Shown here piece after piece: positions 1 through 64,000 of a DNA stretch of 64,000 nucleotides (positions within the stretch are counted from its first letter, which is position 1; each line of letters opens with the position of its first letter). Source of the DNA: a virus. The position numbers and the translations under genes are program-made. The stretch spans positions 310,001-374,000 of the IMG/VR virus record IMGVR_UViG_3300028654_000001; one strand, 5' to 3'. A model generated the notes under the pieces. It was not told the origin of the DNA. It made no database searches and saw only the letters and a program-made list of their open reading frames with translations.

Positions 1-3000
1 TGAAGTGGATTCCGTAGTTTCCGGAATTACTTGGACCAAGAATGAGATCCGTATTGGTGAAGCTTGCTACGGTAACGAGAGGTCCTATCCTAACAGAAAC
101 GGTGCCATTAGTGATAGTTCCGAGACCTGCTGATACAGTAACATCACCACCATTACCAACACCCGCAGTTCCACCTCGTATAGCGACGTTACCTCCGTTC
201 CCGTCGAAAGTGGTACCTCCTGCTAGAGTAACCCCCCCACCATTACCTGAAGAACCAGTGGAAGAACCCCCCACTAGAACGAGTCCACCAGCGGTCCCAG
301 AACCACTTGAAGTCCCAGAAGCAACTGTGAGGTTACCTGTGCTTGCAGTCCCAGTACCGTCTCCGGTACTGATAATTAGGGTACTTGTAGTACCAGAAGA
401 CCGATTAGAAGTACTAATGTGTGAGGCATTGGTGAATGTGAGTGCATTGGATGATATTAGTACATCCCCAGCAATGCTAGCTGTACCGCCAACAGACAAG
501 TCATTGGTCAAGAATAGTGCTGTCAGGGTAGGAGCATTTGACCAGAAGTTGTAGGTCCCATTGCTGGCATAGACTGTGTTGGGAGCCCCCTTCGGGAACG
601 ATTCAATAGCTGGAGGATCAACAATCTGACTTATCGTCTTCCCAATTGGCAAGTCAATAGTGGTTGGATCCACATTGTAGAAAGTATGGTTGGCGAGAAG
701 CGGATGCCCTTCGATACGATACAGGTCAGCCCCTGATACCGATTCTCCGCTGCCATTTGTACCTAGTAAGATCATGGCTTCAGATGGAGTGGTATTGAGT
801 TCCATCACATTGGTAACAATGGCCATCATCAACTCATCTCCAGCGGATACCTGAGCTGATCCAACACTAGTAAGGGAGTTCCTAACTAAGAAGGCCCTAC
901 CGACAAGAGCCCTAGTCCCACTAACCGAACCCAGGATTCTCTCATAGGTGGCGAAGATCTCTCCACCAGGACGATCCCCAGAGCCGATGAAAGCAGACCC
1001 ACCCCTATTGGTTCTGAAGTTTGTGAGAGAACTATAGCTTTGACTACCATCCACAAGGATTATCACATCCCCTGGAAGACCAGCAGAGGTCTCCGATGGC
1101 ATACTTGAGGTTTCAGTCTGGTCCAATGTTGTAGAGCTGCCTAAGCCAGCTACGCCAGATCCCACACCCGTGTTGGAAGTGTAAATCAAAGGGGAGGCAA
1201 AGTCATCCGAGAACCGCCCTCCATGAAAATCCATGTCTCGGTATAGAGCTCCTAGAGGGAGTCGGGTAGTAAGACCCAGATAGTCCGGGTTTGCCTCAAG
1301 GTCACTGAAGATGGATGAGCTTCCAATAGCCCCAAGCTTGGTAATTGGTCGAGGTGTTGATGCTCCACCAGATGCTACTGTTGGAGGGTAGGGTCGAACA
1401 CCACTTGGGTCTACTGGATCTTCATAACCAACATTTCTAGGTTCATAGGTATTTGGCTGAACAAAGTCTCCGCTGAGCCTCCCAGTGCCCAAACTAGTAA
1501 TGAATCCGATCGAAGCAAGCACCTCAAGGGGTTTCTGATTTGGTCTAGTTAGGGTGCTGACTGTAAGAGAGGTCGAGGCTAACTCAAATGCTGTAGCTGA
1601 ATCAAGGGGTCCTCTTTGATACCCAATATCGAGTCCTGAAGAACTAGATGTTTGCCAGGGGTCCCCTTGGTAGACTGACCTGGAATAATTGACCAAAGCT
1701 GTGGCCGTAGCCGGTAACGGCCCAGGCAGAATTGTGTTAGGACCTGGTATTGGTTGAGCTGGGGTAACAGCGGATGAGAGTGCCAATCGGAAAGGCTGGT
1801 TAAGATCAAATGACCCAATACCAAACCCGAAGACACTAGCCTCAATTACATAATCTCCAACTGCAAATGAACTAGGTGGGTGGGGGGCTTTGGAAATATC
1901 AATGGCGTCTGAATTTAGGATGAAGGTGCTAACCCCATTGTTCAAATCATCTCGTTCAATCCAGAATACAGGCCCATCGAAGGACTGACGAAGCAGATTC
2001 TTAGCCCCACCAGAGGTAAGTGGTGTCCGATCTGTAGCAATATTAAAAGCTGACCCATTTGCGGTATAGTCACCCGCTTCATAGATTGCGAAAAGCCTAG
2101 AAATCCCATAGTAGATAGGCAACTCTAAGCCTTGACGACCTAACCCTCTTGCCGTCGACAGGGCACCACCAATAGTAGGATCATCATTGAAATGCCTCAT
2201 CCCTGCACGAAGCGGTGCCCCTGAAGCCGTGTTGTAAGGTACTAGAGTAGAGAATATCGCACAGGTAGTAGTGAGCGTTGTGTAGTTTATGTAGTCAGGG
2301 TTGTCAAAGGTTAACCCCTCTTTGGACATCAACATGAAGTTGATACCCTGACTGAAATCAGCACTATTACCCGGAAGGATTGGAGCATAAACTGCACCAA
2401 ATCCTGGTACTAAGTGACGAGGAAGGGTTACATAATTACTAGTTGAAAACAAACCTAACGGGTCTGACGCCATAGGGCCATACCCGCTAAGTAGTGGTGG
2501 CATTATATTGCCAGCTGTTAGGTAGAGAACACTACTCGGGAAAGAGATGCTCTGAAAAGGTTGGAGAACCACGCTCTTTGACCCAGGATCTATATATGAT
2601 CCTGTGGTGACTGGAAGCAGACTCTTGTAAGGATAATTCCTGAATTTGCTCCAAAGCAGTACCCAACTAGTACTCAGTTCATACTCATCCGAAACCTCAT
2701 ATGAGGGTTGAATGAGAACCTCAGGGTTAGCACTGGGATTAACTAGAACCACATTGTGGATCGAATCTGGCCTCCTAGCAATACCTCTACCCCCACCATA
2801 CTGAATGTTAGTGGTGATATAGAGCTGAGAAGCAGCTGATGAGGACGTGGTAGGGAATGGACTGCCAGCACCGATGAACCTAACCACCAAGTCATCAGTA
2901 GGTCCAGGGTTGTGGGGAGTAACCTCAAACCTATGTTGGGGTAGACTAGCAATTGATCCCTCAATACGAATCTGAACAGAACCAACTCCGCGGCGAATGA

Positions 3001-4936
3001 TATAAGTGATTGAACTAGCTGTTGGAATTGATATTGAACTGGTTAGAACCGAATTGGTAACATCAGTGATCGGGTAGGAACCCTTCGCGGCTCCGGTAAA
3101 TATAACTATAGTATCCCCAGGGTACACTAGGTTCAGGAAGTTTATACTCCCGTCAATGAACTGAAAGGAACCCATCGAAGTACCGCTGCTACTTGATACA
3201 GGTACTTCGTTTAGGAACCTGACCTGATCGGCATCTGATCCAGGAAGAGATGTTTTGAACTGAGTTACATCAACTTGTAGAGTATCCCCAGTCCCATCAC
3301 CATCTACTGTCTCAGAACTCCAAATGGAAGCCGCCTTTTGGCTTACTGCCATGACGGGGTTAGCTAGTTGGAGGTCCCAAGTTACCGCTTGGGTAGCAAA
3401 GGGTGGAGTAGGTGGGGCTAAGGGGAAAGTTGGACCTGCAGTAATGGGTTTGACTATGAACTCTACTGGCTGCTGTATAGCAGCATCACTGAATGCAAAC
3501 CGAATATGATCAGGAGCATCTAAGGCTGTGATGCTAGGGATAGCCGGTGGTGTTTGACTGATCTTATCTTCAAAATGTACATAAGTACCTCTAGGATCAG
3601 TCCCTGACCTCTTGTGGGTTGAGCGAAGTTTACCTCTGAGTAACTTATCGAGACTGGATTGTAGTAGAGCTTGGTAGTCAAATCCTGTAGAACTAACTAC
3701 ATGCCTCAAATCCAGTAGATCTGTCTCAGTGATTTGGTCTGCAAAAAGCCCATCTGGACGACTAGATATGACCCTGACAACAGTACCAGCTGGATGAGCC
3801 TCAGCAACTGTACCGTTGACTCCACGTACTACAGCAATAGTGGTAGAGGTTATGCTTGCATAGGTGAGAAGCTCATCACCAATCTGAATAACAACTGCTG
3901 AAGCTGGACTTGCTGGTAAAGGAATGTTGGCAATTGAGACAAGAGTGATGTTTGTTGCGGTTGCTGTGAGTAGCGATGCAAGAGTCGGAATGGTTGAGAA
4001 TGTAGTAGCTCCGAATCGATCAGTGGCTGAAGGATTTCGATTGAAGGATCCATTTAAGTTTGGGAAGGGGTCACCACTCCACAAGGTGGCTGATCTTCTG
4101 AAGATAATTGCAATCGGTATTGCGTAGGCAAAACCATCTACTGTACCGAGACTGTTACCTGGGTTTCCATCACCAGCGCGGTATAACCCATTATCACCCA
4201 ACAGCTCACGCATATTGGAGAAGGTATAAGTTGGAATCGGTGAGCTTGAAGCACCTTGCGCGAATACGACGGAGGGGTCAAAACCGTCAGGACTTATGGA
4301 GAGGTTGTTTAGACCACTGACCACTCTAATTCTGTATAAAATCTGTGTTCTGTCAGTAGTCGGCTCACCGATCTCTGGATCAATGAGATCGTCTGGGAGG
4401 TAGCTTTGGCCTCCTTCCAAATTTCCAAACCTATAGATAGCCGATGCATTAGGTTTGTTGAGTGTTGAGGGGTTTGGGCTAATGAGAGCTTTGTAACATT
4501 CTAAAAACACGAAGTCTGCTCTTGCAGACCCCGCCGACACCGGTGGTGGGGGGAGTAGTATCCGATTTAGGGTGCTAGAGTTGTTGGGCTGACCAGGGGG
4601 GCTTCCTGTTTGAGTTCCGCACACAGGTATCAACCACCCGTTCACCACAGCCCACATAATGGACTGTTGATCCCCTGCCCTCTGTGGTCCAAACTGAAAC
4701 CAGTTGGAATATGAGGGATCTGTGATGTACACCTTTGATTGGTTTACAGAATTCCCAAGCCACCCGCTAGGGGTGCCACGAAGGACAAGCTTCCTCTGCC
4801 AATCCTCAGCAAGTTGTCCAACTAAGTTGAGGTCCGCGTCACATAGGGCGGCCCCTTCAATAAAAACCACACCTTCAAATTGGGTAGCTGTTGGGTCTAG
4901 GGTTCGACTGACGCCGGTCCCGAAGTTATCAGACAT
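1..4936 (-). CDS. Giant tail fibre / appendage protein, partial (3' end outside window)
   Basis: Reading the minus strand from the ATG at 4936 gives an open frame of 1645 codons with no stop before the window edge, so the C-terminus is missing. A GGGAGA box lies about 8 nt before the ATG. The protein is beta-rich, Ser/Thr/Gly/Pro-rich, with almost no Cys. Around 3.75-3.87 kb it carries an IGDELLTYA...VVRGVNGTVAEAHPAG motif that recurs in other long tail proteins here. The last ~150 visible residues are a Gly/Ser/Thr-rich low-complexity stretch (SSGNGGGVTLAGGTTFDGN type) typical of fibrous shafts. It is the last minus-strand gene after the baseplate set, though the plus-strand island separates it from them. 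Role as a fibre or baseplate appendage is inferred from size, composition and position; I do not recognise a specific family. Confidence 0.8.
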   Translation of the reverse strand, partial: MSDNFGTGVSRTLDPTATQFEGVVFIEGAALCDADLNLVGQLAEDWQRKLVLRGTPSGWLGNSVNQSKVYITDPSYSNWFQFGPQRAGDQQSIMWAVVNGWLIPVCGTQTGSPPGQPNNSSTLNRILLPPPPVSAGSARADFVFLECYKALISPNPSTLNKPNASAIYRFGNLEGGQSYLPDDLIDPEIGEPTTDRTQILYRIRVVSGLNNLSISPDGFDPSVVFAQGASSSPIPTYTFSNMRELLGDNGLYRAGDGNPGNSLGTVDGFAYAIPIAIIFRRSATLWSGDPFPNLNGSFNRNPSATDRFGATTFSTIPTLASLLTATATNITLVSIANIPLPASPASAVVIQIGDELLTYASITSTTIAVVRGVNGTVAEAHPAGTVVRVISSRPDGLFADQITETDLLDLRHVVSSTGFDYQALLQSSLDKLLRGKLRSTHKRSGTDPRGTYVHFEDKISQTPPAIPSITALDAPDHIRFAFSDAAIQQPVEFIVKPITAGPTFPLAPPTPPFATQAVTWDLQLANPVMAVSQKAASIWSSETVDGDGTGDTLQVDVTQFKTSLPGSDADQVRFLNEVPVSSSSGTSMGSFQFIDGSINFLNLVYPGDTIVIFTGAAKGSYPITDVTNSVLTSSISIPTASSITYIIRRGVGSVQIRIEGSIASLPQHRFEVTPHNPGPTDDLVVRFIGAGSPFPTTSSSAASQLYITTNIQYGGGRGIARRPDSIHNVVLVNPSANPEVLIQPSYEVSDEYELSTSWVLLWSKFRNYPYKSLLPVTTGSYIDPGSKSVVLQPFQSISFPSSVLYLTAGNIMPPLLSGYGPMASDPLGLFSTSNYVTLPRHLVPGFGAVYAPILPGNSADFSQGINFMLMSKEGLTFDNPDYINYTTLTTTCAIFSTLVPYNTASGAPLRAGMRHFNDDPTIGGALSTARGLGRQGLELPIYYGISRLFAIYEAGDYTANGSAFNIATDRTPLTSGGAKNLLRQSFDGPVFWIERDDLNNGVSTFILNSDAIDISKAPHPPSSFAVGDYVIEASVFGFGIGSFDLNQPFRLALSSAVTPAQPIPGPNTILPGPLPATATALVNYSRSVYQGDPWQTSSSSGLDIGYQRGPLDSATAFELASTSLTVSTLTRPNQKPLEVLASIGFITSLGTGRLSGDFVQPNTYEPRNVGYEDPVDPSGVRPYPPTVASGGASTPRPITKLGAIGSSSIFSDLEANPDYLGLTTRLPLGALYRDMDFHGGRFSDDFASPLIYTSNTGVGSGVAGLGSSTTLDQTETSSMPSETSAGLPGDVIILVDGSQSYSSLTNFRTNRGGSAFIGSGDRPGGEIFATYERILGSVSGTRALVGRAFLVRNSLTSVGSAQVSAGDELMMAIVTNVMELNTTPSEAMILLGTNGSGESVSGADLYRIEGHPLLANHTFYNVDPTTIDLPIGKTISQIVDPPAIESFPKGAPNTVYASNGTYNFWSNAPTLTALFLTNDLSVGGTASIAGDVLISSNALTFTNASHISTSNRSSGTTSTLIISTGDGTGTASTGNLTVASGTSSGSGTAGGLVLVGGSSTGSSGNGGGVTLAGGTTFDGNGGNVAIRGGTAGVGNGGDVTVSAGLGTITNGTVSVRIGPLVTVASFTNTDLILGPSNSGNYGIHF

Positions 4937-5119
4937 GATTTTGGGATCTCCCGTGCATGTGCATCTGCACAAGGAAAAGCCAAAAGAGGATTACCGATCC
5001 CATTCCAAAATTGAATTGACTTCCGGTAGGGCCAGGTAGCCAAAACTTCCAGCAACATGAAAATCAAGTATTTTATTGAGATCCAAACCCATCAGACGTA
5101 ATACTAAATGAGGCGAATC

Positions 5120-6796
5120 ATGTTCAAGACCCTAAGTTCAATAACCCTGGCTCTAGTGCTTACCGCTTGCGGAAGCAACTCAGTCGAAACTCCTGACACC
5201 CTGAATACCATCCAAGCGACCGGTGGCTCAAGCTCTAGTACCTCTAGTTCGACGTCAGTGGCCGGAACAGCTGGACTTGACACTTCGAAGGCGACCGGTG
5301 GCTCAAGCTCGGTTGAGAGCTCTACCGTCCCTGAGGCGACCGGTGGCTCAAGCTCCACGATTGGGACTACAAGTGCTCCGACGGGCACCGGCGGGCAAGG
5401 CCTAGGTACCGGAGGAAGTTCGGCCAAGTCTACTGGTGGGAGTTCAGCCAAGTCTACTGGTGGGAAACCCAGCACGGGTGGAGCTTCCACGTCGGGTGGC
5501 TCCAAGGCCACTGGCGGTTCAAGCTCGACGGGTGGCTCCAAGACTACAGGTGGGAGCTCAACTCAAGCTACAGGTGGATCACCAAGCACAGGTGGGAGCT
5601 CAACTCAAGCTACAGGTGGATCACCAAGCACAGGCGGGAGCTCTGCTCAGGCCACAGGCGGATCACCAAGCACAGGGGGAAGCTCTGCTCAGGCCACAGG
5701 CGGATCACCAAGCACAGGGGGAAGCTCTGCTCAAGCTACAGGTGGACAGGAGAGTACTGGGGGCTCATCAAGTACCGGCGGCAACTCAGCTACCGGGGGT
5801 ACCACGAATACTAAACTTACAGCGAAGTCTGTTTCAGTTGGTTCTTTTGCTAACACTTGTGCTGTAATAAGTGATGGGTCAGTTGAATGCTGGGGTGCTG
5901 AAACTTACCTTAACCTAGGGAGCAACGCGACAACTAATGCATCAGTTCCTACCAATGTCAACGGGATCTCGAATGCTGTTTCTGTCTCTGTGGGTCCTGA
6001 CCATACTTGCGCTGTTCTAAGTAACGGAACAATTCAGTGCTGGGGGGTAAATACTGCTGGCCAACTAGGCAATGGAACCACAACAAACAACTCAGCCGTG
6101 GTAGCAGGGATCACCAATGCCACTGCAGTGGCTTGCGCCCAATTTTATACTTGTGCCCTACTAAGCAATGGTACGGTTCAGTGTTGGGGTAGTGGAAGTT
6201 GGTCTGGTACTGGGTCAACAGCTACTAACTTAGTTCCCGTACCGGTCCCAGGATTAGCTACCCAAGCTACTGGTATCAGCACTCTTTTCATTAGTGCTGG
6301 GGACTACCAAGCCTGTGCGGTATCAAACGGTGGGTGGATTAGTTGTTGGGGTCCAAGTCAGCTAACACCTGTCATGATGACTACCGTTACTGGAACCACT
6401 ATTGCTACTACGGGAACCACTATTTCTTCAGGTCATGATAGTTCCTGCGGAGTACTTGATGACAGTTCTGTATACTGTTGGGGGAACAACAGATATGGTC
6501 AGCTCGGTAATGGGTCAACAACTAGCAGTACTAAACCAGTCCGAGCAATCTGGTATGGTGTCCTAGCTGTTAGTGTAGGATCTCAACATGCATGTGCGAT
6601 AATGACTGATGGAACAACTCAATGCTGGGGGAGCATTGGACCCAATAACAACCATCTGACCCCTGGAGTCACCCCTGGAGTCACCGGAGCTACTTCTATC
6701 AGTGATGGAACTCTATACACCTGTGTTATATTGAATAACGGAACAGTTCAGTGTTGGGACAACTCAGAAAACCTGACCACATATTCGAACTTTTGA
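5120..6796 (+). CDS. Secreted lipoprotein with TGGSS-repeat linker and RCC1-like repeats
   Basis: The start at 5120 is preferred over an in-frame ATG at 5108 because AGGCG lies 6 nt before it and it leaves a textbook lipoprotein signal (MFKTLSSITLALVLTAC; lipobox LTAC, Cys17). Residues ~25-230 are Gly/Ser/Thr-rich linker with ATGGSS units, including a five-fold 14-residue tandem repeat. From ~232 to the end there are about seven repeats of the form SVGxxHTCAVLSNGTIQCWG...GQLGNGTT, the Cys-containing RCC1-like beta-propeller type found in bacterial secreted proteins. The product should be lipid-anchored on the cell surface or in the periplasm. It is on the opposite strand to the tail genes and is closed by a strong hairpin, so it looks like an independently expressed accessory gene. 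The architecture resembles Myxococcota lipoproteins (family knowledge); host origin is inference. Confidence 0.85.
   Translation: MFKTLSSITLALVLTACGSNSVETPDTLNTIQATGGSSSSTSSSTSVAGTAGLDTSKATGGSSSVESSTVPEATGGSSSTIGTTSAPTGTGGQGLGTGGSSAKSTGGSSAKSTGGKPSTGGASTSGGSKATGGSSSTGGSKTTGGSSTQATGGSPSTGGSSTQATGGSPSTGGSSAQATGGSPSTGGSSAQATGGSPSTGGSSAQATGGQESTGGSSSTGGNSATGGTTNTKLTAKSVSVGSFANTCAVISDGSVECWGAETYLNLGSNATTNASVPTNVNGISNAVSVSVGPDHTCAVLSNGTIQCWGVNTAGQLGNGTTTNNSAVVAGITNATAVACAQFYTCALLSNGTVQCWGSGSWSGTGSTATNLVPVPVPGLATQATGISTLFISAGDYQACAVSNGGWISCWGPSQLTPVMMTTVTGTTIATTGTTISSGHDSSCGVLDDSSVYCWGNNRYGQLGNGSTTSSTKPVRAIWYGVLAVSVGSQHACAIMTDGTTQCWGSIGPNNNHLTPGVTPGVTGATSISDGTLYTCVILNNGTVQCWDNSENLTTYSNF
5549..5758 (+). 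repeat. Five tandem 42-bp repeats inside the lipoprotein gene
   Basis: Units begin at 5549, 5591, 5633, 5675 and 5717, an exact 42-bp period. Each encodes the 14-residue unit TGGSS(T/A)QATGGSPS, with the last copy diverged. The unit is a multiple of three and stays in frame, so copy-number change would alter linker length without breaking the protein. Confidence 0.9.
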
Positions 6797-6813
6797 ACCC
6801 CTGAAATAAGAAT

Positions 6814-6855
6814 AAGTGCAAGAGAGGGAGCCCTTCGGATCCCTCTCTTGCACTT
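6814..6855 (+). terminator. Strong hairpin after the lipoprotein gene
   Basis: A perfect 16-bp inverted repeat (AAGTGCAAGAGAGGGA / TCCCTCTCTTGCACTT) around a 10-nt loop containing C-TTCG-G, starting 18 nt after the lipoprotein stop. No T-run follows on the plus strand. On the minus strand the stem is followed by ATTCTTATTTC, which is more U-rich, so it may also stop transcripts running the other way. Confidence 0.75.
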
Positions 6856-6927
6856 AACCAGAGCTACCTAATAACCAGAAACTTTGGCCCATAAACCCAA
6901 TAATCTACTGGTGTACTTAGTTATACC

Positions 6928-7116
6928 ATGAACAAGGATGTCGCCATTGGGTTCAAAGCCTCGCCTGAGTTCGAGCAACGTCTCCGGAAGCTACAGGAGC
7001 GGCTACAGGAGCGGCTACCAGGGGTTGACCTATCTAGGTCCCAGTTCATTAGGAATCTCATTGAACGAGGCGCAGAGTCACTGGAAAAAGAACTTAACAG
7101 CAGGGAGCCTCTGTGA
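6928..7116 (+). CDS. Small ribbon-helix-helix-like protein, possibly truncated
   Basis: 62 residues. It reads VAIGFKASPEFEQRLRKLQE at the start (beta strand plus first helix) followed by VDLSRSQFIRNLIERGAESL, the second-helix pattern of MetJ/Arc-type ribbon-helix-helix DNA-binding proteins. The internal LQERLQERLP comes from a 15-bp direct duplication (CTACAGGAGCGG repeated). There is no clear Shine-Dalgarno before the ATG. The last bases overlap the start of the LAGLIDADG gene as TGATG. The normal protein may have been longer: a coding-like segment with no start lies just beyond the endonuclease gene. DNA binding is inferred from the pattern only. Confidence 0.65.
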   Translation: MNKDVAIGFKASPEFEQRLRKLQERLQERLPGVDLSRSQFIRNLIERGAESLEKELNSREPL

Positions 7117-8003
7117 TGTCTTCTTGGCAGGTTAGGAGTCAACTTTGCTCAACATGTGGGAAAACAGGTAAGTTTAAGGACGGGCGCCGTCAATGTTTAG
7201 CCTGCTATTATAGAGTAAGAAGAATTTGGAATAGAAACCACAAGGATAAGATAAGAAAATGGGGTACCGCCAGGTGGGGAAAGTACTTCTGTGTCTCCTT
7301 CGTTAATACCGATAAAAAACTAGTTGAGTGGCTTCACACTACTTGGAAGACTGCTACAAGAATAAACGAGTCCCTCAGAGGGTCCAATAAAACAGTTTAC
7401 CGAACTAGTGTACATAGTAAACATATGTGTGAGAAACTCATTCAATTAGGTATATTCCCTAGGAAGTCTAAAGTTCCTTGCCGTCTACCAAAGGTTCCTA
7501 CTGAATTTCAAGTCCCCTTTATACGTGGGTTGATTGATGGGGATGGAAGCGTAAATTTAACTAGGAACAAGGGTGTCGGTGGGGTCGTATTAAGGGTTTC
7601 ATTTGTGGACGCCTGGAACGAAGTAATCCAAGACCTAGCTGAGATTCTTAGGAGTAGGGGGATCAACCCCTTGGTCTATGAGAAGGAAAGGATAAGTCAC
7701 AGTGTGGCCCAACTACTAGCTCAAGGGAAACAAGCTGAAAAGCTTTGTCTCCTTCTCTATTCTGATTCGAGTTTTTGTATAGATCACAAGAGAAAAGTTT
7801 GGGAGTCCTACTTAGGGATACGGCAAGAATATGGTGGTTTAGTCATGGATCATATTCACTATAGTCAGAAGAAGCAACGGCCTTGGCTTGACTCGCTAGG
7901 TACCTGTCCTGACAATGAAGTAGCTAGAAAGTTTAACTTATCCTATGCGTGGGTGGCTAAAGTTCGTAGGTCTCTAGGAATCCCAGCGCACATCTCAACC
8001 TAA
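7116..8003 (+). CDS. LAGLIDADG-type homing endonuclease with N-terminal zinc ribbon
   Basis: 295 residues from the ATG at 7116, chosen because GGGAG sits 8 nt upstream; a GTG at 7113 is the alternative. An N-terminal CSTCGKT...RQCLACYYRVRR gives a CxxC-x13-CxxC zinc ribbon. The LAGLIDADG helix reads FIRGLIDGDGSV at about residues 137-148, with the acidic catalytic residue inside GDG. There appears to be a single motif, so it probably dimerises. The C-terminus (DNEVARKFNLSYAWVAKVRR) looks like a helix-turn-helix. The gene overlaps the ribbon-helix-helix gene and is followed by an orphan coding remnant, as expected for a mobile gene inserted within or beside another gene. No intron core could be drawn, so it may be free-standing. 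Confidence 0.85.
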   Translation: MSSWQVRSQLCSTCGKTGKFKDGRRQCLACYYRVRRIWNRNHKDKIRKWGTARWGKYFCVSFVNTDKKLVEWLHTTWKTATRINESLRGSNKTVYRTSVHSKHMCEKLIQLGIFPRKSKVPCRLPKVPTEFQVPFIRGLIDGDGSVNLTRNKGVGGVVLRVSFVDAWNEVIQDLAEILRSRGINPLVYEKERISHSVAQLLAQGKQAEKLCLLLYSDSSFCIDHKRKVWESYLGIRQEYGGLVMDHIHYSQKKQRPWLDSLGTCPDNEVARKFNLSYAWVAKVRRSLGIPAHIST

Positions 8004-8142
8004 GGGTCAGAGGGTAGGGGATCTTCTTAAATGGGCGCACGAGATCATTCAGATCTACGGACAACCCAAGACTAAACCGGAAGAACCAAAGGAAGAACCC
8101 TTTCTGGCACCGACTCGGTTCGAGCGCGAAGAAGTGATCTGA
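7978..8142 (+). pseudogene. Orphan coding remnant, possible displaced 3' part of the ribbon-helix-helix gene
   Basis: An open frame with no usable start codon runs from just after a TAG at 7975 to a TGA at 8140-8142. Its peptide looks genuinely coding: RVGDLLKWAHEIIQIYGQP followed by KTKPEEPKEEPFLAPTRFER. It begins where the endonuclease gene ends. The simplest reading is that the endonuclease gene (or an intron carrying it) split an ancestral gene whose 5' part is at 6928-7116. This is inference; it could equally be a leftover unrelated exon. Confidence 0.35.
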
Positions 8143-8146
8143 AATC

Positions 8147-8341
8147 CTAGCCCAACCGTTTGAAAACATGGCGACCATTCTGCTTGAGCATAAGGACGAA
8201 CCCTGACCGTTCCGAGATGAGATCGAAGTCTACGACCGCCTTCGAGATGAGTTTAGCTGTTTGATTGGTCTTGTAGTCTCGCGCCGGATCAACGAACGGA
8301 AGAGCTTCTAAACCGATCGGATGATAGGTGTGTAGGCCCAC
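8147..8341 (-). CDS. Small hypothetical protein (64 aa)
   Basis: Starts at a GTG (8341) with AGGT about 5 nt upstream. The peptide has balanced protein-like composition (MGLHTYHPIGLEALPFVDPA ... KLISKAVVDFDLISERSGF ... KRLG) with no low complexity. Its stop lies 4 nt from the end of the convergent orphan coding segment, and its start is 57 nt from the divergent start of the 119-residue gene. The fit into this gap supports it, but the weak start and small size leave doubt. No family recognised. Confidence 0.4.
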   Translation of the reverse strand: MGLHTYHPIGLEALPFVDPARDYKTNQTAKLISKAVVDFDLISERSGFVLMLKQNGRHVFKRLG

Positions 8342-8398
8342 TGACCTAGTAAACCCACGTAAGTTGTCTCTGTTATTCTAATGGTGTAGGCTCCTCCC

Positions 8399-8758
8399 AT
8401 GTCCAACGAAGATTGTCCGAACTGCACTGGCCACACCAAACTGAACTGCATCCAAGATCAATTTGGTTCCAAACTAGCAAAACTACTGCAAGATACCTTG
8501 AAAGAAGTTCAGGCCCAAGTCTCTGAGGACTCCCCAGAGGTCAACGGCCGCAAAGAAGCATTCCCTCTCGAGCTTGCTGATCATCTTCTATGGCTCGCCG
8601 CCTCAGTCTACGTTGGGGAGGGATCCCCGGGTTCAGAAGCCATCTACGAGCTGGCAAAGGCTCTTGAAGAGGTTGGATCTGAACCTGATGAGGACGAAGA
8701 TCCAACGGGAGTTGAACCCCCAGGGCCACACTTGGTGTCAGGACATGACGTTAACTAG
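8399..8758 (+). CDS. Acidic hypothetical protein (119 aa)
   Basis: Begins MSNEDCPNCTGHTKLNC, a CxxC near the N-terminus with a further Cys, followed by helical segments (FGSKLAKLLQDTLKEVQAQV; LADHLLWLAASVYVG) and a Glu/Asp/Pro-rich C-terminal tail (SEPDEDEDPTGVEPPGP). No family recognised. It is the last plus-strand gene of the accessory island and converges on the minus-strand tail genes with only 11 nt between stops. A ggtgta element upstream resembles one before the ribbon-helix-helix gene. Confidence 0.65.
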   Translation: MSNEDCPNCTGHTKLNCIQDQFGSKLAKLLQDTLKEVQAQVSEDSPEVNGRKEAFPLELADHLLWLAASVYVGEGSPGSEAIYELAKALEEVGSEPDEDEDPTGVEPPGPHLVSGHDVN

Positions 8759-8769
8759 AGACGAATGAT

Positions 8770-9417
8770 TCAAGTAGTAAATCTCCACACCACCGTCATC
8801 GTACTAGTGGAGGGCTTATTTTGTACAGGAAAATTGAATACATTGCATAAAGTCTCAAACTGAGTCAAGTCCACCGTCGGGTCATAAGGGCCATTTGAAG
8901 GTGACACTGGGTTCTTGATCGACATGTCAGAGTTGATAGCCCCTCCAAGGATTCCCATCTCCACGAGAGGCCCGACAGCTTCTGATTCTGTGAAGGTGGT
9001 CGTGAAGTCCACTACATTGGTAGGAATCGAACTAGGATTCCCCAGAGAATCAACAAAGTTGGTAGAAGCGAACCTCTTGCGGGTGAGTTCAGCATAGAGT
9101 GCTCGTTGGGTTCTAGTTGGAGCTGGGGGGTGCATAGGATCCCACCCACTATCACCAGTCCCAACAGCCAAGGCAAAGGCTCCATTGAGCCCTGTTTCAC
9201 TGTTGTTTTTTAAGAGTCGGGCCACCAAAGTCGAGGCGTCAGCTGTAACCAGGTTCTTAAAGTTCCTAACACATTGAACTTTCCCGGTCCCCCCATCCCG
9301 AAGGGTCATGATCACATCACCACGTTTGATAGGTGAGATGTGCTCCTCATATTTTGCAGAGGTTAGCATACGAACTGCTGACTTGATCCGAGAGAACATA
9401 TCGATATTAGTCACCAT
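8770..9417 (-). CDS. Tail/baseplate-associated structural protein (215 aa)
   Basis: The start is placed at the ATG at 9417 (MVTNIDMFSRIKSAVRML), where ATGGTGA overlaps the stop of the preceding 1408-residue gene; a longer frame starting at 9468 would overlap that gene by 58 bp. The middle (NGAFALAVGTGDSGWDPMHP ... PTRTQRALYAELTRKRF ... VVDFTTTFTESEAVGPLVEM) has the pattern seen in phage fibre-attachment or baseplate proteins: a value 'in TG', initial Ala/Leu-Glu-Arg-Lys, then a beta-rich body and an E-x-G-I-L-G strand. It is the terminal gene of the baseplate operon before the strand switch. Precise role not determinable. Confidence 0.75.
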   Translation of the reverse strand: MVTNIDMFSRIKSAVRMLTSAKYEEHISPIKRGDVIMTLRDGGTGKVQCVRNFKNLVTADASTLVARLLKNNSETGLNGAFALAVGTGDSGWDPMHPPAPTRTQRALYAELTRKRFASTNFVDSLGNPSSIPTNVVDFTTTFTESEAVGPLVEMGILGGAINSDMSIKNPVSPSNGPYDPTVDLTQFETLCNVFNFPVQNKPSTSTMTVVWRFTT

Positions 9418-12400
9418 TTGAGCACCAAAACTGCTTTCACAGACGTTAGGGAAGAACTGGTTAACCAAGAGTCACCGGTGAGATGAGCCGATATAGAAAC
9501 TGGGTTCGGAGTCATAACGATGTAAACCTCATCAGAGAAAGCTGATAGGAGGTCCGACTCACCAGAGGTTTTTTCTATTACCTCAAGGTTATTGTAGAGA
9601 GCCCCGGTTGAAGCTGGAATAGTGATTGTTTTTAATGGTAGATTACCTGACCCAAACGAATCAGATCCAAAAGCTGAATCTCCAAATCCACTAGGTGGAA
9701 CTGAGATTGTAACGGTTCTTGACTTCTTGAAAGTCTGAGTCAACGGAACTAGAGGCGTTCCTTCATTCAACTTAGTAAAGGCCCGCACACTTGGATCATT
9801 AACGTAGGCCTCCCATTGATAGGGTACCCCAGTTGAAGCTGATGAGTATTGAGTATGAGCGTGCGGTAGAGTCCCAAACAAGTGCTCCGGAGAAGCCATC
9901 ACGTTTCTCTGATTGGAGACTTGGTGAGGCGGGACAATCTTGACTTCTATCGGAGAGGTTGTGATGGCGTAATGCACGAAGTCCCAAGCTGTCTGAGAGA
10001 GGTTAGTCGAGTCAAAAGCTCCCCAACTCACCGATGGCAGGCCTCTGTTGATCACACTTGGCAACCCAACCGAACTCGGAGGGAGGGTCACGTGGCCATA
10101 CTCCACTCGAATGAGTGGTACTGAACTAGCATCTTGGAACAACCCAACGAACCCAGTGGGATCTCGAAGGATTTGATAGGTGTGGTCAGTAGTCCAATCA
10201 GTCTCTTGAGGGATTCTGTACCTGACAACCGTAGACCCGGTTTGAGGTAATGGAGTTACCGAGTCATCAATGGTGATCGAGGTACTTCCAACACTAGCTA
10301 TCTTGTAGACCCCCCTATTGATGTCGTCATCAATGATCAAATCATTCCCCGATTGAACCAAGTCAGCTATGAAGTCGGCTGTCAGATCCTCTAGTACGTT
10401 GCCGTTAGTATTTGCTCGACCAGAGGACTTCGTCGGCAAGTAGTACCCTAAGAGGCTATTAGGGTCAGAACCTTTCCAGATTCCCACATAGTGTCTTGGG
10501 AGGTAATCTGGGGGAGTTGCAGTAAGCGGCTGCCCTCTCCACCCATTCACGTAGTACCAATCGACAACCGACTTGGATTGAAATACACTAGCTTGTGTAG
10601 TAGACCCAAAGGATAAAGTTGGAGTACCAGTGGCAACCGAGAAACTCGTGTAGGCTGTTGATCCTATAAGTGTGTTATCAGCAAATAGAACCACTAAGTT
10701 ACCGGCTGTATTCTTAGTAACACGATAGGTGTGCGGCTTCCCATCCATCCAATTGAACGAAAATGATGCAAAAGAGATTAGGACACCATCTGAGTGAAAC
10801 GAAACTAGAGGGTTACCGGATCCATCCTCATTGAGCATAACTCCGATGGTTCGATTACCGTCAAAGACATCCGTGGTAACCCCACAGAAGTGTTCTGGGG
10901 TACCGTCTTGAACAAATGAGATGACACCACAGTGGAACTCAAACAAGTAGTCAAGGGGTGCGTCAAAGATTCTGCTTGTTGATCCTGTTGGTGCAAGGTC
11001 ATTGATTGAAAACAACCTCCCGTCACTAACACTGGTGTCCTCAATGCGAAGAGTTCTTCCGATCAGGTATGCATGGGCTCCGCCTAAAGATGTCCAAGGC
11101 TCTGGAGTGGCATCCTGGGGCATTGATCGTCCAGGATAGCTGACCTTCGGCTGTGCTTGTGTGGGGAAGAAACAAACCTGAACCAGGAACTTCCCATCGT
11201 CAATGGCAGCCATTACTGCATTGGGAGTGATACCGTGGGTATACGTTCTCAGACTCACACCAAAGTCTAGGACCACGCTCGAGGAAACACCAAGGAGAGG
11301 CTCTATCCTAGTAAATCCTCTGAAATCCCCACCAATGAGACTTGATTGACTTGATGTATAAGAGGTTGAGTCTAGAAGCAGGTCAACATTTGGACCGATA
11401 GTAATCAAGTTCTCATTGCCATGGTACCCTATCGGAGTCCAAGGCTTCGAGAAGTCCTCGGGGAGAACGGTGAGTGGCGGTGGTTGCCCATAAGAGACAT
11501 CAACGAAGGGAGCACTCTGAGTAGCATCTGTGGGCAAGATCAAGTAACGAACGAATTGCCAAGTGCTCTGGTTAGTAGCTTCTCGGCTCAACGAGCCGAA
11601 GAATATATTCTGGACTTGGTTGAAGGTAGCGTCCAACTCCTCCAATAGGGGGAGCTGATCCTCAGTTATCTGAAGAGACTCAACTGCCTCCCCATCGACG
11701 AATAGATTGATGGTCCCACTGATGTCCTTCAGAAATCTGTATGAATGGTAAATAGACCAATCGAATGCAACAGGAAGATCAGTTGGGTTTCCACTTGAAC
11801 CCATACCCCCAGTCCAAGAGTCGATCAAAGATAGGGTGTTACCAGAACCTCTCTTGAGAAAACCAATCTTACGAACCCCACCCTCAAGCAGGTACCCTAG
11901 AATAACAGCTCTGTAGTTGTCGGACCAACCCGTGGAGACCCCGGTGAAAACACCATCTGGTACCGTTGCGTCAATCTTCATTCGCCAAGTAGCGGCGTAG
12001 ACATTCTTAAATGATAGGTCGACTCCACGAGCCCAATACAAGGTCTGTCCAGTCGGGTAAGGCCCACTGGTATTGTCTATCACTACCAGATTACCATTGA
12101 CTATCGAAGCTGTCCCAACTCCGTTGCGAACCCAAGGAGCTACAGGGTCTGATTCAGGAAGAATGTTCCCATCATAGGTGACGGAGACCTCTGATAGTTT
12201 ACGAGTTAGAGATGAGTAGGCAATCCTATTCTTTGGAGTATTGAGTCGAAGGAGATCTGGGTTATTCAAGGATGCGGTGTACTTCCGTTCATAGGCTCGG
12301 TAGAACACATCCCGAAGCAATGGCTGAGGTAAGGGAGCTCGAATATCATCAGTCAAGATCCTGTTATTTGCACCGGTGGATCTCTGAAGGACATTACTGT

Positions 12401-13637
12401 AAAGGTAGGGCCTCCCAGTCAAAAGTGCCCTATTGTTACCGTTGTTAGATCTAAACTCTCTCGAGTTGAGCCTTCTGACTTCAACGGTTGGATCATACAT
12501 CCATTCATAATCGACTGCTATTGCACTCAAGTGAGCAGGTGGGACTGTCAACACAATCTGTCCCAAAAGCCCTATAACGAGGTCAACTGTAACCGGCACC
12601 CCATTGACCCGAACCACCACATCGTTGGGGTCGTCCGCTAGGAACCCAGTTCTAGGATCATAGAGAGTCCAAGTATTCAAAGGTGAGTTATTATTAGGAT
12701 CAGAACTGGGGGTCCTAAAACTCGCCTGAACTTGTAGTCTTGTAGCGCTAACCACCTTGAGAATCTTGTATGAGCCCCCGTTGATGGTTGACCCCTTCAA
12801 CTTCAAGTAGAGTCCCACGTGGCTCGAATCAAAGGCCCCACCAGGCAGGACAACCTCACCCATAGTCACTGCACCTAACAACTCTACGGGTGCCAAGTCA
12901 GCATGGTCAACAGCGGAGCTGGACTTCCTTCCCCTGACTACGGTGAACTCAGTGTCAGAAGTGGCTGTGACCGCCAAGTACTCTGAGTCGATCTTGAGAC
13001 TGTAGTTTATTGGATTTCCGTAGAACCCCAAGAGGCTCGACACTATTAGGTGGCTGTCTGTACTTGTGATAGATCCATTGAGGGTTGTTCGATATACAAT
13101 TCCGGAGAAATTGGAGGGGGCTGTCTGCACCGACCACTGACTACCCTTCTGTATTGTAAGTGGCGGCTTGACTATTGGCCCATTATCTGTGTAGATAGAC
13201 CTAGCCGAGTATGGGATTTGAGCTTGGAACCCTGCTACGGTGTCAAGTAGAGTATTCCCGTCAGTAGATTGGATAAGTGAGGATACTGTCAGGGTGTAAA
13301 CCCCTGTGATAAGTCCTGAAGTTGTGAGCGCTATGGTACTCTTGTCAACCATATACACATGGTTTACTGAGACAGATGACGGACCCGCTATATTGTAGGA
13401 CGCTGGATCGATCAAAACACTGTCTATTGACAGATCCTTATTGAAGTGTGCTATCAGGGTACCGTCAACAACTGTGAAGATTACCACAGTTACAGCAAAG
13501 TCCGAGGTGCTGCTAAGGTTTGCAAGGATTGATGAATCACCAGTGAGGTTTGCAGCTAGGTCCCCGCCTGAAAGCGTCCCTAATAGGATACTTCCAAGTG
13601 TGCTATCTAGTGTTCCTAAGCTAGAGGTGAAAGGCAT
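9411..13637 (-). CDS. Large baseplate/tail appendage protein with LamG-like segments (1408 aa)
   Basis: The N-terminal ~150 residues include an Ig-like/SbsA-type segment (LIAHFNKDLSIDSVLIDPAS). A LKIDSEYLAVTATSDTEFTV VRG element at ~220-245 matches the IGDEL...VVRG element of the left-edge protein. A GGSYKILKVVSATRLQVQAS strand pair follows, and another copy (RGVYKIASVGSTSITIDDSV) lies nearer the C-terminus. Between ~520 and ~1200 there are about three concanavalin/laminin-G-like stretches (RAVILGYLLEGGVRKIGFLK; HTYRVTKNTAGNLVVLFADN; HTYQILRDPTGFVGLFQDAS), suggesting carbohydrate or surface binding. Its start overlaps the upstream stop as TGATG, so the two are translationally coupled. Receptor-binding role is inferred. 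Confidence 0.8.
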   Translation of the reverse strand: MPFTSSLGTLDSTLGSILLGTLSGGDLAANLTGDSSILANLSSTSDFAVTVVIFTVVDGTLIAHFNKDLSIDSVLIDPASYNIAGPSSVSVNHVYMVDKSTIALTTSGLITGVYTLTVSSLIQSTDGNTLLDTVAGFQAQIPYSARSIYTDNGPIVKPPLTIQKGSQWSVQTAPSNFSGIVYRTTLNGSITSTDSHLIVSSLLGFYGNPINYSLKIDSEYLAVTATSDTEFTVVRGRKSSSAVDHADLAPVELLGAVTMGEVVLPGGAFDSSHVGLYLKLKGSTINGGSYKILKVVSATRLQVQASFRTPSSDPNNNSPLNTWTLYDPRTGFLADDPNDVVVRVNGVPVTVDLVIGLLGQIVLTVPPAHLSAIAVDYEWMYDPTVEVRRLNSREFRSNNGNNRALLTGRPYLYSNVLQRSTGANNRILTDDIRAPLPQPLLRDVFYRAYERKYTASLNNPDLLRLNTPKNRIAYSSLTRKLSEVSVTYDGNILPESDPVAPWVRNGVGTASIVNGNLVVIDNTSGPYPTGQTLYWARGVDLSFKNVYAATWRMKIDATVPDGVFTGVSTGWSDNYRAVILGYLLEGGVRKIGFLKRGSGNTLSLIDSWTGGMGSSGNPTDLPVAFDWSIYHSYRFLKDISGTINLFVDGEAVESLQITEDQLPLLEELDATFNQVQNIFFGSLSREATNQSTWQFVRYLILPTDATQSAPFVDVSYGQPPPLTVLPEDFSKPWTPIGYHGNENLITIGPNVDLLLDSTSYTSSQSSLIGGDFRGFTRIEPLLGVSSSVVLDFGVSLRTYTHGITPNAVMAAIDDGKFLVQVCFFPTQAQPKVSYPGRSMPQDATPEPWTSLGGAHAYLIGRTLRIEDTSVSDGRLFSINDLAPTGSTSRIFDAPLDYLFEFHCGVISFVQDGTPEHFCGVTTDVFDGNRTIGVMLNEDGSGNPLVSFHSDGVLISFASFSFNWMDGKPHTYRVTKNTAGNLVVLFADNTLIGSTAYTSFSVATGTPTLSFGSTTQASVFQSKSVVDWYYVNGWRGQPLTATPPDYLPRHYVGIWKGSDPNSLLGYYLPTKSSGRANTNGNVLEDLTADFIADLVQSGNDLIIDDDINRGVYKIASVGSTSITIDDSVTPLPQTGSTVVRYRIPQETDWTTDHTYQILRDPTGFVGLFQDASSVPLIRVEYGHVTLPPSSVGLPSVINRGLPSVSWGAFDSTNLSQTAWDFVHYAITTSPIEVKIVPPHQVSNQRNVMASPEHLFGTLPHAHTQYSSASTGVPYQWEAYVNDPSVRAFTKLNEGTPLVPLTQTFKKSRTVTISVPPSGFGDSAFGSDSFGSGNLPLKTITIPASTGALYNNLEVIEKTSGESDLLSAFSDEVYIVMTPNPVSISAHLTGDSWLTSSSLTSVKAVLVLKW

Positions 13638-14452
13638 CAGAAGTCACCCGAATGATTTTCAGCAACCACAACTCGGTTGATCTTTACACCGAGCCTATCG
13701 ATATCAAACAAACCTCGTGAGTACACTCGCAGATCTTCATAGCAGTAACTGGACATGTCTCCTCTACTGGCATCAAGGATCACACCCCCTTGAGTTGGGT
13801 TTGGGTTATAGGTATCAGTAAAGATGTACCTAATTGTGTACAGTGTATGTGCAGGTCTAATAATGTCCAGGAGTAGCCTAGTGTTTGAGTCAAGAGCAAA
13901 CACATTAACTGGGAAACCTGTAGTAGTGTCCGTTACATCGACCTGAAAACCAAATTCATCTGAGATATCAAGACCGGAGTTTGGATCCCTGGCAATCAGG
14001 AAGTTTTCGAACAGTAGAGGACCGCCAGAGAAGAACAGATCTACAGCTTCTAGCATCGCCGGTGGAATGGCCCCCTCGAAGTAGATTGCAATCACATTGA
14101 GTAGGAATGTTCGGAACTCCAAGTCATCATAGTTTGTATCTGGCAACTTGTTGTTCAAGAAAACCATGTACCCAATGATACTGTACAGAAAGTCTGTACG
14201 GGTCTTGGTAAAGTCCTGATCCGAGTTGACATCCTCCAAAGAGAGCTCGATGCGAGCCAGCTCAGTAGCTACTGCCGAAAGCTCTACTGAGTAATTTGGG
14301 CCTTTAATGGTGCTGATGTACGAACTGGGCAGGAAATCCATCAAGTTAGTGAAGATCGTCTGAGCTCGTTGAATGAGCCTCAGGTTGTACTCCTTCCCAG
14401 ATTGACTAGTTGTGAGGTTTAGCCTATCTGGATCTGTAACGAATCTGGGCAT
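13637..14452 (-). CDS. Tail protein I-like baseplate component
   Basis: 271 residues, starting with TAATG overlap to the upstream J-like gene. The first ~100 residues (RAQTIFTNLMDFLPSSYIST ... VATELARIELSLEDVNSDQD) resemble the helical start of phage tail protein I / baseplate wedge proteins that count off 'LPSSY...' and 'ELARIE'. The rest is beta-rich (RLLLDIIRPAHTLYTIRYIF), with the RPAHT motif commonly seen in tail protein I and YmfQ-type proteins. Position directly after the J-like protein matches Mu/P2 order (J then I). Assignment rests on motif and order. Confidence 0.7.
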   Translation of the reverse strand: MPRFVTDPDRLNLTTSQSGKEYNLRLIQRAQTIFTNLMDFLPSSYISTIKGPNYSVELSAVATELARIELSLEDVNSDQDFTKTRTDFLYSIIGYMVFLNNKLPDTNYDDLEFRTFLLNVIAIYFEGAIPPAMLEAVDLFFSGGPLLFENFLIARDPNSGLDISDEFGFQVDVTDTTTGFPVNVFALDSNTRLLLDIIRPAHTLYTIRYIFTDTYNPNPTQGGVILDASRGDMSSYCYEDLRVYSRGLFDIDRLGVKINRVVVAENHSGDF

Positions 14453-17400
14453 TAGGTGCTCGATGCGTAGGTGATGGTAAAGTTACCGAGTTCTACGAAC
14501 TCAACGTCAGCTGCCTCAATGTCATGGGATCCTGAATCCCCACGAACCACATAAGAAACTGTGTAAGTGTGATCAACAGGGAGGTCTACCGGACTCCCAG
14601 ATCCCGACAGGGAGATCACCACATGGTTCGCAGTCCTCCTCAGTAGCTCAGCTTGTTGAGTAGCTGCTGTTGTGAAACCGGCGGCTACCAGAGTAGCTGT
14701 ATCGGTATACCCTAGGATAACAGCACCCCCAGATCCGATGATGTAAGCTTGGTTAGCAGCCGAAGCCAAAGTGGAGAGCACTCCAACCAAGGTCATAGCC
14801 TCATCGTCTTCAAATACACCCTTGTGCTCTGTAATTAGACCCCCACCATCCGTGGTAGGTGAGGTCAAAGCATTGGTTAGGATGTAAACTACATTTGCTC
14901 CAATATCTAAGGATGGGAGATGCAAGTAGGCTGAGGTTATAGCCTCACGGAGCTTGCGTGACCCGTCCGCATAGGCCATCAAAGCCATGGGCAACACTAA
15001 GAAGCCGACACCCGGGGTCCCCTGGATAGCCCCAACGATACTGGACTGAGCCAGACCCTGTCCAATTAGTCTCGTGTTGGAGTCGTTGCTGACGTCAGAG
15101 CGAACAGCAGGATCAGTAGTATCTTTGGTTGACCCAGATTTTAGCTCCACCGTAACTTCTAGATCGACTAGATTCTCAATGGCCTCTTTGATGATTACAT
15201 CAGCCGTAATGTGACGAGTAGAGTTGACTGTCCTCTGGAGTTGTTGCAGAAGATCATTGATTACGTAGTTAACTGTGAAGTTCTCATCGTGGACATAGTC
15301 AACAGAGACTGTGGCCCCATTGACGATATCCGATGTGGCTGTCCTTTGGATAGCCGCTGGGGTAGTCGGAGTTCCTGCAATGACTTCATAGTCCGGGATA
15401 GTAGCTGTTGGGCCTTCGTATTCTATTGATCGATCAACACTAAAGACTCGAATAGTATCAGTATTTATCCCGATGCTTCCGAGAGGTATTGCTTGAGACC
15501 CTACCAATACATGGGATTCAGCATTCACTTGAATTGTATTGCCTGAGGGGACCCCATTAACTTGATTGATGGATAGGTAGTCGTTGGAGATCGTGCTTTC
15601 ACCATCAATGAGTGGGTCATCAACCTTGTAGAGAGCGTATCCAAGAGAGTTATCCAAAGCACCGGATACCTCTCCTATAACCGACACTACTCGCCGAACA
15701 GGTTGAAAGCTGAATATGAATCGATTATCAACACGGAAGCGGTAGTCAGCTGTCACCACATCATCGAAGTTCGTTACAACTTGACCTGATAGTGTGGGGT
15801 TCAACTTAAAGGTCCTGTAGTCGATGAGTTGGACTCCAACAAGGAGGTAGTCCAACCCTTGGGTCACATTCCTGACTCCGAGACCTTGTGTCAAGTTATC
15901 CAGGATCTCTGTGATCGGATTGTTCAGGGTGACTCGACTATCCTGAACCTGAAAGATCAAGTTAGTAGCATCAATGATGGTACATCGAATGTTGGTAGCT
16001 ACTTCGAAAGTGAAGGCAAACTTCTCAGTAATTTGTCGTTCCTTGAGACCTTGCGTCCAGATATCAACCTTGCCCCCAATGTGCTTGTGACGGACAGAAT
16101 CATAATCCCTCATCATGAGGGGGTCCCCGCTCTTGACTATCTTTGCCTTGACTATTCCAATTTGCTCTGCAGAAGTTGAGGCATACCCACCAGAGGTTCC
16201 ACTATCTACTGAATATCCAAGGAGGCATCTGGTAGTAAGATCCGCATTACTTTCGAGGTCAGACCCGAAGACGGTGGCATCGTTGTTGATAACTTGGAAA
16301 CCTGGAGCTCCAGATACGTTGGTGATCTGCCCAGCTGGTCGGTTACCATCTGAACCGGTTGTCTGAGCAACTATGTCAACGGTTATCTCGTAACGCTTGG
16401 TATCGAAGTTGAAGTAGGAGTCGGCTTGAGCAGCCAACATGATATAAGAGCCACCAACAACGAAGTTGACGGAAGGGATCCCAAGAGAGGAGTCCGCATT
16501 AGTCGATACAATGGTCCCAGTGGGTACCGGGAGGTCAAATGAGGGGCGCGTATATGTGTAGAAGGTTTCTTGTCCAACTGACGGCCTTCCAGGAAGCCTC
16601 TTCTTACTGATATTTCCAGCTAGCTTGTCGAACCCTGAGTCGATGATACTCTGAACTGCATCATCAGTTGTATACCCCAAGGCAAACTTAAGAGCTGTCT
16701 TGTAGGCACTCCCGGAGACAGGATCCGAAACTCCATCCCCATTGGCGTCATCGATCTGAAGAAGAGTAAGGAAACTTTGAGTACGGTGAACGAAGTCCAC
16801 CAAGAAGTAAAGACGCTCGGCTTCTGAGGTAAAAGGGTCAATCGAAACATCCCTTGTTGTCGACCCTGGGATCAAACTCACAAGAGCATCAACCCTCTGA
16901 ATCGAGTTGACGAAATCAGTCAGAACCTGAAACTGAGTCCTACCAGGAAGAGTTCTAATCGACGTGTCCAGGATGAGTGGTGTCCCCAAAACTTCTTGAG
17001 AGAAGGCACTCTCTATCTCGTTTCCAGTTAATGGATCATAATACACGCCAGTTACGACATAGTACAATGGATCTGTATCGGAAACAGCCGAGAACTGGTC
17101 ATCATTAATACTATCTGAAGTTCCCGATCGATTGTGCTGGAAGACGATGTACTCAATAAGTTGGTAGTCTTCGAGGGTAGACTTGAATCGGATGCTCTCT
17201 GTATAAGCCGATGTATTGTATGTAGTATCGAGTTGGGTTGCTAGTTCAGTACCAAACTCATCCTTTTGAGTCAGCTTGACCTCTAGAAATTGGCTACCAT
17301 TAGGGAATATCGTTTGATTAGCAGCAAATTGTGTAACCTTCTCATCAAAGGTTGTTGACTTATTTGTAACGGTTGCTGAATTGATTCGGTAGTATCCGGT

Positions 17401-17898
17401 AGTCCCACCTGCTGCTGTAGAGGCGTAGTAATTGTAACCTATGAAGTTGCTTGGAAGTGGGACACCGCTGGTACTAAATCTCTGTGCTGGCAAGGCGACA
17501 AATATGTTGACAACATCCTTAACCCTACTCACCTTGATTCCAGATGGGGTCTCCACCTGAAGGACATTCTCTTGCAGAACAAGGGTGACAGAGATAGTTG
17601 AGGCAACACTAACCCCACCAGCAATGTCTATTGTTCTAACTAGGATAGTGTTGGATCCAGGAGTCAATACCAAACCATCAGGGTAGCTAGATTGATTTGG
17701 AATAGTGAAGTTTGGGAGATCGAAGTTTACGAGGGTTGGATCTGAAACGAATGGAGCCCCGTTGATAGAAACCTGAATGTCTGAGGTTAGGTTGTCTACT
17801 GTCCCAGTGATGACAATAGCCTCTTGATTCGTTGAAAACACTAGGTTGGTAGTGAATCCAGAACCATCTCTATATGCAATCTGTGGAGCTTTGGCCAT
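14452..17898 (-). CDS. Baseplate J-like wedge protein with long N-terminal extension (1148 aa)
   Basis: The Baseplate_J signature is present around residues 505-560: EITVDIVAQTTGSDGNRPAG followed by QITNVSGAPGFQVINNDATV and the GGYASTSAEQIGIVKAKIV segment. J proteins form the wedge ring that opens on contraction. Usual J proteins are 300-400 residues, so this one carries ~480 extra N-terminal residues, including a bacterial-Ig-like domain (NTILVRTIDIAGGVSVASTI) and fibronectin-like stretches, plus an extended C-terminus with LVDLEVTVELKSGS and Ala-rich segments. The gene sits 3 nt after the gp25-like gene and overlaps the tail protein I-like gene. Confidence 0.85.
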   Translation of the reverse strand: MAKAPQIAYRDGSGFTTNLVFSTNQEAIVITGTVDNLTSDIQVSINGAPFVSDPTLVNFDLPNFTIPNQSSYPDGLVLTPGSNTILVRTIDIAGGVSVASTISVTLVLQENVLQVETPSGIKVSRVKDVVNIFVALPAQRFSTSGVPLPSNFIGYNYYASTAAGGTTGYYRINSATVTNKSTTFDEKVTQFAANQTIFPNGSQFLEVKLTQKDEFGTELATQLDTTYNTSAYTESIRFKSTLEDYQLIEYIVFQHNRSGTSDSINDDQFSAVSDTDPLYYVVTGVYYDPLTGNEIESAFSQEVLGTPLILDTSIRTLPGRTQFQVLTDFVNSIQRVDALVSLIPGSTTRDVSIDPFTSEAERLYFLVDFVHRTQSFLTLLQIDDANGDGVSDPVSGSAYKTALKFALGYTTDDAVQSIIDSGFDKLAGNISKKRLPGRPSVGQETFYTYTRPSFDLPVPTGTIVSTNADSSLGIPSVNFVVGGSYIMLAAQADSYFNFDTKRYEITVDIVAQTTGSDGNRPAGQITNVSGAPGFQVINNDATVFGSDLESNADLTTRCLLGYSVDSGTSGGYASTSAEQIGIVKAKIVKSGDPLMMRDYDSVRHKHIGGKVDIWTQGLKERQITEKFAFTFEVATNIRCTIIDATNLIFQVQDSRVTLNNPITEILDNLTQGLGVRNVTQGLDYLLVGVQLIDYRTFKLNPTLSGQVVTNFDDVVTADYRFRVDNRFIFSFQPVRRVVSVIGEVSGALDNSLGYALYKVDDPLIDGESTISNDYLSINQVNGVPSGNTIQVNAESHVLVGSQAIPLGSIGINTDTIRVFSVDRSIEYEGPTATIPDYEVIAGTPTTPAAIQRTATSDIVNGATVSVDYVHDENFTVNYVINDLLQQLQRTVNSTRHITADVIIKEAIENLVDLEVTVELKSGSTKDTTDPAVRSDVSNDSNTRLIGQGLAQSSIVGAIQGTPGVGFLVLPMALMAYADGSRKLREAITSAYLHLPSLDIGANVVYILTNALTSPTTDGGGLITEHKGVFEDDEAMTLVGVLSTLASAANQAYIIGSGGAVILGYTDTATLVAAGFTTAATQQAELLRRTANHVVISLSGSGSPVDLPVDHTYTVSYVVRGDSGSHDIEAADVEFVELGNFTITYASST

Positions 17899-17901
17899 AA
17901 C

Positions 17902-19032
17902 TTATTGAACCAATTGGTAGTTCGTGAGGCCTTGTAGGATGGCCTGCTGTTGAGTAGACCCAAGCAGATTATCTGGTTGAGGTATCCTGAGGCCTCGCAC
18001 AATCTCAATAGACTTGAAAGAGCGGTTCACCACAACTACAGTAACGAATATTACCGTAGGGTCCTGCTGACTTTGCTCAAGAGTCACACTACGAAGCTGG
18101 AAGGGGTATTCCTCATCAGAGACATACTGACCCACTTTCTCTTCCTGTTGCTTCTTAATGGACTGCCACCTATTGAATGCTGTGTAGATATCCGATGTGA
18201 TCTTGTTCTGAAGTACCCCACCGATGACAATCTTGCTTCCTATAGCCTCGATGATCGAAGTACCATACCAAGTGTTGAACGGATTAGTCCCAAGTACTGT
18301 GTAGATTATCTTCTGGACTTCCTGAAGAAGTAGTATCTCGTCTTGAACTACCGTTACATCCCCAGTAACCCCGTAGCGCCAATCATTCTCGATCCCGAGA
18401 CCACCGCACCTTCTACACTCACTACGAATAGTGGTGTAGCTAACCTCAAGGTAATTCAGGTCAGCTCGAAGTGGAGTGTCAAAAACAATCTGTCTGCTAG
18501 GTGTAAGGGTGAGGTTGTTGTTGACGAGACTCCAACCAGGGAACACCATCTTCCCGCGGTACTGGCGATTGGTCTTGATCCCGAGAGCGGTCGCCAGAGG
18601 ACTGGCACTGTCAATGTATATTGTAGCCGCCGGGCCTTGAAGATTAGTTTGGAACCCAACCTGGTTCCCAGTGGCAGTAAACTGAACCCCACTGACCCTA
18701 GTGGACAGCTGTAGAGCTACTTGGTTAGCCGAGATACGAACCCCTCCTGGAATGGTCACAACCTGCCAAGGCCCGGTATCCACTTTGAGCTTGATTGTGT
18801 TGTTAACCCCGGGGTTTATTGTAAAGGGAGCTCGAAGAGAGCCGACCGATTGGGCTGGAATGTAGACCCCAGTCGAAGGGACTTCGGCCACCCCATTAAC
18901 TCTGATTACTACAGAATTGATTGAGGAGATGGGTCTCAAGGGAACCGCTACCTGCAAGTCCCCTCTCATAAGCAGGTATTCCTCAACCACTAAATGAGGG
19001 CATACCTGATCAAGTTGACGATCATAGCTCAT
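17902..19032 (-). CDS. gp25/GpW-like baseplate wedge protein with N-terminal extension
   Basis: 376 residues. The C-terminal third (about 225-340) has the gp25 pattern: DVTVVQDEILLLQEVQKIIY, then TNPFNTWYGTSIIEAIGSK, then RWQSIKKQQEEK and the closing beta strands RSVTLEQSQQDPTVIFVTVV. The gp25 family initiates sheath polymerisation from the baseplate. T4 gp25 is ~130 residues, so the N-terminal ~200 residues are extra. They are beta-rich and include a CRRCGG pair near residue 207, a possible half zinc site. Starts with an ATGA overlap to the 254-residue gene and precedes the J-like gene, the usual order W-J-I. Confidence 0.8.
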   Translation of the reverse strand: MSYDRQLDQVCPHLVVEEYLLMRGDLQVAVPLRPISSINSVVIRVNGVAEVPSTGVYIPAQSVGSLRAPFTINPGVNNTIKLKVDTGPWQVVTIPGGVRISANQVALQLSTRVSGVQFTATGNQVGFQTNLQGPAATIYIDSASPLATALGIKTNRQYRGKMVFPGWSLVNNNLTLTPSRQIVFDTPLRADLNYLEVSYTTIRSECRRCGGLGIENDWRYGVTGDVTVVQDEILLLQEVQKIIYTVLGTNPFNTWYGTSIIEAIGSKIVIGGVLQNKITSDIYTAFNRWQSIKKQQEEKVGQYVSDEEYPFQLRSVTLEQSQQDPTVIFVTVVVVNRSFKSIEIVRGLRIPQPDNLLGSTQQQAILQGLTNYQLVQ

Positions 19033-19793
19033 GCCGTACCCCCACCAGAAGTTGTGTACCCGTCGCTGCCTCTTTCAATGACCAGACCCTCTGATGGAGC
19101 TCGAGTACCGCCTTGGTCATACGATGACATGGGCGCATATACAACCTTCCCGAATGGATCTTTTCCTTTATCATCAGCTATTGCCCGATAGCTAGGATCA
19201 GTGAATAACTGATTAACTAGAGCGATGAGGTTCTCAAGCGAACCATCAACCTCAACCGCGTTTGTTATGGAGGTCAGATTATCGATCTCAATTTGTAGTT
19301 GATCCGAGTAGTCAATAGCTCGCCTAACTTTCCTTTCTATTCTTTCTAGACGATCTAAATTTTCTGAAGCCCAATCCCTCATAGATCTCACTGCATTACC
19401 GGATACAGCATCAGCAAGGCCTAGAGAGGGTACAGGCTCCCCGTTCGAAAGTACCTTCGAGCTGTAGGTCTCGGTACCTTTCGTATAGTAAACTGGATCA
19501 CCCATACTCCTAACTTGCAGGTCGTAGAATGGGTCTCCACCCAAAACCTCATAAGCCGACATGAGCTTCCCGATATAGGTGGTGAACCCTGGCTGACCAG
19601 TAGCGTAACCGGTTGGTTGCCCTGCAGAGTCATAGGTGAACTGAAGAAATCCTATTCTCTGCTTTTCGACGGTAAGGTGATTTACCCTGGATTTTACATA
19701 GGTTAATTGAGCTCTAGTATATGTAACTAGTCTTTGAAACTGTGACCTATTGAATGTTCCCAACCAGTCCATCATAGTTAGCCTACCGATCAA
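19029..19793 (-). CDS. Baseplate-region hypothetical protein (254 aa)
   Basis: ATGA overlaps at both ends tie it translationally to its neighbours. It is mainly helical: RSQFQRLVTYTRAQLTYVKS near the N-terminus and NLDRLERIERKVRRAIDYSD in the middle, followed by LENLIALVNQLFTDPSYRAI. The C-terminus is Gly/Ser-rich (DGYTTSGGGTA). No family recognised. Its place between the 718-residue protein and the gp25-like wedge suggests a small baseplate or wedge subunit. Confidence 0.75.
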   Translation of the reverse strand: MIGRLTMMDWLGTFNRSQFQRLVTYTRAQLTYVKSRVNHLTVEKQRIGFLQFTYDSAGQPTGYATGQPGFTTYIGKLMSAYEVLGGDPFYDLQVRSMGDPVYYTKGTETYSSKVLSNGEPVPSLGLADAVSGNAVRSMRDWASENLDRLERIERKVRRAIDYSDQLQIEIDNLTSITNAVEVDGSLENLIALVNQLFTDPSYRAIADDKGKDPFGKVVYAPMSSYDQGGTRAPSEGLVIERGSDGYTTSGGGTA

Positions 19794-21946
19794 AAGATGA
19801 GGCTGAAGGCAGTCACAAACGCATCAATATTGGTTCCCGCATATGCCAGAGAGACTCCAGCAGAGTACCCACCTGGACCTGAAGGGGGTTTTGTACCACC
19901 CGCATTATCGATAGCCGAGATCCACCCGGGGATACCAGCGGATGTGCTAGGAACACTTAGGAAGTAGAAGCCAGCTGAAAAACTATCCAAATAGTTGAGA
20001 ATCTCGATCAAGTACTTGATGAAACGCTCTAGGATATCTATCTTACGTGCAACGGTATCGATGAATGCCTTGATCTCATCAATGGCTGACTTGAAAGCAT
20101 CGAGTAAAGCGTCGATACGGTTCAACAGATCATAGATGAACTGCCCACTCCACGGAACGATATCTCTGAGAAGGCTGACTGAAACCCAGTCAGGAGGGGT
20201 TCCACCAAGGGTGAATGACTTAATGAAAGTAACTACCTTTAGTAAGTTGAGACGTGTATTGACGTCCTTGAAGGCTGCATTCGACGTCACATAGATCTCT
20301 GGGTGATTAGATGATGGGAAGTCTTCTGGGATGAGGTTGAAGGCAGTGACCATCTGCTCAAGGGTACTGTTGCTACCCTTAAGGTTTCCAGTAGAGGGGA
20401 TGGGTAATGGAATGGCACCTTGGTACAGATCTCTCATTGGATTGAGCATCGCACTGTTCTCTAACAGGGAAGCCCCAACCAACTGAGCCAATCGGGCAGC
20501 CTGAAACTTCACCGAGAGGTAGTTTTGGACAACGTTAGGGTACTCCTCAGTTACAGAATTCTTCTCAATCGAGCTCAGAGCTGTGGGTATGATGTCTGAA
20601 AGAGCTCCACCAAGATTCATGAGAGATCCCTGTCCGACTTTGGTTGCAGGAGTACTTCCCGTGGGTCTTCCATTCGCGTCAAAGGTAGCTGTTGGGTCCA
20701 ATGGATTATGAAACCCAAGAGCAAAAGCCATCCTAAAGGTATTATCGAGAACGGTAATTACATCGAAGTTGGCTGGAATGTTCGGAAGTCTGCAAGTGAG
20801 TATCCCACTTGGACGCCCCATGATGACCGGATTGTTTGGATCACTACTAGGCCATCGCTGAATGTACTCACCAGTGTTTGCCTTTTGCTCTGGTGCTGGA
20901 AAGTCGATAGTATTGTTGACGGATACAACCAAGGGGCCACTGAATGCTCTAATTCGATAGTAGTAGGTCTTATCCTTATCTACAATACTATCCAAGTAAC
21001 GGAACTTTCCTAGCTGCCCAAGGATAAACGTTGAGGTTGCTTGGGTTGGATCAATGACAAGGTACTTCTCGAATACTCGGAAGTAGTCTCCATTCTCATC
21101 CCTGACAGGGATGGTCCTCTTGATGGCCTTCCCATGCTTATCTTCGAAGTTGGTCTCAGCATTCAGCGTTAGGGTAACTGGACCACCAGAGTTACTTGTC
21201 TTCTCGATGAGCCAGCTCTGAGGGATCAATTCACTTGAGACCGTAGCAAGCAAGTCCCCGTAACCTGGATCTGGGGGGTATTGATTGGTAGCTAAAGTCC
21301 ACTCAATGGAAAAACCCCTGAGTACTGCCCCGAATACTGATGCAACCTGCAGGATAGGATCGAAGTTGTTCTGTGAAGTTGTACCCCCTGCAACAGAACC
21401 TGCCCCTGAAACAGAGGAGGGTAAGGTTCCAGCAGGAAAGATCCTTACATTAGCCGGAGCAGCATACTTAGCGGATGCAACCTCTTTCCCAAAGAACCTT
21501 AGTAGGATCTTGATAAGCCGGAGCATCCCAAAAACTGTAGTAGCATCAGCGACAATAAGCACGAACCCGCTAAGCGTCTGCCCAGCTGCAGGTTGAGGCC
21601 GGAAAGGATCCTTTGAGTCAAATAAGGAGGCCTTGAACCTCTCCACAAAGGCCTGATATCCTCCCTTGAACCTATCGAAGTTAGGATCCTGAGTTGTAAT
21701 CGGAACATCATAGAGTGCAAACAGACCTGTCTGTTTCAAACTGTTGAATAATTCTTGGATCAACGTGAGAAGTGCTTGGACAATGGCGCGAATAGGATTC
21801 CCAAAGTCAATAAGAAATAGGCTGATTGTCTCAAGGAGAGCTTTAATGATCTCCATGAACGTAACAAGAGCTTCAAGAGAACTACGGACGTCCTCCATCA
21901 AGTCCTTGCCAGGAATTTTGATCTGTAGTGCCTCCCAGTCAGCCAT
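19790..21946 (-). CDS. Large baseplate-region structural protein (718 aa)
   Basis: Start placed at the ATG at 21946 (MADWEALQIKIPGKDLMEDV); a TTG 15 nt upstream is the only reason for a longer call. Helical hydrophobic ends (FMEIIKALLETISLFLIDFG near the start; residues KSAIDEIKAFIDTVARKIDI and YLIEILNYLDSFSAGFYFLS near the end) flank a beta-rich centre including a fibronectin-like SIVDKDKTYYYRIRAFSGPL strand. No family recognised. Its 5' end overlaps the 44-residue gene and its 3' end overlaps the next gene, so it belongs to the baseplate operon. Confidence 0.75.
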   Translation of the reverse strand: MADWEALQIKIPGKDLMEDVRSSLEALVTFMEIIKALLETISLFLIDFGNPIRAIVQALLTLIQELFNSLKQTGLFALYDVPITTQDPNFDRFKGGYQAFVERFKASLFDSKDPFRPQPAAGQTLSGFVLIVADATTVFGMLRLIKILLRFFGKEVASAKYAAPANVRIFPAGTLPSSVSGAGSVAGGTTSQNNFDPILQVASVFGAVLRGFSIEWTLATNQYPPDPGYGDLLATVSSELIPQSWLIEKTSNSGGPVTLTLNAETNFEDKHGKAIKRTIPVRDENGDYFRVFEKYLVIDPTQATSTFILGQLGKFRYLDSIVDKDKTYYYRIRAFSGPLVVSVNNTIDFPAPEQKANTGEYIQRWPSSDPNNPVIMGRPSGILTCRLPNIPANFDVITVLDNTFRMAFALGFHNPLDPTATFDANGRPTGSTPATKVGQGSLMNLGGALSDIIPTALSSIEKNSVTEEYPNVVQNYLSVKFQAARLAQLVGASLLENSAMLNPMRDLYQGAIPLPIPSTGNLKGSNSTLEQMVTAFNLIPEDFPSSNHPEIYVTSNAAFKDVNTRLNLLKVVTFIKSFTLGGTPPDWVSVSLLRDIVPWSGQFIYDLLNRIDALLDAFKSAIDEIKAFIDTVARKIDILERFIKYLIEILNYLDSFSAGFYFLSVPSTSAGIPGWISAIDNAGGTKPPSGPGGYSAGVSLAYAGTNIDAFVTAFSLIF

Positions 21947-22073
21947 ATGATTTACCCACAATAGAGCGCAACCATGAGGCTATGCACTCTAACTCTGTAT
22001 AAGTTGTGTCACTCTTTAGTCGATTCGCCCGATGACTAATAACTGCGATTACAGTCTGAAGTTTAGGATCCAT
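21939..22073 (-). CDS. Micro-gene, 44 aa
   Basis: Peptide MDPKLQTVIAVISHRANRLK, then SDTTYTELECIASWLRSIVG, ending KSYG. The start lies inside the end of the 57-residue gene (TATGGATCCTAA) and the stop overlaps the start of the 718-residue gene (ATGGCTGA). These interlocking overlaps, in the same style as the surrounding operon, are the main evidence that it is real. It looks like a single amphipathic helical domain. No family recognised. Confidence 0.6.
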   Translation of the reverse strand: MDPKLQTVIAVISHRANRLKSDTTYTELECIASWLRSIVGKSYG

Positions 22074-22236
22074 AATGTAAACGTTCCAACTTGCGCCTAA
22101 GAAGAGCTAGCTCACTCTCCGTTGCAACCTTGGTTAGTTTGATGGCCTCGCGCATCTTGGTAACAATCCCGAACTCCTCCCGATACTCCCAGTTGGCTTG
22201 TGAAGGGACTTCAGGTTCTTTCTTTTCTTCAGTCAT
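22063..22236 (-). CDS. Micro-gene, 57 aa, charged helical protein
   Basis: Peptide begins MTEEKKEPEVPSQANWEYRE and continues with a charged helix (MREAIKLTKVATESELALLR, then RKLERLHYGS). Its ATG overlaps the TGA of the 1677-residue gene as TGATG, and its own end overlaps the following 44-residue gene. A short coiled-coil-like protein in a baseplate operon could be a chaperone or minor structural piece; that is a guess. Confidence 0.65.
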   Translation of the reverse strand: MTEEKKEPEVPSQANWEYREEFGIVTKMREAIKLTKVATESELALLRRKLERLHYGS

Positions 22237-25200
22237 CACTGCACCGCCAAAAGTTTGAGCATTGCGTTTAGAGTATCCTGTTGGGCCTTGATTCTGTTTT
22301 CTACGGCCCGTTTTTGCTTCACAAGGATCCCAGTCTCCAAGTTAATCCGTGAGTTTATCCACGTATATCTATAATCATAGAGTCTATCGCTCGTAGCCAA
22401 TACTGCTGTGATCTTACTGATGGCATCCAATACTTGGGACTTTCGGGCCGTAACTGTAGTGTACCGATCTTGAACTTGACTCCTATCAGTTAAACCCTGC
22501 ACCCAAGCTAGAGTGTCAGGGGTAACACTCAATGGTTCGAGTAGGGTTATCCAAGACGAGGTAGTTATAGCAAAGGCTATGACCTCATTAAGTAGTCCCG
22601 TTAGATCAGCAATCGATTGTGGTGTGATACCAAGTGCATTGGCGAAAAAGGTATTGAATCCAGCAACTTCATCCTGTGCAGTATTCCAAAGGGTGTAGGC
22701 AAGACCCTGAAGATCAGAACCTCCAAAAGTGTTGAGTGATCTACAAATTCGATACGTATTGGACCCCGATAGATCTGACCCAAAAGCAAAGTCCAGGGTG
22801 AGTTGAGTCTCAGAGTCCACAGAGGTCACCTGACGTCGCTGGTAGGTTGGACCTTGGGAAGCAACTACTGTGTAACCAGGAGTGACCCCAGAACTTATGA
22901 AGTTCGCACTCGAGTCAACCAGAACTACTCCAGACGTTGTAGCCGTGAAAGTAGGCCCGACCACATTGTCCGATGCAGTAACCCTAAAGTTGAACGGACC
23001 ACTACTTAACCCTGGGAAAGGTTGACTAACTACAAGATAATCAGGACCTACACTGTCTATGACGTGAAAGCTGGTGCTCAAGGCACTAATCTGAATCAAA
23101 TCCCCAGGGTGTAGAAGTGCCAACGGGAACGGGTTAGAGGTTAACGTAGTCCTACCAAAGTTCAACGTCCCAGAATCTGTATAAGGAGCGTGAAGAGAAG
23201 CCCCCGATTGAACATAACCCAACTCAGTATCCAAGTACCCAGAGAACCCAGTTCCGCTTTCACATAGGAACGAAGGATTGTGTAATGGATACCCCTGATC
23301 TCCATCGTCATCAAGAGTCTGTCCATATAGAGCTGGGAACTTCTTAGGAGAAGTGGTAAGGTTTGCAAAAACCACTGAACCCTGAAGGAGCTCCCCCCCA
23401 ATCGGAGCTTTACCTATCACCGGGATAGGGTTCAGGTAGATAAGATACCCGTTAGTGGTATCGAGAGTAACATCGATTCCAACTCGATAACTCTTCGGTG
23501 GATACGTCAGATCTGTAGTGCTTAAGTAAACGGTAGCCCCGGCTGGGATATGAACAGGGATGGTAGAGACACCAAGTGAAGTTGGTGAAACTGAGGTGAC
23601 TTCTAAGGACGTTGAATCAGAGATGTAGACATTTGTTGGGTCAGCTACACTTACTAGGAGCCCAACTTCGAAGGCTGGACGAAGTGGTGGATCTGTAACC
23701 CCAGCCGTAGTGTCAACATAGAGAACGGTGTCCCCAACTTCAGCATCTCTGATAATTAGGGCTCGATGAAATCTCTTGAAGAAGACCTGACTTGATCCGG
23801 TGAGGGGCTTGACCCCAAAGTTCATGATCGGATCCCCGGTCTTGGTTCCTTGCAGGATCACCTGAGAAACTTCAGCCACGGTTGGGTAGAACCTACTGTG
23901 AGTTCCAGATTGGTAGGCTCGAATGGTATCCCCAAAGGCCATACTAACGATATCGTCAATCTGGTTATTTGCAGTTAGGATGCTCGAAGCTAGGTTTCCA
24001 GTAGACCCATCGAACTTGAACAACCCATCGACATCCCCAACAACCCTACCGTCCATGTCACGAAGGACTTGCTCAAGGGCGTTGACAGAGTTGTTGTAGA
24101 GTAGAAGTGTGGCCCGAGCCACTATATCTTCATTGGCTAACTCACCTTCCTCGAAGTAAACAGAAGCGTTGCCTTGATCGAATAACTGAGGCTGAGAGGC
24201 ATTATCTACTCGAGGGCCACTTGAGGGAGCTGAAGAGCTCGCATCCGACTTATACTGCTCTGCGAGCTGCCCCCTGAAGTTGGTCATTGTCTCAACTCGA
24301 ACATAGAACGAGTCGGGAATGTAGGTTGTGAGTGAATCAACCAGTATCTGATTGAGCAAGCCATTATCTTGCGTTGGTACAATGGTATAGGTATAGGATG
24401 CCTGCAGGTAACCAGGGCCTACAACTCTATGTTTTGTATAGAGTATGTTGAGGGACTCCCCAGATGCCAGTGGGTTGGTAAAGTCGATCTTTCCAGAATC
24501 ATCGATCTTGAAGTCCGCGGGTGCTGTCAAGACAGTTCCGGGTTGCCCGTCAACCTTTCGATACACAATCACAGTATCAAGCAAGGTAAGAGGTGGGGTC
24601 TGAACTGGAATCGCTGGAGCACCACTCGTTTGGAGACTCTTCACGTTGGCTTCGTAGATCGGACGAATAGACCTGCGTAAAACGTAAGAACCACTGTACT
24701 CTCGAGCTGTAGTCTGAGTTATAGAAACCGTTGTGGTAGTACCATCAAAAGAGGAACCGGAAACTAGATAGAAGTCATTGAAGTGCCCGTCAGAAAAGTA
24801 TAGGATTATTCCAGATATATAGACACCAGACTGATCCCCAGATACCTGAAAGCTGTTCATTCCACGAGAGATTTGACTCGAAGGGACTCCTGGAGTGAAG
24901 TATTGTTGAATCGAGCCCGTCGATATGAATAGGTTTGGGTTAGTTGAGGAGTCGCCGAATACTTGAGGGGCTAGAAGATTGACTGTGGTACGATCGGTTA
25001 CAGGGTCATAACTAGGAGCTGAAAGATAGTATACCTCACTCTGCTCAATACGAATCAGATACCCATCTGGAAATACCAATCTTTGATCCCCGCTGACTGT
25101 AAAAGAAGTGGATCCATCGACTATCTGAACCGGAATCATGATTAGGTTAGGCTTGAGGACGGAAACAGTATTCTCCCCACCAAGAGCCTGCGTTATGTAA

Positions 25201-27269
25201 TAGTCAATGTAGACATTCTCATCTGGATTTACTATTGATCCATGGGGTAACGCATCAGTCACCCTTGTAAATCCAGAAGGAGTGGGTAGTATGTCAGGAA
25301 GAAAAGTGATAGTCGAGTTGATGAAGTCGATCTTGTACTGACTTGAGTCCTGAGGGCGACCCCCGCGAAAAACCGTTGGTGCTGGGTTCTGGGCAACAAC
25401 CCTACTAGTTTGGTTGAAGTTGAGTACTGATTGGTTAGTAGTGTGACTAGCTAGCTCTTTACGCACCAAGAATGTTGCAGTCTCCGTGGTCAAGACCAAA
25501 GGGACCACCGTCGGGTCCAGGTTATCCTGACTCGAGGGGTAGGTAATGAGGAGCTGATCCAAAGCTAGGAGACGAAACGTGGTCTGAAAAGTTCCTAGAT
25601 CAGCACTGACTCGATAATCACTCCCAGGGGTTAGTAGTTTTGTGATATTGTTCCGAACCAGAGACAGGGTAACGTTCGGGTCCCTTAGTTGTACAGAATT
25701 GAAGAATCGATCGGCTAGAACTTCTTGTGAAGTCCTAACCTCATAGGTTAGTCCTGTGGATCCTAAGGTAATTGGAGCATCAATACTCAGACTTGTTGTA
25801 GATGGTATCGAGAGGATATTGTAGACCCCAGGATTAGGTCCGTTTGAGACGATGAGAGGGTAGCCCGCTTGAACCGAGCTGAAGTCGGCTGATGTATCAA
25901 CGAACACGGTCGAGGAGTCCGGCGTGGCTCCTCCGATACCACTGGTGACTAGAGTACCTGTCTGACTCACAAAGGTTAGGATACCGGCTGTAGCATCCAG
26001 AAGGGCTTCTGATCCCAGAGCTAACGGTGGGCCACCGTTCAAAGAGAAGACAGCATTCGAGGCAACTACCCCAGGGTTAATCTGTACTGCTGCCGTTGGA
26101 GCAGCTAATGGAATGGAATACAGGTCCACTCTCTGAGCAAAGTTCAGTTGCTTATTGTCAAAATCAATTGTGTAACCTATCCCAGAAGGTGGAGAAGGGA
26201 TGTCAAGGCGCGGGAGGGTCCCGATAAAGGTTCCAGTACCCTGCTGTACTGCAACGCTGAATGGGTAGTTAACGGGTTCGTCAATCGGAAGCACAGGAAG
26301 AAACACAAAAGGGGACCCAATAATTGGACTCGCTAGCTTGGCATTGGTAACCGGATAGAATGCTGTGAGATCCCTTACCTCAGTCCCAGACCCACCAGGG
26401 TTTACTGGAGAACGGAAAAATCGAAATGAAACTCCATGTGCAGCATCAATCAGCACATCCCCATTGACCACCCAAGCCTGGTAGGCCCCGTAGTTTATTG
26501 CGTCACTCAAGTAAAACTTAATGGCAGATCCATTACTGAGAACTTGAACCTGGTCTGACTTCCCAGTTGTAAAGCTGTCGACAACGACAAAAGCTGAAAA
26601 CTGATGAACAACCTGGTCTCCGTTCATAGCCACGAACACTAGGTCATTCCCAGAAAGCGGTAGGTTGGGTGAGACCACAATCGGGGAAGTCGAGAAGCTC
26701 CCAATGAGTTGTCTTGGGAACTTCAAGTTATTGTTGAGTAGGACCCCATCAAAGTATACTGGTGACCCAGCATTATCGATAACGTCTGTTGGATAGAAAC
26801 GAATCAAACCAGTGTCTGTTGCCCAATTGAAGTGACCTGAAGCGGTTGGTAGCGGGAGGGTTGCCTCAGGGGCAGAGACATCTTGCTGCAGTGAAAGTCC
26901 AAACCCGATCTTAACAATGGGAAACTCAGTCGCTCCTGGTATAGGGTTCAGGTGAATTCTAGGGTCTGTCCCGAGAACCCCCATTCTTCCGTATTGAATG
27001 GGCTTGAAGGTTCCAACCGTCCCGTCGTAATCAAACCGTTGAACTCCACCCTGGTTCTGTGTGAAACCTAGAGTGACCTTAGGATCAGCTAGGTTACCAT
27101 CAACAAGAACGAGGGTTAGATAGTCAATTGGCCCAGGGTTGCTTTCGTCAGAACCGAAGGAGGATAGGTCTGAGGGGACAGCATAGTCATCAGGGCTCGC
27201 GGTGAAGGAACTGTTTGCCGATCCAACACGAGGCTTCTGTAGTAAGTAATGCTGTGTACTGACTGGCAT
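22236..27269 (-). CDS. Giant baseplate/tail structural protein (1677 aa)
   Basis: Preceded by GAGGATT 5 nt before the ATG. Mostly beta-rich with repeated small domains of the type VDTSADFSSVQAGYPLIVSN followed by GVYNILSIPSTTSLSIDAPI; a second clear copy near residues 1455-1510 reads VDSSANFISSGVTPGYTVVA and RRQVTSVDSETQLTLDF. The same domain occurs in the 1408-residue protein. The C-terminal ~130 residues are helical (LYDYRYTWINSRINLETGIL, then VKQKRAVENRIKAQQDTLNA), probably an oligomerisation stalk. No single family recognised; location between spike and wedge genes implies a baseplate-proximal appendage. Confidence 0.8.
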   Translation of the reverse strand: MPVSTQHYLLQKPRVGSANSSFTASPDDYAVPSDLSSFGSDESNPGPIDYLTLVLVDGNLADPKVTLGFTQNQGGVQRFDYDGTVGTFKPIQYGRMGVLGTDPRIHLNPIPGATEFPIVKIGFGLSLQQDVSAPEATLPLPTASGHFNWATDTGLIRFYPTDVIDNAGSPVYFDGVLLNNNLKFPRQLIGSFSTSPIVVSPNLPLSGNDLVFVAMNGDQVVHQFSAFVVVDSFTTGKSDQVQVLSNGSAIKFYLSDAINYGAYQAWVVNGDVLIDAAHGVSFRFFRSPVNPGGSGTEVRDLTAFYPVTNAKLASPIIGSPFVFLPVLPIDEPVNYPFSVAVQQGTGTFIGTLPRLDIPSPPSGIGYTIDFDNKQLNFAQRVDLYSIPLAAPTAAVQINPGVVASNAVFSLNGGPPLALGSEALLDATAGILTFVSQTGTLVTSGIGGATPDSSTVFVDTSADFSSVQAGYPLIVSNGPNPGVYNILSIPSTTSLSIDAPITLGSTGLTYEVRTSQEVLADRFFNSVQLRDPNVTLSLVRNNITKLLTPGSDYRVSADLGTFQTTFRLLALDQLLITYPSSQDNLDPTVVPLVLTTETATFLVRKELASHTTNQSVLNFNQTSRVVAQNPAPTVFRGGRPQDSSQYKIDFINSTITFLPDILPTPSGFTRVTDALPHGSIVNPDENVYIDYYITQALGGENTVSVLKPNLIMIPVQIVDGSTSFTVSGDQRLVFPDGYLIRIEQSEVYYLSAPSYDPVTDRTTVNLLAPQVFGDSSTNPNLFISTGSIQQYFTPGVPSSQISRGMNSFQVSGDQSGVYISGIILYFSDGHFNDFYLVSGSSFDGTTTTVSITQTTAREYSGSYVLRRSIRPIYEANVKSLQTSGAPAIPVQTPPLTLLDTVIVYRKVDGQPGTVLTAPADFKIDDSGKIDFTNPLASGESLNILYTKHRVVGPGYLQASYTYTIVPTQDNGLLNQILVDSLTTYIPDSFYVRVETMTNFRGQLAEQYKSDASSSAPSSGPRVDNASQPQLFDQGNASVYFEEGELANEDIVARATLLLYNNSVNALEQVLRDMDGRVVGDVDGLFKFDGSTGNLASSILTANNQIDDIVSMAFGDTIRAYQSGTHSRFYPTVAEVSQVILQGTKTGDPIMNFGVKPLTGSSQVFFKRFHRALIIRDAEVGDTVLYVDTTAGVTDPPLRPAFEVGLLVSVADPTNVYISDSTSLEVTSVSPTSLGVSTIPVHIPAGATVYLSTTDLTYPPKSYRVGIDVTLDTTNGYLIYLNPIPVIGKAPIGGELLQGSVVFANLTTSPKKFPALYGQTLDDDGDQGYPLHNPSFLCESGTGFSGYLDTELGYVQSGASLHAPYTDSGTLNFGRTTLTSNPFPLALLHPGDLIQISALSTSFHVIDSVGPDYLVVSQPFPGLSSGPFNFRVTASDNVVGPTFTATTSGVVLVDSSANFISSGVTPGYTVVASQGPTYQRRQVTSVDSETQLTLDFAFGSDLSGSNTYRICRSLNTFGGSDLQGLAYTLWNTAQDEVAGFNTFFANALGITPQSIADLTGLLNEVIAFAITTSSWITLLEPLSVTPDTLAWVQGLTDRSQVQDRYTTVTARKSQVLDAISKITAVLATSDRLYDYRYTWINSRINLETGILVKQKRAVENRIKAQQDTLNAMLKLLAVQ

Positions 27270-27288
27270 CTAATCCTCATTTGCATTT

Positions 27289-27858
27289 TCAGACGATCTT
27301 ACCCGAACCTGATCCAGAAGACGGTGAAAGACCGCCGGCACCCACGATTGGAACCGGGAGTACAAGACCCTGAAGAGTGATCATGAGAGCTGTTGAGATC
27401 GCATTCGCTTTTTTGGCGGCTCCAGAACCGGTGATACCGACACTACTAAAGCCCTGCATCAAAGAAGAATAAGCGGACGAACCACTGACACGAGCTACCG
27501 CCGCACCAGCTCCAACTGAAGGATGATTCGTAATCACCGAACCCTGAAGCAAACCCAAAGAGATCCCAGTAGCCAACCCTGTTGCTTCGAGTGGAGCCAT
27601 TGGCCCTAGTTGACCGTTAACAGCATAGGCCCCTAATAAACTTGCTAAGAAGATGGGTTGAGGGAATAGAAAGGGGAGTAATCCAGTTCCAACCCCTACT
27701 AGACCTGCATCAACAGTTTTGACCGATAGCTTCTGAACCCAAAGTGAAATCCCCATTGCAACCCCAGAGGCAAACTTAGGGGTTGCAATACCAAGCATCC
27801 CACATCCGAGAAGAGCGGTAGTAATAGTAACGGTAAGTGCTGGAGCAACAATAGGCAT
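27289..27858 (-). CDS. Hydrophobic Gly/Ala-rich baseplate-region protein (189 aa)
   Basis: Composition is dominated by Gly, Ala, Leu, Ser and Val, with long hydrophobic stretches (VTITTALLGCGMLGIATPKF; GTGLLPFLFPQPIFLASLLG; GLATGISLGLLQGSVITNHP). It ends in a Ser/Gly tail. It lies directly after the spike gene, where many contractile systems encode a spike-capping or PAAR-type protein, but no PAAR motif is visible. It could be membrane-active or a compact virion protein. Start ATG follows a TAG immediately (TAGATG). Confidence 0.7.
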   Translation of the reverse strand: MPIVAPALTVTITTALLGCGMLGIATPKFASGVAMGISLWVQKLSVKTVDAGLVGVGTGLLPFLFPQPIFLASLLGAYAVNGQLGPMAPLEATGLATGISLGLLQGSVITNHPSVGAGAAVARVSGSSAYSSLMQGFSSVGITGSGAAKKANAISTALMITLQGLVLPVPIVGAGGLSPSSGSGSGKIV

Positions 27859-27939
27859 CTACCCAGCCTTTTTGAGGACTGGTTCCTGAGCCCTCTCAAG
27901 ATAATCAGCGATACGACGGAATAATCGTTGACTTCGCAT
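27859..27939 (-). CDS. Possible micro-gene, 26 aa
   Basis: Peptide MRSQRLFRRIADYLERAQEP plus VLKKAG, a basic amphipathic helix. It fills the gap between the spike stop (27946) and the next ATG (27858), and its TAG abuts that ATG. There is no strong Shine-Dalgarno. It may be a real leader or coupling peptide, or chance. Confidence 0.3.
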   Translation of the reverse strand: MRSQRLFRRIADYLERAQEPVLKKAG

Positions 27940-27945
27940 GGCACT

Positions 27946-30123
27946 CTAAATAGATCCAATCAAAAGACTACCTTGTAGTGGTAGGCCGGTCAACCAATCC
28001 AAAGACGGGCTGCCCGGCGGCATCATAGGAACCCCTCTTGCTACACCAAGGACTGCTGCTGGGCCTCCAAGCATTACCTTTGGAGCGGTGAGGGCAATGA
28101 TAGTTGCAGCAGTGAGGTTCATTGCAAGACCAGCCGTAATTGCAATAGCACCCAGGCCTGCACTCATTGAAATAGCTCCAGCTGCTGTAGAGATAGCTAC
28201 TGCCCCAGCCGCCGTCGTAATAGAGATGGCTCCCGTACCAACCGTTACTGAGTAGGCACCAGCGGGACAATTGACAGCTACTGCCCCAGCCGCCACGGTG
28301 GTGGTCTTCGCTCCTACCAGAATGTTCTCTACGTGACCCCCAGCGAGGATTGTGCATACCTTCCCACCAAGAGCTACTGTCTCCTGATACAGCAAAGCGT
28401 AGTAATTCTGAGTCTTACCAGAGACAGTTGCATTCCAACCCCCCACATTCGCATTAAGACCATTGAGGCCGTGTAGGTTAATCGTACTAGCCTTGATAGT
28501 ATGACTACCATCAACTGTTTTCTGGTAGGACCCCTTGACTACTTGGAGATCAGTACCAGAGATATGAGTCTCATTGTTCCCTTGGACATCCACACTATGT
28601 GCCACATCATCCACAGAGTTACTGCCACCTCGGAAGATGTTCTTGATTGCCCCTCGGAAGTTGGTGGTAATGCACTCACCGTTGGCATTTGACCCAACAT
28701 CCAGGAATATCCCACCATCACAGGTTAGATGAATTGAATAACGATCAGGAGTACAAGCTCCAATACGAGCCTTAATGGCTCCTTCTAAGTTAGCCTCAAC
28801 AGATACATTCTTTGTCGAATAGTTCTCGCTCGAAGATCCTGGGACATTTATGAATAGTTTCCCCTGCTTAGAGACGGATACAGCAAACTGGTTCTTGGAT
28901 GCTGCACGAGGAGGCGAAATCCGGAACAAGTAGGCTGCGGCCATCGAGAGAGCCTCGTCGACCGTGGTGCTCGGCGGACGAAGGCACTCGTCCAAAGAAA
29001 ACCCGGTAGGGGCCGCAGTCTGGTCGAAGTCCTCGAATATCTTAGGTTTTAGTACCTTTCCGTACTGTCTCTGACCCAAGGTGGAGAACGGGTCATTCCC
29101 AACCACCGTCCCAAACACCTGTTCGATGTAGGCTCGAGGGCGATCAACTCCGAACCCATCGAGCTCCTCAAGTACCTCGGACTCAAGATCGGTATCGTGC
29201 CGAATCTCCATCCTACGTTCGGTAAAAGCCCTAAGAGTCCCACCATTTGTAGAATCTTCAAAGTTGGTTGCCGCATTCCCTGAAGCGTAGAAGACCTGCC
29301 TGCTGTTCGAGTATACGATGGGTGGGAATTCAGTGTTATCGTTGATTCTGTCGAGGGCCGCAAAGGTGGTCGGGTTGACGAAGGTGGATCCAGATACCCC
29401 AGCCGCAATCAAATCATCTCGTCCGAAGTACCTCGTGCTCTGATCTCGAACAATATTGGTATGGTTACCCTTGGAGTCAGTCTGAAATATCTCTAGGGGG
29501 AGGTTCATTGCCCCCCGGCGCACCGCTCCCGAGAATAGATAGGCCGCTGAGTCAGACTCAACCCTGTGAATAGATTGGGTGACTAGAGTTCGGTCTACAT
29601 CACGGAGCTCAAAACTGTCCCCTGCACGATTGAAGAGCCGAACATCCCTGGACATCAGGAACTCGGCGCCCGCCGCGGACATCCCGATGATGTCCCCAGG
29701 CTTCCCTTTAGCTCTCTTGTATCGAATGGTGGGTCCGTACATCTTCTCGACGTCATCCACATCCTCAGCGTCCACCTCTCCTGGGGGTATCGCTGCGAAC
29801 GGGTCGAACTTCAAACCCATAAGGGTTCCGACCGGGATGTACCCTAGGATGACTGCTCGGTAGAACTGCTTGCTAATCTTACGGTAACCAATGACAACAA
29901 CGGAACCCACTTCTGGGATCCCACCGAAGAAACTCCTCGGGCCTGCCATTGGCTGAATGAGATCCAATTCGAAGCGTACTTCAGACCCACTGATGACCTT
30001 CACGTCTGCTTTGAGGTGGATCTCATCTACTCGAGTGATGATCCCAGCCTTCAGCCCTGTGAAGTCGTTGTTGGCGAAGTCCGATTCAGGAATACTACCA
30101 GCAGGATGAGTCTTGCCCTTCAT
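27946..30123 (-). CDS. Baseplate central spike, gp5/VgrG-like with beta-helix tip
   Basis: 725 residues from the ATG at 30123, chosen because GGGTGA lies 5 nt upstream; a GTG at 30132 (GTGA overlap with the hub stop) is the alternative. The N-terminal ~20-110 region is an OB-fold-like module (AGIITRVDEIHLKADVKVIS; PEVGSVVVIGYRKISKQFYR). From ~560 the sequence becomes a beta-helix: short repeats such as GAVAVNCPAGAYSVTVGTGA and ISITTAAGAVAISTAAGAIS, the pattern of the trimeric needle of T4 gp5 or VgrG. It follows the hub gene as expected. The T4-type lysozyme domain is absent; an M23 peptidase is supplied by another hub gene. Confidence 0.85.
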   Translation of the reverse strand: MKGKTHPAGSIPESDFANNDFTGLKAGIITRVDEIHLKADVKVISGSEVRFELDLIQPMAGPRSFFGGIPEVGSVVVIGYRKISKQFYRAVILGYIPVGTLMGLKFDPFAAIPPGEVDAEDVDDVEKMYGPTIRYKRAKGKPGDIIGMSAAGAEFLMSRDVRLFNRAGDSFELRDVDRTLVTQSIHRVESDSAAYLFSGAVRRGAMNLPLEIFQTDSKGNHTNIVRDQSTRYFGRDDLIAAGVSGSTFVNPTTFAALDRINDNTEFPPIVYSNSRQVFYASGNAATNFEDSTNGGTLRAFTERRMEIRHDTDLESEVLEELDGFGVDRPRAYIEQVFGTVVGNDPFSTLGQRQYGKVLKPKIFEDFDQTAAPTGFSLDECLRPPSTTVDEALSMAAAYLFRISPPRAASKNQFAVSVSKQGKLFINVPGSSSENYSTKNVSVEANLEGAIKARIGACTPDRYSIHLTCDGGIFLDVGSNANGECITTNFRGAIKNIFRGGSNSVDDVAHSVDVQGNNETHISGTDLQVVKGSYQKTVDGSHTIKASTINLHGLNGLNANVGGWNATVSGKTQNYYALLYQETVALGGKVCTILAGGHVENILVGAKTTTVAAGAVAVNCPAGAYSVTVGTGAISITTAAGAVAISTAAGAISMSAGLGAIAITAGLAMNLTAATIIALTAPKVMLGGPAAVLGVARGVPMMPPGSPSLDWLTGLPLQGSLLIGSI

Positions 30124-30128
30124 AAGTG

Positions 30129-33100
30129 TCACCCGAGCAGAGCAAGTTGTGTCTGCTTGTTATGTAGATCCTGGGTTACTGAGTTGATCTGCTGTTGAAG
30201 TTTCATTGCTGAGTCCTCCCCCAACACCTGTACTACACCAGGGATCTGAGATGAGGATAATCTGGAGTTCAAGTTCGCTAGTTGTGAGCTGAGATTAGAG
30301 ATCTCCTGTGACAGCTTGGCCTTCTGGGTATTCTTCTTCAAGTCTGAGCTAAAGTTGGAGAAGGTCTGAGCTAGGTCTTTCTTTGAGGACTCGGCCTGTT
30401 GAGCCGTAGCAAGTGGGTCTCCTAACGCAGCCCTGTTTGGGGAAGAGAATGGAGGGGTGAAGTTCCCGAATGTCTGATCCTGTGGGCTATCCATGAATAA
30501 TGAGGGTTGTTTTCTGATATCTGGTTCGAGTCCCGATGGATCCCCACGAAGTTGATTCTCGAGTCTTTGATGGGGCTCATCCAAAGTTTTGTACAGATTG
30601 AAGAGGTACGTCTCAACCCTATCTATGAGATTCTGCTGTTTCAACCAACTTGGCAGAGGATTGGTTTGGTTATTCAAGCTAAGGTTGTTTGAGCTGTCCT
30701 GGAACCCACCAATGGGGTTACCATCCTCGCCAGTAACTGTGTTGCTTACGGTGTTGGTTCCGTAGAGGGTTTCACCGGAGGTACTAGTTGCTGGTGTGAC
30801 TGGGGATACCTGGTAGCCAACGCTGATGAAGGTCAAAGAGGCTCGGCCTGTTTGACATTGACACTGCTTGTTGCCGGCGTAGTCGTTTGACTTAACCGTC
30901 ATCTCGGCGAGGGTTAGTGCCCTAGAGAGTTGGGATGCTTCTACACTGGTAGGAAAGCCCCGGGCCTCAGGGGATGATAGTGGGGCCGTGTCCACGAAAT
31001 TGTTGCCTACGTCAGAGAAGGCTGGGGTCTTGGCTCCATTTACCCCAGGAACGAGCGAGGCTGCCGTCTGGAGGTCTTCTGGGATGAGACGTGCAACAGT
31101 GTCAGCTGGATTCGAATAGGAGGTTGTGATTGATGTGAGGCCCTGGGATTGGGCAGTTAATGTCGAGAACAAGTCCCCACCGAGGGCCAGCTGAGTTCCG
31201 ACATTGACGCCGGTATTGTGAGCACCCTCGTTGAGAATCAAGGATCCATCCCTGAGGGATACCCCGCGCCCGTACCTAAAGTGACCGATGACCTCAAAAC
31301 CCCTCTCATCCGAAACAGGGCGTACCATGGTGTTCGGGTTCTTAAGTTTAATACTGGTATCGAGAAACTTACCAGGAGCCCCACCCTGAGTAACCGAGAT
31401 GTTGTTGTAGGGCAACAAAGCAAACTGAGTGATCACCTTGTCTACATCTTGAGCATAAACGTAGACACCCGCCGAGTTTAGTCCGTACGAGAATCGATTA
31501 TGGTCATACTTGTTTGATAGATTCAGGGCCGTGTCAGGGTCGTGCTCTGCTTCTGCAATCGTCTTGTTTACAGCCTGTCGTTGAGCAACCATGTTCTGGT
31601 TGTTCTTTGGAACCATGGGGTTCTTGTCTTTTTCACCAGCGATATTCGAGAAGGCTGCCTTAGGGTCATAGGGTCTGGTGTAGACCATCACAACATTTGG
31701 ATAACCAACGATGTTACCTGTCTTTGGATGCCGAAGAACCAGTGGTTGATAGGGATCGAGGGTTCTAGGGTCATTGGGATCAAACTTGATCGGGGGAATT
31801 GTTGCCGCCTCACCCAGGTCAAGATTGAATGAGGTCTGAGCTAACTTTCGTACTGTTAGTGGTTCAGTGGCCTTCCCAGTAGAGGTCGCGGGTACTGCCT
31901 TCTTTGAGGAATTCTTGGTGCCAGCCTTGACAGAACTGATGTCGTGGGTTCCACCTCTCTTGAGAGATGAGATCCCCTTTGGAGCGATGAACTTTCCACG
32001 TTTTGCTGTCAGATTCAATGAGGTCGTTGCACGACCACCAAAGGAGATGTTGTGATTGATCCCTTTCACATACCAGATCTGATCCAAATGGGATAGGTAG
32101 ACAGGAAACCCAAGCCTGAGCTCAGGACGGTGAGGTATGGTAACCGACATCTGAACTCTGTCCGAGTTGATTCGATCAAGAATATCCAGACCGTGGTAGA
32201 ACATCCTGGTGGTGTCACCCATGAACTCTGAGTTGTAGGGCCTCGAGCGCCAGCCATACTTCCTCAAGAGATGGTAGTCGGTAACGCTGGTGAAGGGTGT
32301 TGTTTCTGGCCCTAGTCCATAATCGGTATTGCCCCCAAAGTTACCCTGGACAATGAGTTGAGTGATGACCCCTGACTCAGAATCGGTAATATCGTAGTCG
32401 ATGATATCGATCGGTTGAATCCAAGAGATGGGCTTGTTGGCTAAGATATCAAGGTTGAAAAACGGTGGCTTGAATACTATGTCCCCAGTCACATCCATAT
32501 AGAACTCGAAACCAACCGCCGTCTTACATGCGTTGGCAATCTCGAGCTTGCTCTGAAAGTCTGACTGCCAGAACTCAACCTCACCCGCTGAGCTGAACTG
32601 GGTTCGGAAAGCCGTTACCCCAGGGTCGGTTGGATCGAAAACAAGCTGTGCAGCTTTATCCCCTCCATTGGCAGAGCGTACGCAACTAGCAATGGTCTGC
32701 ACACCCTTCTTGAACTTCCCAGAGTCATATCCGTGAGCAATCGAGTCCCCACGGACAGCAATCCCGTTCACCCCATAGAGGAGTAGACTTGATCGAATCT
32801 TGCTGAACCGGCTTGACCAATACAGCATAATGTCACCAAGAGCTGCATTGAAGGTGGACTTCTGAGTATTCTCTTTGTTCAAAGAATTGAGAGACCCTGT
32901 AGCGACGATGATGTCACCAAACGCCATATTGGACAGCGTGTAGATGAGGTCGTAGACATTGGTACCGTAGAGGGTGTTACCGTAAATGGATCTCCCCAAT
33001 TGAGGGCTAGCCGCGGTGAAGGCCGGGCTAATGTTCATCATGCAGATCTCCCACCACTTCAGGATATCTGCGCATTGAATAGTGACCGTATGCTCACCAG

Positions 33101-33479
33101 AAGAGTACCCGGCTCCAACTTCGGTGACGAGTCCCCAGAATATTGGGTAGTATTGAGGGATCCCCTCGAGAAGGTAGTAACCCTTCGAATAGATCTCGAC
33201 CTCCATCATGGGGGTGATAACCGGGTTTCCATCGAAATAGAAGTCATCCACCACGTGAGTGGGGATCGTCATGGTGATACTGGCGTTACCGGGTACCGTA
33301 TCAACACCAAGGCTCACCGAAATTTGGGTAATGTACTTACCAAGGTCAAACTTACGCTTGCAACTTTGGCACCCGATAATATCTGTCTCCCCGTTGATAA
33401 ATACCATGGCATCCGGAGCCGTGATGATGGTCGGCTTAGAGTTGGGGGCAAAGGTTCCTTGAAAAGGGCCGCGAGCCAT
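30129..33479 (-). CDS. Baseplate hub protein, gp27/gpD-like (1116 aa)
   Basis: The N-terminal half follows hub proteins of the gp27/phage late-control D type: ITQISVSLGVDTVPGNASIT, then FWGLVTEVGAGYSSGEHTVT and IQCADILKWWEICMMNISPA, and a later RPELRLGFPVYLSHLDQIWY KGINH segment. It has a CQSCKRKFD zinc-knuckle-like pair at about residues 37-40 not usual for the family. The ~400 residues after 560 are unassigned, and the last ~90 form a coiled coil (KLSQEISNLSSQLANLNSRL). gp27 is ~390 residues, so this is nearly three times the usual size. Hub trimers adapt the six-fold tube to the three-fold spike. Confidence 0.8.
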   Translation of the reverse strand: MARGPFQGTFAPNSKPTIITAPDAMVFINGETDIIGCQSCKRKFDLGKYITQISVSLGVDTVPGNASITMTIPTHVVDDFYFDGNPVITPMMEVEIYSKGYYLLEGIPQYYPIFWGLVTEVGAGYSSGEHTVTIQCADILKWWEICMMNISPAFTAASPQLGRSIYGNTLYGTNVYDLIYTLSNMAFGDIIVATGSLNSLNKENTQKSTFNAALGDIMLYWSSRFSKIRSSLLLYGVNGIAVRGDSIAHGYDSGKFKKGVQTIASCVRSANGGDKAAQLVFDPTDPGVTAFRTQFSSAGEVEFWQSDFQSKLEIANACKTAVGFEFYMDVTGDIVFKPPFFNLDILANKPISWIQPIDIIDYDITDSESGVITQLIVQGNFGGNTDYGLGPETTPFTSVTDYHLLRKYGWRSRPYNSEFMGDTTRMFYHGLDILDRINSDRVQMSVTIPHRPELRLGFPVYLSHLDQIWYVKGINHNISFGGRATTSLNLTAKRGKFIAPKGISSLKRGGTHDISSVKAGTKNSSKKAVPATSTGKATEPLTVRKLAQTSFNLDLGEAATIPPIKFDPNDPRTLDPYQPLVLRHPKTGNIVGYPNVVMVYTRPYDPKAAFSNIAGEKDKNPMVPKNNQNMVAQRQAVNKTIAEAEHDPDTALNLSNKYDHNRFSYGLNSAGVYVYAQDVDKVITQFALLPYNNISVTQGGAPGKFLDTSIKLKNPNTMVRPVSDERGFEVIGHFRYGRGVSLRDGSLILNEGAHNTGVNVGTQLALGGDLFSTLTAQSQGLTSITTSYSNPADTVARLIPEDLQTAASLVPGVNGAKTPAFSDVGNNFVDTAPLSSPEARGFPTSVEASQLSRALTLAEMTVKSNDYAGNKQCQCQTGRASLTFISVGYQVSPVTPATSTSGETLYGTNTVSNTVTGEDGNPIGGFQDSSNNLSLNNQTNPLPSWLKQQNLIDRVETYLFNLYKTLDEPHQRLENQLRGDPSGLEPDIRKQPSLFMDSPQDQTFGNFTPPFSSPNRAALGDPLATAQQAESSKKDLAQTFSNFSSDLKKNTQKAKLSQEISNLSSQLANLNSRLSSSQIPGVVQVLGEDSAMKLQQQINSVTQDLHNKQTQLALLG

Positions 33480-33481
33480 AG

Positions 33482-34834
33482 TTATTTACCAGGGGGTAGG
33501 TTGTTGAAGTAAGTTTTGAAGGACTCCCTTTGCTTACTGCTAGCATTCAACAAGGTTAGATCATACTCATCGTCACTCAGTGCAGATGCTACATTAGGAT
33601 CAATGGAGTTAATCCCAGTACCACCCTTTTGACTCTGAGCGATAGCAGCAAAGAATGAGTCTTGTCTGCTTTGCTCTACAGCTTGTTCCGGGGTGAATCC
33701 TTGGGGTGGAGCTACATCCCCACCCCCAGTATCCTCAGGTGAGACATTCTTAACCTGACTGGCATTTGAAGCCAACGCGGGATCAGATTGGGACAGCTTC
33801 TGAACCTGGTAGTTGTTCTCAGTTGGACTATCCAACATGAAAGCAGACCTGACCGTGAACTGGAAGCTGTACTCGAGGGAGTAGGGGTTTGTATCGATTT
33901 CGGTAATGCTGAAGTTGTCAAACGAACCGATGTACAGAACACTGTCGTAGTAGATGTAGATCGACCCGACCAAAGAGAGTCTAGTCATCAAGTTACCCTC
34001 GAGACCAGAGACGTACAACCCACCATTGTTTCTGTATAGCAGATAGAGGCTCAGTAAGTTCTGGTAGCTGGCTGAATAGTTTCTAGCTACTCGGGTGAGA
34101 CCCGGGCCGCCACCGGTTGGGCCACTCGCAGCAGGTGGGTTGGCGTCAACCGCCATAAAGGCTGCAATCTTCCCAGAGGCTTCGAGCTTGTCTTGTTGAT
34201 CTCCCCAGTGTTCAACAATTGGGCCTTCCCTGGTGAAACCACCATCGGAGATGACCTTTTCGGAACTAAGCTTGAAAGTTTGTGGGTTGACAAGTAGCTG
34301 CAGTGGAGGTGTCTTCTTGATCCTATCCAAGGCTAGTAGAGTTGCACGAATCTCACTATGCTGAGCCGCTTGGAACTTCTGACCGAGATTACTCTTGTTT
34401 AGAGCTTCAAGGTTGACAGTCTTACTCGAACCCTTCCGTGAAGCACTTGCATTAGCAGCGCCCTTACTCTTCCAGTTACCATTGGTTTCAGTCTGGACTG
34501 AGGGGTCATTTACTATAGAAGCTGACCTATCAAGGGTTGTACCGTCATCCACGATGACTACAGACGGTGGAAGGATACCAACAACGAATAGCTTGGGGTT
34601 GGTCTTGGTCTGCGAAACTGGTATGAAGTCTAGGTTTTTGTCGTCGCTGAGTTCCAAGGATGAGTAGAACCCGAGCTGCTGGTAGATCATCGGTCCATAG
34701 TAGTCAGCAGCCTGTAGTATCTGATTCTGGACACTATTGGCATCACCTATAATGATGGGGCTCGGTTTGGCAATTGAGTTCCCGTTATCAACTACCGAAG
34801 AAAGTCCAGTACCCTGTGAGTTCGTATTAGCCAT
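33482..34834 (-). CDS. Hub/tube-initiator-like protein, paralogue of the M23-bearing protein (450 aa)
   Basis: Its core, LLVNPQTFKLSSEKVISDGG, EHWGDQQDKLEASGKIAAFM, SLYLLYRNNGGLYV, YIYYDSVLYIGSFDNFSITE and FQFTVRSAF, aligns segment by segment with the next gene (MHVNPSSF..., EHWGDDL..., YDLFRNNGSVYD..., LIYDRGTFVGTFRSFSMEET, LSWSFKV). This duplicated domain probably sits at the base of the tube or around the hub. N- and C-terminal thirds are Ser/Asn/Gln-rich and unassigned. Located between gp27-like hub and tape measure. Confidence 0.75.
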   Translation of the reverse strand: MANTNSQGTGLSSVVDNGNSIAKPSPIIIGDANSVQNQILQAADYYGPMIYQQLGFYSSLELSDDKNLDFIPVSQTKTNPKLFVVGILPPSVVIVDDGTTLDRSASIVNDPSVQTETNGNWKSKGAANASASRKGSSKTVNLEALNKSNLGQKFQAAQHSEIRATLLALDRIKKTPPLQLLVNPQTFKLSSEKVISDGGFTREGPIVEHWGDQQDKLEASGKIAAFMAVDANPPAASGPTGGGPGLTRVARNYSASYQNLLSLYLLYRNNGGLYVSGLEGNLMTRLSLVGSIYIYYDSVLYIGSFDNFSITEIDTNPYSLEYSFQFTVRSAFMLDSPTENNYQVQKLSQSDPALASNASQVKNVSPEDTGGGDVAPPQGFTPEQAVEQSRQDSFFAAIAQSQKGGTGINSIDPNVASALSDDEYDLTLLNASSKQRESFKTYFNNLPPGK

Positions 34835-34845
34835 AACTCAACACC

Positions 34846-35961
34846 CTATGCTGTACCTGAGCCTGTGGAGTGATTGTACGGGGGCACTGGGAAGTACGTT
34901 GCTGGGTCTTGTATCTGGCCGTTACTCCAAACTTGAAGGTGTATGTGAGGCCCGGTAGATTGAGCGTGAGCATCACCCGAGTTGCCTACTGTTCCTATCT
35001 GCGTACCACTATCTACAGAATCTCCAGCCTTAACGTTAGTCGTGTCACAATGTGCATAGTAAGTAGAGATACCGTCAGGACTCTTTATGACAATGGAGTT
35101 GCCACCTTTCGGATCAAAGTAAACCTTGTCAACCGTACCTGGGGTCATCGGATAGAAAGGCGTGCCCTTCGGTGCGGATAGGTCAAGACCTTGATGACCA
35201 TTCTTGGCAAAGCCTCCTAGGTTCTTCCACTCCTGATCCTTGAGTGGGCACTGGGTTTGCCCTTCAACCAGCAGCGTTGGGGGTGGGGCATCTTCTGTCT
35301 TACTACCAACCAAAACATTGGCAGTTGAAGCATTCTGCGATTGAAATGCCACTGACCGCTGATTGATCCTATTGGAATTCTGGGGAATCTGTTGAAGGAT
35401 CTTCTCCACTTTGAAAGACCAGGAGAGCTTGAACGCAAATGGACTATCGTCGGTTTCTTCCATTGAAAAGGATCGGAAGGTACCTACGAAGGTACCCCGA
35501 TCGTAGATCAACAAGATCCAACCCTGAAGTACAATGTTCCCGTATGGATCGTAAACACTCCCATTGTTCCTGAACAAATCGTAAAGATCTTGATAACGAT
35601 CCCAGGCAATGGTCCTCTGACGAAGCACCGAAGAGAGTCCAGTATACAGATTGATGAAGGCACCCGTTGACTGGTCCCCTGAGATCTCAGATAGATCATC
35701 ACCCCAGTGCTGCTCAACAAAACCACCTAGGGTTTGGATCCTCTCAATCTTTTTGTTGAAGGACTCAGCAAAGCTTGATGGGTTGACATGCATGATCAAG
35801 GCATGCGGGAGTAATGCCTTATGATAGTCGTAAGGGCTTGTAACCTGAAAGGCGAGCGGTATGAAGTGATTGCGAGTATCCGCCCCGTGCACATAGTTAG
35901 GAGGCCCCGGGTTGGTGATCGGTGCAAAGTTAGACTGATTGGCAGATGGTATGTAAGCCAT
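34846..35961 (-). CDS. Baseplate hub-type protein fused to an M23 peptidase
   Basis: 371 residues. The first ~210 match the paralogous 450-residue neighbour. The C-terminal ~130 form a lysostaphin/M23 metallopeptidase: GHQGLDLSAPKGTPFYPMTP carries the HxxxD zinc ligands at about 252-256, followed by GTVDKVYFDPKGGNSIVIKS, YYAHCD, and GPHIHLQVW with the HxH ligand near 340. All core M23 residues appear intact. M23 enzymes cut peptidoglycan cross-bridges or stem peptides. As part of the tail tip it would open the wall during injection. Start overlaps the tape-measure stop (TGATG). Confidence 0.9.
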   Translation of the reverse strand: MAYIPSANQSNFAPITNPGPPNYVHGADTRNHFIPLAFQVTSPYDYHKALLPHALIMHVNPSSFAESFNKKIERIQTLGGFVEQHWGDDLSEISGDQSTGAFINLYTGLSSVLRQRTIAWDRYQDLYDLFRNNGSVYDPYGNIVLQGWILLIYDRGTFVGTFRSFSMEETDDSPFAFKLSWSFKVEKILQQIPQNSNRINQRSVAFQSQNASTANVLVGSKTEDAPPPTLLVEGQTQCPLKDQEWKNLGGFAKNGHQGLDLSAPKGTPFYPMTPGTVDKVYFDPKGGNSIVIKSPDGISTYYAHCDTTNVKAGDSVDSGTQIGTVGNSGDAHAQSTGPHIHLQVWSNGQIQDPATYFPVPPYNHSTGSGTA

Positions 35962-38900
35962 CAGGTGAACTTTTCCCTACGCTTGTATTCGTGGATACCC
36001 TGAGTAATCTTTTCCTTGAGGAAGTTGGCCAGATCCTGCCCCCCAAGTCCATTTACAGTGAGAGAGATTGAAGCACCACCGCCTCCACCGGCACCAGCTG
36101 GAAGTATCCTCTCACCACGGCCGATAGAGGTGAGCCCTTCACCAGCTGCTGGACTGATCTGGGCCATTCCACCGCTGATTCCGGTAACAAGACCACCTGC
36201 TGCATGAGGGGCTTCTCTAGCCTTTTTGGCATCATCCATCTGACCTTCAAGAGTAGTAGCCAACTTTCCAACCCCCTGGAAGCCAGAGTCCTTCATCTTC
36301 TTAAGGACCCCACTCGGGTCACTTGCTGTATACAAGGCATACTCAGCTAGGGCATCCTGAGCTCCGAGATAGGTTCCCTTGTGGATGACGTCTTGATACA
36401 GCCCCTCGAGCTGGGTCCTATCAAACTTGATACCCTTCATACGAAGAGCGTTCCAGAGATCTTGAAGGCTATTGACGACAGATGCTCCGGTGAAGTCCAT
36501 CTGGTCGAGTACAGCGTCATTCATATGCTGTTCGTCTGGAAGAGTTGGTATCTTGTTTGGTCCCTGACCAACCCCTCCAGGGGTTGCCGCTGGTCCAGCT
36601 CCGGGAGCTGTGGGTGCTGGCGGGGATGGGGGTGCTACTGATGCTACTGAACCACCCCCTTGCCCAGGGTTAGCCGCCGCTGCAGTGGCTTGCTGTTGAG
36701 CAGGAACTTCAGGAGCGGGAGGAGGGCCCCCAGATCTCAAACCAGAAGCTTGATCAATTAGCGTAGTTCTACCAGTGGCCCCGGTGAACCAAAGAGCCAT
36801 CTTTGAGTAGAGGTCAGCTTCAGCCTTGTCACTTAAACCACCAGCAGAGATAGATGCACCAACGCTCTTACCACTTCTTTGGGCACTCAAAATCTTTTCA
36901 GCATCACTCCCACCTATCCCAGCTTCTTTAAGTGCGCTTGCAAGGTCGTCCGCAACCTTACCTGTTAAGGAATCTACACTAAAAGCACCAGCTATACTTG
37001 ACTTCTGAGCCTCCTTCTTTGCTGAGTCATCTGGATTAGTAGAGTGAAGAAGAGTATCAATGCCCTTGGCTGTCTTTGAACCTGACAGAGCACCCATGTA
37101 CTTACCAACATCACCGCTAGATCTACCCCAAGCACCAACTATCTCAGAGTTTTTTGACCCTAAAGCTTGTTCTCTGATGGCTGACTTAGCACCCCATTTT
37201 GTATTGAAGAGGTTGGAGATATCCATCAACACCCCATAGATCTGGTTGTACAAAGCATCAAATATATTCCCTAAAGCATCGAGTATCCCCTGAGTCCTAG
37301 TACCTTGTTCCTTACCCATCTGAAGCATAACCTCAGCATCTTTTTCAGCCTGAGACTTACCAGCTTCAGCGTTCTTCTTGTCCAAGGATTTCCAGACATC
37401 ACTCTCCTTCATCTCCTTGACCTTCTTCTTCAGCATGATGGCATTATTCTTGACGTCGTCATCACTCGCTTTCTGGTCAATCACACCCATATTCTTGAGT
37501 TCAGAAATGAGCTCCTTGTTACCCTCAGGGTTGTCAACAGCATTAACCAAGTCCTCCCGCTGTTGCTCTAACCCACGCTCCATTCCTCGAAGTGCCTCTA
37601 GAGCATCCTCACCACCGGCAACCTGGGCACCCCAAGCTTCACCCTTCAACCCAACAGCACCCTCAATATTCTTAGATCCAGATTGCCTAAGGATAGCTTG
37701 CCTCTGCATATCAAAAGACCCGAACCCGGACATGTTCTTGGCAGCAGCCGCAGCACCATAGGTCCCCAACTTAGCTGACTTCTCATTCCTCACAGCATTC
37801 TTGTAGGCCTCTCGCATAGTGCCTACGTCCTTGACTTTTCCAGCAGCTCCCATCTCCGTGAGAGTCCCCTTACCGGTTCTACCACCCTCGAGAAGCTTCT
37901 TGGCATCCTCTGGGCTCACACCAGCCTCACCCGCAAGTTTGGAGATGATGTCTTTCTTCTGGTCTTGGATATCCTGTTGGATAGCCTTTACGGCACCCCC
38001 ACCCCCCAAGAGGACGAGCTTCAACCGATCTTGAATTGACTTACCAGATAGACCTTGTGAAAAGGTCTTGAGGAACTTATCAGCTGTCCTAGGACTCATC
38101 ACCTTACCGAGTTGCCCGAGCATCTTGGTAGCTTCTCCGATGCGAACCCCATATAGGCCTAAGTCTGAAGAAACACTTCGAAGGATGGCAAAGAACTTGT
38201 TAGCGGCTATTCCAGAGGCATCCGCTGCATTACCAATCTTGTCGAACTCCTTCCCAACATCATTGAGCGAGACACCAAGGTCTCTCATCATCTCACCTTG
38301 AAATTGAGCTATCTCATCTAAAGAGACACCAAACAAACGTGAGTAGCTGATAGCCATTGACGAGATGTCTGTGTACTTCGTCAAACTCTTGCTTACATCG
38401 TCAACTCGAGTCTTGTTATTCTCGAGAGTGCTATCAATGCGTTGTAGAGATATGCCTTCTCTGCTTAGGGTGTTGATGAATTGCTGATGATCCTTAGATG
38501 TTGTCCCCATCTTTGCATTCATCATAACATCTGTTGTTTGATCTCTGACCTTCCTAAGTACAGTATCTAGATGTCCCATCCCCTTTTCAACATCCTTGCC
38601 TTGAGAGGCGTACAGATCCCAAGTAGAAGCACCGTCTAGAACGGTTTTGTTCATCTCCTTGACCGCCGCATCAGCGTCTAGGAACAACTTAACCAGACCC
38701 ATTACAGCGCCACCAACCAAACCAAGCATGGGAACGATCTTTGACAGAGTACCAAGGAGTGGACCTATGCCCTCCATAGCCTTGCCAACGCCCTTCATGG
38801 CGCCGCCCATCAACCCACCTCGAGCCTCACCCTTGGCAGCAACACCAGCCCCATGAGCCATCGATAACTTGGCTGCACCCTTCAGCATCCCAGCTGAAAC

Positions 38901-39548
38901 CTTGTAGCCAGCTTTCCCTATACCGAAAATGTCTTTACCCCTGAGAGCACTAACAGCATCCTTGAAGCCGTCAGCCATCTCTGCTCCGACTTTGGTCGAC
39001 TTGATGTTGTCAATAAACTCTCGAGTCTGCTTTGCACTCGAGGATCTCTTCTCGATATCTTTGGAGGCGCCTGTGGCAACTATACCCTCCCCAAGGGCCT
39101 TTCTCTTGTTGGCAAATCCAAGCTTAGCTTGACGAATGAGGGCCTGGGTGGTCTTCTTGGCAAGAGTTAGTTCAGCCTTTGCAGCCTCTCTATCCTCTTT
39201 TGACGAAGCCTTACTGAGCTTACTCTCAATCAGAGCTATCTTGGTTCTCTCAGTGCGGGTAACAGTCGCCAGTTTCTTATAGGCCTTCTCAACAGCCCTG
39301 AACTCACCATCCAGTCTCTTTCTGCTCCTTGGAGACATGGACATAGCAATGTCGTTCAGATCCTTAGCGGTCTTTCCAGCTTCCTTCCTGAAGTCTCTTA
39401 AGGACTTCGAATCAAAGTCCTTGATCTTCAGGCTGTTGTTGACCATGTTCCTGAGGGACTTATCAATCTTAGACACCTCCCCAAGAGCCTTTCGAGTCTC
39501 CATCTCGATATTGAACGCTAGCTCAATCTCTTCTCTGTTGGTGGGCAT
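35961..39548 (-). CDS. Tape measure protein (1195 aa)
   Basis: Long, mostly helical, Lys/Ala/Gly-rich protein placed between chaperone-like genes and hub genes. The first ~190 residues are charged coiled coil. A Gly/Ala hydrophobic segment follows at ~235-290 (MAHGAGVAAKGEARGGLMGG; MLGLVGGAVMGLVKLFLDAD), the membrane-active stretch typical of tape measures. Near the C-terminus are a Pro/Ala-rich linker (APEVPAQQQATAAAANPGQG) and a GGLVTGISGGMAQISPAGEG-type segment. At ~1.5 angstrom per residue, the rule for tape measures, the tail would be roughly 180 nm. SD GGAAGTGA precedes the ATG. Confidence 0.9.
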   Translation of the reverse strand: MPTNREEIELAFNIEMETRKALGEVSKIDKSLRNMVNNSLKIKDFDSKSLRDFRKEAGKTAKDLNDIAMSMSPRSRKRLDGEFRAVEKAYKKLATVTRTERTKIALIESKLSKASSKEDREAAKAELTLAKKTTQALIRQAKLGFANKRKALGEGIVATGASKDIEKRSSSAKQTREFIDNIKSTKVGAEMADGFKDAVSALRGKDIFGIGKAGYKVSAGMLKGAAKLSMAHGAGVAAKGEARGGLMGGAMKGVGKAMEGIGPLLGTLSKIVPMLGLVGGAVMGLVKLFLDADAAVKEMNKTVLDGASTWDLYASQGKDVEKGMGHLDTVLRKVRDQTTDVMMNAKMGTTSKDHQQFINTLSREGISLQRIDSTLENNKTRVDDVSKSLTKYTDISSMAISYSRLFGVSLDEIAQFQGEMMRDLGVSLNDVGKEFDKIGNAADASGIAANKFFAILRSVSSDLGLYGVRIGEATKMLGQLGKVMSPRTADKFLKTFSQGLSGKSIQDRLKLVLLGGGGAVKAIQQDIQDQKKDIISKLAGEAGVSPEDAKKLLEGGRTGKGTLTEMGAAGKVKDVGTMREAYKNAVRNEKSAKLGTYGAAAAAKNMSGFGSFDMQRQAILRQSGSKNIEGAVGLKGEAWGAQVAGGEDALEALRGMERGLEQQREDLVNAVDNPEGNKELISELKNMGVIDQKASDDDVKNNAIMLKKKVKEMKESDVWKSLDKKNAEAGKSQAEKDAEVMLQMGKEQGTRTQGILDALGNIFDALYNQIYGVLMDISNLFNTKWGAKSAIREQALGSKNSEIVGAWGRSSGDVGKYMGALSGSKTAKGIDTLLHSTNPDDSAKKEAQKSSIAGAFSVDSLTGKVADDLASALKEAGIGGSDAEKILSAQRSGKSVGASISAGGLSDKAEADLYSKMALWFTGATGRTTLIDQASGLRSGGPPPAPEVPAQQQATAAAANPGQGGGSVASVAPPSPPAPTAPGAGPAATPGGVGQGPNKIPTLPDEQHMNDAVLDQMDFTGASVVNSLQDLWNALRMKGIKFDRTQLEGLYQDVIHKGTYLGAQDALAEYALYTASDPSGVLKKMKDSGFQGVGKLATTLEGQMDDAKKAREAPHAAGGLVTGISGGMAQISPAAGEGLTSIGRGERILPAGAGGGGGASISLTVNGLGGQDLANFLKEKITQGIHEYKRREKFT

Positions 39549-39551
39549 GGA

Positions 39552-40859
39552 TCACTTCCGAAAAGGGGTTGATCTGGGTCTAGGTGGTGGAAGGGGTCTG
39601 ATCTCAGAGACGTCGCGATTAGTAACCCCAATCGTCGACCTCACTCCAGACGCCTGATAAGTAGAGTCATCAGGATCCACATACTTTTCAAGGAAGCTTC
39701 CCATTCGCTCATCCATCATTTCAGGGAAAACCATACGGGATGCTGCCTGTTGAGCTTGTAATTGCTTACTTCTTGCTATACGTTGTTGTACTTCCTCAAG
39801 GGAAAGTCCTTCCAAAGTAGTTGACGCCATGTAAGGCAAAATTCCCTCTTTATCCTTTTCGTGAAAGAGAGTCTGTAGTTTCTTCTGTCTATCTTGGATC
39901 TGAGCCTTGATCCTCGCTTCTTCTCGAGCAACAACCTCATCATGCCAGTCTTTCTCACCACGAAGATCCTTCTCAAGTTGATTTGCCAACTCTGCAGTTG
40001 ACCTTGCAATGGTCATTGAGTAACGACCATTAACTTCAGCCTCATCGGGCTTCTCACGAAGGATCACTTGCCGAAGGATCTTGTCTCGCTTTCTAATTCG
40101 CTCCTCACGCTCTTTTTGCCGGCGATCCTTATCCTGATTGTAGATCTTCTTGATCTCTTTACCAGCAAAGCATGAACCAATGAACTTGGCGTTGTCCCAC
40201 TCGCGCTCAGCCGTTTCCTTTAGATCTTCATAGTAATTCAGAGCTCTCCACACAAGTTGAGCATAGTTAAGGCCAAGCTTATCAGTACCCTCAACACCTG
40301 TGCAAGATGAACCCATAAGGTCAATACCCTTGAGTTGTGCCCACTTGAACCTTGAGATCTTCTCAATATGGTAAGCTTCCGTCATTGTGATGGCATTCGC
40401 AGCTTTTCTATTAACCTCAGATAGATAGCGAATGATCTTGGTCCTCACTTGAGGTGAGAAGGAGTTAAAGGACTCCTCAATTTGGGGCACCCATTGTTCC
40501 CTATTAGGTAGGATATTCTGACCACCAATCATGAATATCCCATAGGATATGAACGAACTGTAATACCGTTCGATGGACTTACCAGTAGTATCCCCTGCAC
40601 CTGCTATCCAACTGAGGTACTCAAACTCGTGGTGGTTCATTGACTTAAATATGAACTGAACCCCATTAATCACAGCAGGGATAACTAGGAACCCGTGAAA
40701 CAGTAGGCTCTCTACATCACGATAGACTTCTGGATTAACCTCCGGCTCTGTAGGAGCCGTGATTCGAATATCATCCGGGTCAACTTCCTCTGCGGCTAGA
40801 TCTTCTTCTACGCCCTCTACCAGTTGGTTGATCCGATCATTGAGTGAGGGGCGGCCCAT
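39552..40859 (-). CDS. Probable tail assembly chaperone-position protein (435 aa)
   Basis: Starts 5 nt after the 369-residue gene stop and ends 3 nt before the tape measure. It has a conserved-looking core (SLLFHGFLVIPAVINGVQFI; HHEFEYLSWIAGAGDTTGKS) and a long charged coiled coil (EIKKIYNQDKDRRQKEREER; KIKAQIQDRQKKLQ-type). The C-terminus is Pro/Arg-rich. Position immediately before the tape measure is where tail chaperones lie in most contractile phages, but the size is large and no frameshift site linking it to the upstream gene is needed. Function is inferred from order. Confidence 0.6.
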   Translation of the reverse strand: MGRPSLNDRINQLVEGVEEDLAAEEVDPDDIRITAPTEPEVNPEVYRDVESLLFHGFLVIPAVINGVQFIFKSMNHHEFEYLSWIAGAGDTTGKSIERYYSSFISYGIFMIGGQNILPNREQWVPQIEESFNSFSPQVRTKIIRYLSEVNRKAANAITMTEAYHIEKISRFKWAQLKGIDLMGSSCTGVEGTDKLGLNYAQLVWRALNYYEDLKETAEREWDNAKFIGSCFAGKEIKKIYNQDKDRRQKEREERIRKRDKILRQVILREKPDEAEVNGRYSMTIARSTAELANQLEKDLRGEKDWHDEVVAREEARIKAQIQDRQKKLQTLFHEKDKEGILPYMASTTLEGLSLEEVQQRIARSKQLQAQQAASRMVFPEMMDERMGSFLEKYVDPDDSTYQASGVRSTIGVTNRDVSEIRPLPPPRPRSTPFRK

Positions 40860-40864
40860 GTCCC

Positions 40865-41974
40865 TCAGAACCTATTCGGTGGGCGATACCTAGGATTAAG
40901 AGCACCCTGAGCAGGTTTATTCAAGATTGAGAGTACGCCCTGTTCAGTAGTTTTCTGAGCTTGCTCACCCAAGACTGGGATACCTTCAACGTTGGTGCCC
41001 ACAATCTGGGATCCTCCTTGAATACCTAGAGGGATATCGTTTGGATCAAATCCCTCTAGAGATGCAATATCTCTAGACTTACTAAGCACAGCAGAGGATG
41101 GGGGGATTGCTTGACCAGGGATCATTCTAGGCTGAATAGGTGCTTGAGGCTCCGACACCGGTGGGGCTTCAATAGGAGCTGACTGAGCTACTGGGACAGG
41201 TACTGTCACTGACCTCTGATTCAACGGGGTCCTAGACTGCAGCACCGACTTCAGATCCGTCTTTGGAGCCACAGGTTCTACCCTAGGTGCCTGTGTAACA
41301 GAGGCATTCTGTGATGCCTGTGAGGGTTCCTCTTGAGGTTCAACCTTAGCCTTTGATAGAACCTCATCTACCTTTTCGCGCTCTTCCTTAGAGGTTACTG
41401 CCATGTAACCAATCTCTTCAAGGATACGCTTAGATAACTCAAACGGAAGCTGTCCTTCTAGATCCTTTACCTCAACAAGCATCCGACGGAACTTCTCGTC
41501 AGGGGTCTCATCTGGAAGAATGAACTCTACGCCTTCAGCAGCTTCAACCTCAGACTTCTTAGTAACATCCAGAAACTTCCTGTAGGCAACATCAATCACC
41601 TCTCTTGACCACGTAGCTATAACGTAGTCATATACAAACTTGTATCTCTCAAGGATGATTGTTTTCTGTACAAGTTGCTTAGTAATGGGGTCTGGTTCTT
41701 CAGCCTCAACCTCAACTAAGTCATACTCTCGAAGTGACTCACCGTTGATCTCAATCAGAGATCTACAGATATGCCCCTTCTTGAAGGAGTTGACGTAATC
41801 TAGACCCTCCTCTAGTTCATCGGTATCAGCTACAACAGCTGCGAACTCTTCAGGGCGTAGGTTTCGGAGAACCACCTCACACCCGGCAACTGTGAACCGC
41901 TCTTCAACCTCACCAACCCGCTGAGCCTTTTGGAGAGCTTCTGTGATCTTCTTTGCTTGTAATTTCTTTGCCAT
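40865..41974 (-). CDS. Probable tail assembly chaperone-position protein (369 aa)
   Basis: First gene after the tail tube, with AAGGTG 5 nt before the ATG. The N-terminal ~200 residues (EERFTVAGCEVVLRNLRPEE; HICRSLIEINGESLREYDLV; RYKFVYDYVIATWSREVIDV) look like a compact tail-chaperone fold (beta strands and a helical body describing a 'tail assembly' domain). Residues ~215-369 are Pro/Gln/Ala/Val-rich and probably disordered (APRVEPVAPKTDLKS; VPVPVAQSAPIEAPPVSEPQ). Assigned by place between tube and tape measure; homology not demonstrated. Confidence 0.6.
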   Translation of the reverse strand: MAKKLQAKKITEALQKAQRVGEVEERFTVAGCEVVLRNLRPEEFAAVVADTDELEEGLDYVNSFKKGHICRSLIEINGESLREYDLVEVEAEEPDPITKQLVQKTIILERYKFVYDYVIATWSREVIDVAYRKFLDVTKKSEVEAAEGVEFILPDETPDEKFRRMLVEVKDLEGQLPFELSKRILEEIGYMAVTSKEEREKVDEVLSKAKVEPQEEPSQASQNASVTQAPRVEPVAPKTDLKSVLQSRTPLNQRSVTVPVPVAQSAPIEAPPVSEPQAPIQPRMIPGQAIPPSSAVLSKSRDIASLEGFDPNDIPLGIQGGSQIVGTNVEGIPVLGEQAQKTTEQGVLSILNKPAQGALNPRYRPPNRF

Positions 41975-42106
41975 TCCCGCACCTTTCAGAAAAATGGTGT
42001 GAGAAGGACTTCGCGGGTACGGCAGAATATGGTGTGTACATTTACATTCCGTCTCGGGGATCTAATTTACGCTCCAATAAAAGGAGTCCGAGGGAGGTTT
42101 GATCTG

Positions 42107-42131
42107 GATTTAATCTAAATAATCTGCATTT
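42107..42131 (-). promoter_or_regulatory. Candidate late-gene element upstream of the chaperone/tape-measure operon
   Basis: The minus strand reads AAATGCAGAT then TAGATTAAATC (42117-42107). The second word is identical to 57515-57505 upstream of the sheath gene, and AAATG(C/T)AGAT also recurs there. The region lies in a 222-bp gap with no convincing gene. Two near-copies of CATTTACATTCCGT/CATTTACATCCGT (plus strand) flank it. No sigma70 -35/-10 pair is clear. Confidence 0.3.
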
Positions 42132-42162
42132 ACATCCGTGGCCGCTTGTCCAATCTCATCTG

Positions 42163-42186
42163 AGGCCCTCCGACAAGGGAGGGCCT
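42163..42186 (-). terminator. Hairpin downstream of the tail tube gene
   Basis: A perfect 9-bp stem (AGGCCCTCC / GGAGGGCCT) with a 6-nt loop, starting 11 nt after the tube stop. There is no U-run after it on the minus strand (CAGATGAGATT), so it could be an RNA-stability or attenuating hairpin rather than a classical intrinsic terminator. Confidence 0.5.
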
Positions 42187-42196
42187 AACTCAAAAA

Positions 42197-42922
42197 TTAG
42201 GCTCCTATGAGGTTAGTAGCCGGCTGTGCCCCACCCGAGAAACGGAGCGAGAACCCAGCACCAGCAGTACCACCACCAGCAGGAGACAATCCGGAATCAA
42301 TGAACTCACCGTAGTTCGAGATACCGTCGATGATATCAGTTACTGTGACAGAGCTATTCTCCGCCACAATAGCTGCATCTGAAGTGAAAGAAGCTGAGTA
42401 ACTAGTTAGCCAGCACCCTTCAAAGAAGGTGAATAAGGCCTTAATGTCGGAAGAGTAGATGTTAGCAACACCTTGGGGCTGAGTCGTAGCAGACTTCGGC
42501 GCCAGAGGGATACCAGCTATATCTTCCTTGGAGCTGATCTCACTGAAGACCAGTTCCTGCTTGATATCGAACGGCCACCGGTGATGCCGCAGGGATCGAA
42601 CCAAACCCTCAATGCCACCCTTGTAACCGAGAACCTGGAAGATGTTCACAGTGTACAAGAGGGTTCGGTTCAGGGTGAGGGTCATTGGCTCCGTGACTCC
42701 AGGAACCAACTCGGCTACCATGTCACCAAAGCCAACTCCACGCACGGGGTCGATAGTCCTGGACTCGTCAAACCCAAACTCCGAGATCACACCGATCTGC
42801 TGGAACTTGTTCTTGCCCACCATATAGCTATAAACTTTATTCTTTTGACTTACAGCTACACGAGTATTGGGGGCCGTTCCCATTCTGTATATGAAGGTAT
42901 CAAGTTCGCGAGGAGATCCCAT
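42197..42922 (-). CDS. Tail tube protein, gp19-like
   Basis: 241 residues. The body (GSPRELDTFIYRMGTAPNTR ... QIGVISEFGFDESRTIDPVR GVGFGDMVAELVPGVTEPMT) has the beta-rich pattern of contractile-tail tube proteins, and the ending is a flexible Gly-rich tail. The length is slightly above T4 gp19 (163). GGAG 8 nt before the ATG. It is followed by a hairpin and then by the chaperone/tape-measure operon, the expected place for the tube. The sheath gene is ~10 kb upstream, separated by helicase and hypothetical genes, which is unusual because sheath and tube are normally adjacent. Confidence 0.75.
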   Translation of the reverse strand: MGSPRELDTFIYRMGTAPNTRVAVSQKNKVYSYMVGKNKFQQIGVISEFGFDESRTIDPVRGVGFGDMVAELVPGVTEPMTLTLNRTLLYTVNIFQVLGYKGGIEGLVRSLRHHRWPFDIKQELVFSEISSKEDIAGIPLAPKSATTQPQGVANIYSSDIKALFTFFEGCWLTSYSASFTSDAAIVAENSSVTVTDIIDGISNYGEFIDSGLSPAGGGTAGAGFSLRFSGGAQPATNLIGA

Positions 42923-43009
42923 TGTTATGCTCCAGTTTCAGTATCTTTATGGGCCTGAGCCCGTTGAACTACAAATTTGAAAAGGGAGGGGTCTTTTGCA
43001 CCCTTATGG

Positions 43010-44638
43010 TCAGCTAAAGTGTGAGTTGATTTTATCTGTCATTACCGACAGCTCTTTGAGAGCCGCACAGAGTGAAGGATCCGATAGGTCTGACCCCGTG
43101 ATAAGACGAGAAAGCATACTAGAGATCCTATCCAAATCACCCTTGGCAACATGAGTGTTGTTCTTGGTACTGGCTTCGACCACACCAAGAGTACTCTCAA
43201 TCTTTGTCATAACAGAGTTAGCTAAGGCCTCGTTGATGATCGGGACGTCTTTGGATGCTAGCTTGTAATAGGTGGAGTCCCCACCATCAATCTCAGAAGA
43301 AGCGTCCTTATCCTTACCTTTTTGTAACCAAGGCGGGAGATCCTTCTTCTTATCCTTGTCTTCTCCACCCTTGTCAGCATCGTCCTTTTTGGACTCACCC
43401 TTACCGTGCTCTTCGTTGTACTTCTTCAGGGCAGGAGGAAGCTCACCAGCTTCCTTATCCTTCAGCCAAGGCGGGAGATCCTTCTTCTTGTCCTTGTCTT
43501 CTCCACCCTTATCAGAATTGTCCTTTTTGGACTCGCCTTTGCCGTGCTCTTCGTTGTACTTCTTCAAAGCTGGGGGAAGCTCACCAGCTTCTTTACCTTC
43601 ACCCTTGTCAGCATTATCCTTTTTGGACTCACCCTTACCGTGCTCCTCATTGTACTTTTTCAGGGCAGGAGGAAGCTCACCAGCAGTCTTTAGGTGATCA
43701 TAATCACCAAAGTCAATCCTACCCTTCTCGTGCTCTTCGAGGTCTGAAGCTAACTCCTTACGAAGTGCCGGTGGGAAGTACTTGGCATCATCTTCCTTGA
43801 TCCGGAACTCCCTCATGTAACGAGGAACTACCTTTGCATCAATGAAATGAGCCCACAATCTCGCCGCGGCGGACTTGTCGTAATTATCTTGATCCAGCCT
43901 ATGAATGAGATTTCGGACAATGACCATCCTATCTTGATAGAGAGCCCCCTCATTTTGGAGGTAGAGGTTCAGCTCTTCTTTAAGATCTGGGTCAACTGCA
44001 GCAGCGGTTTTCCCCAATACTGCTTCCAACATGTTCGCAGTAACCGCCTGAATCACAGTAATATCAGCCTCAGAGGCTGTAGTCCCTTCTTGATCCAGAG
44101 CGGTCAAAACCTTGGCTAGATCATCCATAGAGGCGTAGAAGTAGCCATTTGTACTCTGACCACTAGGCTTCTTCCCCAATTCGGAGACCATCCTAGAGAG
44201 GGAGTCAATGGCTCCATTGACTTGCTCATCACTGAGTGATCCAGAAGCGTGTTCTTTTGCAGTTTGCTCTAAAAGCTTGATATGCTCTTCGATCTCTGCA
44301 ATTTGCTGGGTGATCGCTTCAGCTTGTGTTGTCTCTTGGGTCATACCGGCGCCTCGAAAAGGTTGTCGAAAAACAATTGGGATAAACAGATCATCATGGC
44401 AGGCCCATCGAGACCGCTTGGGTTTCAGAAGCTCCTCTAAATCCTCTAGCTCTACTGAGATAATGGTCTTCCCATTTTTCAGGTAAGCATCCAAGGCCTT
44501 GCGGCACCTGTTGACACCGCGGACTAAGGTAGCCACAAGCTTCAAAACTGAAACGGATCCAAGATTGAGTTCTCGCCCATCAGGGAGGGTAGCGTAATCT
44601 CGAAACCCATCGGTAGAGACCGTGACCAGTTTAGCCAT
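43010..44638 (-). CDS. Protein with lysine/glutamate-rich tandem repeats (542 aa)
   Basis: N-terminal ~100 residues are a compact domain (FRDYATLPDGRELNLGSVSV LKLVATLVRGVNRCRKALDA) and the next ~200 are helical. Residues ~315-440 hold three copies of AGELPPALKKYNEEHGKGES KKDN-DKG, separated by DKDKKKDLPPWLK(D/Q) spacers. The C-terminal ~100 are helical again. PPALKKYNEEHGKG/LPPWLK repeats are also seen as short LPPxLxK motifs in phage 'DUF'-type virion proteins; function unknown. An intrinsically disordered charged spacer is the best structural reading. The gene lies between a 52-residue gene and the tail tube. Confidence 0.8.
   Translation of the reverse strand: MAKLVTVSTDGFRDYATLPDGRELNLGSVSVLKLVATLVRGVNRCRKALDAYLKNGKTIISVELEDLEELLKPKRSRWACHDDLFIPIVFRQPFRGAGMTQETTQAEAITQQIAEIEEHIKLLEQTAKEHASGSLSDEQVNGAIDSLSRMVSELGKKPSGQSTNGYFYASMDDLAKVLTALDQEGTTASEADITVIQAVTANMLEAVLGKTAAAVDPDLKEELNLYLQNEGALYQDRMVIVRNLIHRLDQDNYDKSAAARLWAHFIDAKVVPRYMREFRIKEDDAKYFPPALRKELASDLEEHEKGRIDFGDYDHLKTAGELPPALKKYNEEHGKGESKKDNADKGEGKEAGELPPALKKYNEEHGKGESKKDNSDKGGEDKDKKKDLPPWLKDKEAGELPPALKKYNEEHGKGESKKDDADKGGEDKDKKKDLPPWLQKGKDKDASSEIDGGDSTYYKLASKDVPIINEALANSVMTKIESTLGVVEASTKNNTHVAKGDLDRISSMLSRLITGSDLSDPSLCAALKELSVMTDKINSHFS
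43310..43690 (-). repeat. Three in-frame tandem repeats (AGELPPALKKYNEEHGKG type)
   Basis: Copies are centred near 43665, 43570 and 43430. The shorter first spacing reflects absence of the DKDKKKDLPPWLK spacer after copy one; that spacer follows copies two and three. Nucleotide identity between copies is high but with third-position changes, so the duplications are not brand new. Confidence 0.8.
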
Positions 44639-44675
44639 CTGCTACGTAGAGGGCCTACAACAAGATTCACGAAAC

Positions 44676-44834
44676 CTATTCGCCTTCATCTTCATCCCAA
44701 GCAGTGGGTGGTGGACAGGGGATGGTATCCCTATCCATTCTGAAGTTTGGTACTAGAGGTGCACTCGGGATGATGGGATCCTTTAAGTCAGGTGCCCGTT
44801 CACCTGATCCCTCACTGGTAGCTATAGGGTTCAC
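44676..44834 (-). CDS. Small proline-rich acidic protein (52 aa)
   Basis: Starts at GTG 44834, 6 nt after the stop of the 281-residue gene, with ATAGGTG around the start. Peptide begins MNPIATSEGSGERAPDLKDP, continues IIPSAPLVPNFRMDRDTIPC and ends PPPTAWDEDEGE. The composition is low in hydrophobics and looks disordered with a terminal acidic patch. It fits neatly between two larger genes. No family recognised. Confidence 0.5.
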   Translation of the reverse strand: MNPIATSEGSGERAPDLKDPIIPSAPLVPNFRMDRDTIPCPPPTAWDEDEGE

Positions 44835-44840
44835 ACCTAT

Positions 44841-45686
44841 TCAGATTCTCAAAAACACTTCTAACAGGTGAGATACTAGAATCTTAGTACCTACAGCGGG
44901 TGAGTGCACAAAGTCCCCCTCGAACTGCCACTCTGGAACACCACCAGAAATTGCATCCAAGTCATTCAAGAATGGAATGCAGTAAGAAAGATTGGGCCAT
45001 GCTCTTTCATTCTTTCTGGAAACCAAAATGGGAGTTGAGTCTCCAACAGGTGCCCCTATAAGAATTCCTCGTAGGTGCCCCAATCGATACAGGACTTCCC
45101 AAGATTCTATGGTTGGCCTACTCGTTTCTGCAATAACAAACCCATTGGTTCCAATGTCTAAGACCCTAACTTCAGGCAAAGGTGCCCCAATTGATGGAAT
45201 CCTCCCATCAATTAGATACTCCCTTATCCACTGCACCGCAGTCCCTATCCTCTCACCACGATCTATCTTCGATAGTGTATCAGGGAAGAACTTGTTGAAT
45301 GAGCGTATGAAGCCAGCAATTGTCGGGTCAAGGTGGGCCAACATGGAAGACCCCAACCTATGAACTAGATCAATCCCATACACGAGACCTAAGGTAGCCG
45401 GGTTGAGGGCTAAGTCCCGATTCAAGAATAGAGTGATGGCCAGGATGGTATCTGGCCCCCTTACTTCATGAGTAGTGAAGCTCAGCGGGAGTGGGGTTCC
45501 ACAAATCAAATCCTCGAAGAACTGGGTGAGCGCCCCTGGGGACCTTGGGTTGAAGTCCTCACCGTGGTGCTCATAAACCATTGGCCCAAGTTGAGATCTA
45601 CGCGCCCCCGTCTCAAAGCAAATGGTGTCGTCAACTAAAGCAGGTTGTCCAGGATCAACAGTGACCTGGAACTGAAGTTGTTCCAT
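44841..45686 (-). CDS. Hypothetical protein (281 aa) with HHxED motif
   Basis: A well-folded globular-looking protein with the conspicuous stretch GPMVYEHHGEDFNPRSPGAL TQFFEDL near residues 34-60, and another His/Asp-bearing segment, LVYGIDLVHRLGSSMLAHLD, at ~100-120. Clustered His and acidic residues suggest a metal site, perhaps a hydrolase or phosphoesterase, but no known catalytic signature is complete. The ATG is directly preceded by a hairpin that fills the gap to the upstream gene. Not a recognisable tail component. Confidence 0.7.
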   Translation of the reverse strand: MEQLQFQVTVDPGQPALVDDTICFETGARRSQLGPMVYEHHGEDFNPRSPGALTQFFEDLICGTPLPLSFTTHEVRGPDTILAITLFLNRDLALNPATLGLVYGIDLVHRLGSSMLAHLDPTIAGFIRSFNKFFPDTLSKIDRGERIGTAVQWIREYLIDGRIPSIGAPLPEVRVLDIGTNGFVIAETSRPTIESWEVLYRLGHLRGILIGAPVGDSTPILVSRKNERAWPNLSYCIPFLNDLDAISGGVPEWQFEGDFVHSPAVGTKILVSHLLEVFLRI

Positions 45687-45687
45687 C

Positions 45688-45705
45688 CTCGGTGACTACA
45701 CCGAG
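45688..45705 (-). promoter_or_regulatory. Hairpin occupying the whole intergenic gap before the 281-aa gene
   Basis: A perfect 7-bp stem with 4-nt loop (CTCGGTG ACTA CACCGAG, plus strand) spans from directly after the TAA of the 264-residue gene to one base before the ATG of the next. The GAGG that would serve as ribosome-binding site lies in the stem. Ribosomes finishing the upstream gene could melt it, so translational coupling is a reasonable inference. Confidence 0.5.
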
Positions 45706-46500
45706 TTATGAGAAGTCGTAATTGTACTCTGAGGGGTTGCTCTTGGCTCCACAGGTACAAGCACCCTCGCACTTGCACTCAGTACCGCAGGTTCCATCAC
45801 AGGCCCCATCACAACCAGACTTCTGGACAGCTGCTCGAACGATGTCTCGAACATTAGAGATGGGTACCCCAGCAATGCGATCCGGAACTGGGATGTCCGC
45901 CACCTCACCAGAGCTATATCCTGAATAGATCTGCTCACTCGCAAACCGAGCTCCAAGTCCGTGACTTAAAAGAATGGTGATGACATTGCTGGCTTCCTTT
46001 GAGGTAAGATCTTTGATTGCATCCTGATCCACCGGCCACGAGAGCCCAGTATCATCCCATTGGACCTCCTCAGCTCGAGAAGCCATGCTCAGGATGAACT
46101 TGATCTGCTTATCTGAAGCTGGCGGCCCCTTTGAACCAGGTGCAGCATTACCACGCTGATCCCAGTATTCAGCCTTCTCCTCGTACAACTCCAGGTATTC
46201 TTCAATCTTGTCCTGTAAGGAGTTACGCCAGTTATTGGTTCTCTTTACAAGAAATGAACCTCCAACAAGTGGCTTGTCAATTTTAACTCCGAGGAATACG
46301 ACTCTAATAGAGTCATCCCCTGCTCCCGCTGAGTAACCACTCTTCATGATTGAAGTGTAGATTCGAATAACTACTGAAGGGCTCAATGACAAGTCATATA
46401 TAACCTGCCCTCGAAATGATCCCTCCTCAGGCCTCAATGCTCGGAAACCCCTTTTGAGGAAAGTTTCCATCTCCTTCAGAGTTACTTCAACGTAAGCCAT
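45706..46500 (-). CDS. Hypothetical protein with cysteine-rich C-terminal tail (264 aa)
   Basis: The first ~110 residues form an alpha/beta domain (VEVTLKEMETFLKRGFRALR ... VVIRIYTSIMKSGYSAG) of a type common in large phages. The middle contains SDKQIKFILSMASRAEEVQW, a short helical motif found in replication-linked phage proteins. The C-terminus, CDGACDGTCGTECKCEGACT CG, packs eight cysteines into ~22 residues, a metallothionein- or metal-cluster-like tail. The GAGGAG ribosome site lies within the last codons of the helicase gene. Function unknown; the Cys tail should bind metal or be disulfide-linked. Confidence 0.75.
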   Translation of the reverse strand: MAYVEVTLKEMETFLKRGFRALRPEEGSFRGQVIYDLSLSPSVVIRIYTSIMKSGYSAGAGDDSIRVVFLGVKIDKPLVGGSFLVKRTNNWRNSLQDKIEEYLELYEEKAEYWDQRGNAAPGSKGPPASDKQIKFILSMASRAEEVQWDDTGLSWPVDQDAIKDLTSKEASNVITILLSHGLGARFASEQIYSGYSSGEVADIPVPDRIAGVPISNVRDIVRAAVQKSGCDGACDGTCGTECKCEGACTCGAKSNPSEYNYDFS

Positions 46501-46501
46501 C

Positions 46502-49500
46502 TCAAAGCTCCTCAGAGTAAATGGAGTCTACTGGATCAGCAGAGGATTCCTTAGCCACCTCTTGCGGCTCAACACCTGGTTTGGATACGTTCTCACCAGG
46601 TGCCAGACCTGCATCAAAAACAAAGGGGCTCATCCCTTTCGGACAGGTAATCTCAAGATTGACTGCTGCTCGAGTCAAGGCCACATAGGCTAGGTTGCGT
46701 TCAGCCTTCATCCGAGACGCTTCCTGAACTGGATCCGGAGGTGGATCATCGGGCTTAGGTTTTCTCTCCATTGGAAAGAGCCCTTTGGGCATGACCACTG
46801 CCACATTCTGCCACTGAGCCCCCTTTACCGAATTATGTACGATTGCCCCACCACTCACGTAATACTCGTGAGGTAGTACCCGAAGACTGAACACCTCTCC
46901 GTGATAGGGCTCTCTTTCAACCTGAAGAACACTCCAGCAAGGTTTGGTCCAAGCCTTCTTAGTCCCAACACCTGTAACGAACTCCGATGATACCACCGGA
47001 AGTTCCATGTAACCACTCAAGAGGTTACATGCTCTAATCAAGAATGCAACACTATAATTGTTCTTCTTCTCTGGACCAAGACCCCTAACATAGAGTGGGT
47101 ACTTGATATCAAGACCATACTCTCTGAGCAAGTTCAAAGCCCTTGGAGCAACGTAGGATTTGGTGCTCTCATGTATAGCATGAAGCTGACCCGAAGAAAG
47201 AATTCGTCCATTTCCTTTTGTATCCTGGTAGGCTTCGAAGGTCACCCCTGGGATCCCATAAATGCCTTGGATAAGGCATTCCATCTTCATGGCTTCCGCC
47301 TTTGTAGAAAACACACCTAAAATCCAACCTGCATCAGCTTTCTCTGTACCTAAACGACCACCAACCCCACCAGCCTTATAGGGGCGTGTAGCAGAAACAC
47401 AGTGTCCAACTCTCCACCAATCCCCACGACGCATTAGATACACAACGTATTTATTCATGAAGCTGTTCGATAGCTTCACCAACAAACGATGATTAGGGGT
47501 TACTCTTGTCGTACTACTATCAGTCACAACCTTGATAAGATCCCCACTATAAGGACGACTACCCCTAACAAAAGCATAACCTTCATGGTGGGTAGTTGTC
47601 TTACTCCTCGGCCCTCGTTTACCCGAACGACCCCAAAAAAGTTGGTTACACCCCTTCATATATGAAGCTAAGCGATGCTTAGACTGGTTTAACTCCCCTA
47701 TCGGAACCCAGCCATCGGTGGTTAGAATCAACTCATCAGGGGGTGAGCAATGAACCGTAGAGAGCGTGATAGCCGGAGGCTTTTCCTTCCTTAGTCCTGG
47801 AGGTAACTCCTGTTGCTTCTTCTCCCACTTGGCAGGATCTACTCTAAGGGTAGCCGCGAGCTTCGAGTACCTAGCCAGCTTTTTGATGTAGCCATGGGCT
47901 AAGGCTGGATCAGTTGCTTCTTTCTGGTCGTTCTCATTGGGATGAGCCAATGAGAACAGGAACTGGACAGCCCCAAGCCCCTTACCTTGATTAGACTTCT
48001 CTTTAACCTTAAGAAGCCCCTCCTCGCCTAACTCATTATGGACGTCAGTTTCCTTGTCATCCTCATCTTCTACGTCCTGTTCATCATCGGAATAGATAGC
48101 GGCATCCTCAGAGATTTGCTCTCGCAAAGTTGCGGTTGCAAAGGATTCTGTTCTGGTTGCGGAATCCCAACTCTTGACCGTTGAGCTGGTATTATCCAAG
48201 ATGTAATTGAGGAGCTCCTCCGTCGTGTGGTTACCCTCAATGTACTCCTGAAGGTCTCTGATACCAGGAGCTATCCCACGTAGGGCATCTGCTAGGTCAT
48301 CAACTATACGACCATAGGCATATTCTGCAGTACTTATACTCTTCCCCTTACGTACCATAGAATCTACGATGGCTGCCCTATAGGGCATCTTAAGACGGTC
48401 AGCCAATACTCGTACATAACGAGAGTCCAGCAAGATGTCAGGTCTGACATTCCTCACGTCTACCCTCTGCTTGCGAGCTACCTCATCAAGGGCTTCGTCT
48501 ACTGCTTTCTCTAGGTCACTGTGACTTAGGCGCACCCCACGATCAGGCTTGGTAAGAATAGAGATGAGAGAGTCCCTCATCTTCTCATAGTCATTCCCGG
48601 TTGCTAGATCAATGTACCCAAGTACCGCTTTGGATTCGGGTGCCTCAAGAAAACCCCTTCCACCTCTACGAATGTAGGGGATCTCATTGATGATGCAAGC
48701 TGTTTCGAAGTCGTTGAGTTCAGCATTAGTCCTAGCTAATACTGCGAAGTCCTCTGTAGCAGCTCCCTCGTCGATATCCTTTCGGTACCGCCCAATGGTG
48801 TCAATAGCAGCTTCAACATTGGAATCCGGAACATTCACTTGAATAGAAGCTTGGCCCGGACTCTTTCTCGGATCAGACTTAGAAGCTATCACCGTTCCGT
48901 CACTGTCACGCTCGATGAGTCTGTTGGCAGCTTCCACAATCTCAGGTTGGCACCGGTAGTTGGTTCGAATGGTGCGAAGAGTCCAACCCTCATCTAAGTT
49001 CTGGAATAGCTCTGGTTTGGCCCCACGGAACTGGTAGATTGCCTGTTTCTCATCACCAACCATCCAAATTGACTTGTCCTTGGAGTCTTGTGGAATATGC
49101 TCAGAGAGCATACCAAAGATCTGGTGCTGAACCGTATTGAGGTCTTGAGCTTCATCCACGAGGATATGATCGAACATACCCTGCATGACTTCCTTAGCCT
49201 TCGGATCACGTCTCAAGATGTCCCTCAGGATCTTGAGCATGTCATCCATATCCCCTAGGCGCTCCTTGCCCCTACGGTTCTTCGACATGAAACTCTCGTA
49301 CGGCTTGGATGGGTTACACGGGGGAAGCCAACCAGGGATATCCCCCTTAAGCCCTAAGTACATCTCGTACCAGATCACAGCCTGAGCTTCAGCTTGTGAG
49401 TTGACGGATGCCTTAGCCTGCTCGAGAGTCACATCATTCCCACGCCAAGCGTTGAGGAGTAACCCTGCCTTCTTTGCCTGAGGTGGATTCTCTACCCACT

Positions 49501-50881
49501 TCCTGGGGTACCCGTAGCGAGATACCAAAGCATCTGGACCACACTCCATCCACATATTTCGGATGGTTAATGAAAGGCTAGAAGGGTTGATGGTTTTCTG
49601 CTTACCCCAAGGAGGGGCTACTAATCTCGGAGGAGTAAGCATCGCTTTCTCCTCTGGGGTCCCAAACCCAGGCTTCCCAGTAGTACCGATTAGGTTCTTG
49701 AACAAGGCGTGCATAGTCCCAACCTGCACCCCAGTGGTACCAACCACACCACTGAGCTTGCCCTTGATCTTGTCCTCCAACTCAACTGCTGCCTTTTTGT
49801 TGAAAGAACAAGCCATGATTCGAGCAGGGTTGACCCTTCCGTCCTTCACTAGATACTCGATACGAGATACCAGGGTCGTCGACTTCCCACTACCGGCGCC
49901 AGCCGCTACTCGAACCCTTCCACCGGTGAGAGCTGCTGCCCTCTGCTCATCATCCAGATGCTGCAATGGTACTGGTATGTTTTGGAGAATATTTGGGTCA
50001 CTGATGGCAGCCACTGCAACCGCAGTGGCAATACCAACAACCTCGGACTGCTTTGGAGGCTCATCAGGTTTTTGATTAATATCAAGAGATTTCTTGGCCG
50101 CAGCGGTAGCATTTACCTGAACAGTAGCCAACATTGCCGATCGGGAGTCTTGGGTGATCTGAGTCTCTTGTGCTCCAACCGCAGCCGATTCCTTGATACT
50201 CGTAGTTGTGAGAGCTATGGAGTCTTGGATCTCATTAGAAGCACTGTCCACCGGCTCTGGAGCAAACTGACCTGACCCTGCCTGCTTAGCCGCATCATCA
50301 ATCCAGTCCCTCATCCGAATGTTCAACATCGGAATTGCAGCAAATATGTCGAGAGCCTTGTCTGCATCGTCCAACATGGAGGCGGCAATGGATTGCTTGA
50401 CCTGTCGAACGTACTTGGGGTTCTCCAAGATCCCCTTCACAGTTGCAGTACCCCCTCGAGTAAGGAGGGTCCTGAACTGCAAGGCCCTTCGAGCGGCTCC
50501 CGCTGGGTTGAAGGCTTTCAGGTTCAGAGCTCTCCGAAGCATTGCCTTCTGTGATGGTTTTTCTAAGTGACTCTCGAGGAAGTCCCCGTAAGCATCAAGT
50601 TGGGTATCCGCCATCCGAAGGATGTGAAGACCCTTCTTGATGAGAGCATCTTCGGTATTATCAACCCCAGAGGTCTCTTCTGCGTACCTCTCGTACGTAT
50701 CCAGAGCCAACAGGAAGATGATGTACTCGGCGACCTGAAACTCACCAACGGGCTCATCTTCACCATCAGCAGGCGGCGCAGCAGCTCTCACCGTTGAGGC
50801 TATCGGAACCAACAGAGGGTTATTCCGAGCCCTAGCAAACAAGTTGGCTTGGGCTGGGCTCTCATCAATAGTCTGGGTCAT
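46502..50881 (-). CDS. UvrD/PcrA-like superfamily 1 helicase containing an intein
   Basis: Start at 50881 is preferred because GGAG lies 6 nt upstream; a TTG at 50914 would add 11 residues. The first ~300 residues are unassigned and phage-specific. The helicase core follows: Q-motif LDDEQRAAALTGG, Walker A VRVAAGAGSGKSTTLV (~residue 325), motif Ia MACSFNKKAAVELEDKI, Walker B HILVDEAQDLN (~572), motif III GDEKQAIYQFRGA, motif IV TNYRCQPEIVEAANRL, and motif V/VI TVH[intein]SVKGAQW plus YVALTRAAVNLEI. The intein splits the conserved TxHxxKGxEW motif, so the helicase should work only after splicing (1153 residues). It translocates 3'-5' on DNA in this family. Placement among tail genes is unusual. 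Confidence 0.9.
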   Translation of the reverse strand: MTQTIDESPAQANLFARARNNPLLVPIASTVRAAAPPADGEDEPVGEFQVAEYIIFLLALDTYERYAEETSGVDNTEDALIKKGLHILRMADTQLDAYGDFLESHLEKPSQKAMLRRALNLKAFNPAGAARRALQFRTLLTRGGTATVKGILENPKYVRQVKQSIAASMLDDADKALDIFAAIPMLNIRMRDWIDDAAKQAGSGQFAPEPVDSASNEIQDSIALTTTSIKESAAVGAQETQITQDSRSAMLATVQVNATAAAKKSLDINQKPDEPPKQSEVVGIATAVAVAAISDPNILQNIPVPLQHLDDEQRAAALTGGRVRVAAGAGSGKSTTLVSRIEYLVKDGRVNPARIMACSFNKKAAVELEDKIKGKLSGVVGTTGVQVGTMHALFKNLIGTTGKPGFGTPEEKAMLTPPRLVAPPWGKQKTINPSSLSLTIRNMWMECGPDALVSRYGYPRKWVENPPQAKKAGLLLNAWRGNDVTLEQAKASVNSQAEAQAVIWYEMYLGLKGDIPGWLPPCNPSKPYESFMSKNRRGKERLGDMDDMLKILRDILRRDPKAKEVMQGMFDHILVDEAQDLNTVQHQIFGMLSEHIPQDSKDKSIWMVGDEKQAIYQFRGAKPELFQNLDEGWTLRTIRTNYRCQPEIVEAANRLIERDSDGTVIASKSDPRKSPGQASIQVNVPDSNVEAAIDTIGRYRKDIDEGAATEDFAVLARTNAELNDFETACIINEIPYIRRGGRGFLEAPESKAVLGYIDLATGNDYEKMRDSLISILTKPDRGVRLSHSDLEKAVDEALDEVARKQRVDVRNVRPDILLDSRYVRVLADRLKMPYRAAIVDSMVRKGKSISTAEYAYGRIVDDLADALRGIAPGIRDLQEYIEGNHTTEELLNYILDNTSSTVKSWDSATRTESFATATLREQISEDAAIYSDDEQDVEDEDDKETDVHNELGEEGLLKVKEKSNQGKGLGAVQFLFSLAHPNENDQKEATDPALAHGYIKKLARYSKLAATLRVDPAKWEKKQQELPPGLRKEKPPAITLSTVHCSPPDELILTTDGWVPIGELNQSKHRLASYMKGCNQLFWGRSGKRGPRSKTTTHHEGYAFVRGSRPYSGDLIKVVTDSSTTRVTPNHRLLVKLSNSFMNKYVVYLMRRGDWWRVGHCVSATRPYKAGGVGGRLGTEKADAGWILGVFSTKAEAMKMECLIQGIYGIPGVTFEAYQDTKGNGRILSSGQLHAIHESTKSYVAPRALNLLREYGLDIKYPLYVRGLGPEKKNNYSVAFLIRACNLLSGYMELPVVSSEFVTGVGTKKAWTKPCWSVLQVEREPYHGEVFSLRVLPHEYYVSGGAIVHNSVKGAQWQNVAVVMPKGLFPMERKPKPDDPPPDPVQEASRMKAERNLAYVALTRAAVNLEITCPKGMSPFVFDAGLAPGENVSKPGVEPQEVAKESSADPVDSIYSEEL
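46832..47749 (-). mobile_element. Intein (306 aa) within helicase motif V
   Basis: Begins with Cys (residue 1045) after TVH and ends HN (Asn1350) before Ser+1 of SVKGAQW. Block A: CSPPDELILTTDGWVPIGEL. Block B: VVTDSSTTRVTPNHRLLV with the T-x-x-H. Block F/G: EPYHGEVFSLRVLPHEYYVS GGAIVHN, with the penultimate His. All residues for protein splicing appear intact. The ~150-residue insert between B and F contains GWILGVFSTKAEAMKMECLI and IYGIPGVTFEAY, an unidentified domain rather than a clear LAGLIDADG pair, so endonuclease activity is uncertain. Confidence 0.9.
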
Positions 50882-50931
50882 CAGATTCTCCGGATCTACG
50901 TAGATGGCTTTCAATAGAAAGGCAAACGGTT

Positions 50932-52842
50932 TTACTTACCGGGCTCCAAAAACCCCTCGTCAATCAACCTTCCTCGAATATATTCGGGGTCTGCATAGGG
51001 TTCGTCCTCCCGAACCAAGAAGTACCTGAGCACTGGGTCGGATTGAATCAGGTTCTCCTTGATCCTATCGCGCTCTTGGAGTGCGAAGAAGAGCTCCTCT
51101 CGTTTGATATACACCGATGGGAATACCCAATGTTGCCACCCATGAAATTCCACTATCAAGTTATGAGATGGGAAGTAACCGTCAAAACGAAAACGATGAC
51201 CTGATGGTGGGTTTACGAATCTCCAAGACTTCCACTCTTGTTCGAATGGTACGCCACCTAAAGCTTTTGACACCGCATCAAGACAGATAGTTTGACGAAT
51301 ACTATGACTAAATGTCTCCAAACCATGTCGTGTGCACTCGCGCTTTACAACCTTGTAGTCCTTCTTGAGTCCAACCATAGCGGAGGCTACAACTACTTTC
51401 CCATTCTTCAACCTAAAAGGTATTAAGTCTTCTTTTTCCAACCTAATGATCTGCCGCTCCACTCTAGCGTCTACATACTTAGTAGAGCTACGAAGTCCAA
51501 TAACATCCATGTATTTTCTCAAAGTTGGGTCACAAATATCGAGATCTTCTGCCATGGTCTTAAGATCCACAGCACCAACTTCATCAAGATACGGAGTAAA
51601 GTCAATCAAGGCTAGGTCCAACCTTGTTGCATCATTCGGAACCCCAGTTTTGATAAGTGAGAGCTTATTTGAGGTGCTTTGGAGACTAGGGTGATCCTCT
51701 TTAGTGAGACCCTTGCTCCATGAAGCCCGACCCTTCATGGCTTCTGCTGCATTAGCCACACGTACATCAGTCTCTTTGGTCAAACCACGATTCCATCCGG
51801 CACTAGCAGACATCTTAGCCTTCACCTCATCGGATAGTTTTCGCCCTCTAAGAGCTGAAGGACCGTGAACTTTAGAACTTAGAGCTATGAGTTTGAAGTT
51901 TGGGTGAATAGCCTCATACCGCCCGACTAGCTCTCGATGCTCACTGTTAACGTGAGAGGTTAGGTTCTCTGCTTGGTAACCGCAGACTTGACAAGTCACA
52001 TAATCTTCCGGTTCTGACTTACCATCCCATTTGGATAAGTCTGCTGCTTCAAGATCAGCTTGTTTACATTCTGGGCATCGAGAATCATGAGTAGAGTAGG
52101 CAAAAAATGCTGAAACTTCAATCTCTTGGTCACAACCTGAACATAATATGGTTTTCGTCTTCCCTTTTGTAGGGAATTTTTCATGAGATTCTCTCGCTGA
52201 CACCCCACGGAGTACTGTCAAAGCTTCAGAACGAATAAGGGCCTCTGGGAACTGCATCCTGTATTGACCAGCATTAATCTTATGTGCTGCCAACAAGTGG
52301 CGAGCTAGGGTTACTGACTTGTGTCCGCAAAGAAGGCAGGTCACGTAATCCTTACTTTCAATCTTCCCCTCCCAAGTCAGGTCCTCTTGAACTTGTAGGT
52401 ACTCCTGGTGATTCACATCAGCAACTTGAGCTAGATGCATTGAAAGTCCTTTTGAACCAGAACACCCAAGACCACACACCGGGCACTGACGGTCAACCCC
52501 TCGTTCTCTATCGGAACAGGTAGGGCAAGTAACTCTGCTTAGTCTAGACCTTGAAAGTATGGTTACTGAAGTAGGGGTACCACATTCCGCACAAGGTTCC
52601 ACTACCTCTTTCATCTTATGGGTTGACCCAGCCCTACTACGCCCACAAGCGACTGCTGCTGCTGATTGTAACTTATTCCCACGAGAATCAAAAGCTTCCT
52701 GCCCAAACTTTTCAACCCACCACTTTCGTAGAGTGTTGGGAGAGACCTCGAGACGTTTTGCTATTGCCTTGAAACCCTCAGTAGACTCAAACAGTGAGTA
52801 GGTATCTAAGGGGGTGGTAGAAGAGTGTTTACCAACGGGCAT
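50932..52842 (-). CDS. Homing-type endonuclease with zinc fingers, NUMOD3 motifs and a PD-(D/E)XK-like domain (636 aa)
   Basis: Domains in order: an N-terminal HTH (GFKAIAKRLEVSPNTLRKWW); CxxC pairs (PCAECG, TCPTCS; CPVCGLGCSGSKGLSMHLAQ); two Ros/MucR-like zinc fingers (YVTCLLCGHKSVTLARHLLA AH... and YVTCQVCGYQAENLTSHVNS EH...); NUMOD3-like repeats (GRKLSDEVKAKMSASAGWNR; GRASWSKGLTKEDH) at ~330-390; a second HTH; and near the C-terminus a nuclease core RFRFDGYFPSHNLIVEFHGW QHW, i.e. D-x(n)-EFxGxxH, as in Vsr/EDxHD-type homing nucleases. It lies directly after the sheath gene, and a hairpin covers its ribosome site. Confidence 0.8.
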   Translation of the reverse strand: MPVGKHSSTTPLDTYSLFESTEGFKAIAKRLEVSPNTLRKWWVEKFGQEAFDSRGNKLQSAAAVACGRSRAGSTHKMKEVVEPCAECGTPTSVTILSRSRLSRVTCPTCSDRERGVDRQCPVCGLGCSGSKGLSMHLAQVADVNHQEYLQVQEDLTWEGKIESKDYVTCLLCGHKSVTLARHLLAAHKINAGQYRMQFPEALIRSEALTVLRGVSARESHEKFPTKGKTKTILCSGCDQEIEVSAFFAYSTHDSRCPECKQADLEAADLSKWDGKSEPEDYVTCQVCGYQAENLTSHVNSEHRELVGRYEAIHPNFKLIALSSKVHGPSALRGRKLSDEVKAKMSASAGWNRGLTKETDVRVANAAEAMKGRASWSKGLTKEDHPSLQSTSNKLSLIKTGVPNDATRLDLALIDFTPYLDEVGAVDLKTMAEDLDICDPTLRKYMDVIGLRSSTKYVDARVERQIIRLEKEDLIPFRLKNGKVVVASAMVGLKKDYKVVKRECTRHGLETFSHSIRQTICLDAVSKALGGVPFEQEWKSWRFVNPPSGHRFRFDGYFPSHNLIVEFHGWQHWVFPSVYIKREELFFALQERDRIKENLIQSDPVLRYFLVREDEPYADPEYIRGRLIDEGFLEPGK

Positions 52843-52848
52843 GACTAA

Positions 52849-52883
52849 ACCTCACTTCGGTATGGATACCACCAAAGTGAGGT
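52849..52883 (-). promoter_or_regulatory. Hairpin after the sheath gene overlapping the endonuclease ribosome-binding site
   Basis: 9-bp arms ACCTCACTT / AAGTGAGGT with a 17-nt loop that can itself fold (GGTAT GG ATACC). In minus-strand RNA the distal arm reads AAGTGAGGT and supplies the GAGG Shine-Dalgarno 7 nt before the ATG at 52842. It could end sheath transcripts (only TTTAG follows) or hide the start. RBS-hiding hairpins regulate T4-type homing genes (family knowledge). Confidence 0.6.
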
Positions 52884-52945
52884 CTGTCAATATTATGTCT
52901 TGAACTACCTTGTAAGTGCTTGAATCAATAAAGGTTTCTTGGGAC

Positions 52946-55900
52946 CTAGATCCTAGCTCTAAGGTTGAATGTTAAGACGATATAGAGCAAGGGAAAAATT
53001 GGAGCATAATATGCTACAGCATTCAATATCGTTGGATCATTAGGATCTACCGTAGCGGCGATACCGGTGAAGGCCGAGACGATCTCCTGCTGGATCAACT
53101 GCTTGAAGAGGGAGGTCATCGAGACCTCGACTTCATTGGTTCGACTCGACAGGAACTTGGTACCTACGTACGCGTCAAGGACTGACCTGGAACTGATCGA
53201 GACGTAGTCAGCGATCTGGGTTACCGTGGGCAACCGGGTCAGGATGTTCGTCATGTTGGTCGTGAGACCCTGACGGATCCGGATGATCGGCTGCAGATCT
53301 TCCAGGATTGTGATACCAGCCGTGGCCGTTTGATTGGCTTCGACCGGATCCATGATCCTGGGAATCTGGGTGAACCCTTGGAGCTGACGCCTCGTGTACG
53401 GGGTAGCAACATCCACAGCCGGGGAGCACACAGCACCGGCGACGGCCGCCGCGAAGAAGGTCCCATCCACCAGAGACTGGTAGGTGTTCCCGAGCTCGTC
53501 GGTGAAGGTGACTACTACCGAATCCGGGTAGAGAGCCACGATTCTCGAACTGAACAAGGACTTCGCAATGGTCTGAGCCACGGTGGGGGTTGTTCCACTG
53601 GCAAATCCGATCATACCCATCCGCTCACTCTGGTTGCGAATGTTTGACATGACTTCACAGTGCTGAGTCAGGTACGAGTACACTGCTGTATCCGTGCTGA
53701 GGGGCACAATGACGTCAGGCTTGACGTTACCGGGAAGAGGAGCAGCCAACCCTTGAATAGCCGTTATGAAGGACTGTGCAGAGGCCTGGTTCGTATTTGG
53801 AACCTTGAGAACCTGCTTGATCCCGACAAGAACAGCACCATTGAGGATGGCCAAGTAGGCACCCAGAGTAACCCTGTTCTCAGCATTGAGTGGGCCGTAA
53901 ACACCCTCAATAGTCTTGAACTGAGAGTACAGCTTCGTCGAGAAGTCCTGCTTCATGTAGTAGTAACTAATGAAGTAGAAATCCCCGTTGGCGGGCTCAA
54001 CCCCAGAAGGATTGAACGTCTCGATGTTAGCTGTGTCATTCACTCCAATCCCAACCGTATTGGCCACGATGGTCTCGAGGCCCGGAATTGAATAGAATGG
54101 CGCTCCTGGATTCACAGAGAATGTCTGTGAAGCAATCAGGGTGAAGTGGCCTGCACTGTCGTAGTGCCCAGTGGTAGACGGTAGAATCGTGAACCTAAGG
54201 CCTGTACGAGCATCCGTATAGGTCTGACCTGGGTACCCTATACCAGATGATCCATTGACCGTATCCGAAGAGGTAACCGCAAATTTGTCGGTGGCATCCT
54301 CACCATCGTCCCCAGAGATCCCAGGAACAATTCCAGTCCCAGTGAGGGTATTGAAGGCCGTAGAGGCTACGAACCCAATGCTGCTGGTGATGCCCGTCGT
54401 CAGGGACTCAATGGTGACATAAGTCTGGCCATTGAGGGTTGACGGATAGGCAACTGCACCAGTATCGAACCCAGATGTGCCCATGAGGGAGTCAACTACC
54501 TCTTGAGCCGATACCAAAGTCTGGCTCGCGAAAGATCCTTGGCTGAACCCAAGGAGGGTATTCGCTGTACCATCACCAATCAGAACTGCAGACTGAGTCT
54601 GATTGGTGTTACTTGTGATCCGGATCTTACCAGCATTTGCTAGAGTACCGTCAGTAGCCGAACCTTGTGAGGTTACTACGGCATTGATCTGTTTAGCAAT
54701 TACACTCGCTGACATTGACTCGATGTCAATCGAAATCGTACCATCGAAGGTAGCTGTTGGGATAATGCTCAACGAACCAGTGCTGGTAGCTGTAACCGAA
54801 ATCACAGTTGTGTCCGCTACCCCTGCAGTTGTGACACCACCAAAGACTACGTCAACTGTACCAGCTGTTGACGTGATGGTAATGGTAATGGTGTAGACTG
54901 CACTAATTATAGCAGCTAGTGGGTTAACCAAAGCTGCTACATTACCAACACCAGCCGTATGGGTGAAGGTATTGTAGGTTGTCGTCCAATTAGTCCCAGT
55001 GTACCCCGTGGTTGGTGTAATCCCATTAGAGAGGGTTGTTGTGAAGTCAACCCCATTGAGCCTCACCTGGAAGGTGTCATTCACACCGGCAACAACTGTA
55101 AAGGGTTCTGCAACTGCTCCCAAGATGGTTGCAGGCTTGTTGACGGATCCTGTAGTTCCAAGAGCCTGTTCAAAGGTCTTGAACCCAAGTAGGGTCTCTG
55201 CCGTGCCTTGAGCAACATAAACTGAGCTGACAGAATCAAACCCACCGGGAAGTGCCCCAGGGGTCGTGTTGCTCTTGATCAGGAAGAAGGTTGAGGTTCC
55301 GCCGAATGCCGGTATAGCTGTTGCAGTGGCGGGAGTGATAACACCACTAATAGCCGATGCAACTGTTGATGGGGTTCCTGATGTCAGGGTTACTGTATGA
55401 GCAACCCCATCAATCACTAGGTTCAGGACATCATCTACCCCAGTGGTGAATACAACATCACCGCCGGTGAGGACAACTGCCTGACTAACCAGAGTAGCAG
55501 GTCTTGTTGTAAGTAGATTGGTGCTTACCGGAGTACTATTGACATTGGTGATCCAAGTCGCTGAAGCTGAGTAGAACGAGTAAGGCTGGGCCCCTTCGTT
55601 CGTGTAGACAGCATTGCGTGCCGGAGCCTGACCAAAGGTCACTGTAACGGTCTCTGAAACTGGTGCCCCAGCTCCCGTGTAGAGTGCATCCGGGATATAT
55701 TCAACACCACGGGGCCACTGCACGATCTCTGAGAGTCCACCCTTGGTTCCGAATCGAACCTGGTATAGGTTCGTATTCAAGAGTGAGGAGAACACGGTGT
55801 ACTGCCCAACCCCTACCGGGCCGGCAACCGTATTGGTCAGGATATAGGTATCATCTTCGATTCGGTTGTAATAGAACGTCGCGTAGACATTCCAATCAGC

Positions 55901-57463
55901 CGGAATAGAATCCCTCAGAGTGATCTTTCGGTTTGAACCGTCAACTGCAACTACGGTAGCTGCTGGATGACCTAAGGCATCCGAGAGGGTTCGACCTACT
56001 CGAGCAATGACCAAGTCGGGACGGTTCGTGACCACATCTTGTCGGCTATTGGTAACTGACGAGAAGAGGGCAGAGCCCAAAGTCGTGTCTCTACCGTTAC
56101 CTGTGGTGGGGATCTCAGGCAATAGAAACACTGTGTTACTGATCACAGCTGGGATGACCGAAGTATCTGCAAACCTAGTGCAAGGTGCCAGATACATCTT
56201 GTTATCAACAAGAGTCGGAATGATCTGAGTGTTGTCGAAAGGGGTTGCACCAGGAGTCTGCAACGTAGAGGATACCGAATAACTGGTACCCCAGTGGACA
56301 ATCGAGACATCCGGAGTCGGGTTCTTAATGACGAAGTCCGCACCCTGAATGTAGTCGGAACGTCCAGGACTGATGCCTGCCCTGATGACACTAGTCACCA
56401 ACGGGTTTGGCAAATAGTCGAAAGTATCCTGCCAGGTATTCGCCCAATAGTTGATCGTAACAACGGCTCCTGGAGGAGGCGCGAGAGTCAAAGTTACAAT
56501 ACCGTTGGTACCATCCACAGCTGAGGGGATTACCTGGACGTTGTTCACCTTTACGACAACCTTTGAGGTGTCAGTTGTGGTGATACCACCAGAGGTTCCG
56601 TCGACGATCGGGCGTTGGAACACCCTGAACTGAGTGTTACCACTCACAAGCTGATTACTCGAGAGACCAAGAATGCCATTTGCATTTCCTGAACCGATCT
56701 GAATCGAGGAGACCGCTGTGAGCTGTAGGTGAGTTGCATTTTGATTGTCAGTGAATACTGATGCAACTCCAACACCCAAGGCTGCTGTGATCTGAGTCAC
56801 TAAGCTTGCAGTAGAAGCAGTGGGAGAAGCCTGGAATACAACTGTCCGTAGGGATCCACCATTGAGGGCTACCTGAAGGGTGTCATTCACACCAGTGATA
56901 ATGTTGAACGGTCCAAAACCAGGGGTGATGATCGTCTGAGGGGCCTCACTAACCTGATAGGACACATTATCCGTAAAGGCCGTGTCAGAACGGTGGAAGA
57001 AGTATGTTACCCGAACGGTGTCCGATGGCTGAGGTGGTACTTGAAGGGTTAGGATACCAGCAGAGCCATTGACGGACCCCACCGCGACAGGAGAGCCATT
57101 GACGGTAACGGTCACATTTCGAACATCGTTTGTGACTCGACCGAAGCCCTCACCATCAACTATCGGAGTGTTCCGAACTCTGAACTGAGTTCGGGTACCA
57201 TCCTGAGCACCCAAAATCGGGTTACTTGGATTTGTAGTGTCCACAATCCATTCAGCGGAAACGTCTTCATTGACGATCTGCTCGTCAAGAGTAGAGGAAG
57301 ATCCTCTAACCATCTCGAGGTCGCTTACCTGGAGTTGTTCTTGACCTACACCGATTATGAAGGGAATACGAATGCCAGCTACGAGGGCTGCAACGTTTGC
57401 ATCGGTTAGTGTGCGGGAGTAAACACCTGGTTGAACATATGTCGAAAATGGTCCCAAACTCAT
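52946..57463 (-). CDS. Tail sheath protein, giant form (1505 aa)
   Basis: Strong ribosome site TTAGGAGAT 7 nt before ATG. The N-terminus MSLGPFSTYVQPGVYSRTLT is a typical sheath opening (x-Y-V-x-P-G-V-Y). The C-terminal ~400 residues carry the conserved sheath domain: FYFISYYYMKQDFSTKLYSQ, KPDVIVPLSTDTAVYSYLTQ, IRNQSERMGMIGFASG, SRIVALYPDSVVVTFTDELG, DGTFFAAAVAGAVCSPAVD, PYTRRQLQGFTQIPRIMD and IRIRQGLTTN. Between them are ~1000 extra residues of Thr/Val-rich beta domains (repeated DTFDYxPNPL, AVxVGVNDTxQVxLNG types) forming insertions on the sheath surface. T4 gp18 is 659 residues, so this is over twice the usual size. The subunit contracts to drive the tube. Confidence 0.9.
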   Translation of the reverse strand: MSLGPFSTYVQPGVYSRTLTDANVAALVAGIRIPFIIGVGQEQLQVSDLEMVRGSSSTLDEQIVNEDVSAEWIVDTTNPSNPILGAQDGTRTQFRVRNTPIVDGEGFGRVTNDVRNVTVTVNGSPVAVGSVNGSAGILTLQVPPQPSDTVRVTYFFHRSDTAFTDNVSYQVSEAPQTIITPGFGPFNIITGVNDTLQVALNGGSLRTVVFQASPTASTASLVTQITAALGVGVASVFTDNQNATHLQLTAVSSIQIGSGNANGILGLSSNQLVSGNTQFRVFQRPIVDGTSGGITTTDTSKVVVKVNNVQVIPSAVDGTNGIVTLTLAPPPGAVVTINYWANTWQDTFDYLPNPLVTSVIRAGISPGRSDYIQGADFVIKNPTPDVSIVHWGTSYSVSSTLQTPGATPFDNTQIIPTLVDNKMYLAPCTRFADTSVIPAVISNTVFLLPEIPTTGNGRDTTLGSALFSSVTNSRQDVVTNRPDLVIARVGRTLSDALGHPAATVVAVDGSNRKITLRDSIPADWNVYATFYYNRIEDDTYILTNTVAGPVGVGQYTVFSSLLNTNLYQVRFGTKGGLSEIVQWPRGVEYIPDALYTGAGAPVSETVTVTFGQAPARNAVYTNEGAQPYSFYSASATWITNVNSTPVSTNLLTTRPATLVSQAVVLTGGDVVFTTGVDDVLNLVIDGVAHTVTLTSGTPSTVASAISGVITPATATAIPAFGGTSTFFLIKSNTTPGALPGGFDSVSSVYVAQGTAETLLGFKTFEQALGTTGSVNKPATILGAVAEPFTVVAGVNDTFQVRLNGVDFTTTLSNGITPTTGYTGTNWTTTYNTFTHTAGVGNVAALVNPLAAIISAVYTITITITSTAGTVDVVFGGVTTAGVADTTVISVTATSTGSLSIIPTATFDGTISIDIESMSASVIAKQINAVVTSQGSATDGTLANAGKIRITSNTNQTQSAVLIGDGTANTLLGFSQGSFASQTLVSAQEVVDSLMGTSGFDTGAVAYPSTLNGQTYVTIESLTTGITSSIGFVASTAFNTLTGTGIVPGISGDDGEDATDKFAVTSSDTVNGSSGIGYPGQTYTDARTGLRFTILPSTTGHYDSAGHFTLIASQTFSVNPGAPFYSIPGLETIVANTVGIGVNDTANIETFNPSGVEPANGDFYFISYYYMKQDFSTKLYSQFKTIEGVYGPLNAENRVTLGAYLAILNGAVLVGIKQVLKVPNTNQASAQSFITAIQGLAAPLPGNVKPDVIVPLSTDTAVYSYLTQHCEVMSNIRNQSERMGMIGFASGTTPTVAQTIAKSLFSSRIVALYPDSVVVTFTDELGNTYQSLVDGTFFAAAVAGAVCSPAVDVATPYTRRQLQGFTQIPRIMDPVEANQTATAGITILEDLQPIIRIRQGLTTNMTNILTRLPTVTQIADYVSISSRSVLDAYVGTKFLSSRTNEVEVSMTSLFKQLIQQEIVSAFTGIAATVDPNDPTILNAVAYYAPIFPLLYIVLTFNLRARI

Positions 57464-57489
57464 GGTAAATCTCCTAACTAGAACGATTG

Positions 57490-57515
57490 ATCTACATTTG
57501 GTACGATTTAATCTA
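57490..57515 (-). promoter_or_regulatory. Candidate late-gene element upstream of the sheath
   Basis: The minus strand carries TAGATTAAATC (57515-57505) 42 nt before the sheath ATG, then AAATGTAGAT (57499-57490). Both words occur in the tube/chaperone gap (42107-42131), in the opposite order. This marks a possible shared late promoter or regulator site. The 98-bp gap also separates the sheath from the upstream GIY-YIG gene. Confidence 0.3.
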
Positions 57516-57561
57516 GTTGGATCTGATAAAGGGTCTTTACTTGATGCTCATTTGATTTGAT

Positions 57562-58308
57562 CTAGTCTGGGACTACACTAACACTACAGGGAGATAAGTG
57601 ATTTAGGTGGTACCACTTCTTAGAATTCACTCTAGCCTTCTGGCGTGACTCTTCCAAGTGTTCAGAACTCCATAACCAACGAGTTATCGTTTGACGTGGG
57701 ATTCCAAACTTCCTCTCAGCAGCATGAAAACCAATGATTTTAGCCTCTGAAGTAACAGTAGCTACTATACTATCTGTATACTTGCGCTTAGATTCACTAA
57801 GTTTTGCTCTAGACTCAGCAGACAATGTGCGATGAGTGCTGGCCAAGGAGATCTTGGTTCTGGTTTCATCAGACATAGCCATGCTCTTTCTTACAGAACT
57901 GACTTTAGCCCTGAGCCGAGCAGCAGAGGGATCATCCGATTGGTGCCAAGACTTGAGCTTATCGGATATCTTCTTTTTAGCAATATCAGAAGGGGTTAGG
58001 CCCCATGAACCCTCTCCACCAGAAGTCAGGTTATACCCAACTTCTCTATCTGTGGTGTCAAAAAACTGAATCAGGAACTTCTCAATCTCACAAGCTTTCT
58101 CCCAAGTTGAAACTGAGGTGATCTCGTGCCAAGTAAAACTCCCCGGGCCATACTTGCGGATAGCTCTATGAAGTCTGCAGTTAGAGGCACCTCGACTGGC
58201 ACTACTGATATGTCGACTCACCCGGCGTTTAAGATAATTTGAGGTGATCCCGAAGTAAAACTTCGCACTGGGATTGCACACTGCTATGTAGACCAAGATC
58301 TCAGGCAT
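57562..58308 (-). CDS. GIY-YIG homing endonuclease with NUMOD3 and HTH
   Basis: 248 residues. N-terminal GIY-YIG module: LVYIAVCNPSAKFYFGITSN (GIY and YIG equivalents VYI and FFG), catalytic-helix RRVSRHISSASRG with Arg and His, IEKFLIQFFDT with the metal-binding Glu, and GYNLTSGGEG. Then NUMOD3-type repeats (KKISDKLKSWHQ; RTKISLASTHRTLSAESRAK LSESKRK) and a closing HTH (AAERKFGIPRQTITRWLW). SegA/I-TevI-type enzymes of this design cut intron-less target genes. It sits just upstream of the sheath, the usual side for a nuclease targeting that gene. No strong Shine-Dalgarno; a CATATAAAGG lies ~90 nt upstream. Confidence 0.85.
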   Translation of the reverse strand: MPEILVYIAVCNPSAKFYFGITSNYLKRRVSRHISSASRGASNCRLHRAIRKYGPGSFTWHEITSVSTWEKACEIEKFLIQFFDTTDREVGYNLTSGGEGSWGLTPSDIAKKKISDKLKSWHQSDDPSAARLRAKVSSVRKSMAMSDETRTKISLASTHRTLSAESRAKLSESKRKYTDSIVATVTSEAKIIGFHAAERKFGIPRQTITRWLWSSEHLEESRQKARVNSKKWYHLNHLSPCSVSVVPD

Positions 58309-58402
58309 TGTCGAGTCTTTGGCCTTAAAGAGGTTACAAGTGAAATATTTAGCAGTTAGCCAATATTAGAAACAGAAAAGAGGCAGCAGCGAAGTTGAGC
58401 CT

Positions 58403-58840
58403 TTATATGCTAGTTTTAGCTTCAGGTTGCTTCTCCATTGTTACTGCATAGTCCACAAGTCTACCCCTGGCCTCCCTTTCAGCTGGGCCCATTGCAAGGT
58501 ACTCGGTATAACCTTCACCATCAACTCTAGATAGTGCAGGACTCTCACCTACCGTGCGGACTTCTCGCTTGACACGATCCCGATTTCTATAGGTTGACCA
58601 ACGTTCCTCAGCACTACGCCCAACAATCTTGTCAGCAGTAGGGTAATCTTGGTCATGAACTCCAGAGTTAGCCGGAGCTGAACCCCCTGGTGCGAAGCCA
58701 AACCCGAAACTACTTCCATCGAATAGCCTTGGGGCATCGTCAGCACAAGATGGGCACTCGTGAGTCGGATGTGCACCCATCTTCAGGGTCCGATCAAATC
58801 TTGTTCCGCATATCTGACATTCAAATGTGTACTTTGGCAT
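58403..58840 (-). CDS. FmdB-type zinc ribbon protein (145 aa)
   Basis: Starts MPKYTFECQICGTRFDRTLK, the FmdB/CxxC zinc-ribbon opening, with the second pair CPSC at 30-33. The rest is charged and probably disordered (SFGFGFAPGGSAPANSGVHD; RSAEERWSTYRNRDRVKREV). FmdB-like ribbons are common in large-phage genomes as small putative regulators, but their role is unknown. It lies between the neck protein gene and the GIY-YIG gene, and its end runs into a CATATAAAGG element. Confidence 0.75.
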   Translation of the reverse strand: MPKYTFECQICGTRFDRTLKMGAHPTHECPSCADDAPRLFDGSSFGFGFAPGGSAPANSGVHDQDYPTADKIVGRSAEERWSTYRNRDRVKREVRTVGESPALSRVDGEGYTEYLAMGPAEREARGRLVDYAVTMEKQPEAKTSI

Positions 58841-58852
58841 CGTGGTCTCATT

Positions 58853-59995
58853 TCATGTAATTCGTTCATAGTTTGCATTTCTACCAACGATGATGGGTAC
58901 CGTTGAAAAGAAAAGATCAGTATCAGAAATAACCTTAATCCCAGAGGTCCCATCCGGTTGAGTTGCAGCCGAAGCCCCACTGATCGTGAAAGGTAGCGGA
59001 ATGTGAACTTCCCAGTCTGACTGGACCTGGATACTCATCGAGGCTGTATAGTAAAAGGTGTCGGACACCTCATCATAAGCCTCTTCGGCTTCACCACCGA
59101 TCGATATTTCAGTGATCTCCAACCCCTCAAAGGATAGGTTGGGTCTCTTCTCACTCCAAAGAGACATGTGAGCATAGTCGGCCATCTCTTCCATCTGCAT
59201 GGGGTCCTGAGCTATGATATCGATGTCAAACGATACCTCGAACTTCCCACCATAGGCTGTCGCGGTGTCTACACGGTCATCATAGACAACAACCGCAACT
59301 TTGTCCCCCTTCTTACCTCGTTTTCCAAAGGCTAGGATAACTCCTGGAAGAGTCCTCCAGTCCGCGGTGTTCCACTTCCACTCAATAGGCCCAATTGACT
59401 CCACTGGATAACGATAATCAGCGGTCAAGATCTGACCTGGCAACAAATCCGCCGTAATGGTTATCTCACCTGTTGAGTAATCTACCGTGTAGTCTTTACC
59501 CTCATAGAACGGCAACTTTCTATTGATCCAGATCCGAAGTGTACCTTGGATCGGAGGAGGCTGAATAAGAGCATGGCTTTCAACCCCGGACACAACCTGA
59601 AGCAACGGAAAATCAGTCACGGTCAAAAGGGGGTCTATTACGAAGTGCCCTATCTCATTTGGGTTGGTCGGAGCGTCCAGGCACTCTATATAATAGACCC
59701 CCGCTGGAATCGGCATCGAACCCCCGTTGGCCTTTACTGTATTCACATCCTCCTTTACCCACTCCAAGATATAGGAGGGGGTATCGAAGTAGGACAGCAT
59801 GACGTGACTCTCAACAGTCCCTAACAGGTTTTGAGCAGACAACTTCAGGTTGTTTGCAGAGGACCCCTTAACAACGATACCGAATGCTGGTCGTTCGTCG
59901 AATGCATACTTATTTTGTATAAATGGAACTACCTTCTCATATACTGGATGACGAGAAAAGCTATCCTGAAGCTCAAGAATGAGCCTCCTCTTCAA
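58853..59995 (-). CDS. Neck / tail-completion-like structural protein (380 aa)
   Basis: Best start is TTG at 59995; the AGGAGG just downstream of it makes the start uncertain. The N-terminus RRLILELQDSFSRHPVYEKV VPFIQNKYAFDERPA and the NPSYILEWVKEDVN-like segment with VYYIECLD recall neck and sheath-terminator-type proteins. The body is beta-rich (IEWKWNTADWRTLPGVILAF GKR; VSFDIDIIAQDPMQMEEMAD YAHM). Upstream of the sheath gene, where contractile phages encode tail completion or sheath terminator (gp15-like) proteins. The family assignment is by context and resemblance, not a sure match. Confidence 0.55.
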   Translation of the reverse strand: MKRRLILELQDSFSRHPVYEKVVPFIQNKYAFDERPAFGIVVKGSSANNLKLSAQNLLGTVESHVMLSYFDTPSYILEWVKEDVNTVKANGGSMPIPAGVYYIECLDAPTNPNEIGHFVIDPLLTVTDFPLLQVVSGVESHALIQPPPIQGTLRIWINRKLPFYEGKDYTVDYSTGEITITADLLPGQILTADYRYPVESIGPIEWKWNTADWRTLPGVILAFGKRGKKGDKVAVVVYDDRVDTATAYGGKFEVSFDIDIIAQDPMQMEEMADYAHMSLWSEKRPNLSFEGLEITEISIGGEAEEAYDEVSDTFYYTASMSIQVQSDWEVHIPLPFTISGASAATQPDGTSGIKVISDTDLFFSTVPIIVGRNANYERIT

Positions 59996-60034
59996 CGATG
60001 ATAATAAGTAATAGTAAATTGGACCCTGGCCTCT

Positions 60035-60205
60035 CTAGTGTGCGCACCTATCAACCTTATTAGATTGATAGGTTTTTTGGTTGTGGGCCCTCTTACCCTC
60101 TTCACTTAGATTGTGGTAGCGTTTATTAGAACGACGCTTAGAGCACACCATACAGTGACCCCACTTATCGCGTTCAGGGCTACCACATTTACTACAAGGT
60201 TTCAT
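60035..60205 (-). CDS. Small zinc-ribbon protein (56 aa)
   Basis: Peptide MKPCSKCGSPERDKWGHCMV CSKRRSNKRYHN... with CxxC-x10-CxxC and a basic Arg/Lys/Asn tail, much like the N-terminal ribbon of the LAGLIDADG protein at 7116 (CSTCG...CLACYYRVRRIWNRN). It starts 6 nt after the actin-like gene stop. It may be a stand-alone DNA-binding ribbon or the remnant of a homing endonuclease. A plus-strand terminator hairpin lies inside its 3' end. Confidence 0.65.
   Translation of the reverse strand: MKPCSKCGSPERDKWGHCMVCSKRRSNKRYHNLSEEGKRAHNQKTYQSNKVDRCAH
60047..60078 (+). terminator. Intrinsic terminator facing the plus strand
   Basis: Arms CCTATCAA / TTGATAGG with a 10-nt loop followed by TTTTTT on the plus strand. 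No plus-strand gene lies upstream within the window, so it would stop antisense transcription rather than end a known transcript. On the minus strand the U-run is missing. Confidence 0.6.
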
Positions 60206-60211
60206 AGTACA

Positions 60212-61231
60212 TCAGTCGTACTCTTGATTCGCGAGAACCAAGAGACCTTGTGCAACTGCATTCATTTGGTCGTTTGCTAGCCTAACTTCAGAAATCTTGA
60301 GTGGAAAACCCTTAACCTTTTCCTTCTCGAACTCTTCATTGAAGACATCCAAGAAACCCTTAGCTAGGGTTGTCCCACCTGCTAGTACGATTGGGATCGG
60401 GTCATCCAGTTCTACCCCACTCTGATCTTTTCTAACCTTCTTTGCTATATCCACTAGGCAGTTGTGGATCAGAGTTCTCACATACAGAGCAATAGCCTCA
60501 GCATCTTGGTTATCCTTGGGTGGATCCGATAGATTAAACTCACCACGCTCCTTAATTGAGCACATACGGGAAGCCGTTGATCCAACCGCCTTAGCCGAAT
60601 GTTCATCAATCCAATCACCACCCCCACGGGAAATTGAGAAGCTAGTGCCCATCACAGCTCTAAACGCAAGAGCCACGTTACACAAGCCTGCACCAAAAGA
60701 GATCGCTAACCCGGAGTAATTAGAGTTAGAGCACTGAGAGTAGATGATCGCCATGGCCTCATTCGTCGGATGAGCCTTGTACCCACTGACCTCCAAGATA
60801 TTTTTGAATACTTCGGTGTGGTAGGCAACATCCTGGCCAGGAAGATCCATGGGCTCCGCTGGCACGCTGTAGTAGCAGTGCTCTCCTGTAACTGAAGGCT
60901 CTTTGAGAATTGAGAAAATCAACTTGTTAAGGACCACATGAAGTTTGAGCTCACCGGGGGAAATCAACCCTTTAGAGAGAGGCCTGCGTACCTCCCTCTT
61001 GAATAGATTTGCCATCTGAAGAGCTGGTTCACCCAATACGATCAATTGATCTGGGAGCTCTATATGACTAACCCCACTCATCTTCAGGGTCTTCTTGGAA
61101 TCGAGATCCAAATCGATGAAGGCATCCCTCATCACCTGAATGTCAATTCCACCACTTGCAGTATTTCTGGCACAAATGAAGTTCATTGTGCCGACATCTA
61201 ACCCTACTCCGTACTTTGATCCATTTGACAT
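60212..61231 (-). CDS. Actin-fold ATPase (MreB/ParM/Hsp70-like)
   Basis: 339 residues, the usual size of bacterial actin homologues. Phosphate-1 motif YGVGLDVGTMNFICAR at ~7-22, phosphate-2 motif SGLAISFGAGLCNVAL around 172-188 (the conserved D of DxG is replaced by F-x-A-G, so it is variant), connector-like SRGGGDWIDEHSAKAVG, and adenosine motif PIVLAGGTTLAKGF at ~278-292. Such proteins polymerise to position DNA or assemble structures, or act as chaperone-like ATPases. It sits between a Dps-like gene and neck genes, so a virion-assembly or positioning role is possible. SD AAGG 8 nt before ATG. Confidence 0.85.
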   Translation of the reverse strand: MSNGSKYGVGLDVGTMNFICARNTASGGIDIQVMRDAFIDLDLDSKKTLKMSGVSHIELPDQLIVLGEPALQMANLFKREVRRPLSKGLISPGELKLHVVLNKLIFSILKEPSVTGEHCYYSVPAEPMDLPGQDVAYHTEVFKNILEVSGYKAHPTNEAMAIIYSQCSNSNYSGLAISFGAGLCNVALAFRAVMGTSFSISRGGGDWIDEHSAKAVGSTASRMCSIKERGEFNLSDPPKDNQDAEAIALYVRTLIHNCLVDIAKKVRKDQSGVELDDPIPIVLAGGTTLAKGFLDVFNEEFEKEKVKGFPLKISEVRLANDQMNAVAQGLLVLANQEYD

Positions 61232-61268
61232 AGGTCTACCTTTTCATCTGTTATCTGTCTGATTTAGC

Positions 61269-61964
61269 TCAGACCTTCCAAGGGTCTGAGATGAGTCTCT
61301 GCTTGAGAAGGTACACGTGTGACTCGTGCTTGTCCTCAACTCCTGCAAGAAGGTTGTCTGCCCCTCGAGTAAGCTCACCATGGTTCTTCATCTCGGCAGC
61401 GATAGCAGCCAAGCTTGAGATGAAGTGTTCCTCAGCCTTGAGGCTTGATTCCATGAAAACGTGTGGGTTAATCTCTTGTTGGGCAAGACCATCACCACAG
61501 AACATGTGCACGGTCTTGGCAATCAACGAAGCTTGAAGTCCCGGGTGCAGCTTGTCCTTAGGGCAACCCAATCCAACAGCCTTCTCGGCAATCTGATCTG
61601 CTTCCTCAGCAGTCTCGTTGTAGAGCCTTTCGAAGAGGAGGTGATCGGCGTAGTAAGTATCCCCATAAGTCAGCCAGTGGTGTCCTTGATGGATCTGAGC
61701 CAAAGCTCTCACGAACACGAGGGCTGTAGGCAACCCAAGACCTTCACCGTGGGCTAACTTGGAAGCAATGGTGTGTGCTGTCTTCATCGAGGCTGATTTG
61801 TCCATTCGAACTTTCATTCCGGGCAAGTAAGGTGGCCCATGAAAGAAGGGGTTGTATGACGATGGATCTTGCCAGATCACGAAAGTGGCATCATCCGGTG
61901 GGGTGTTGGTTGGACTAACACCTGGATGCTCTGGATTCGGACGAAAGAAGTCTGAATCAGTCAT
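61269..61964 (-). CDS. Dps/ferritin-like protein (231 aa)
   Basis: The segment at ~80-130 aligns without gaps with the Dps signature: HHWLTYGDTYYADHLLFERL and ...EEADQIAEKAVGLG correspond to HWNxRGxNFxAxHEMLDxF...HLDTxAERAxQLG. Ferroxidase ligands H, H, D (as E), D and E are all present. The ~60-residue N-terminus is Pro-rich (FRPNPEHPGVSPTNTPPDDA) and the C-terminus ends in a helix (YLLKQRLISDPWKV). Typical Dps is ~165 residues and forms a 12-mer that oxidises and stores iron. It overlaps the WKYTD-repeat gene by ATGA. Structural incorporation in the virion is a possibility. Confidence 0.85.
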   Translation of the reverse strand: MTDSDFFRPNPEHPGVSPTNTPPDDATFVIWQDPSSYNPFFHGPPYLPGMKVRMDKSASMKTAHTIASKLAHGEGLGLPTALVFVRALAQIHQGHHWLTYGDTYYADHLLFERLYNETAEEADQIAEKAVGLGCPKDKLHPGLQASLIAKTVHMFCGDGLAQQEINPHVFMESSLKAEEHFISSLAAIAAEMKNHGELTRGADNLLAGVEDKHESHVYLLKQRLISDPWKV

Positions 61965-63385
61965 GTCAGCCTATCTTCCAATTGCTTGGAGATGACAGCT
62001 GCAACAATGGCTAACCTCTTAACCTTTGGCTGTAGCCCAGCCAACAGGAGAGCCGGGTACTGAGTAGAACCCTCACCAGCCTCTTTGAGACTGAAAGCAC
62101 TCTTCTGAGCCTCACCTAGCGCAGCTAAAACCTCATTGAATGCGTTACCTATGGCCACGATAGCGGGGTGTTCATCACCAGCAGTGATGAAGTCCTCTGC
62201 AATGACTGAAGACTTTCTGAACCATAGGTGAGGGGCTAGGGTGTTGGCGGGAATTGACTTCTTCATATAACGAAGGATCTCTTCGTCATTCTTCACCTCA
62301 GGTCGACTATCATCGACCACGATCTTGTCCCCTTCCCACTTAGCGAAGTTCTTGCCTCCCAGTCCATTCTTTTCGAGTTCCTTGCCATCAGTGGTGAGCA
62401 TCCCACCATGAGCCGGTTTCCTCTCATAGAAGGCATCAACAACCTTCTTCTCGGCTGCAGTCAGGGCTGCGGTAACTTCTGTGGCGGCAAGTTTCACAAG
62501 AGCATGAGACCTCTCGAGACCATCGGGCTCCTTGAGTCTTTCAACCAACTCAAATGGCCCCACCCCCTCCGCTTGAAGAATGATAGCGTCCTTCGGGTCA
62601 TATCCCTTAGAGGCCAGCAAAGCTTGTAACTCTTGAAGCTCGGCCTCTCTGGGGTCATAAACTGGCTCTGTTGGCTCCCCAACCTCGCCCAACGCTAGCC
62701 TCTCGGGATCCGCAATGAACGACTTTCCGGTATAAGGAGACTTCATAGAACCCTTCCTACGAAGAGCCATGTAGAATTTCTGCCCATCCGAGTCCGTGTA
62801 CTGCCATATAACGTTGGTCTTGTTACCTTGAGCTCTAAGCTCTTTGGCAACCGCAGTGAGGTTAACTCGAACTGGATGGCCAGGGAAGGTACTCCCGCTA
62901 AAGGGATCTCGCATCATACCAGCCCTCTTCTCAGGAAGATAGAAAGTTACCCCATCGTCCCCCACATACTTCCACAAGACCGTGGAAGCTGCAGCTGTCT
63001 TCTCAGCTTTGTTGATCTCCCCAAAGTTCATCTTCTCACCCTTTGGGGTAAAGCTTCTTCCTGTGTAGGGAGACTTCAACGTTCCGGTGACCCGCTCCGG
63101 AAGGTAGAAGGTGGATCCGTCACCATCGGTATACTTCCAGAGAGCCCCCTTGACCTTGGCCTCATCCTCCTTGAGTTCCTTGCCAACATCCGAGAGGGAA
63201 GATCTTTCAGGATTAGCTGTAAAGGACTTACCAGTGTGCGGGGACTTTAACGTTCCAACTTTCTTCTCTGAGAGGTAGAAGTCCTTGCCCTCCTCGTCTG
63301 TGTACTTCCAGAGCACTGTAGCCGCGATCTTACTTTGAATGGAAGCCGCTCGTGCTAAAAGTGCCTGCTTGGGATCAGTCGTCAT
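61961..63385 (-). CDS. Protein with four WKYTD-type repeats (474 aa)
   Basis: Residues ~20-235 hold four repeats of about 50 residues: VLWKYTDEEGKDFYLSEKKV GTLKSPHTGKSFTANPER, then ALWKYTDGDGSTFYLPERVT..., VLWKYVGDDGVTFYLPEKRA... and VIWQYTDSDGQKFYMALRRK. The shared core W-x-Y-x-D-x-D-G-x-x-F-Y-L-x-x-x-x-x-G-T-x-K-S-P-x-T-G-K-S-F looks like a small beta-hairpin domain with a terminal SxYTGKSF loop. The rest (~235-474) is mixed helical with a Leu-rich C-terminus (YPALLLAGLQPKVKRLAIVA). I do not recognise the repeat. It is coupled to the Dps-like gene. Confidence 0.8.
   Translation of the reverse strand: MTTDPKQALLARAASIQSKIAATVLWKYTDEEGKDFYLSEKKVGTLKSPHTGKSFTANPERSSLSDVGKELKEDEAKVKGALWKYTDGDGSTFYLPERVTGTLKSPYTGRSFTPKGEKMNFGEINKAEKTAAASTVLWKYVGDDGVTFYLPEKRAGMMRDPFSGSTFPGHPVRVNLTAVAKELRAQGNKTNVIWQYTDSDGQKFYMALRRKGSMKSPYTGKSFIADPERLALGEVGEPTEPVYDPREAELQELQALLASKGYDPKDAIILQAEGVGPFELVERLKEPDGLERSHALVKLAATEVTAALTAAEKKVVDAFYERKPAHGGMLTTDGKELEKNGLGGKNFAKWEGDKIVVDDSRPEVKNDEEILRYMKKSIPANTLAPHLWFRKSSVIAEDFITAGDEHPAIVAIGNAFNEVLAALGEAQKSAFSLKEAGEGSTQYPALLLAGLQPKVKRLAIVAAVISKQLEDRLT
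62680..63325 (-). repeat. Four in-frame ~150-bp coding repeats (WKYTD unit)
   Basis: Each unit encodes a W-x-Y-x-D-x-D-G-x-x-F-Y core plus an SPxTGKSF tail. Nucleotide similarity between units is patchy, which means they diverged long ago. Units lie roughly at 63325-63190, 63150-63010, 62990-62850 and 62830-62680. Confidence 0.75.
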
Positions 63386-63426
63386 GGATATCTAGCCTCT
63401 CCGTAACTGGGAAGATTGAAAGAACT

Positions 63427-64000
63427 TTAACCACCCTGCTTCCGAAATTTCCTTAGGGCCTGACTAGCCTTCTCAACATCAACACCATCGGTATGTATGA
63501 CTTTAGGGGTGATACTACCTGGGATGCTCCGCGCATCTGGCAACGTAGGTATGTAGTAAGGGGTTTTCTCTTCAGTATTAGGCTCAGAATAACCACTTAG
63601 GTTTGGTTGAGCTTGAGAAACAATCTGAACCGTGGAAGAGGAAAGATTATCCAACTTTTCCAAAATGGTTTTCAACTTGTCGTCTTCAGTAGACTTTCTA
63701 TCACCCTCAGCTCTCAATCTAGCATTTTCAGCCTCCAACCTTCCAACCCTCTCCAAGAGTTCCAGCTGAGCTCTCTCTGATTCTTCCTGTACTTTTGAGA
63801 GTTCTGATTGTAGGTTGGTATTAGAGATAGGGGGCGCCACCAGTGGCTGGGGCTCAATGACAGAAGGCTGAGTTGACTTAGGTGCTACCTGTTGTTGAGG
63901 AGTACTTGGTCTATTATGCCAGAAGATCTTGCCACAACTTATGTGATCCCATAGCTCTCTAGACTTTAGAGCTAGTTCACCAGGTATCGACGTAACTTTA
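63427..64000 (-). CDS. Coiled-coil structural protein, partial (N-terminus outside window)
   Basis: The frame is open to the right edge (191 codons) and shows no stop upstream, so the N-terminus is missing; an internal GTG at 63840 is not a believable start. Preceding residues (SIPGELALKSRELWDHISCG KIFWHNRPSTPQQQVAP) look coding. The middle is a strong coiled coil (LSKVQEESERAQLELLERVG; RLEAENARLRAEGDRKSTED), and the end is Pro/Ser-rich then basic (KASQALRKFRKQGG). Next to Dps-like and neck genes; function unknown. Confidence 0.75.
   Translation of the reverse strand, partial: KVTSIPGELALKSRELWDHISCGKIFWHNRPSTPQQQVAPKSTQPSVIEPQPLVAPPISNTNLQSELSKVQEESERAQLELLERVGRLEAENARLRAEGDRKSTEDDKLKTILEKLDNLSSSTVQIVSQAQPNLSGYSEPNTEEKTPYYIPTLPDARSIPGSITPKVIHTDGVDVEKASQALRKFRKQGG

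Follow-up and report, generated by a model that had tools for sequence, protein, structure and literature searches.

The 231-aa protein encoded at 61269..61964 on the minus strand (ATG start) of a large virus record is a divergent Dps-type ferritin. It belongs to a previously unnamed Dps family that we found only in large viruses, many of them on contigs above 200 kb. The window, by which we mean the whole 64,000-base stretch analysed, spans bases 310001-374000 of the 512,571-base record. A first-pass annotation, made from the letters alone, had called this ORF Dps-like, and matches in sequence libraries and the PDB, an AlphaFold2 model with its Foldseek matches, and the conservation of the iron ligands all bear out that reading.

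Homology to Dps

The window protein is matched by PHROG 3636 (2e-8) and by NCBIfam DpsA (8e-8), the latter at 32 bits against a cut-off of 300, and it is therefore not a DpsA orthologue. Pfam Ferritin (PF00210) scores it at 2.6e-4 and 21.4 bits, under the curated cut-off of 24.5, so automatic annotation would miss the gene; hence our term divergent relative. Some members of the family do pass this cut-off (G068 at 26.3 bits and G008 at 25.1). Pfam DUF5856, below its cut-off, and PHROG 3636 match the same B-helix region weakly, and we found no mention of DUF5856 in the open-licence literature.

A phmmer search of the PDB has Dps proteins as its best matches (3e-6), and the profile of the family itself scores the window protein at 5e-12. 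As a control, a Dps profile was built from ten non-family sequences, of which nine are plasmid-borne and the tenth lies on a contig labelled Staphylococcus phage. It gives the window protein 42.4 bits, its reverse -2.4 and the best of 2000 shuffles 6.7, and every one of the 71 distinct viral domains exceeds 15 bits. Together with the structural results below, these values exclude a chance resemblance.

Fold and iron ligands

Single-sequence AlphaFold2 prediction reached a pLDDT of 38, and a model based on an alignment of 21 sequences was used instead. Here residues 78-224 (61293..61733, minus strand) form a Ferritin/Dps domain with pLDDT about 90 over most of its length; residues 1-74 are mostly of low confidence. 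Helices are predicted at 78-98, 104-131, 141-156, 167-194 and 200-224, the one at 141-156 lying between B and C beside the four long helices, as in Dps. Foldseek's list of 50 PDB matches consists of Dps-family proteins, with TM scores mostly of 0.66-0.80 by target length. The structure prediction that the first-pass annotation had proposed as a check thus returns the four-helix ferritin bundle, complete with the BC helix of Dps.

Dps iron ligands sit between two subunits. In the window protein the corresponding block, residues 96-127 (61584..61679, minus strand), holds H96, H108, E112, D123 and E127, of which we take H96, H108, D123 and E127 to be the equivalents of the inter-subunit ferroxidase ligands H31, H43, D58 and E62 of Listeria. 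The spacing, H96-(+12)-H108-(+4)-E112-(+11)-D123-(+4)-E127, is that of cellular Dps, and the segment bounded by the HW and AER/AEK motifs aligns to cellular Dps ungapped, as claimed at the outset. The four residues are invariant in all 71 distinct relatives; outside the ligands, the family sequences diverge to about 30% identity. Judged by its residues, the window protein would therefore have the inter-subunit ferroxidase site that marks the Dps family.

Position 112 varies among the 71 domains (27 Q, 27 E, 9 D and 5 S). Two histidines and three acidic ligands with one D replaced by E had been described earlier, and this is what we see. The replacement is an ordinary one: D, E and Q all occur at the D47-equivalent position of 11 sampled Dps from outside the family, so E112 needs no explanation, and this residue is not strictly defining for Dps.

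Cellular Dps such as Nostoc Dps4 (5hjh), Thermosynechococcus DpsA (2vxx) and Staphylococcus Dps (2d5k) share with the viral proteins the four-helix bundle, the BC helix and the HW...H...D/E/Q...D...E ligand block at identical spacing. They differ in being only about 20% identical to the viral clade, which adds the near-invariant residues H92, D107, E178, H213, Q222 and R223 (71 distinct domains). An intra-bundle site of bacterioferritin type (E178, H213/E214) was considered and rejected, as helix B has no matching conserved residues.

A family found in viruses

Two pattern scans of IMG/VR yielded 162 and at least 185 confirmed loci in overlapping sets, and the best 80 loci of each scan were examined. 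Among 50,697 annotated phage records there was one full relative, in the 485-kb LR745208.1. Two pattern scans of 85,462 cellular species returned no relative, with short exact patterns that could miss a divergent cellular one. Each record carries one copy of the Dps-like gene.

The comparison with other Dps suggested by the first-pass annotation sets the viral sequences apart: when eleven other Dps are included in the tree, all viral rows fall on one side of a branch (94/89). This branch and the empty cellular pattern scans argue against recent acquisition from a host. The neck-module members, described below, are grouped in one clade (98/94), which also takes in a single stray row from another context. 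Close relatives are under strong purifying selection, with a median dN/dS of 0.08 over 21 close pairs.

The gene lies in a conserved virion module

The Dps-like gene is translationally coupled to its upstream neighbour, as first proposed: an ATGA overlap at 61961-61964 joins it to the gene for a 474-aa WKYTD-repeat protein (61961..63385, minus strand), a homologue of which occurs in many, though not all, neck-module loci. The reported actin-like neighbour is equally real, an actin homologue (Pfam Volactin, PF25216, 1.7e-61; 60212..61231, minus strand) that starts 37 bp downstream. On the same strand follow the 380-aa conserved module protein c9 (58853..59995; weak DUF2460 match, 1e-3), placed after Volactin in nearly all loci, an FmdB-like zinc-ribbon protein conserved in the module (58403..58840; PF09723, 3e-9) and a 1505-aa module protein with ends that look sheath-like by eye (52946..57463), again in conserved order. 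Comparisons of the 1505-aa protein as a candidate tail sheath gave no PDB, PF04984, hhalign or T4-type sheath match, and we call it only sheath-like. Neither c9 nor the 449-aa neck-like protein gave a useful PDB match.

The neck genes named in the first-pass annotation drew a weak match, PHROG Neck1 at 1.4e-3 for the homologue in locus L001; its wider placement in a tail or virion block stands, since the block includes homologues of a baseplate wedge protein (14452..17898, minus strand; PHROG 6, 5.9e-16) and of a baseplate hub/tail lysozyme (27946..30132, minus strand; PHROG 694, 5e-6). With a terminase at 416 kb of the record, these genes support its assignment to a tailed phage. The tail block also holds a 1470-aa helicase (46502-50914; PHROG 1967, 6e-71) and, by eye, a GIY-YIG-like endonuclease (57562-58308). 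Mn-catalase is absent from the record, and we noticed no other antioxidant gene beside the Dps-like gene.

Among the best 80 Volactin loci, 56 show the order neck-like, (WKYTD), Dps, Volactin, c9, zinc-ribbon and sheath-like. Another 18, with enough flanking sequence, have no Dps at this place; in four of these records it is found at a different site. A Dps-like ferritin within a virion-gene block, as noted for the window, is thus an arrangement whose synteny is conserved across dozens of relatives. The Volactin-type homologue (window 60212-61231; L113-L192) itself represents a large family of big phages, with 486 IMG/VR loci in one scan, and nearly always precedes c9, the zinc-ribbon gene and the sheath-like gene. 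Such a fixed association of an actin homologue with a tail module merits study in its own right.

An N-terminal motif in place of a basic tail

Ahead of the ferritin domain, the window protein carries the motif W31-Q-D-P-S-S-Y-N-P-F-F-H-G-P-P-Y-L-P48 (61821..61874, minus strand), a putative docking tail. In general form, W-x-[DNETH]-P-x2-[YF]-x4-7-[GA]-[PA]-P-[YF]-[LMF], it is present in 44 of 53 neck-module members and in none of 53 other family members; since the pattern was written after the sequences had been seen, the first count is descriptive and the absence elsewhere is the informative part. All 70 motif-bearing ORFs in the fetched loci are Dps-like. The motif, WxDPxxYxxxxxGPPYLP in short form, is therefore confined to one sub-clade and context. 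The N-termini of known Dps point outward, so a cage would display twelve copies.

This motif stands where cellular Dps may have a Lys-rich tail. Such DNA-binding tails are found in some Dps only and do not define Dps overall; the Agrobacterium protein (1o9r) reportedly, from its entry title, protects DNA without binding it. The tail of the window protein is not of the Lys-rich type: it has no net positive charge and a pI of 6.0, and the domain has a pI of 5.7. This speaks against DNA binding, and the DNA protection envisaged in the first-pass annotation finds no support in so far as it would act through direct binding. We thus consider it highly improbable that the protein is a histone-like Dps that condenses phage DNA. 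Some Dps do bind DNA, and certain relatives from head clusters have very basic segments attached, but these segments are confined to another sub-clade.

Contexts and fusions across the family

The Dps-based scans gave 71 distinct domains, which occur in varied surroundings. Eighteen are in the neck-Volactin module and one in a module with sheath-like genes, nine are in head clusters, four beside terminase and four beside GroEL-like genes; 24 lie among metabolism genes, 12 of them at 2-3.6 kb from a Volactin gene, and 11 elsewhere. Within head gene clusters, L046-L051 encode proteins of 356-363 aa that end in the Dps domain. In L037, L041 and L043 the domain ends proteins of 650-1040 aa with long Arg/Lys-rich stretches and a pI above 10. 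Among the Foldseek matches were Dps-fold viral proteins annotated as prohead protease.

Some neighbours and fusion partners deserve mention for themselves. The N-terminal part of two fused proteins (L037, 3298-6417; L041, 3763-6414) has an HExxH motif, in the form RHELVHAVQ, as in zinc metallopeptidases, and in L022 (6465-8015) the Dps gene is immediately preceded by a gene for a WLM-type metallopeptidase (PF08325, 2.7e-16). In the metabolism context, the Dps-like gene of L009-L021 overlaps by 4 bases a conserved gene of 350-385 aa with weak HEAT-repeat similarity.

Possible roles in infection

The place in the module, the sub-clade motif and the fused and head-cluster relatives suggest some use in the virion or its assembly. 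We propose, with about even confidence, a ferroxidase mini-cage that is made late, renders iron and peroxide harmless and is tethered by its N-terminal tails to a virion or assembly partner. A Dps-type mini-ferritin would be made from the late virion-assembly operon, a timing that we infer from gene position only. Its subunits would form the Dps dimer and 12-mer, and the inter-subunit site would oxidise Fe(II) with peroxide or oxygen and store the ferric mineral. Late in infection, this would prevent Fenton chemistry near newly made phage DNA and particles. The twelve outward tails would tether the cage to a partner from the same operon, at a guess a neck protein or the actin homologue; direct DNA binding through a basic tail would play no part.

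Alternatively, the protein or its cage may be a component of the virion, in the neck, the tail or the capsid interior, where it would enter the cell or stay with the packaged DNA and where iron chemistry may be secondary. We hold this to be a minority possibility. Its fixed spot in a virion module fits, as do the 13 of 71 members in head clusters or beside terminase, the 19 more in the neck/tail module, the basic fusions and the prohead protease annotations. A purely structural protein would not need the iron ligands, however, all of which are kept; a tetrahedral 12-mer has no obvious fit to a ring-shaped neck; and the members among metabolism or beside GroEL-like genes, as well as phages that have the module without Dps, also weigh against it. 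A 'ferritin' has been detected by mass spectrometry in proteomes of Vi01-like phages, where it was named from Phyre2 threading (PMC10892097). We rejected it as a precedent: no Vi01 gene in the part of the genome tested matched the family, Vi01_204 is LemA-like by eye, and its equation with gp217 is a guess.

More speculatively, Dps cages might dock through WxDPxxYxxxxxGPPYLP to the neck/actin module and elsewhere use Arg/Lys-rich DNA tethers, so that a ferroxidase is built into the virion or delivered with it. We offer this idea tentatively, as one that has a smaller share of our confidence than the tethered mini-cage.

Relation to known phage Dps

Other phages encode Dps-type ferritins too, among them the Lactobacillus phages Iacchus and Semele (PMC6669764) and gut Gratiaviridae and others (PMC8008677), the Gratiaviridae being likened here by description; both reports read the protein as an oxidative-stress tool that shields the infected cell from iron and oxygen damage. 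The Iacchus protein is placed outside the viral clade, at the end of a very long branch, and is encoded close to genes of DNA metabolism. In the open-licence literature, neither a 2021 study that compared 224 jumbo phages (PMC7824862) nor a 2026 review (PMC13282480) mentions Dps or ferritin in its main text.

By extension, the window gene could encode an ordinary cytosolic Dps, an auxiliary stress protein for which the operon sets late timing only and whose tail has no partner. Besides the published cases, the metabolism-context relatives, which lack the motif, would suit such a role. The separate branching from the sampled other Dps and the lack of a cellular relative in the pattern scans count against it, however, as does the conservation of the motif in a single context, and we regard it as unlikely.

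Phage Dps have so far appeared as scattered auxiliary genes. The family described here is a separate clade, found only in viruses, with at least 185 IMG/VR loci. In one sub-clade Dps is wired into an actin-homologue virion module and has a conserved tail of its own; in other sub-clades it lies in head clusters or forms part of fusions with basic proteins. A cage present in particles would mean that a virus delivers a ferritin-type enzyme; a cage absent from them would show giant phages to be controlling iron and peroxide at a late stage of infection. The named motif and the short list of possible partners make the system testable in either case.

Module phages with other ferritins

The notion that Dps is a general requirement of Volactin-module phages was rejected, as some large ones are without it. 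In two such phages of about 400 kb no ferritin was detected, which argues against an essential structural role; Dps is dispensable there. Two of four large module phages without Dps (G058 and G060) carry a bacterioferritin-like protein instead. In this small sample, the substitution hints that iron chemistry is the selected trait. Although of the same superfamily and found in phages with the same virion module, these proteins differ from the viral Dps: they are of ExxH type, are unmatched by the viral Dps profile and are encoded beside an SbcC/RecF-like gene. Bacterioferritin-like genes with an SbcC/RecF-like neighbour by eye are seen in L214 (7775-8380) and L215 (8070-8564), from two 300-440-kb phages that lack the Dps-like gene.
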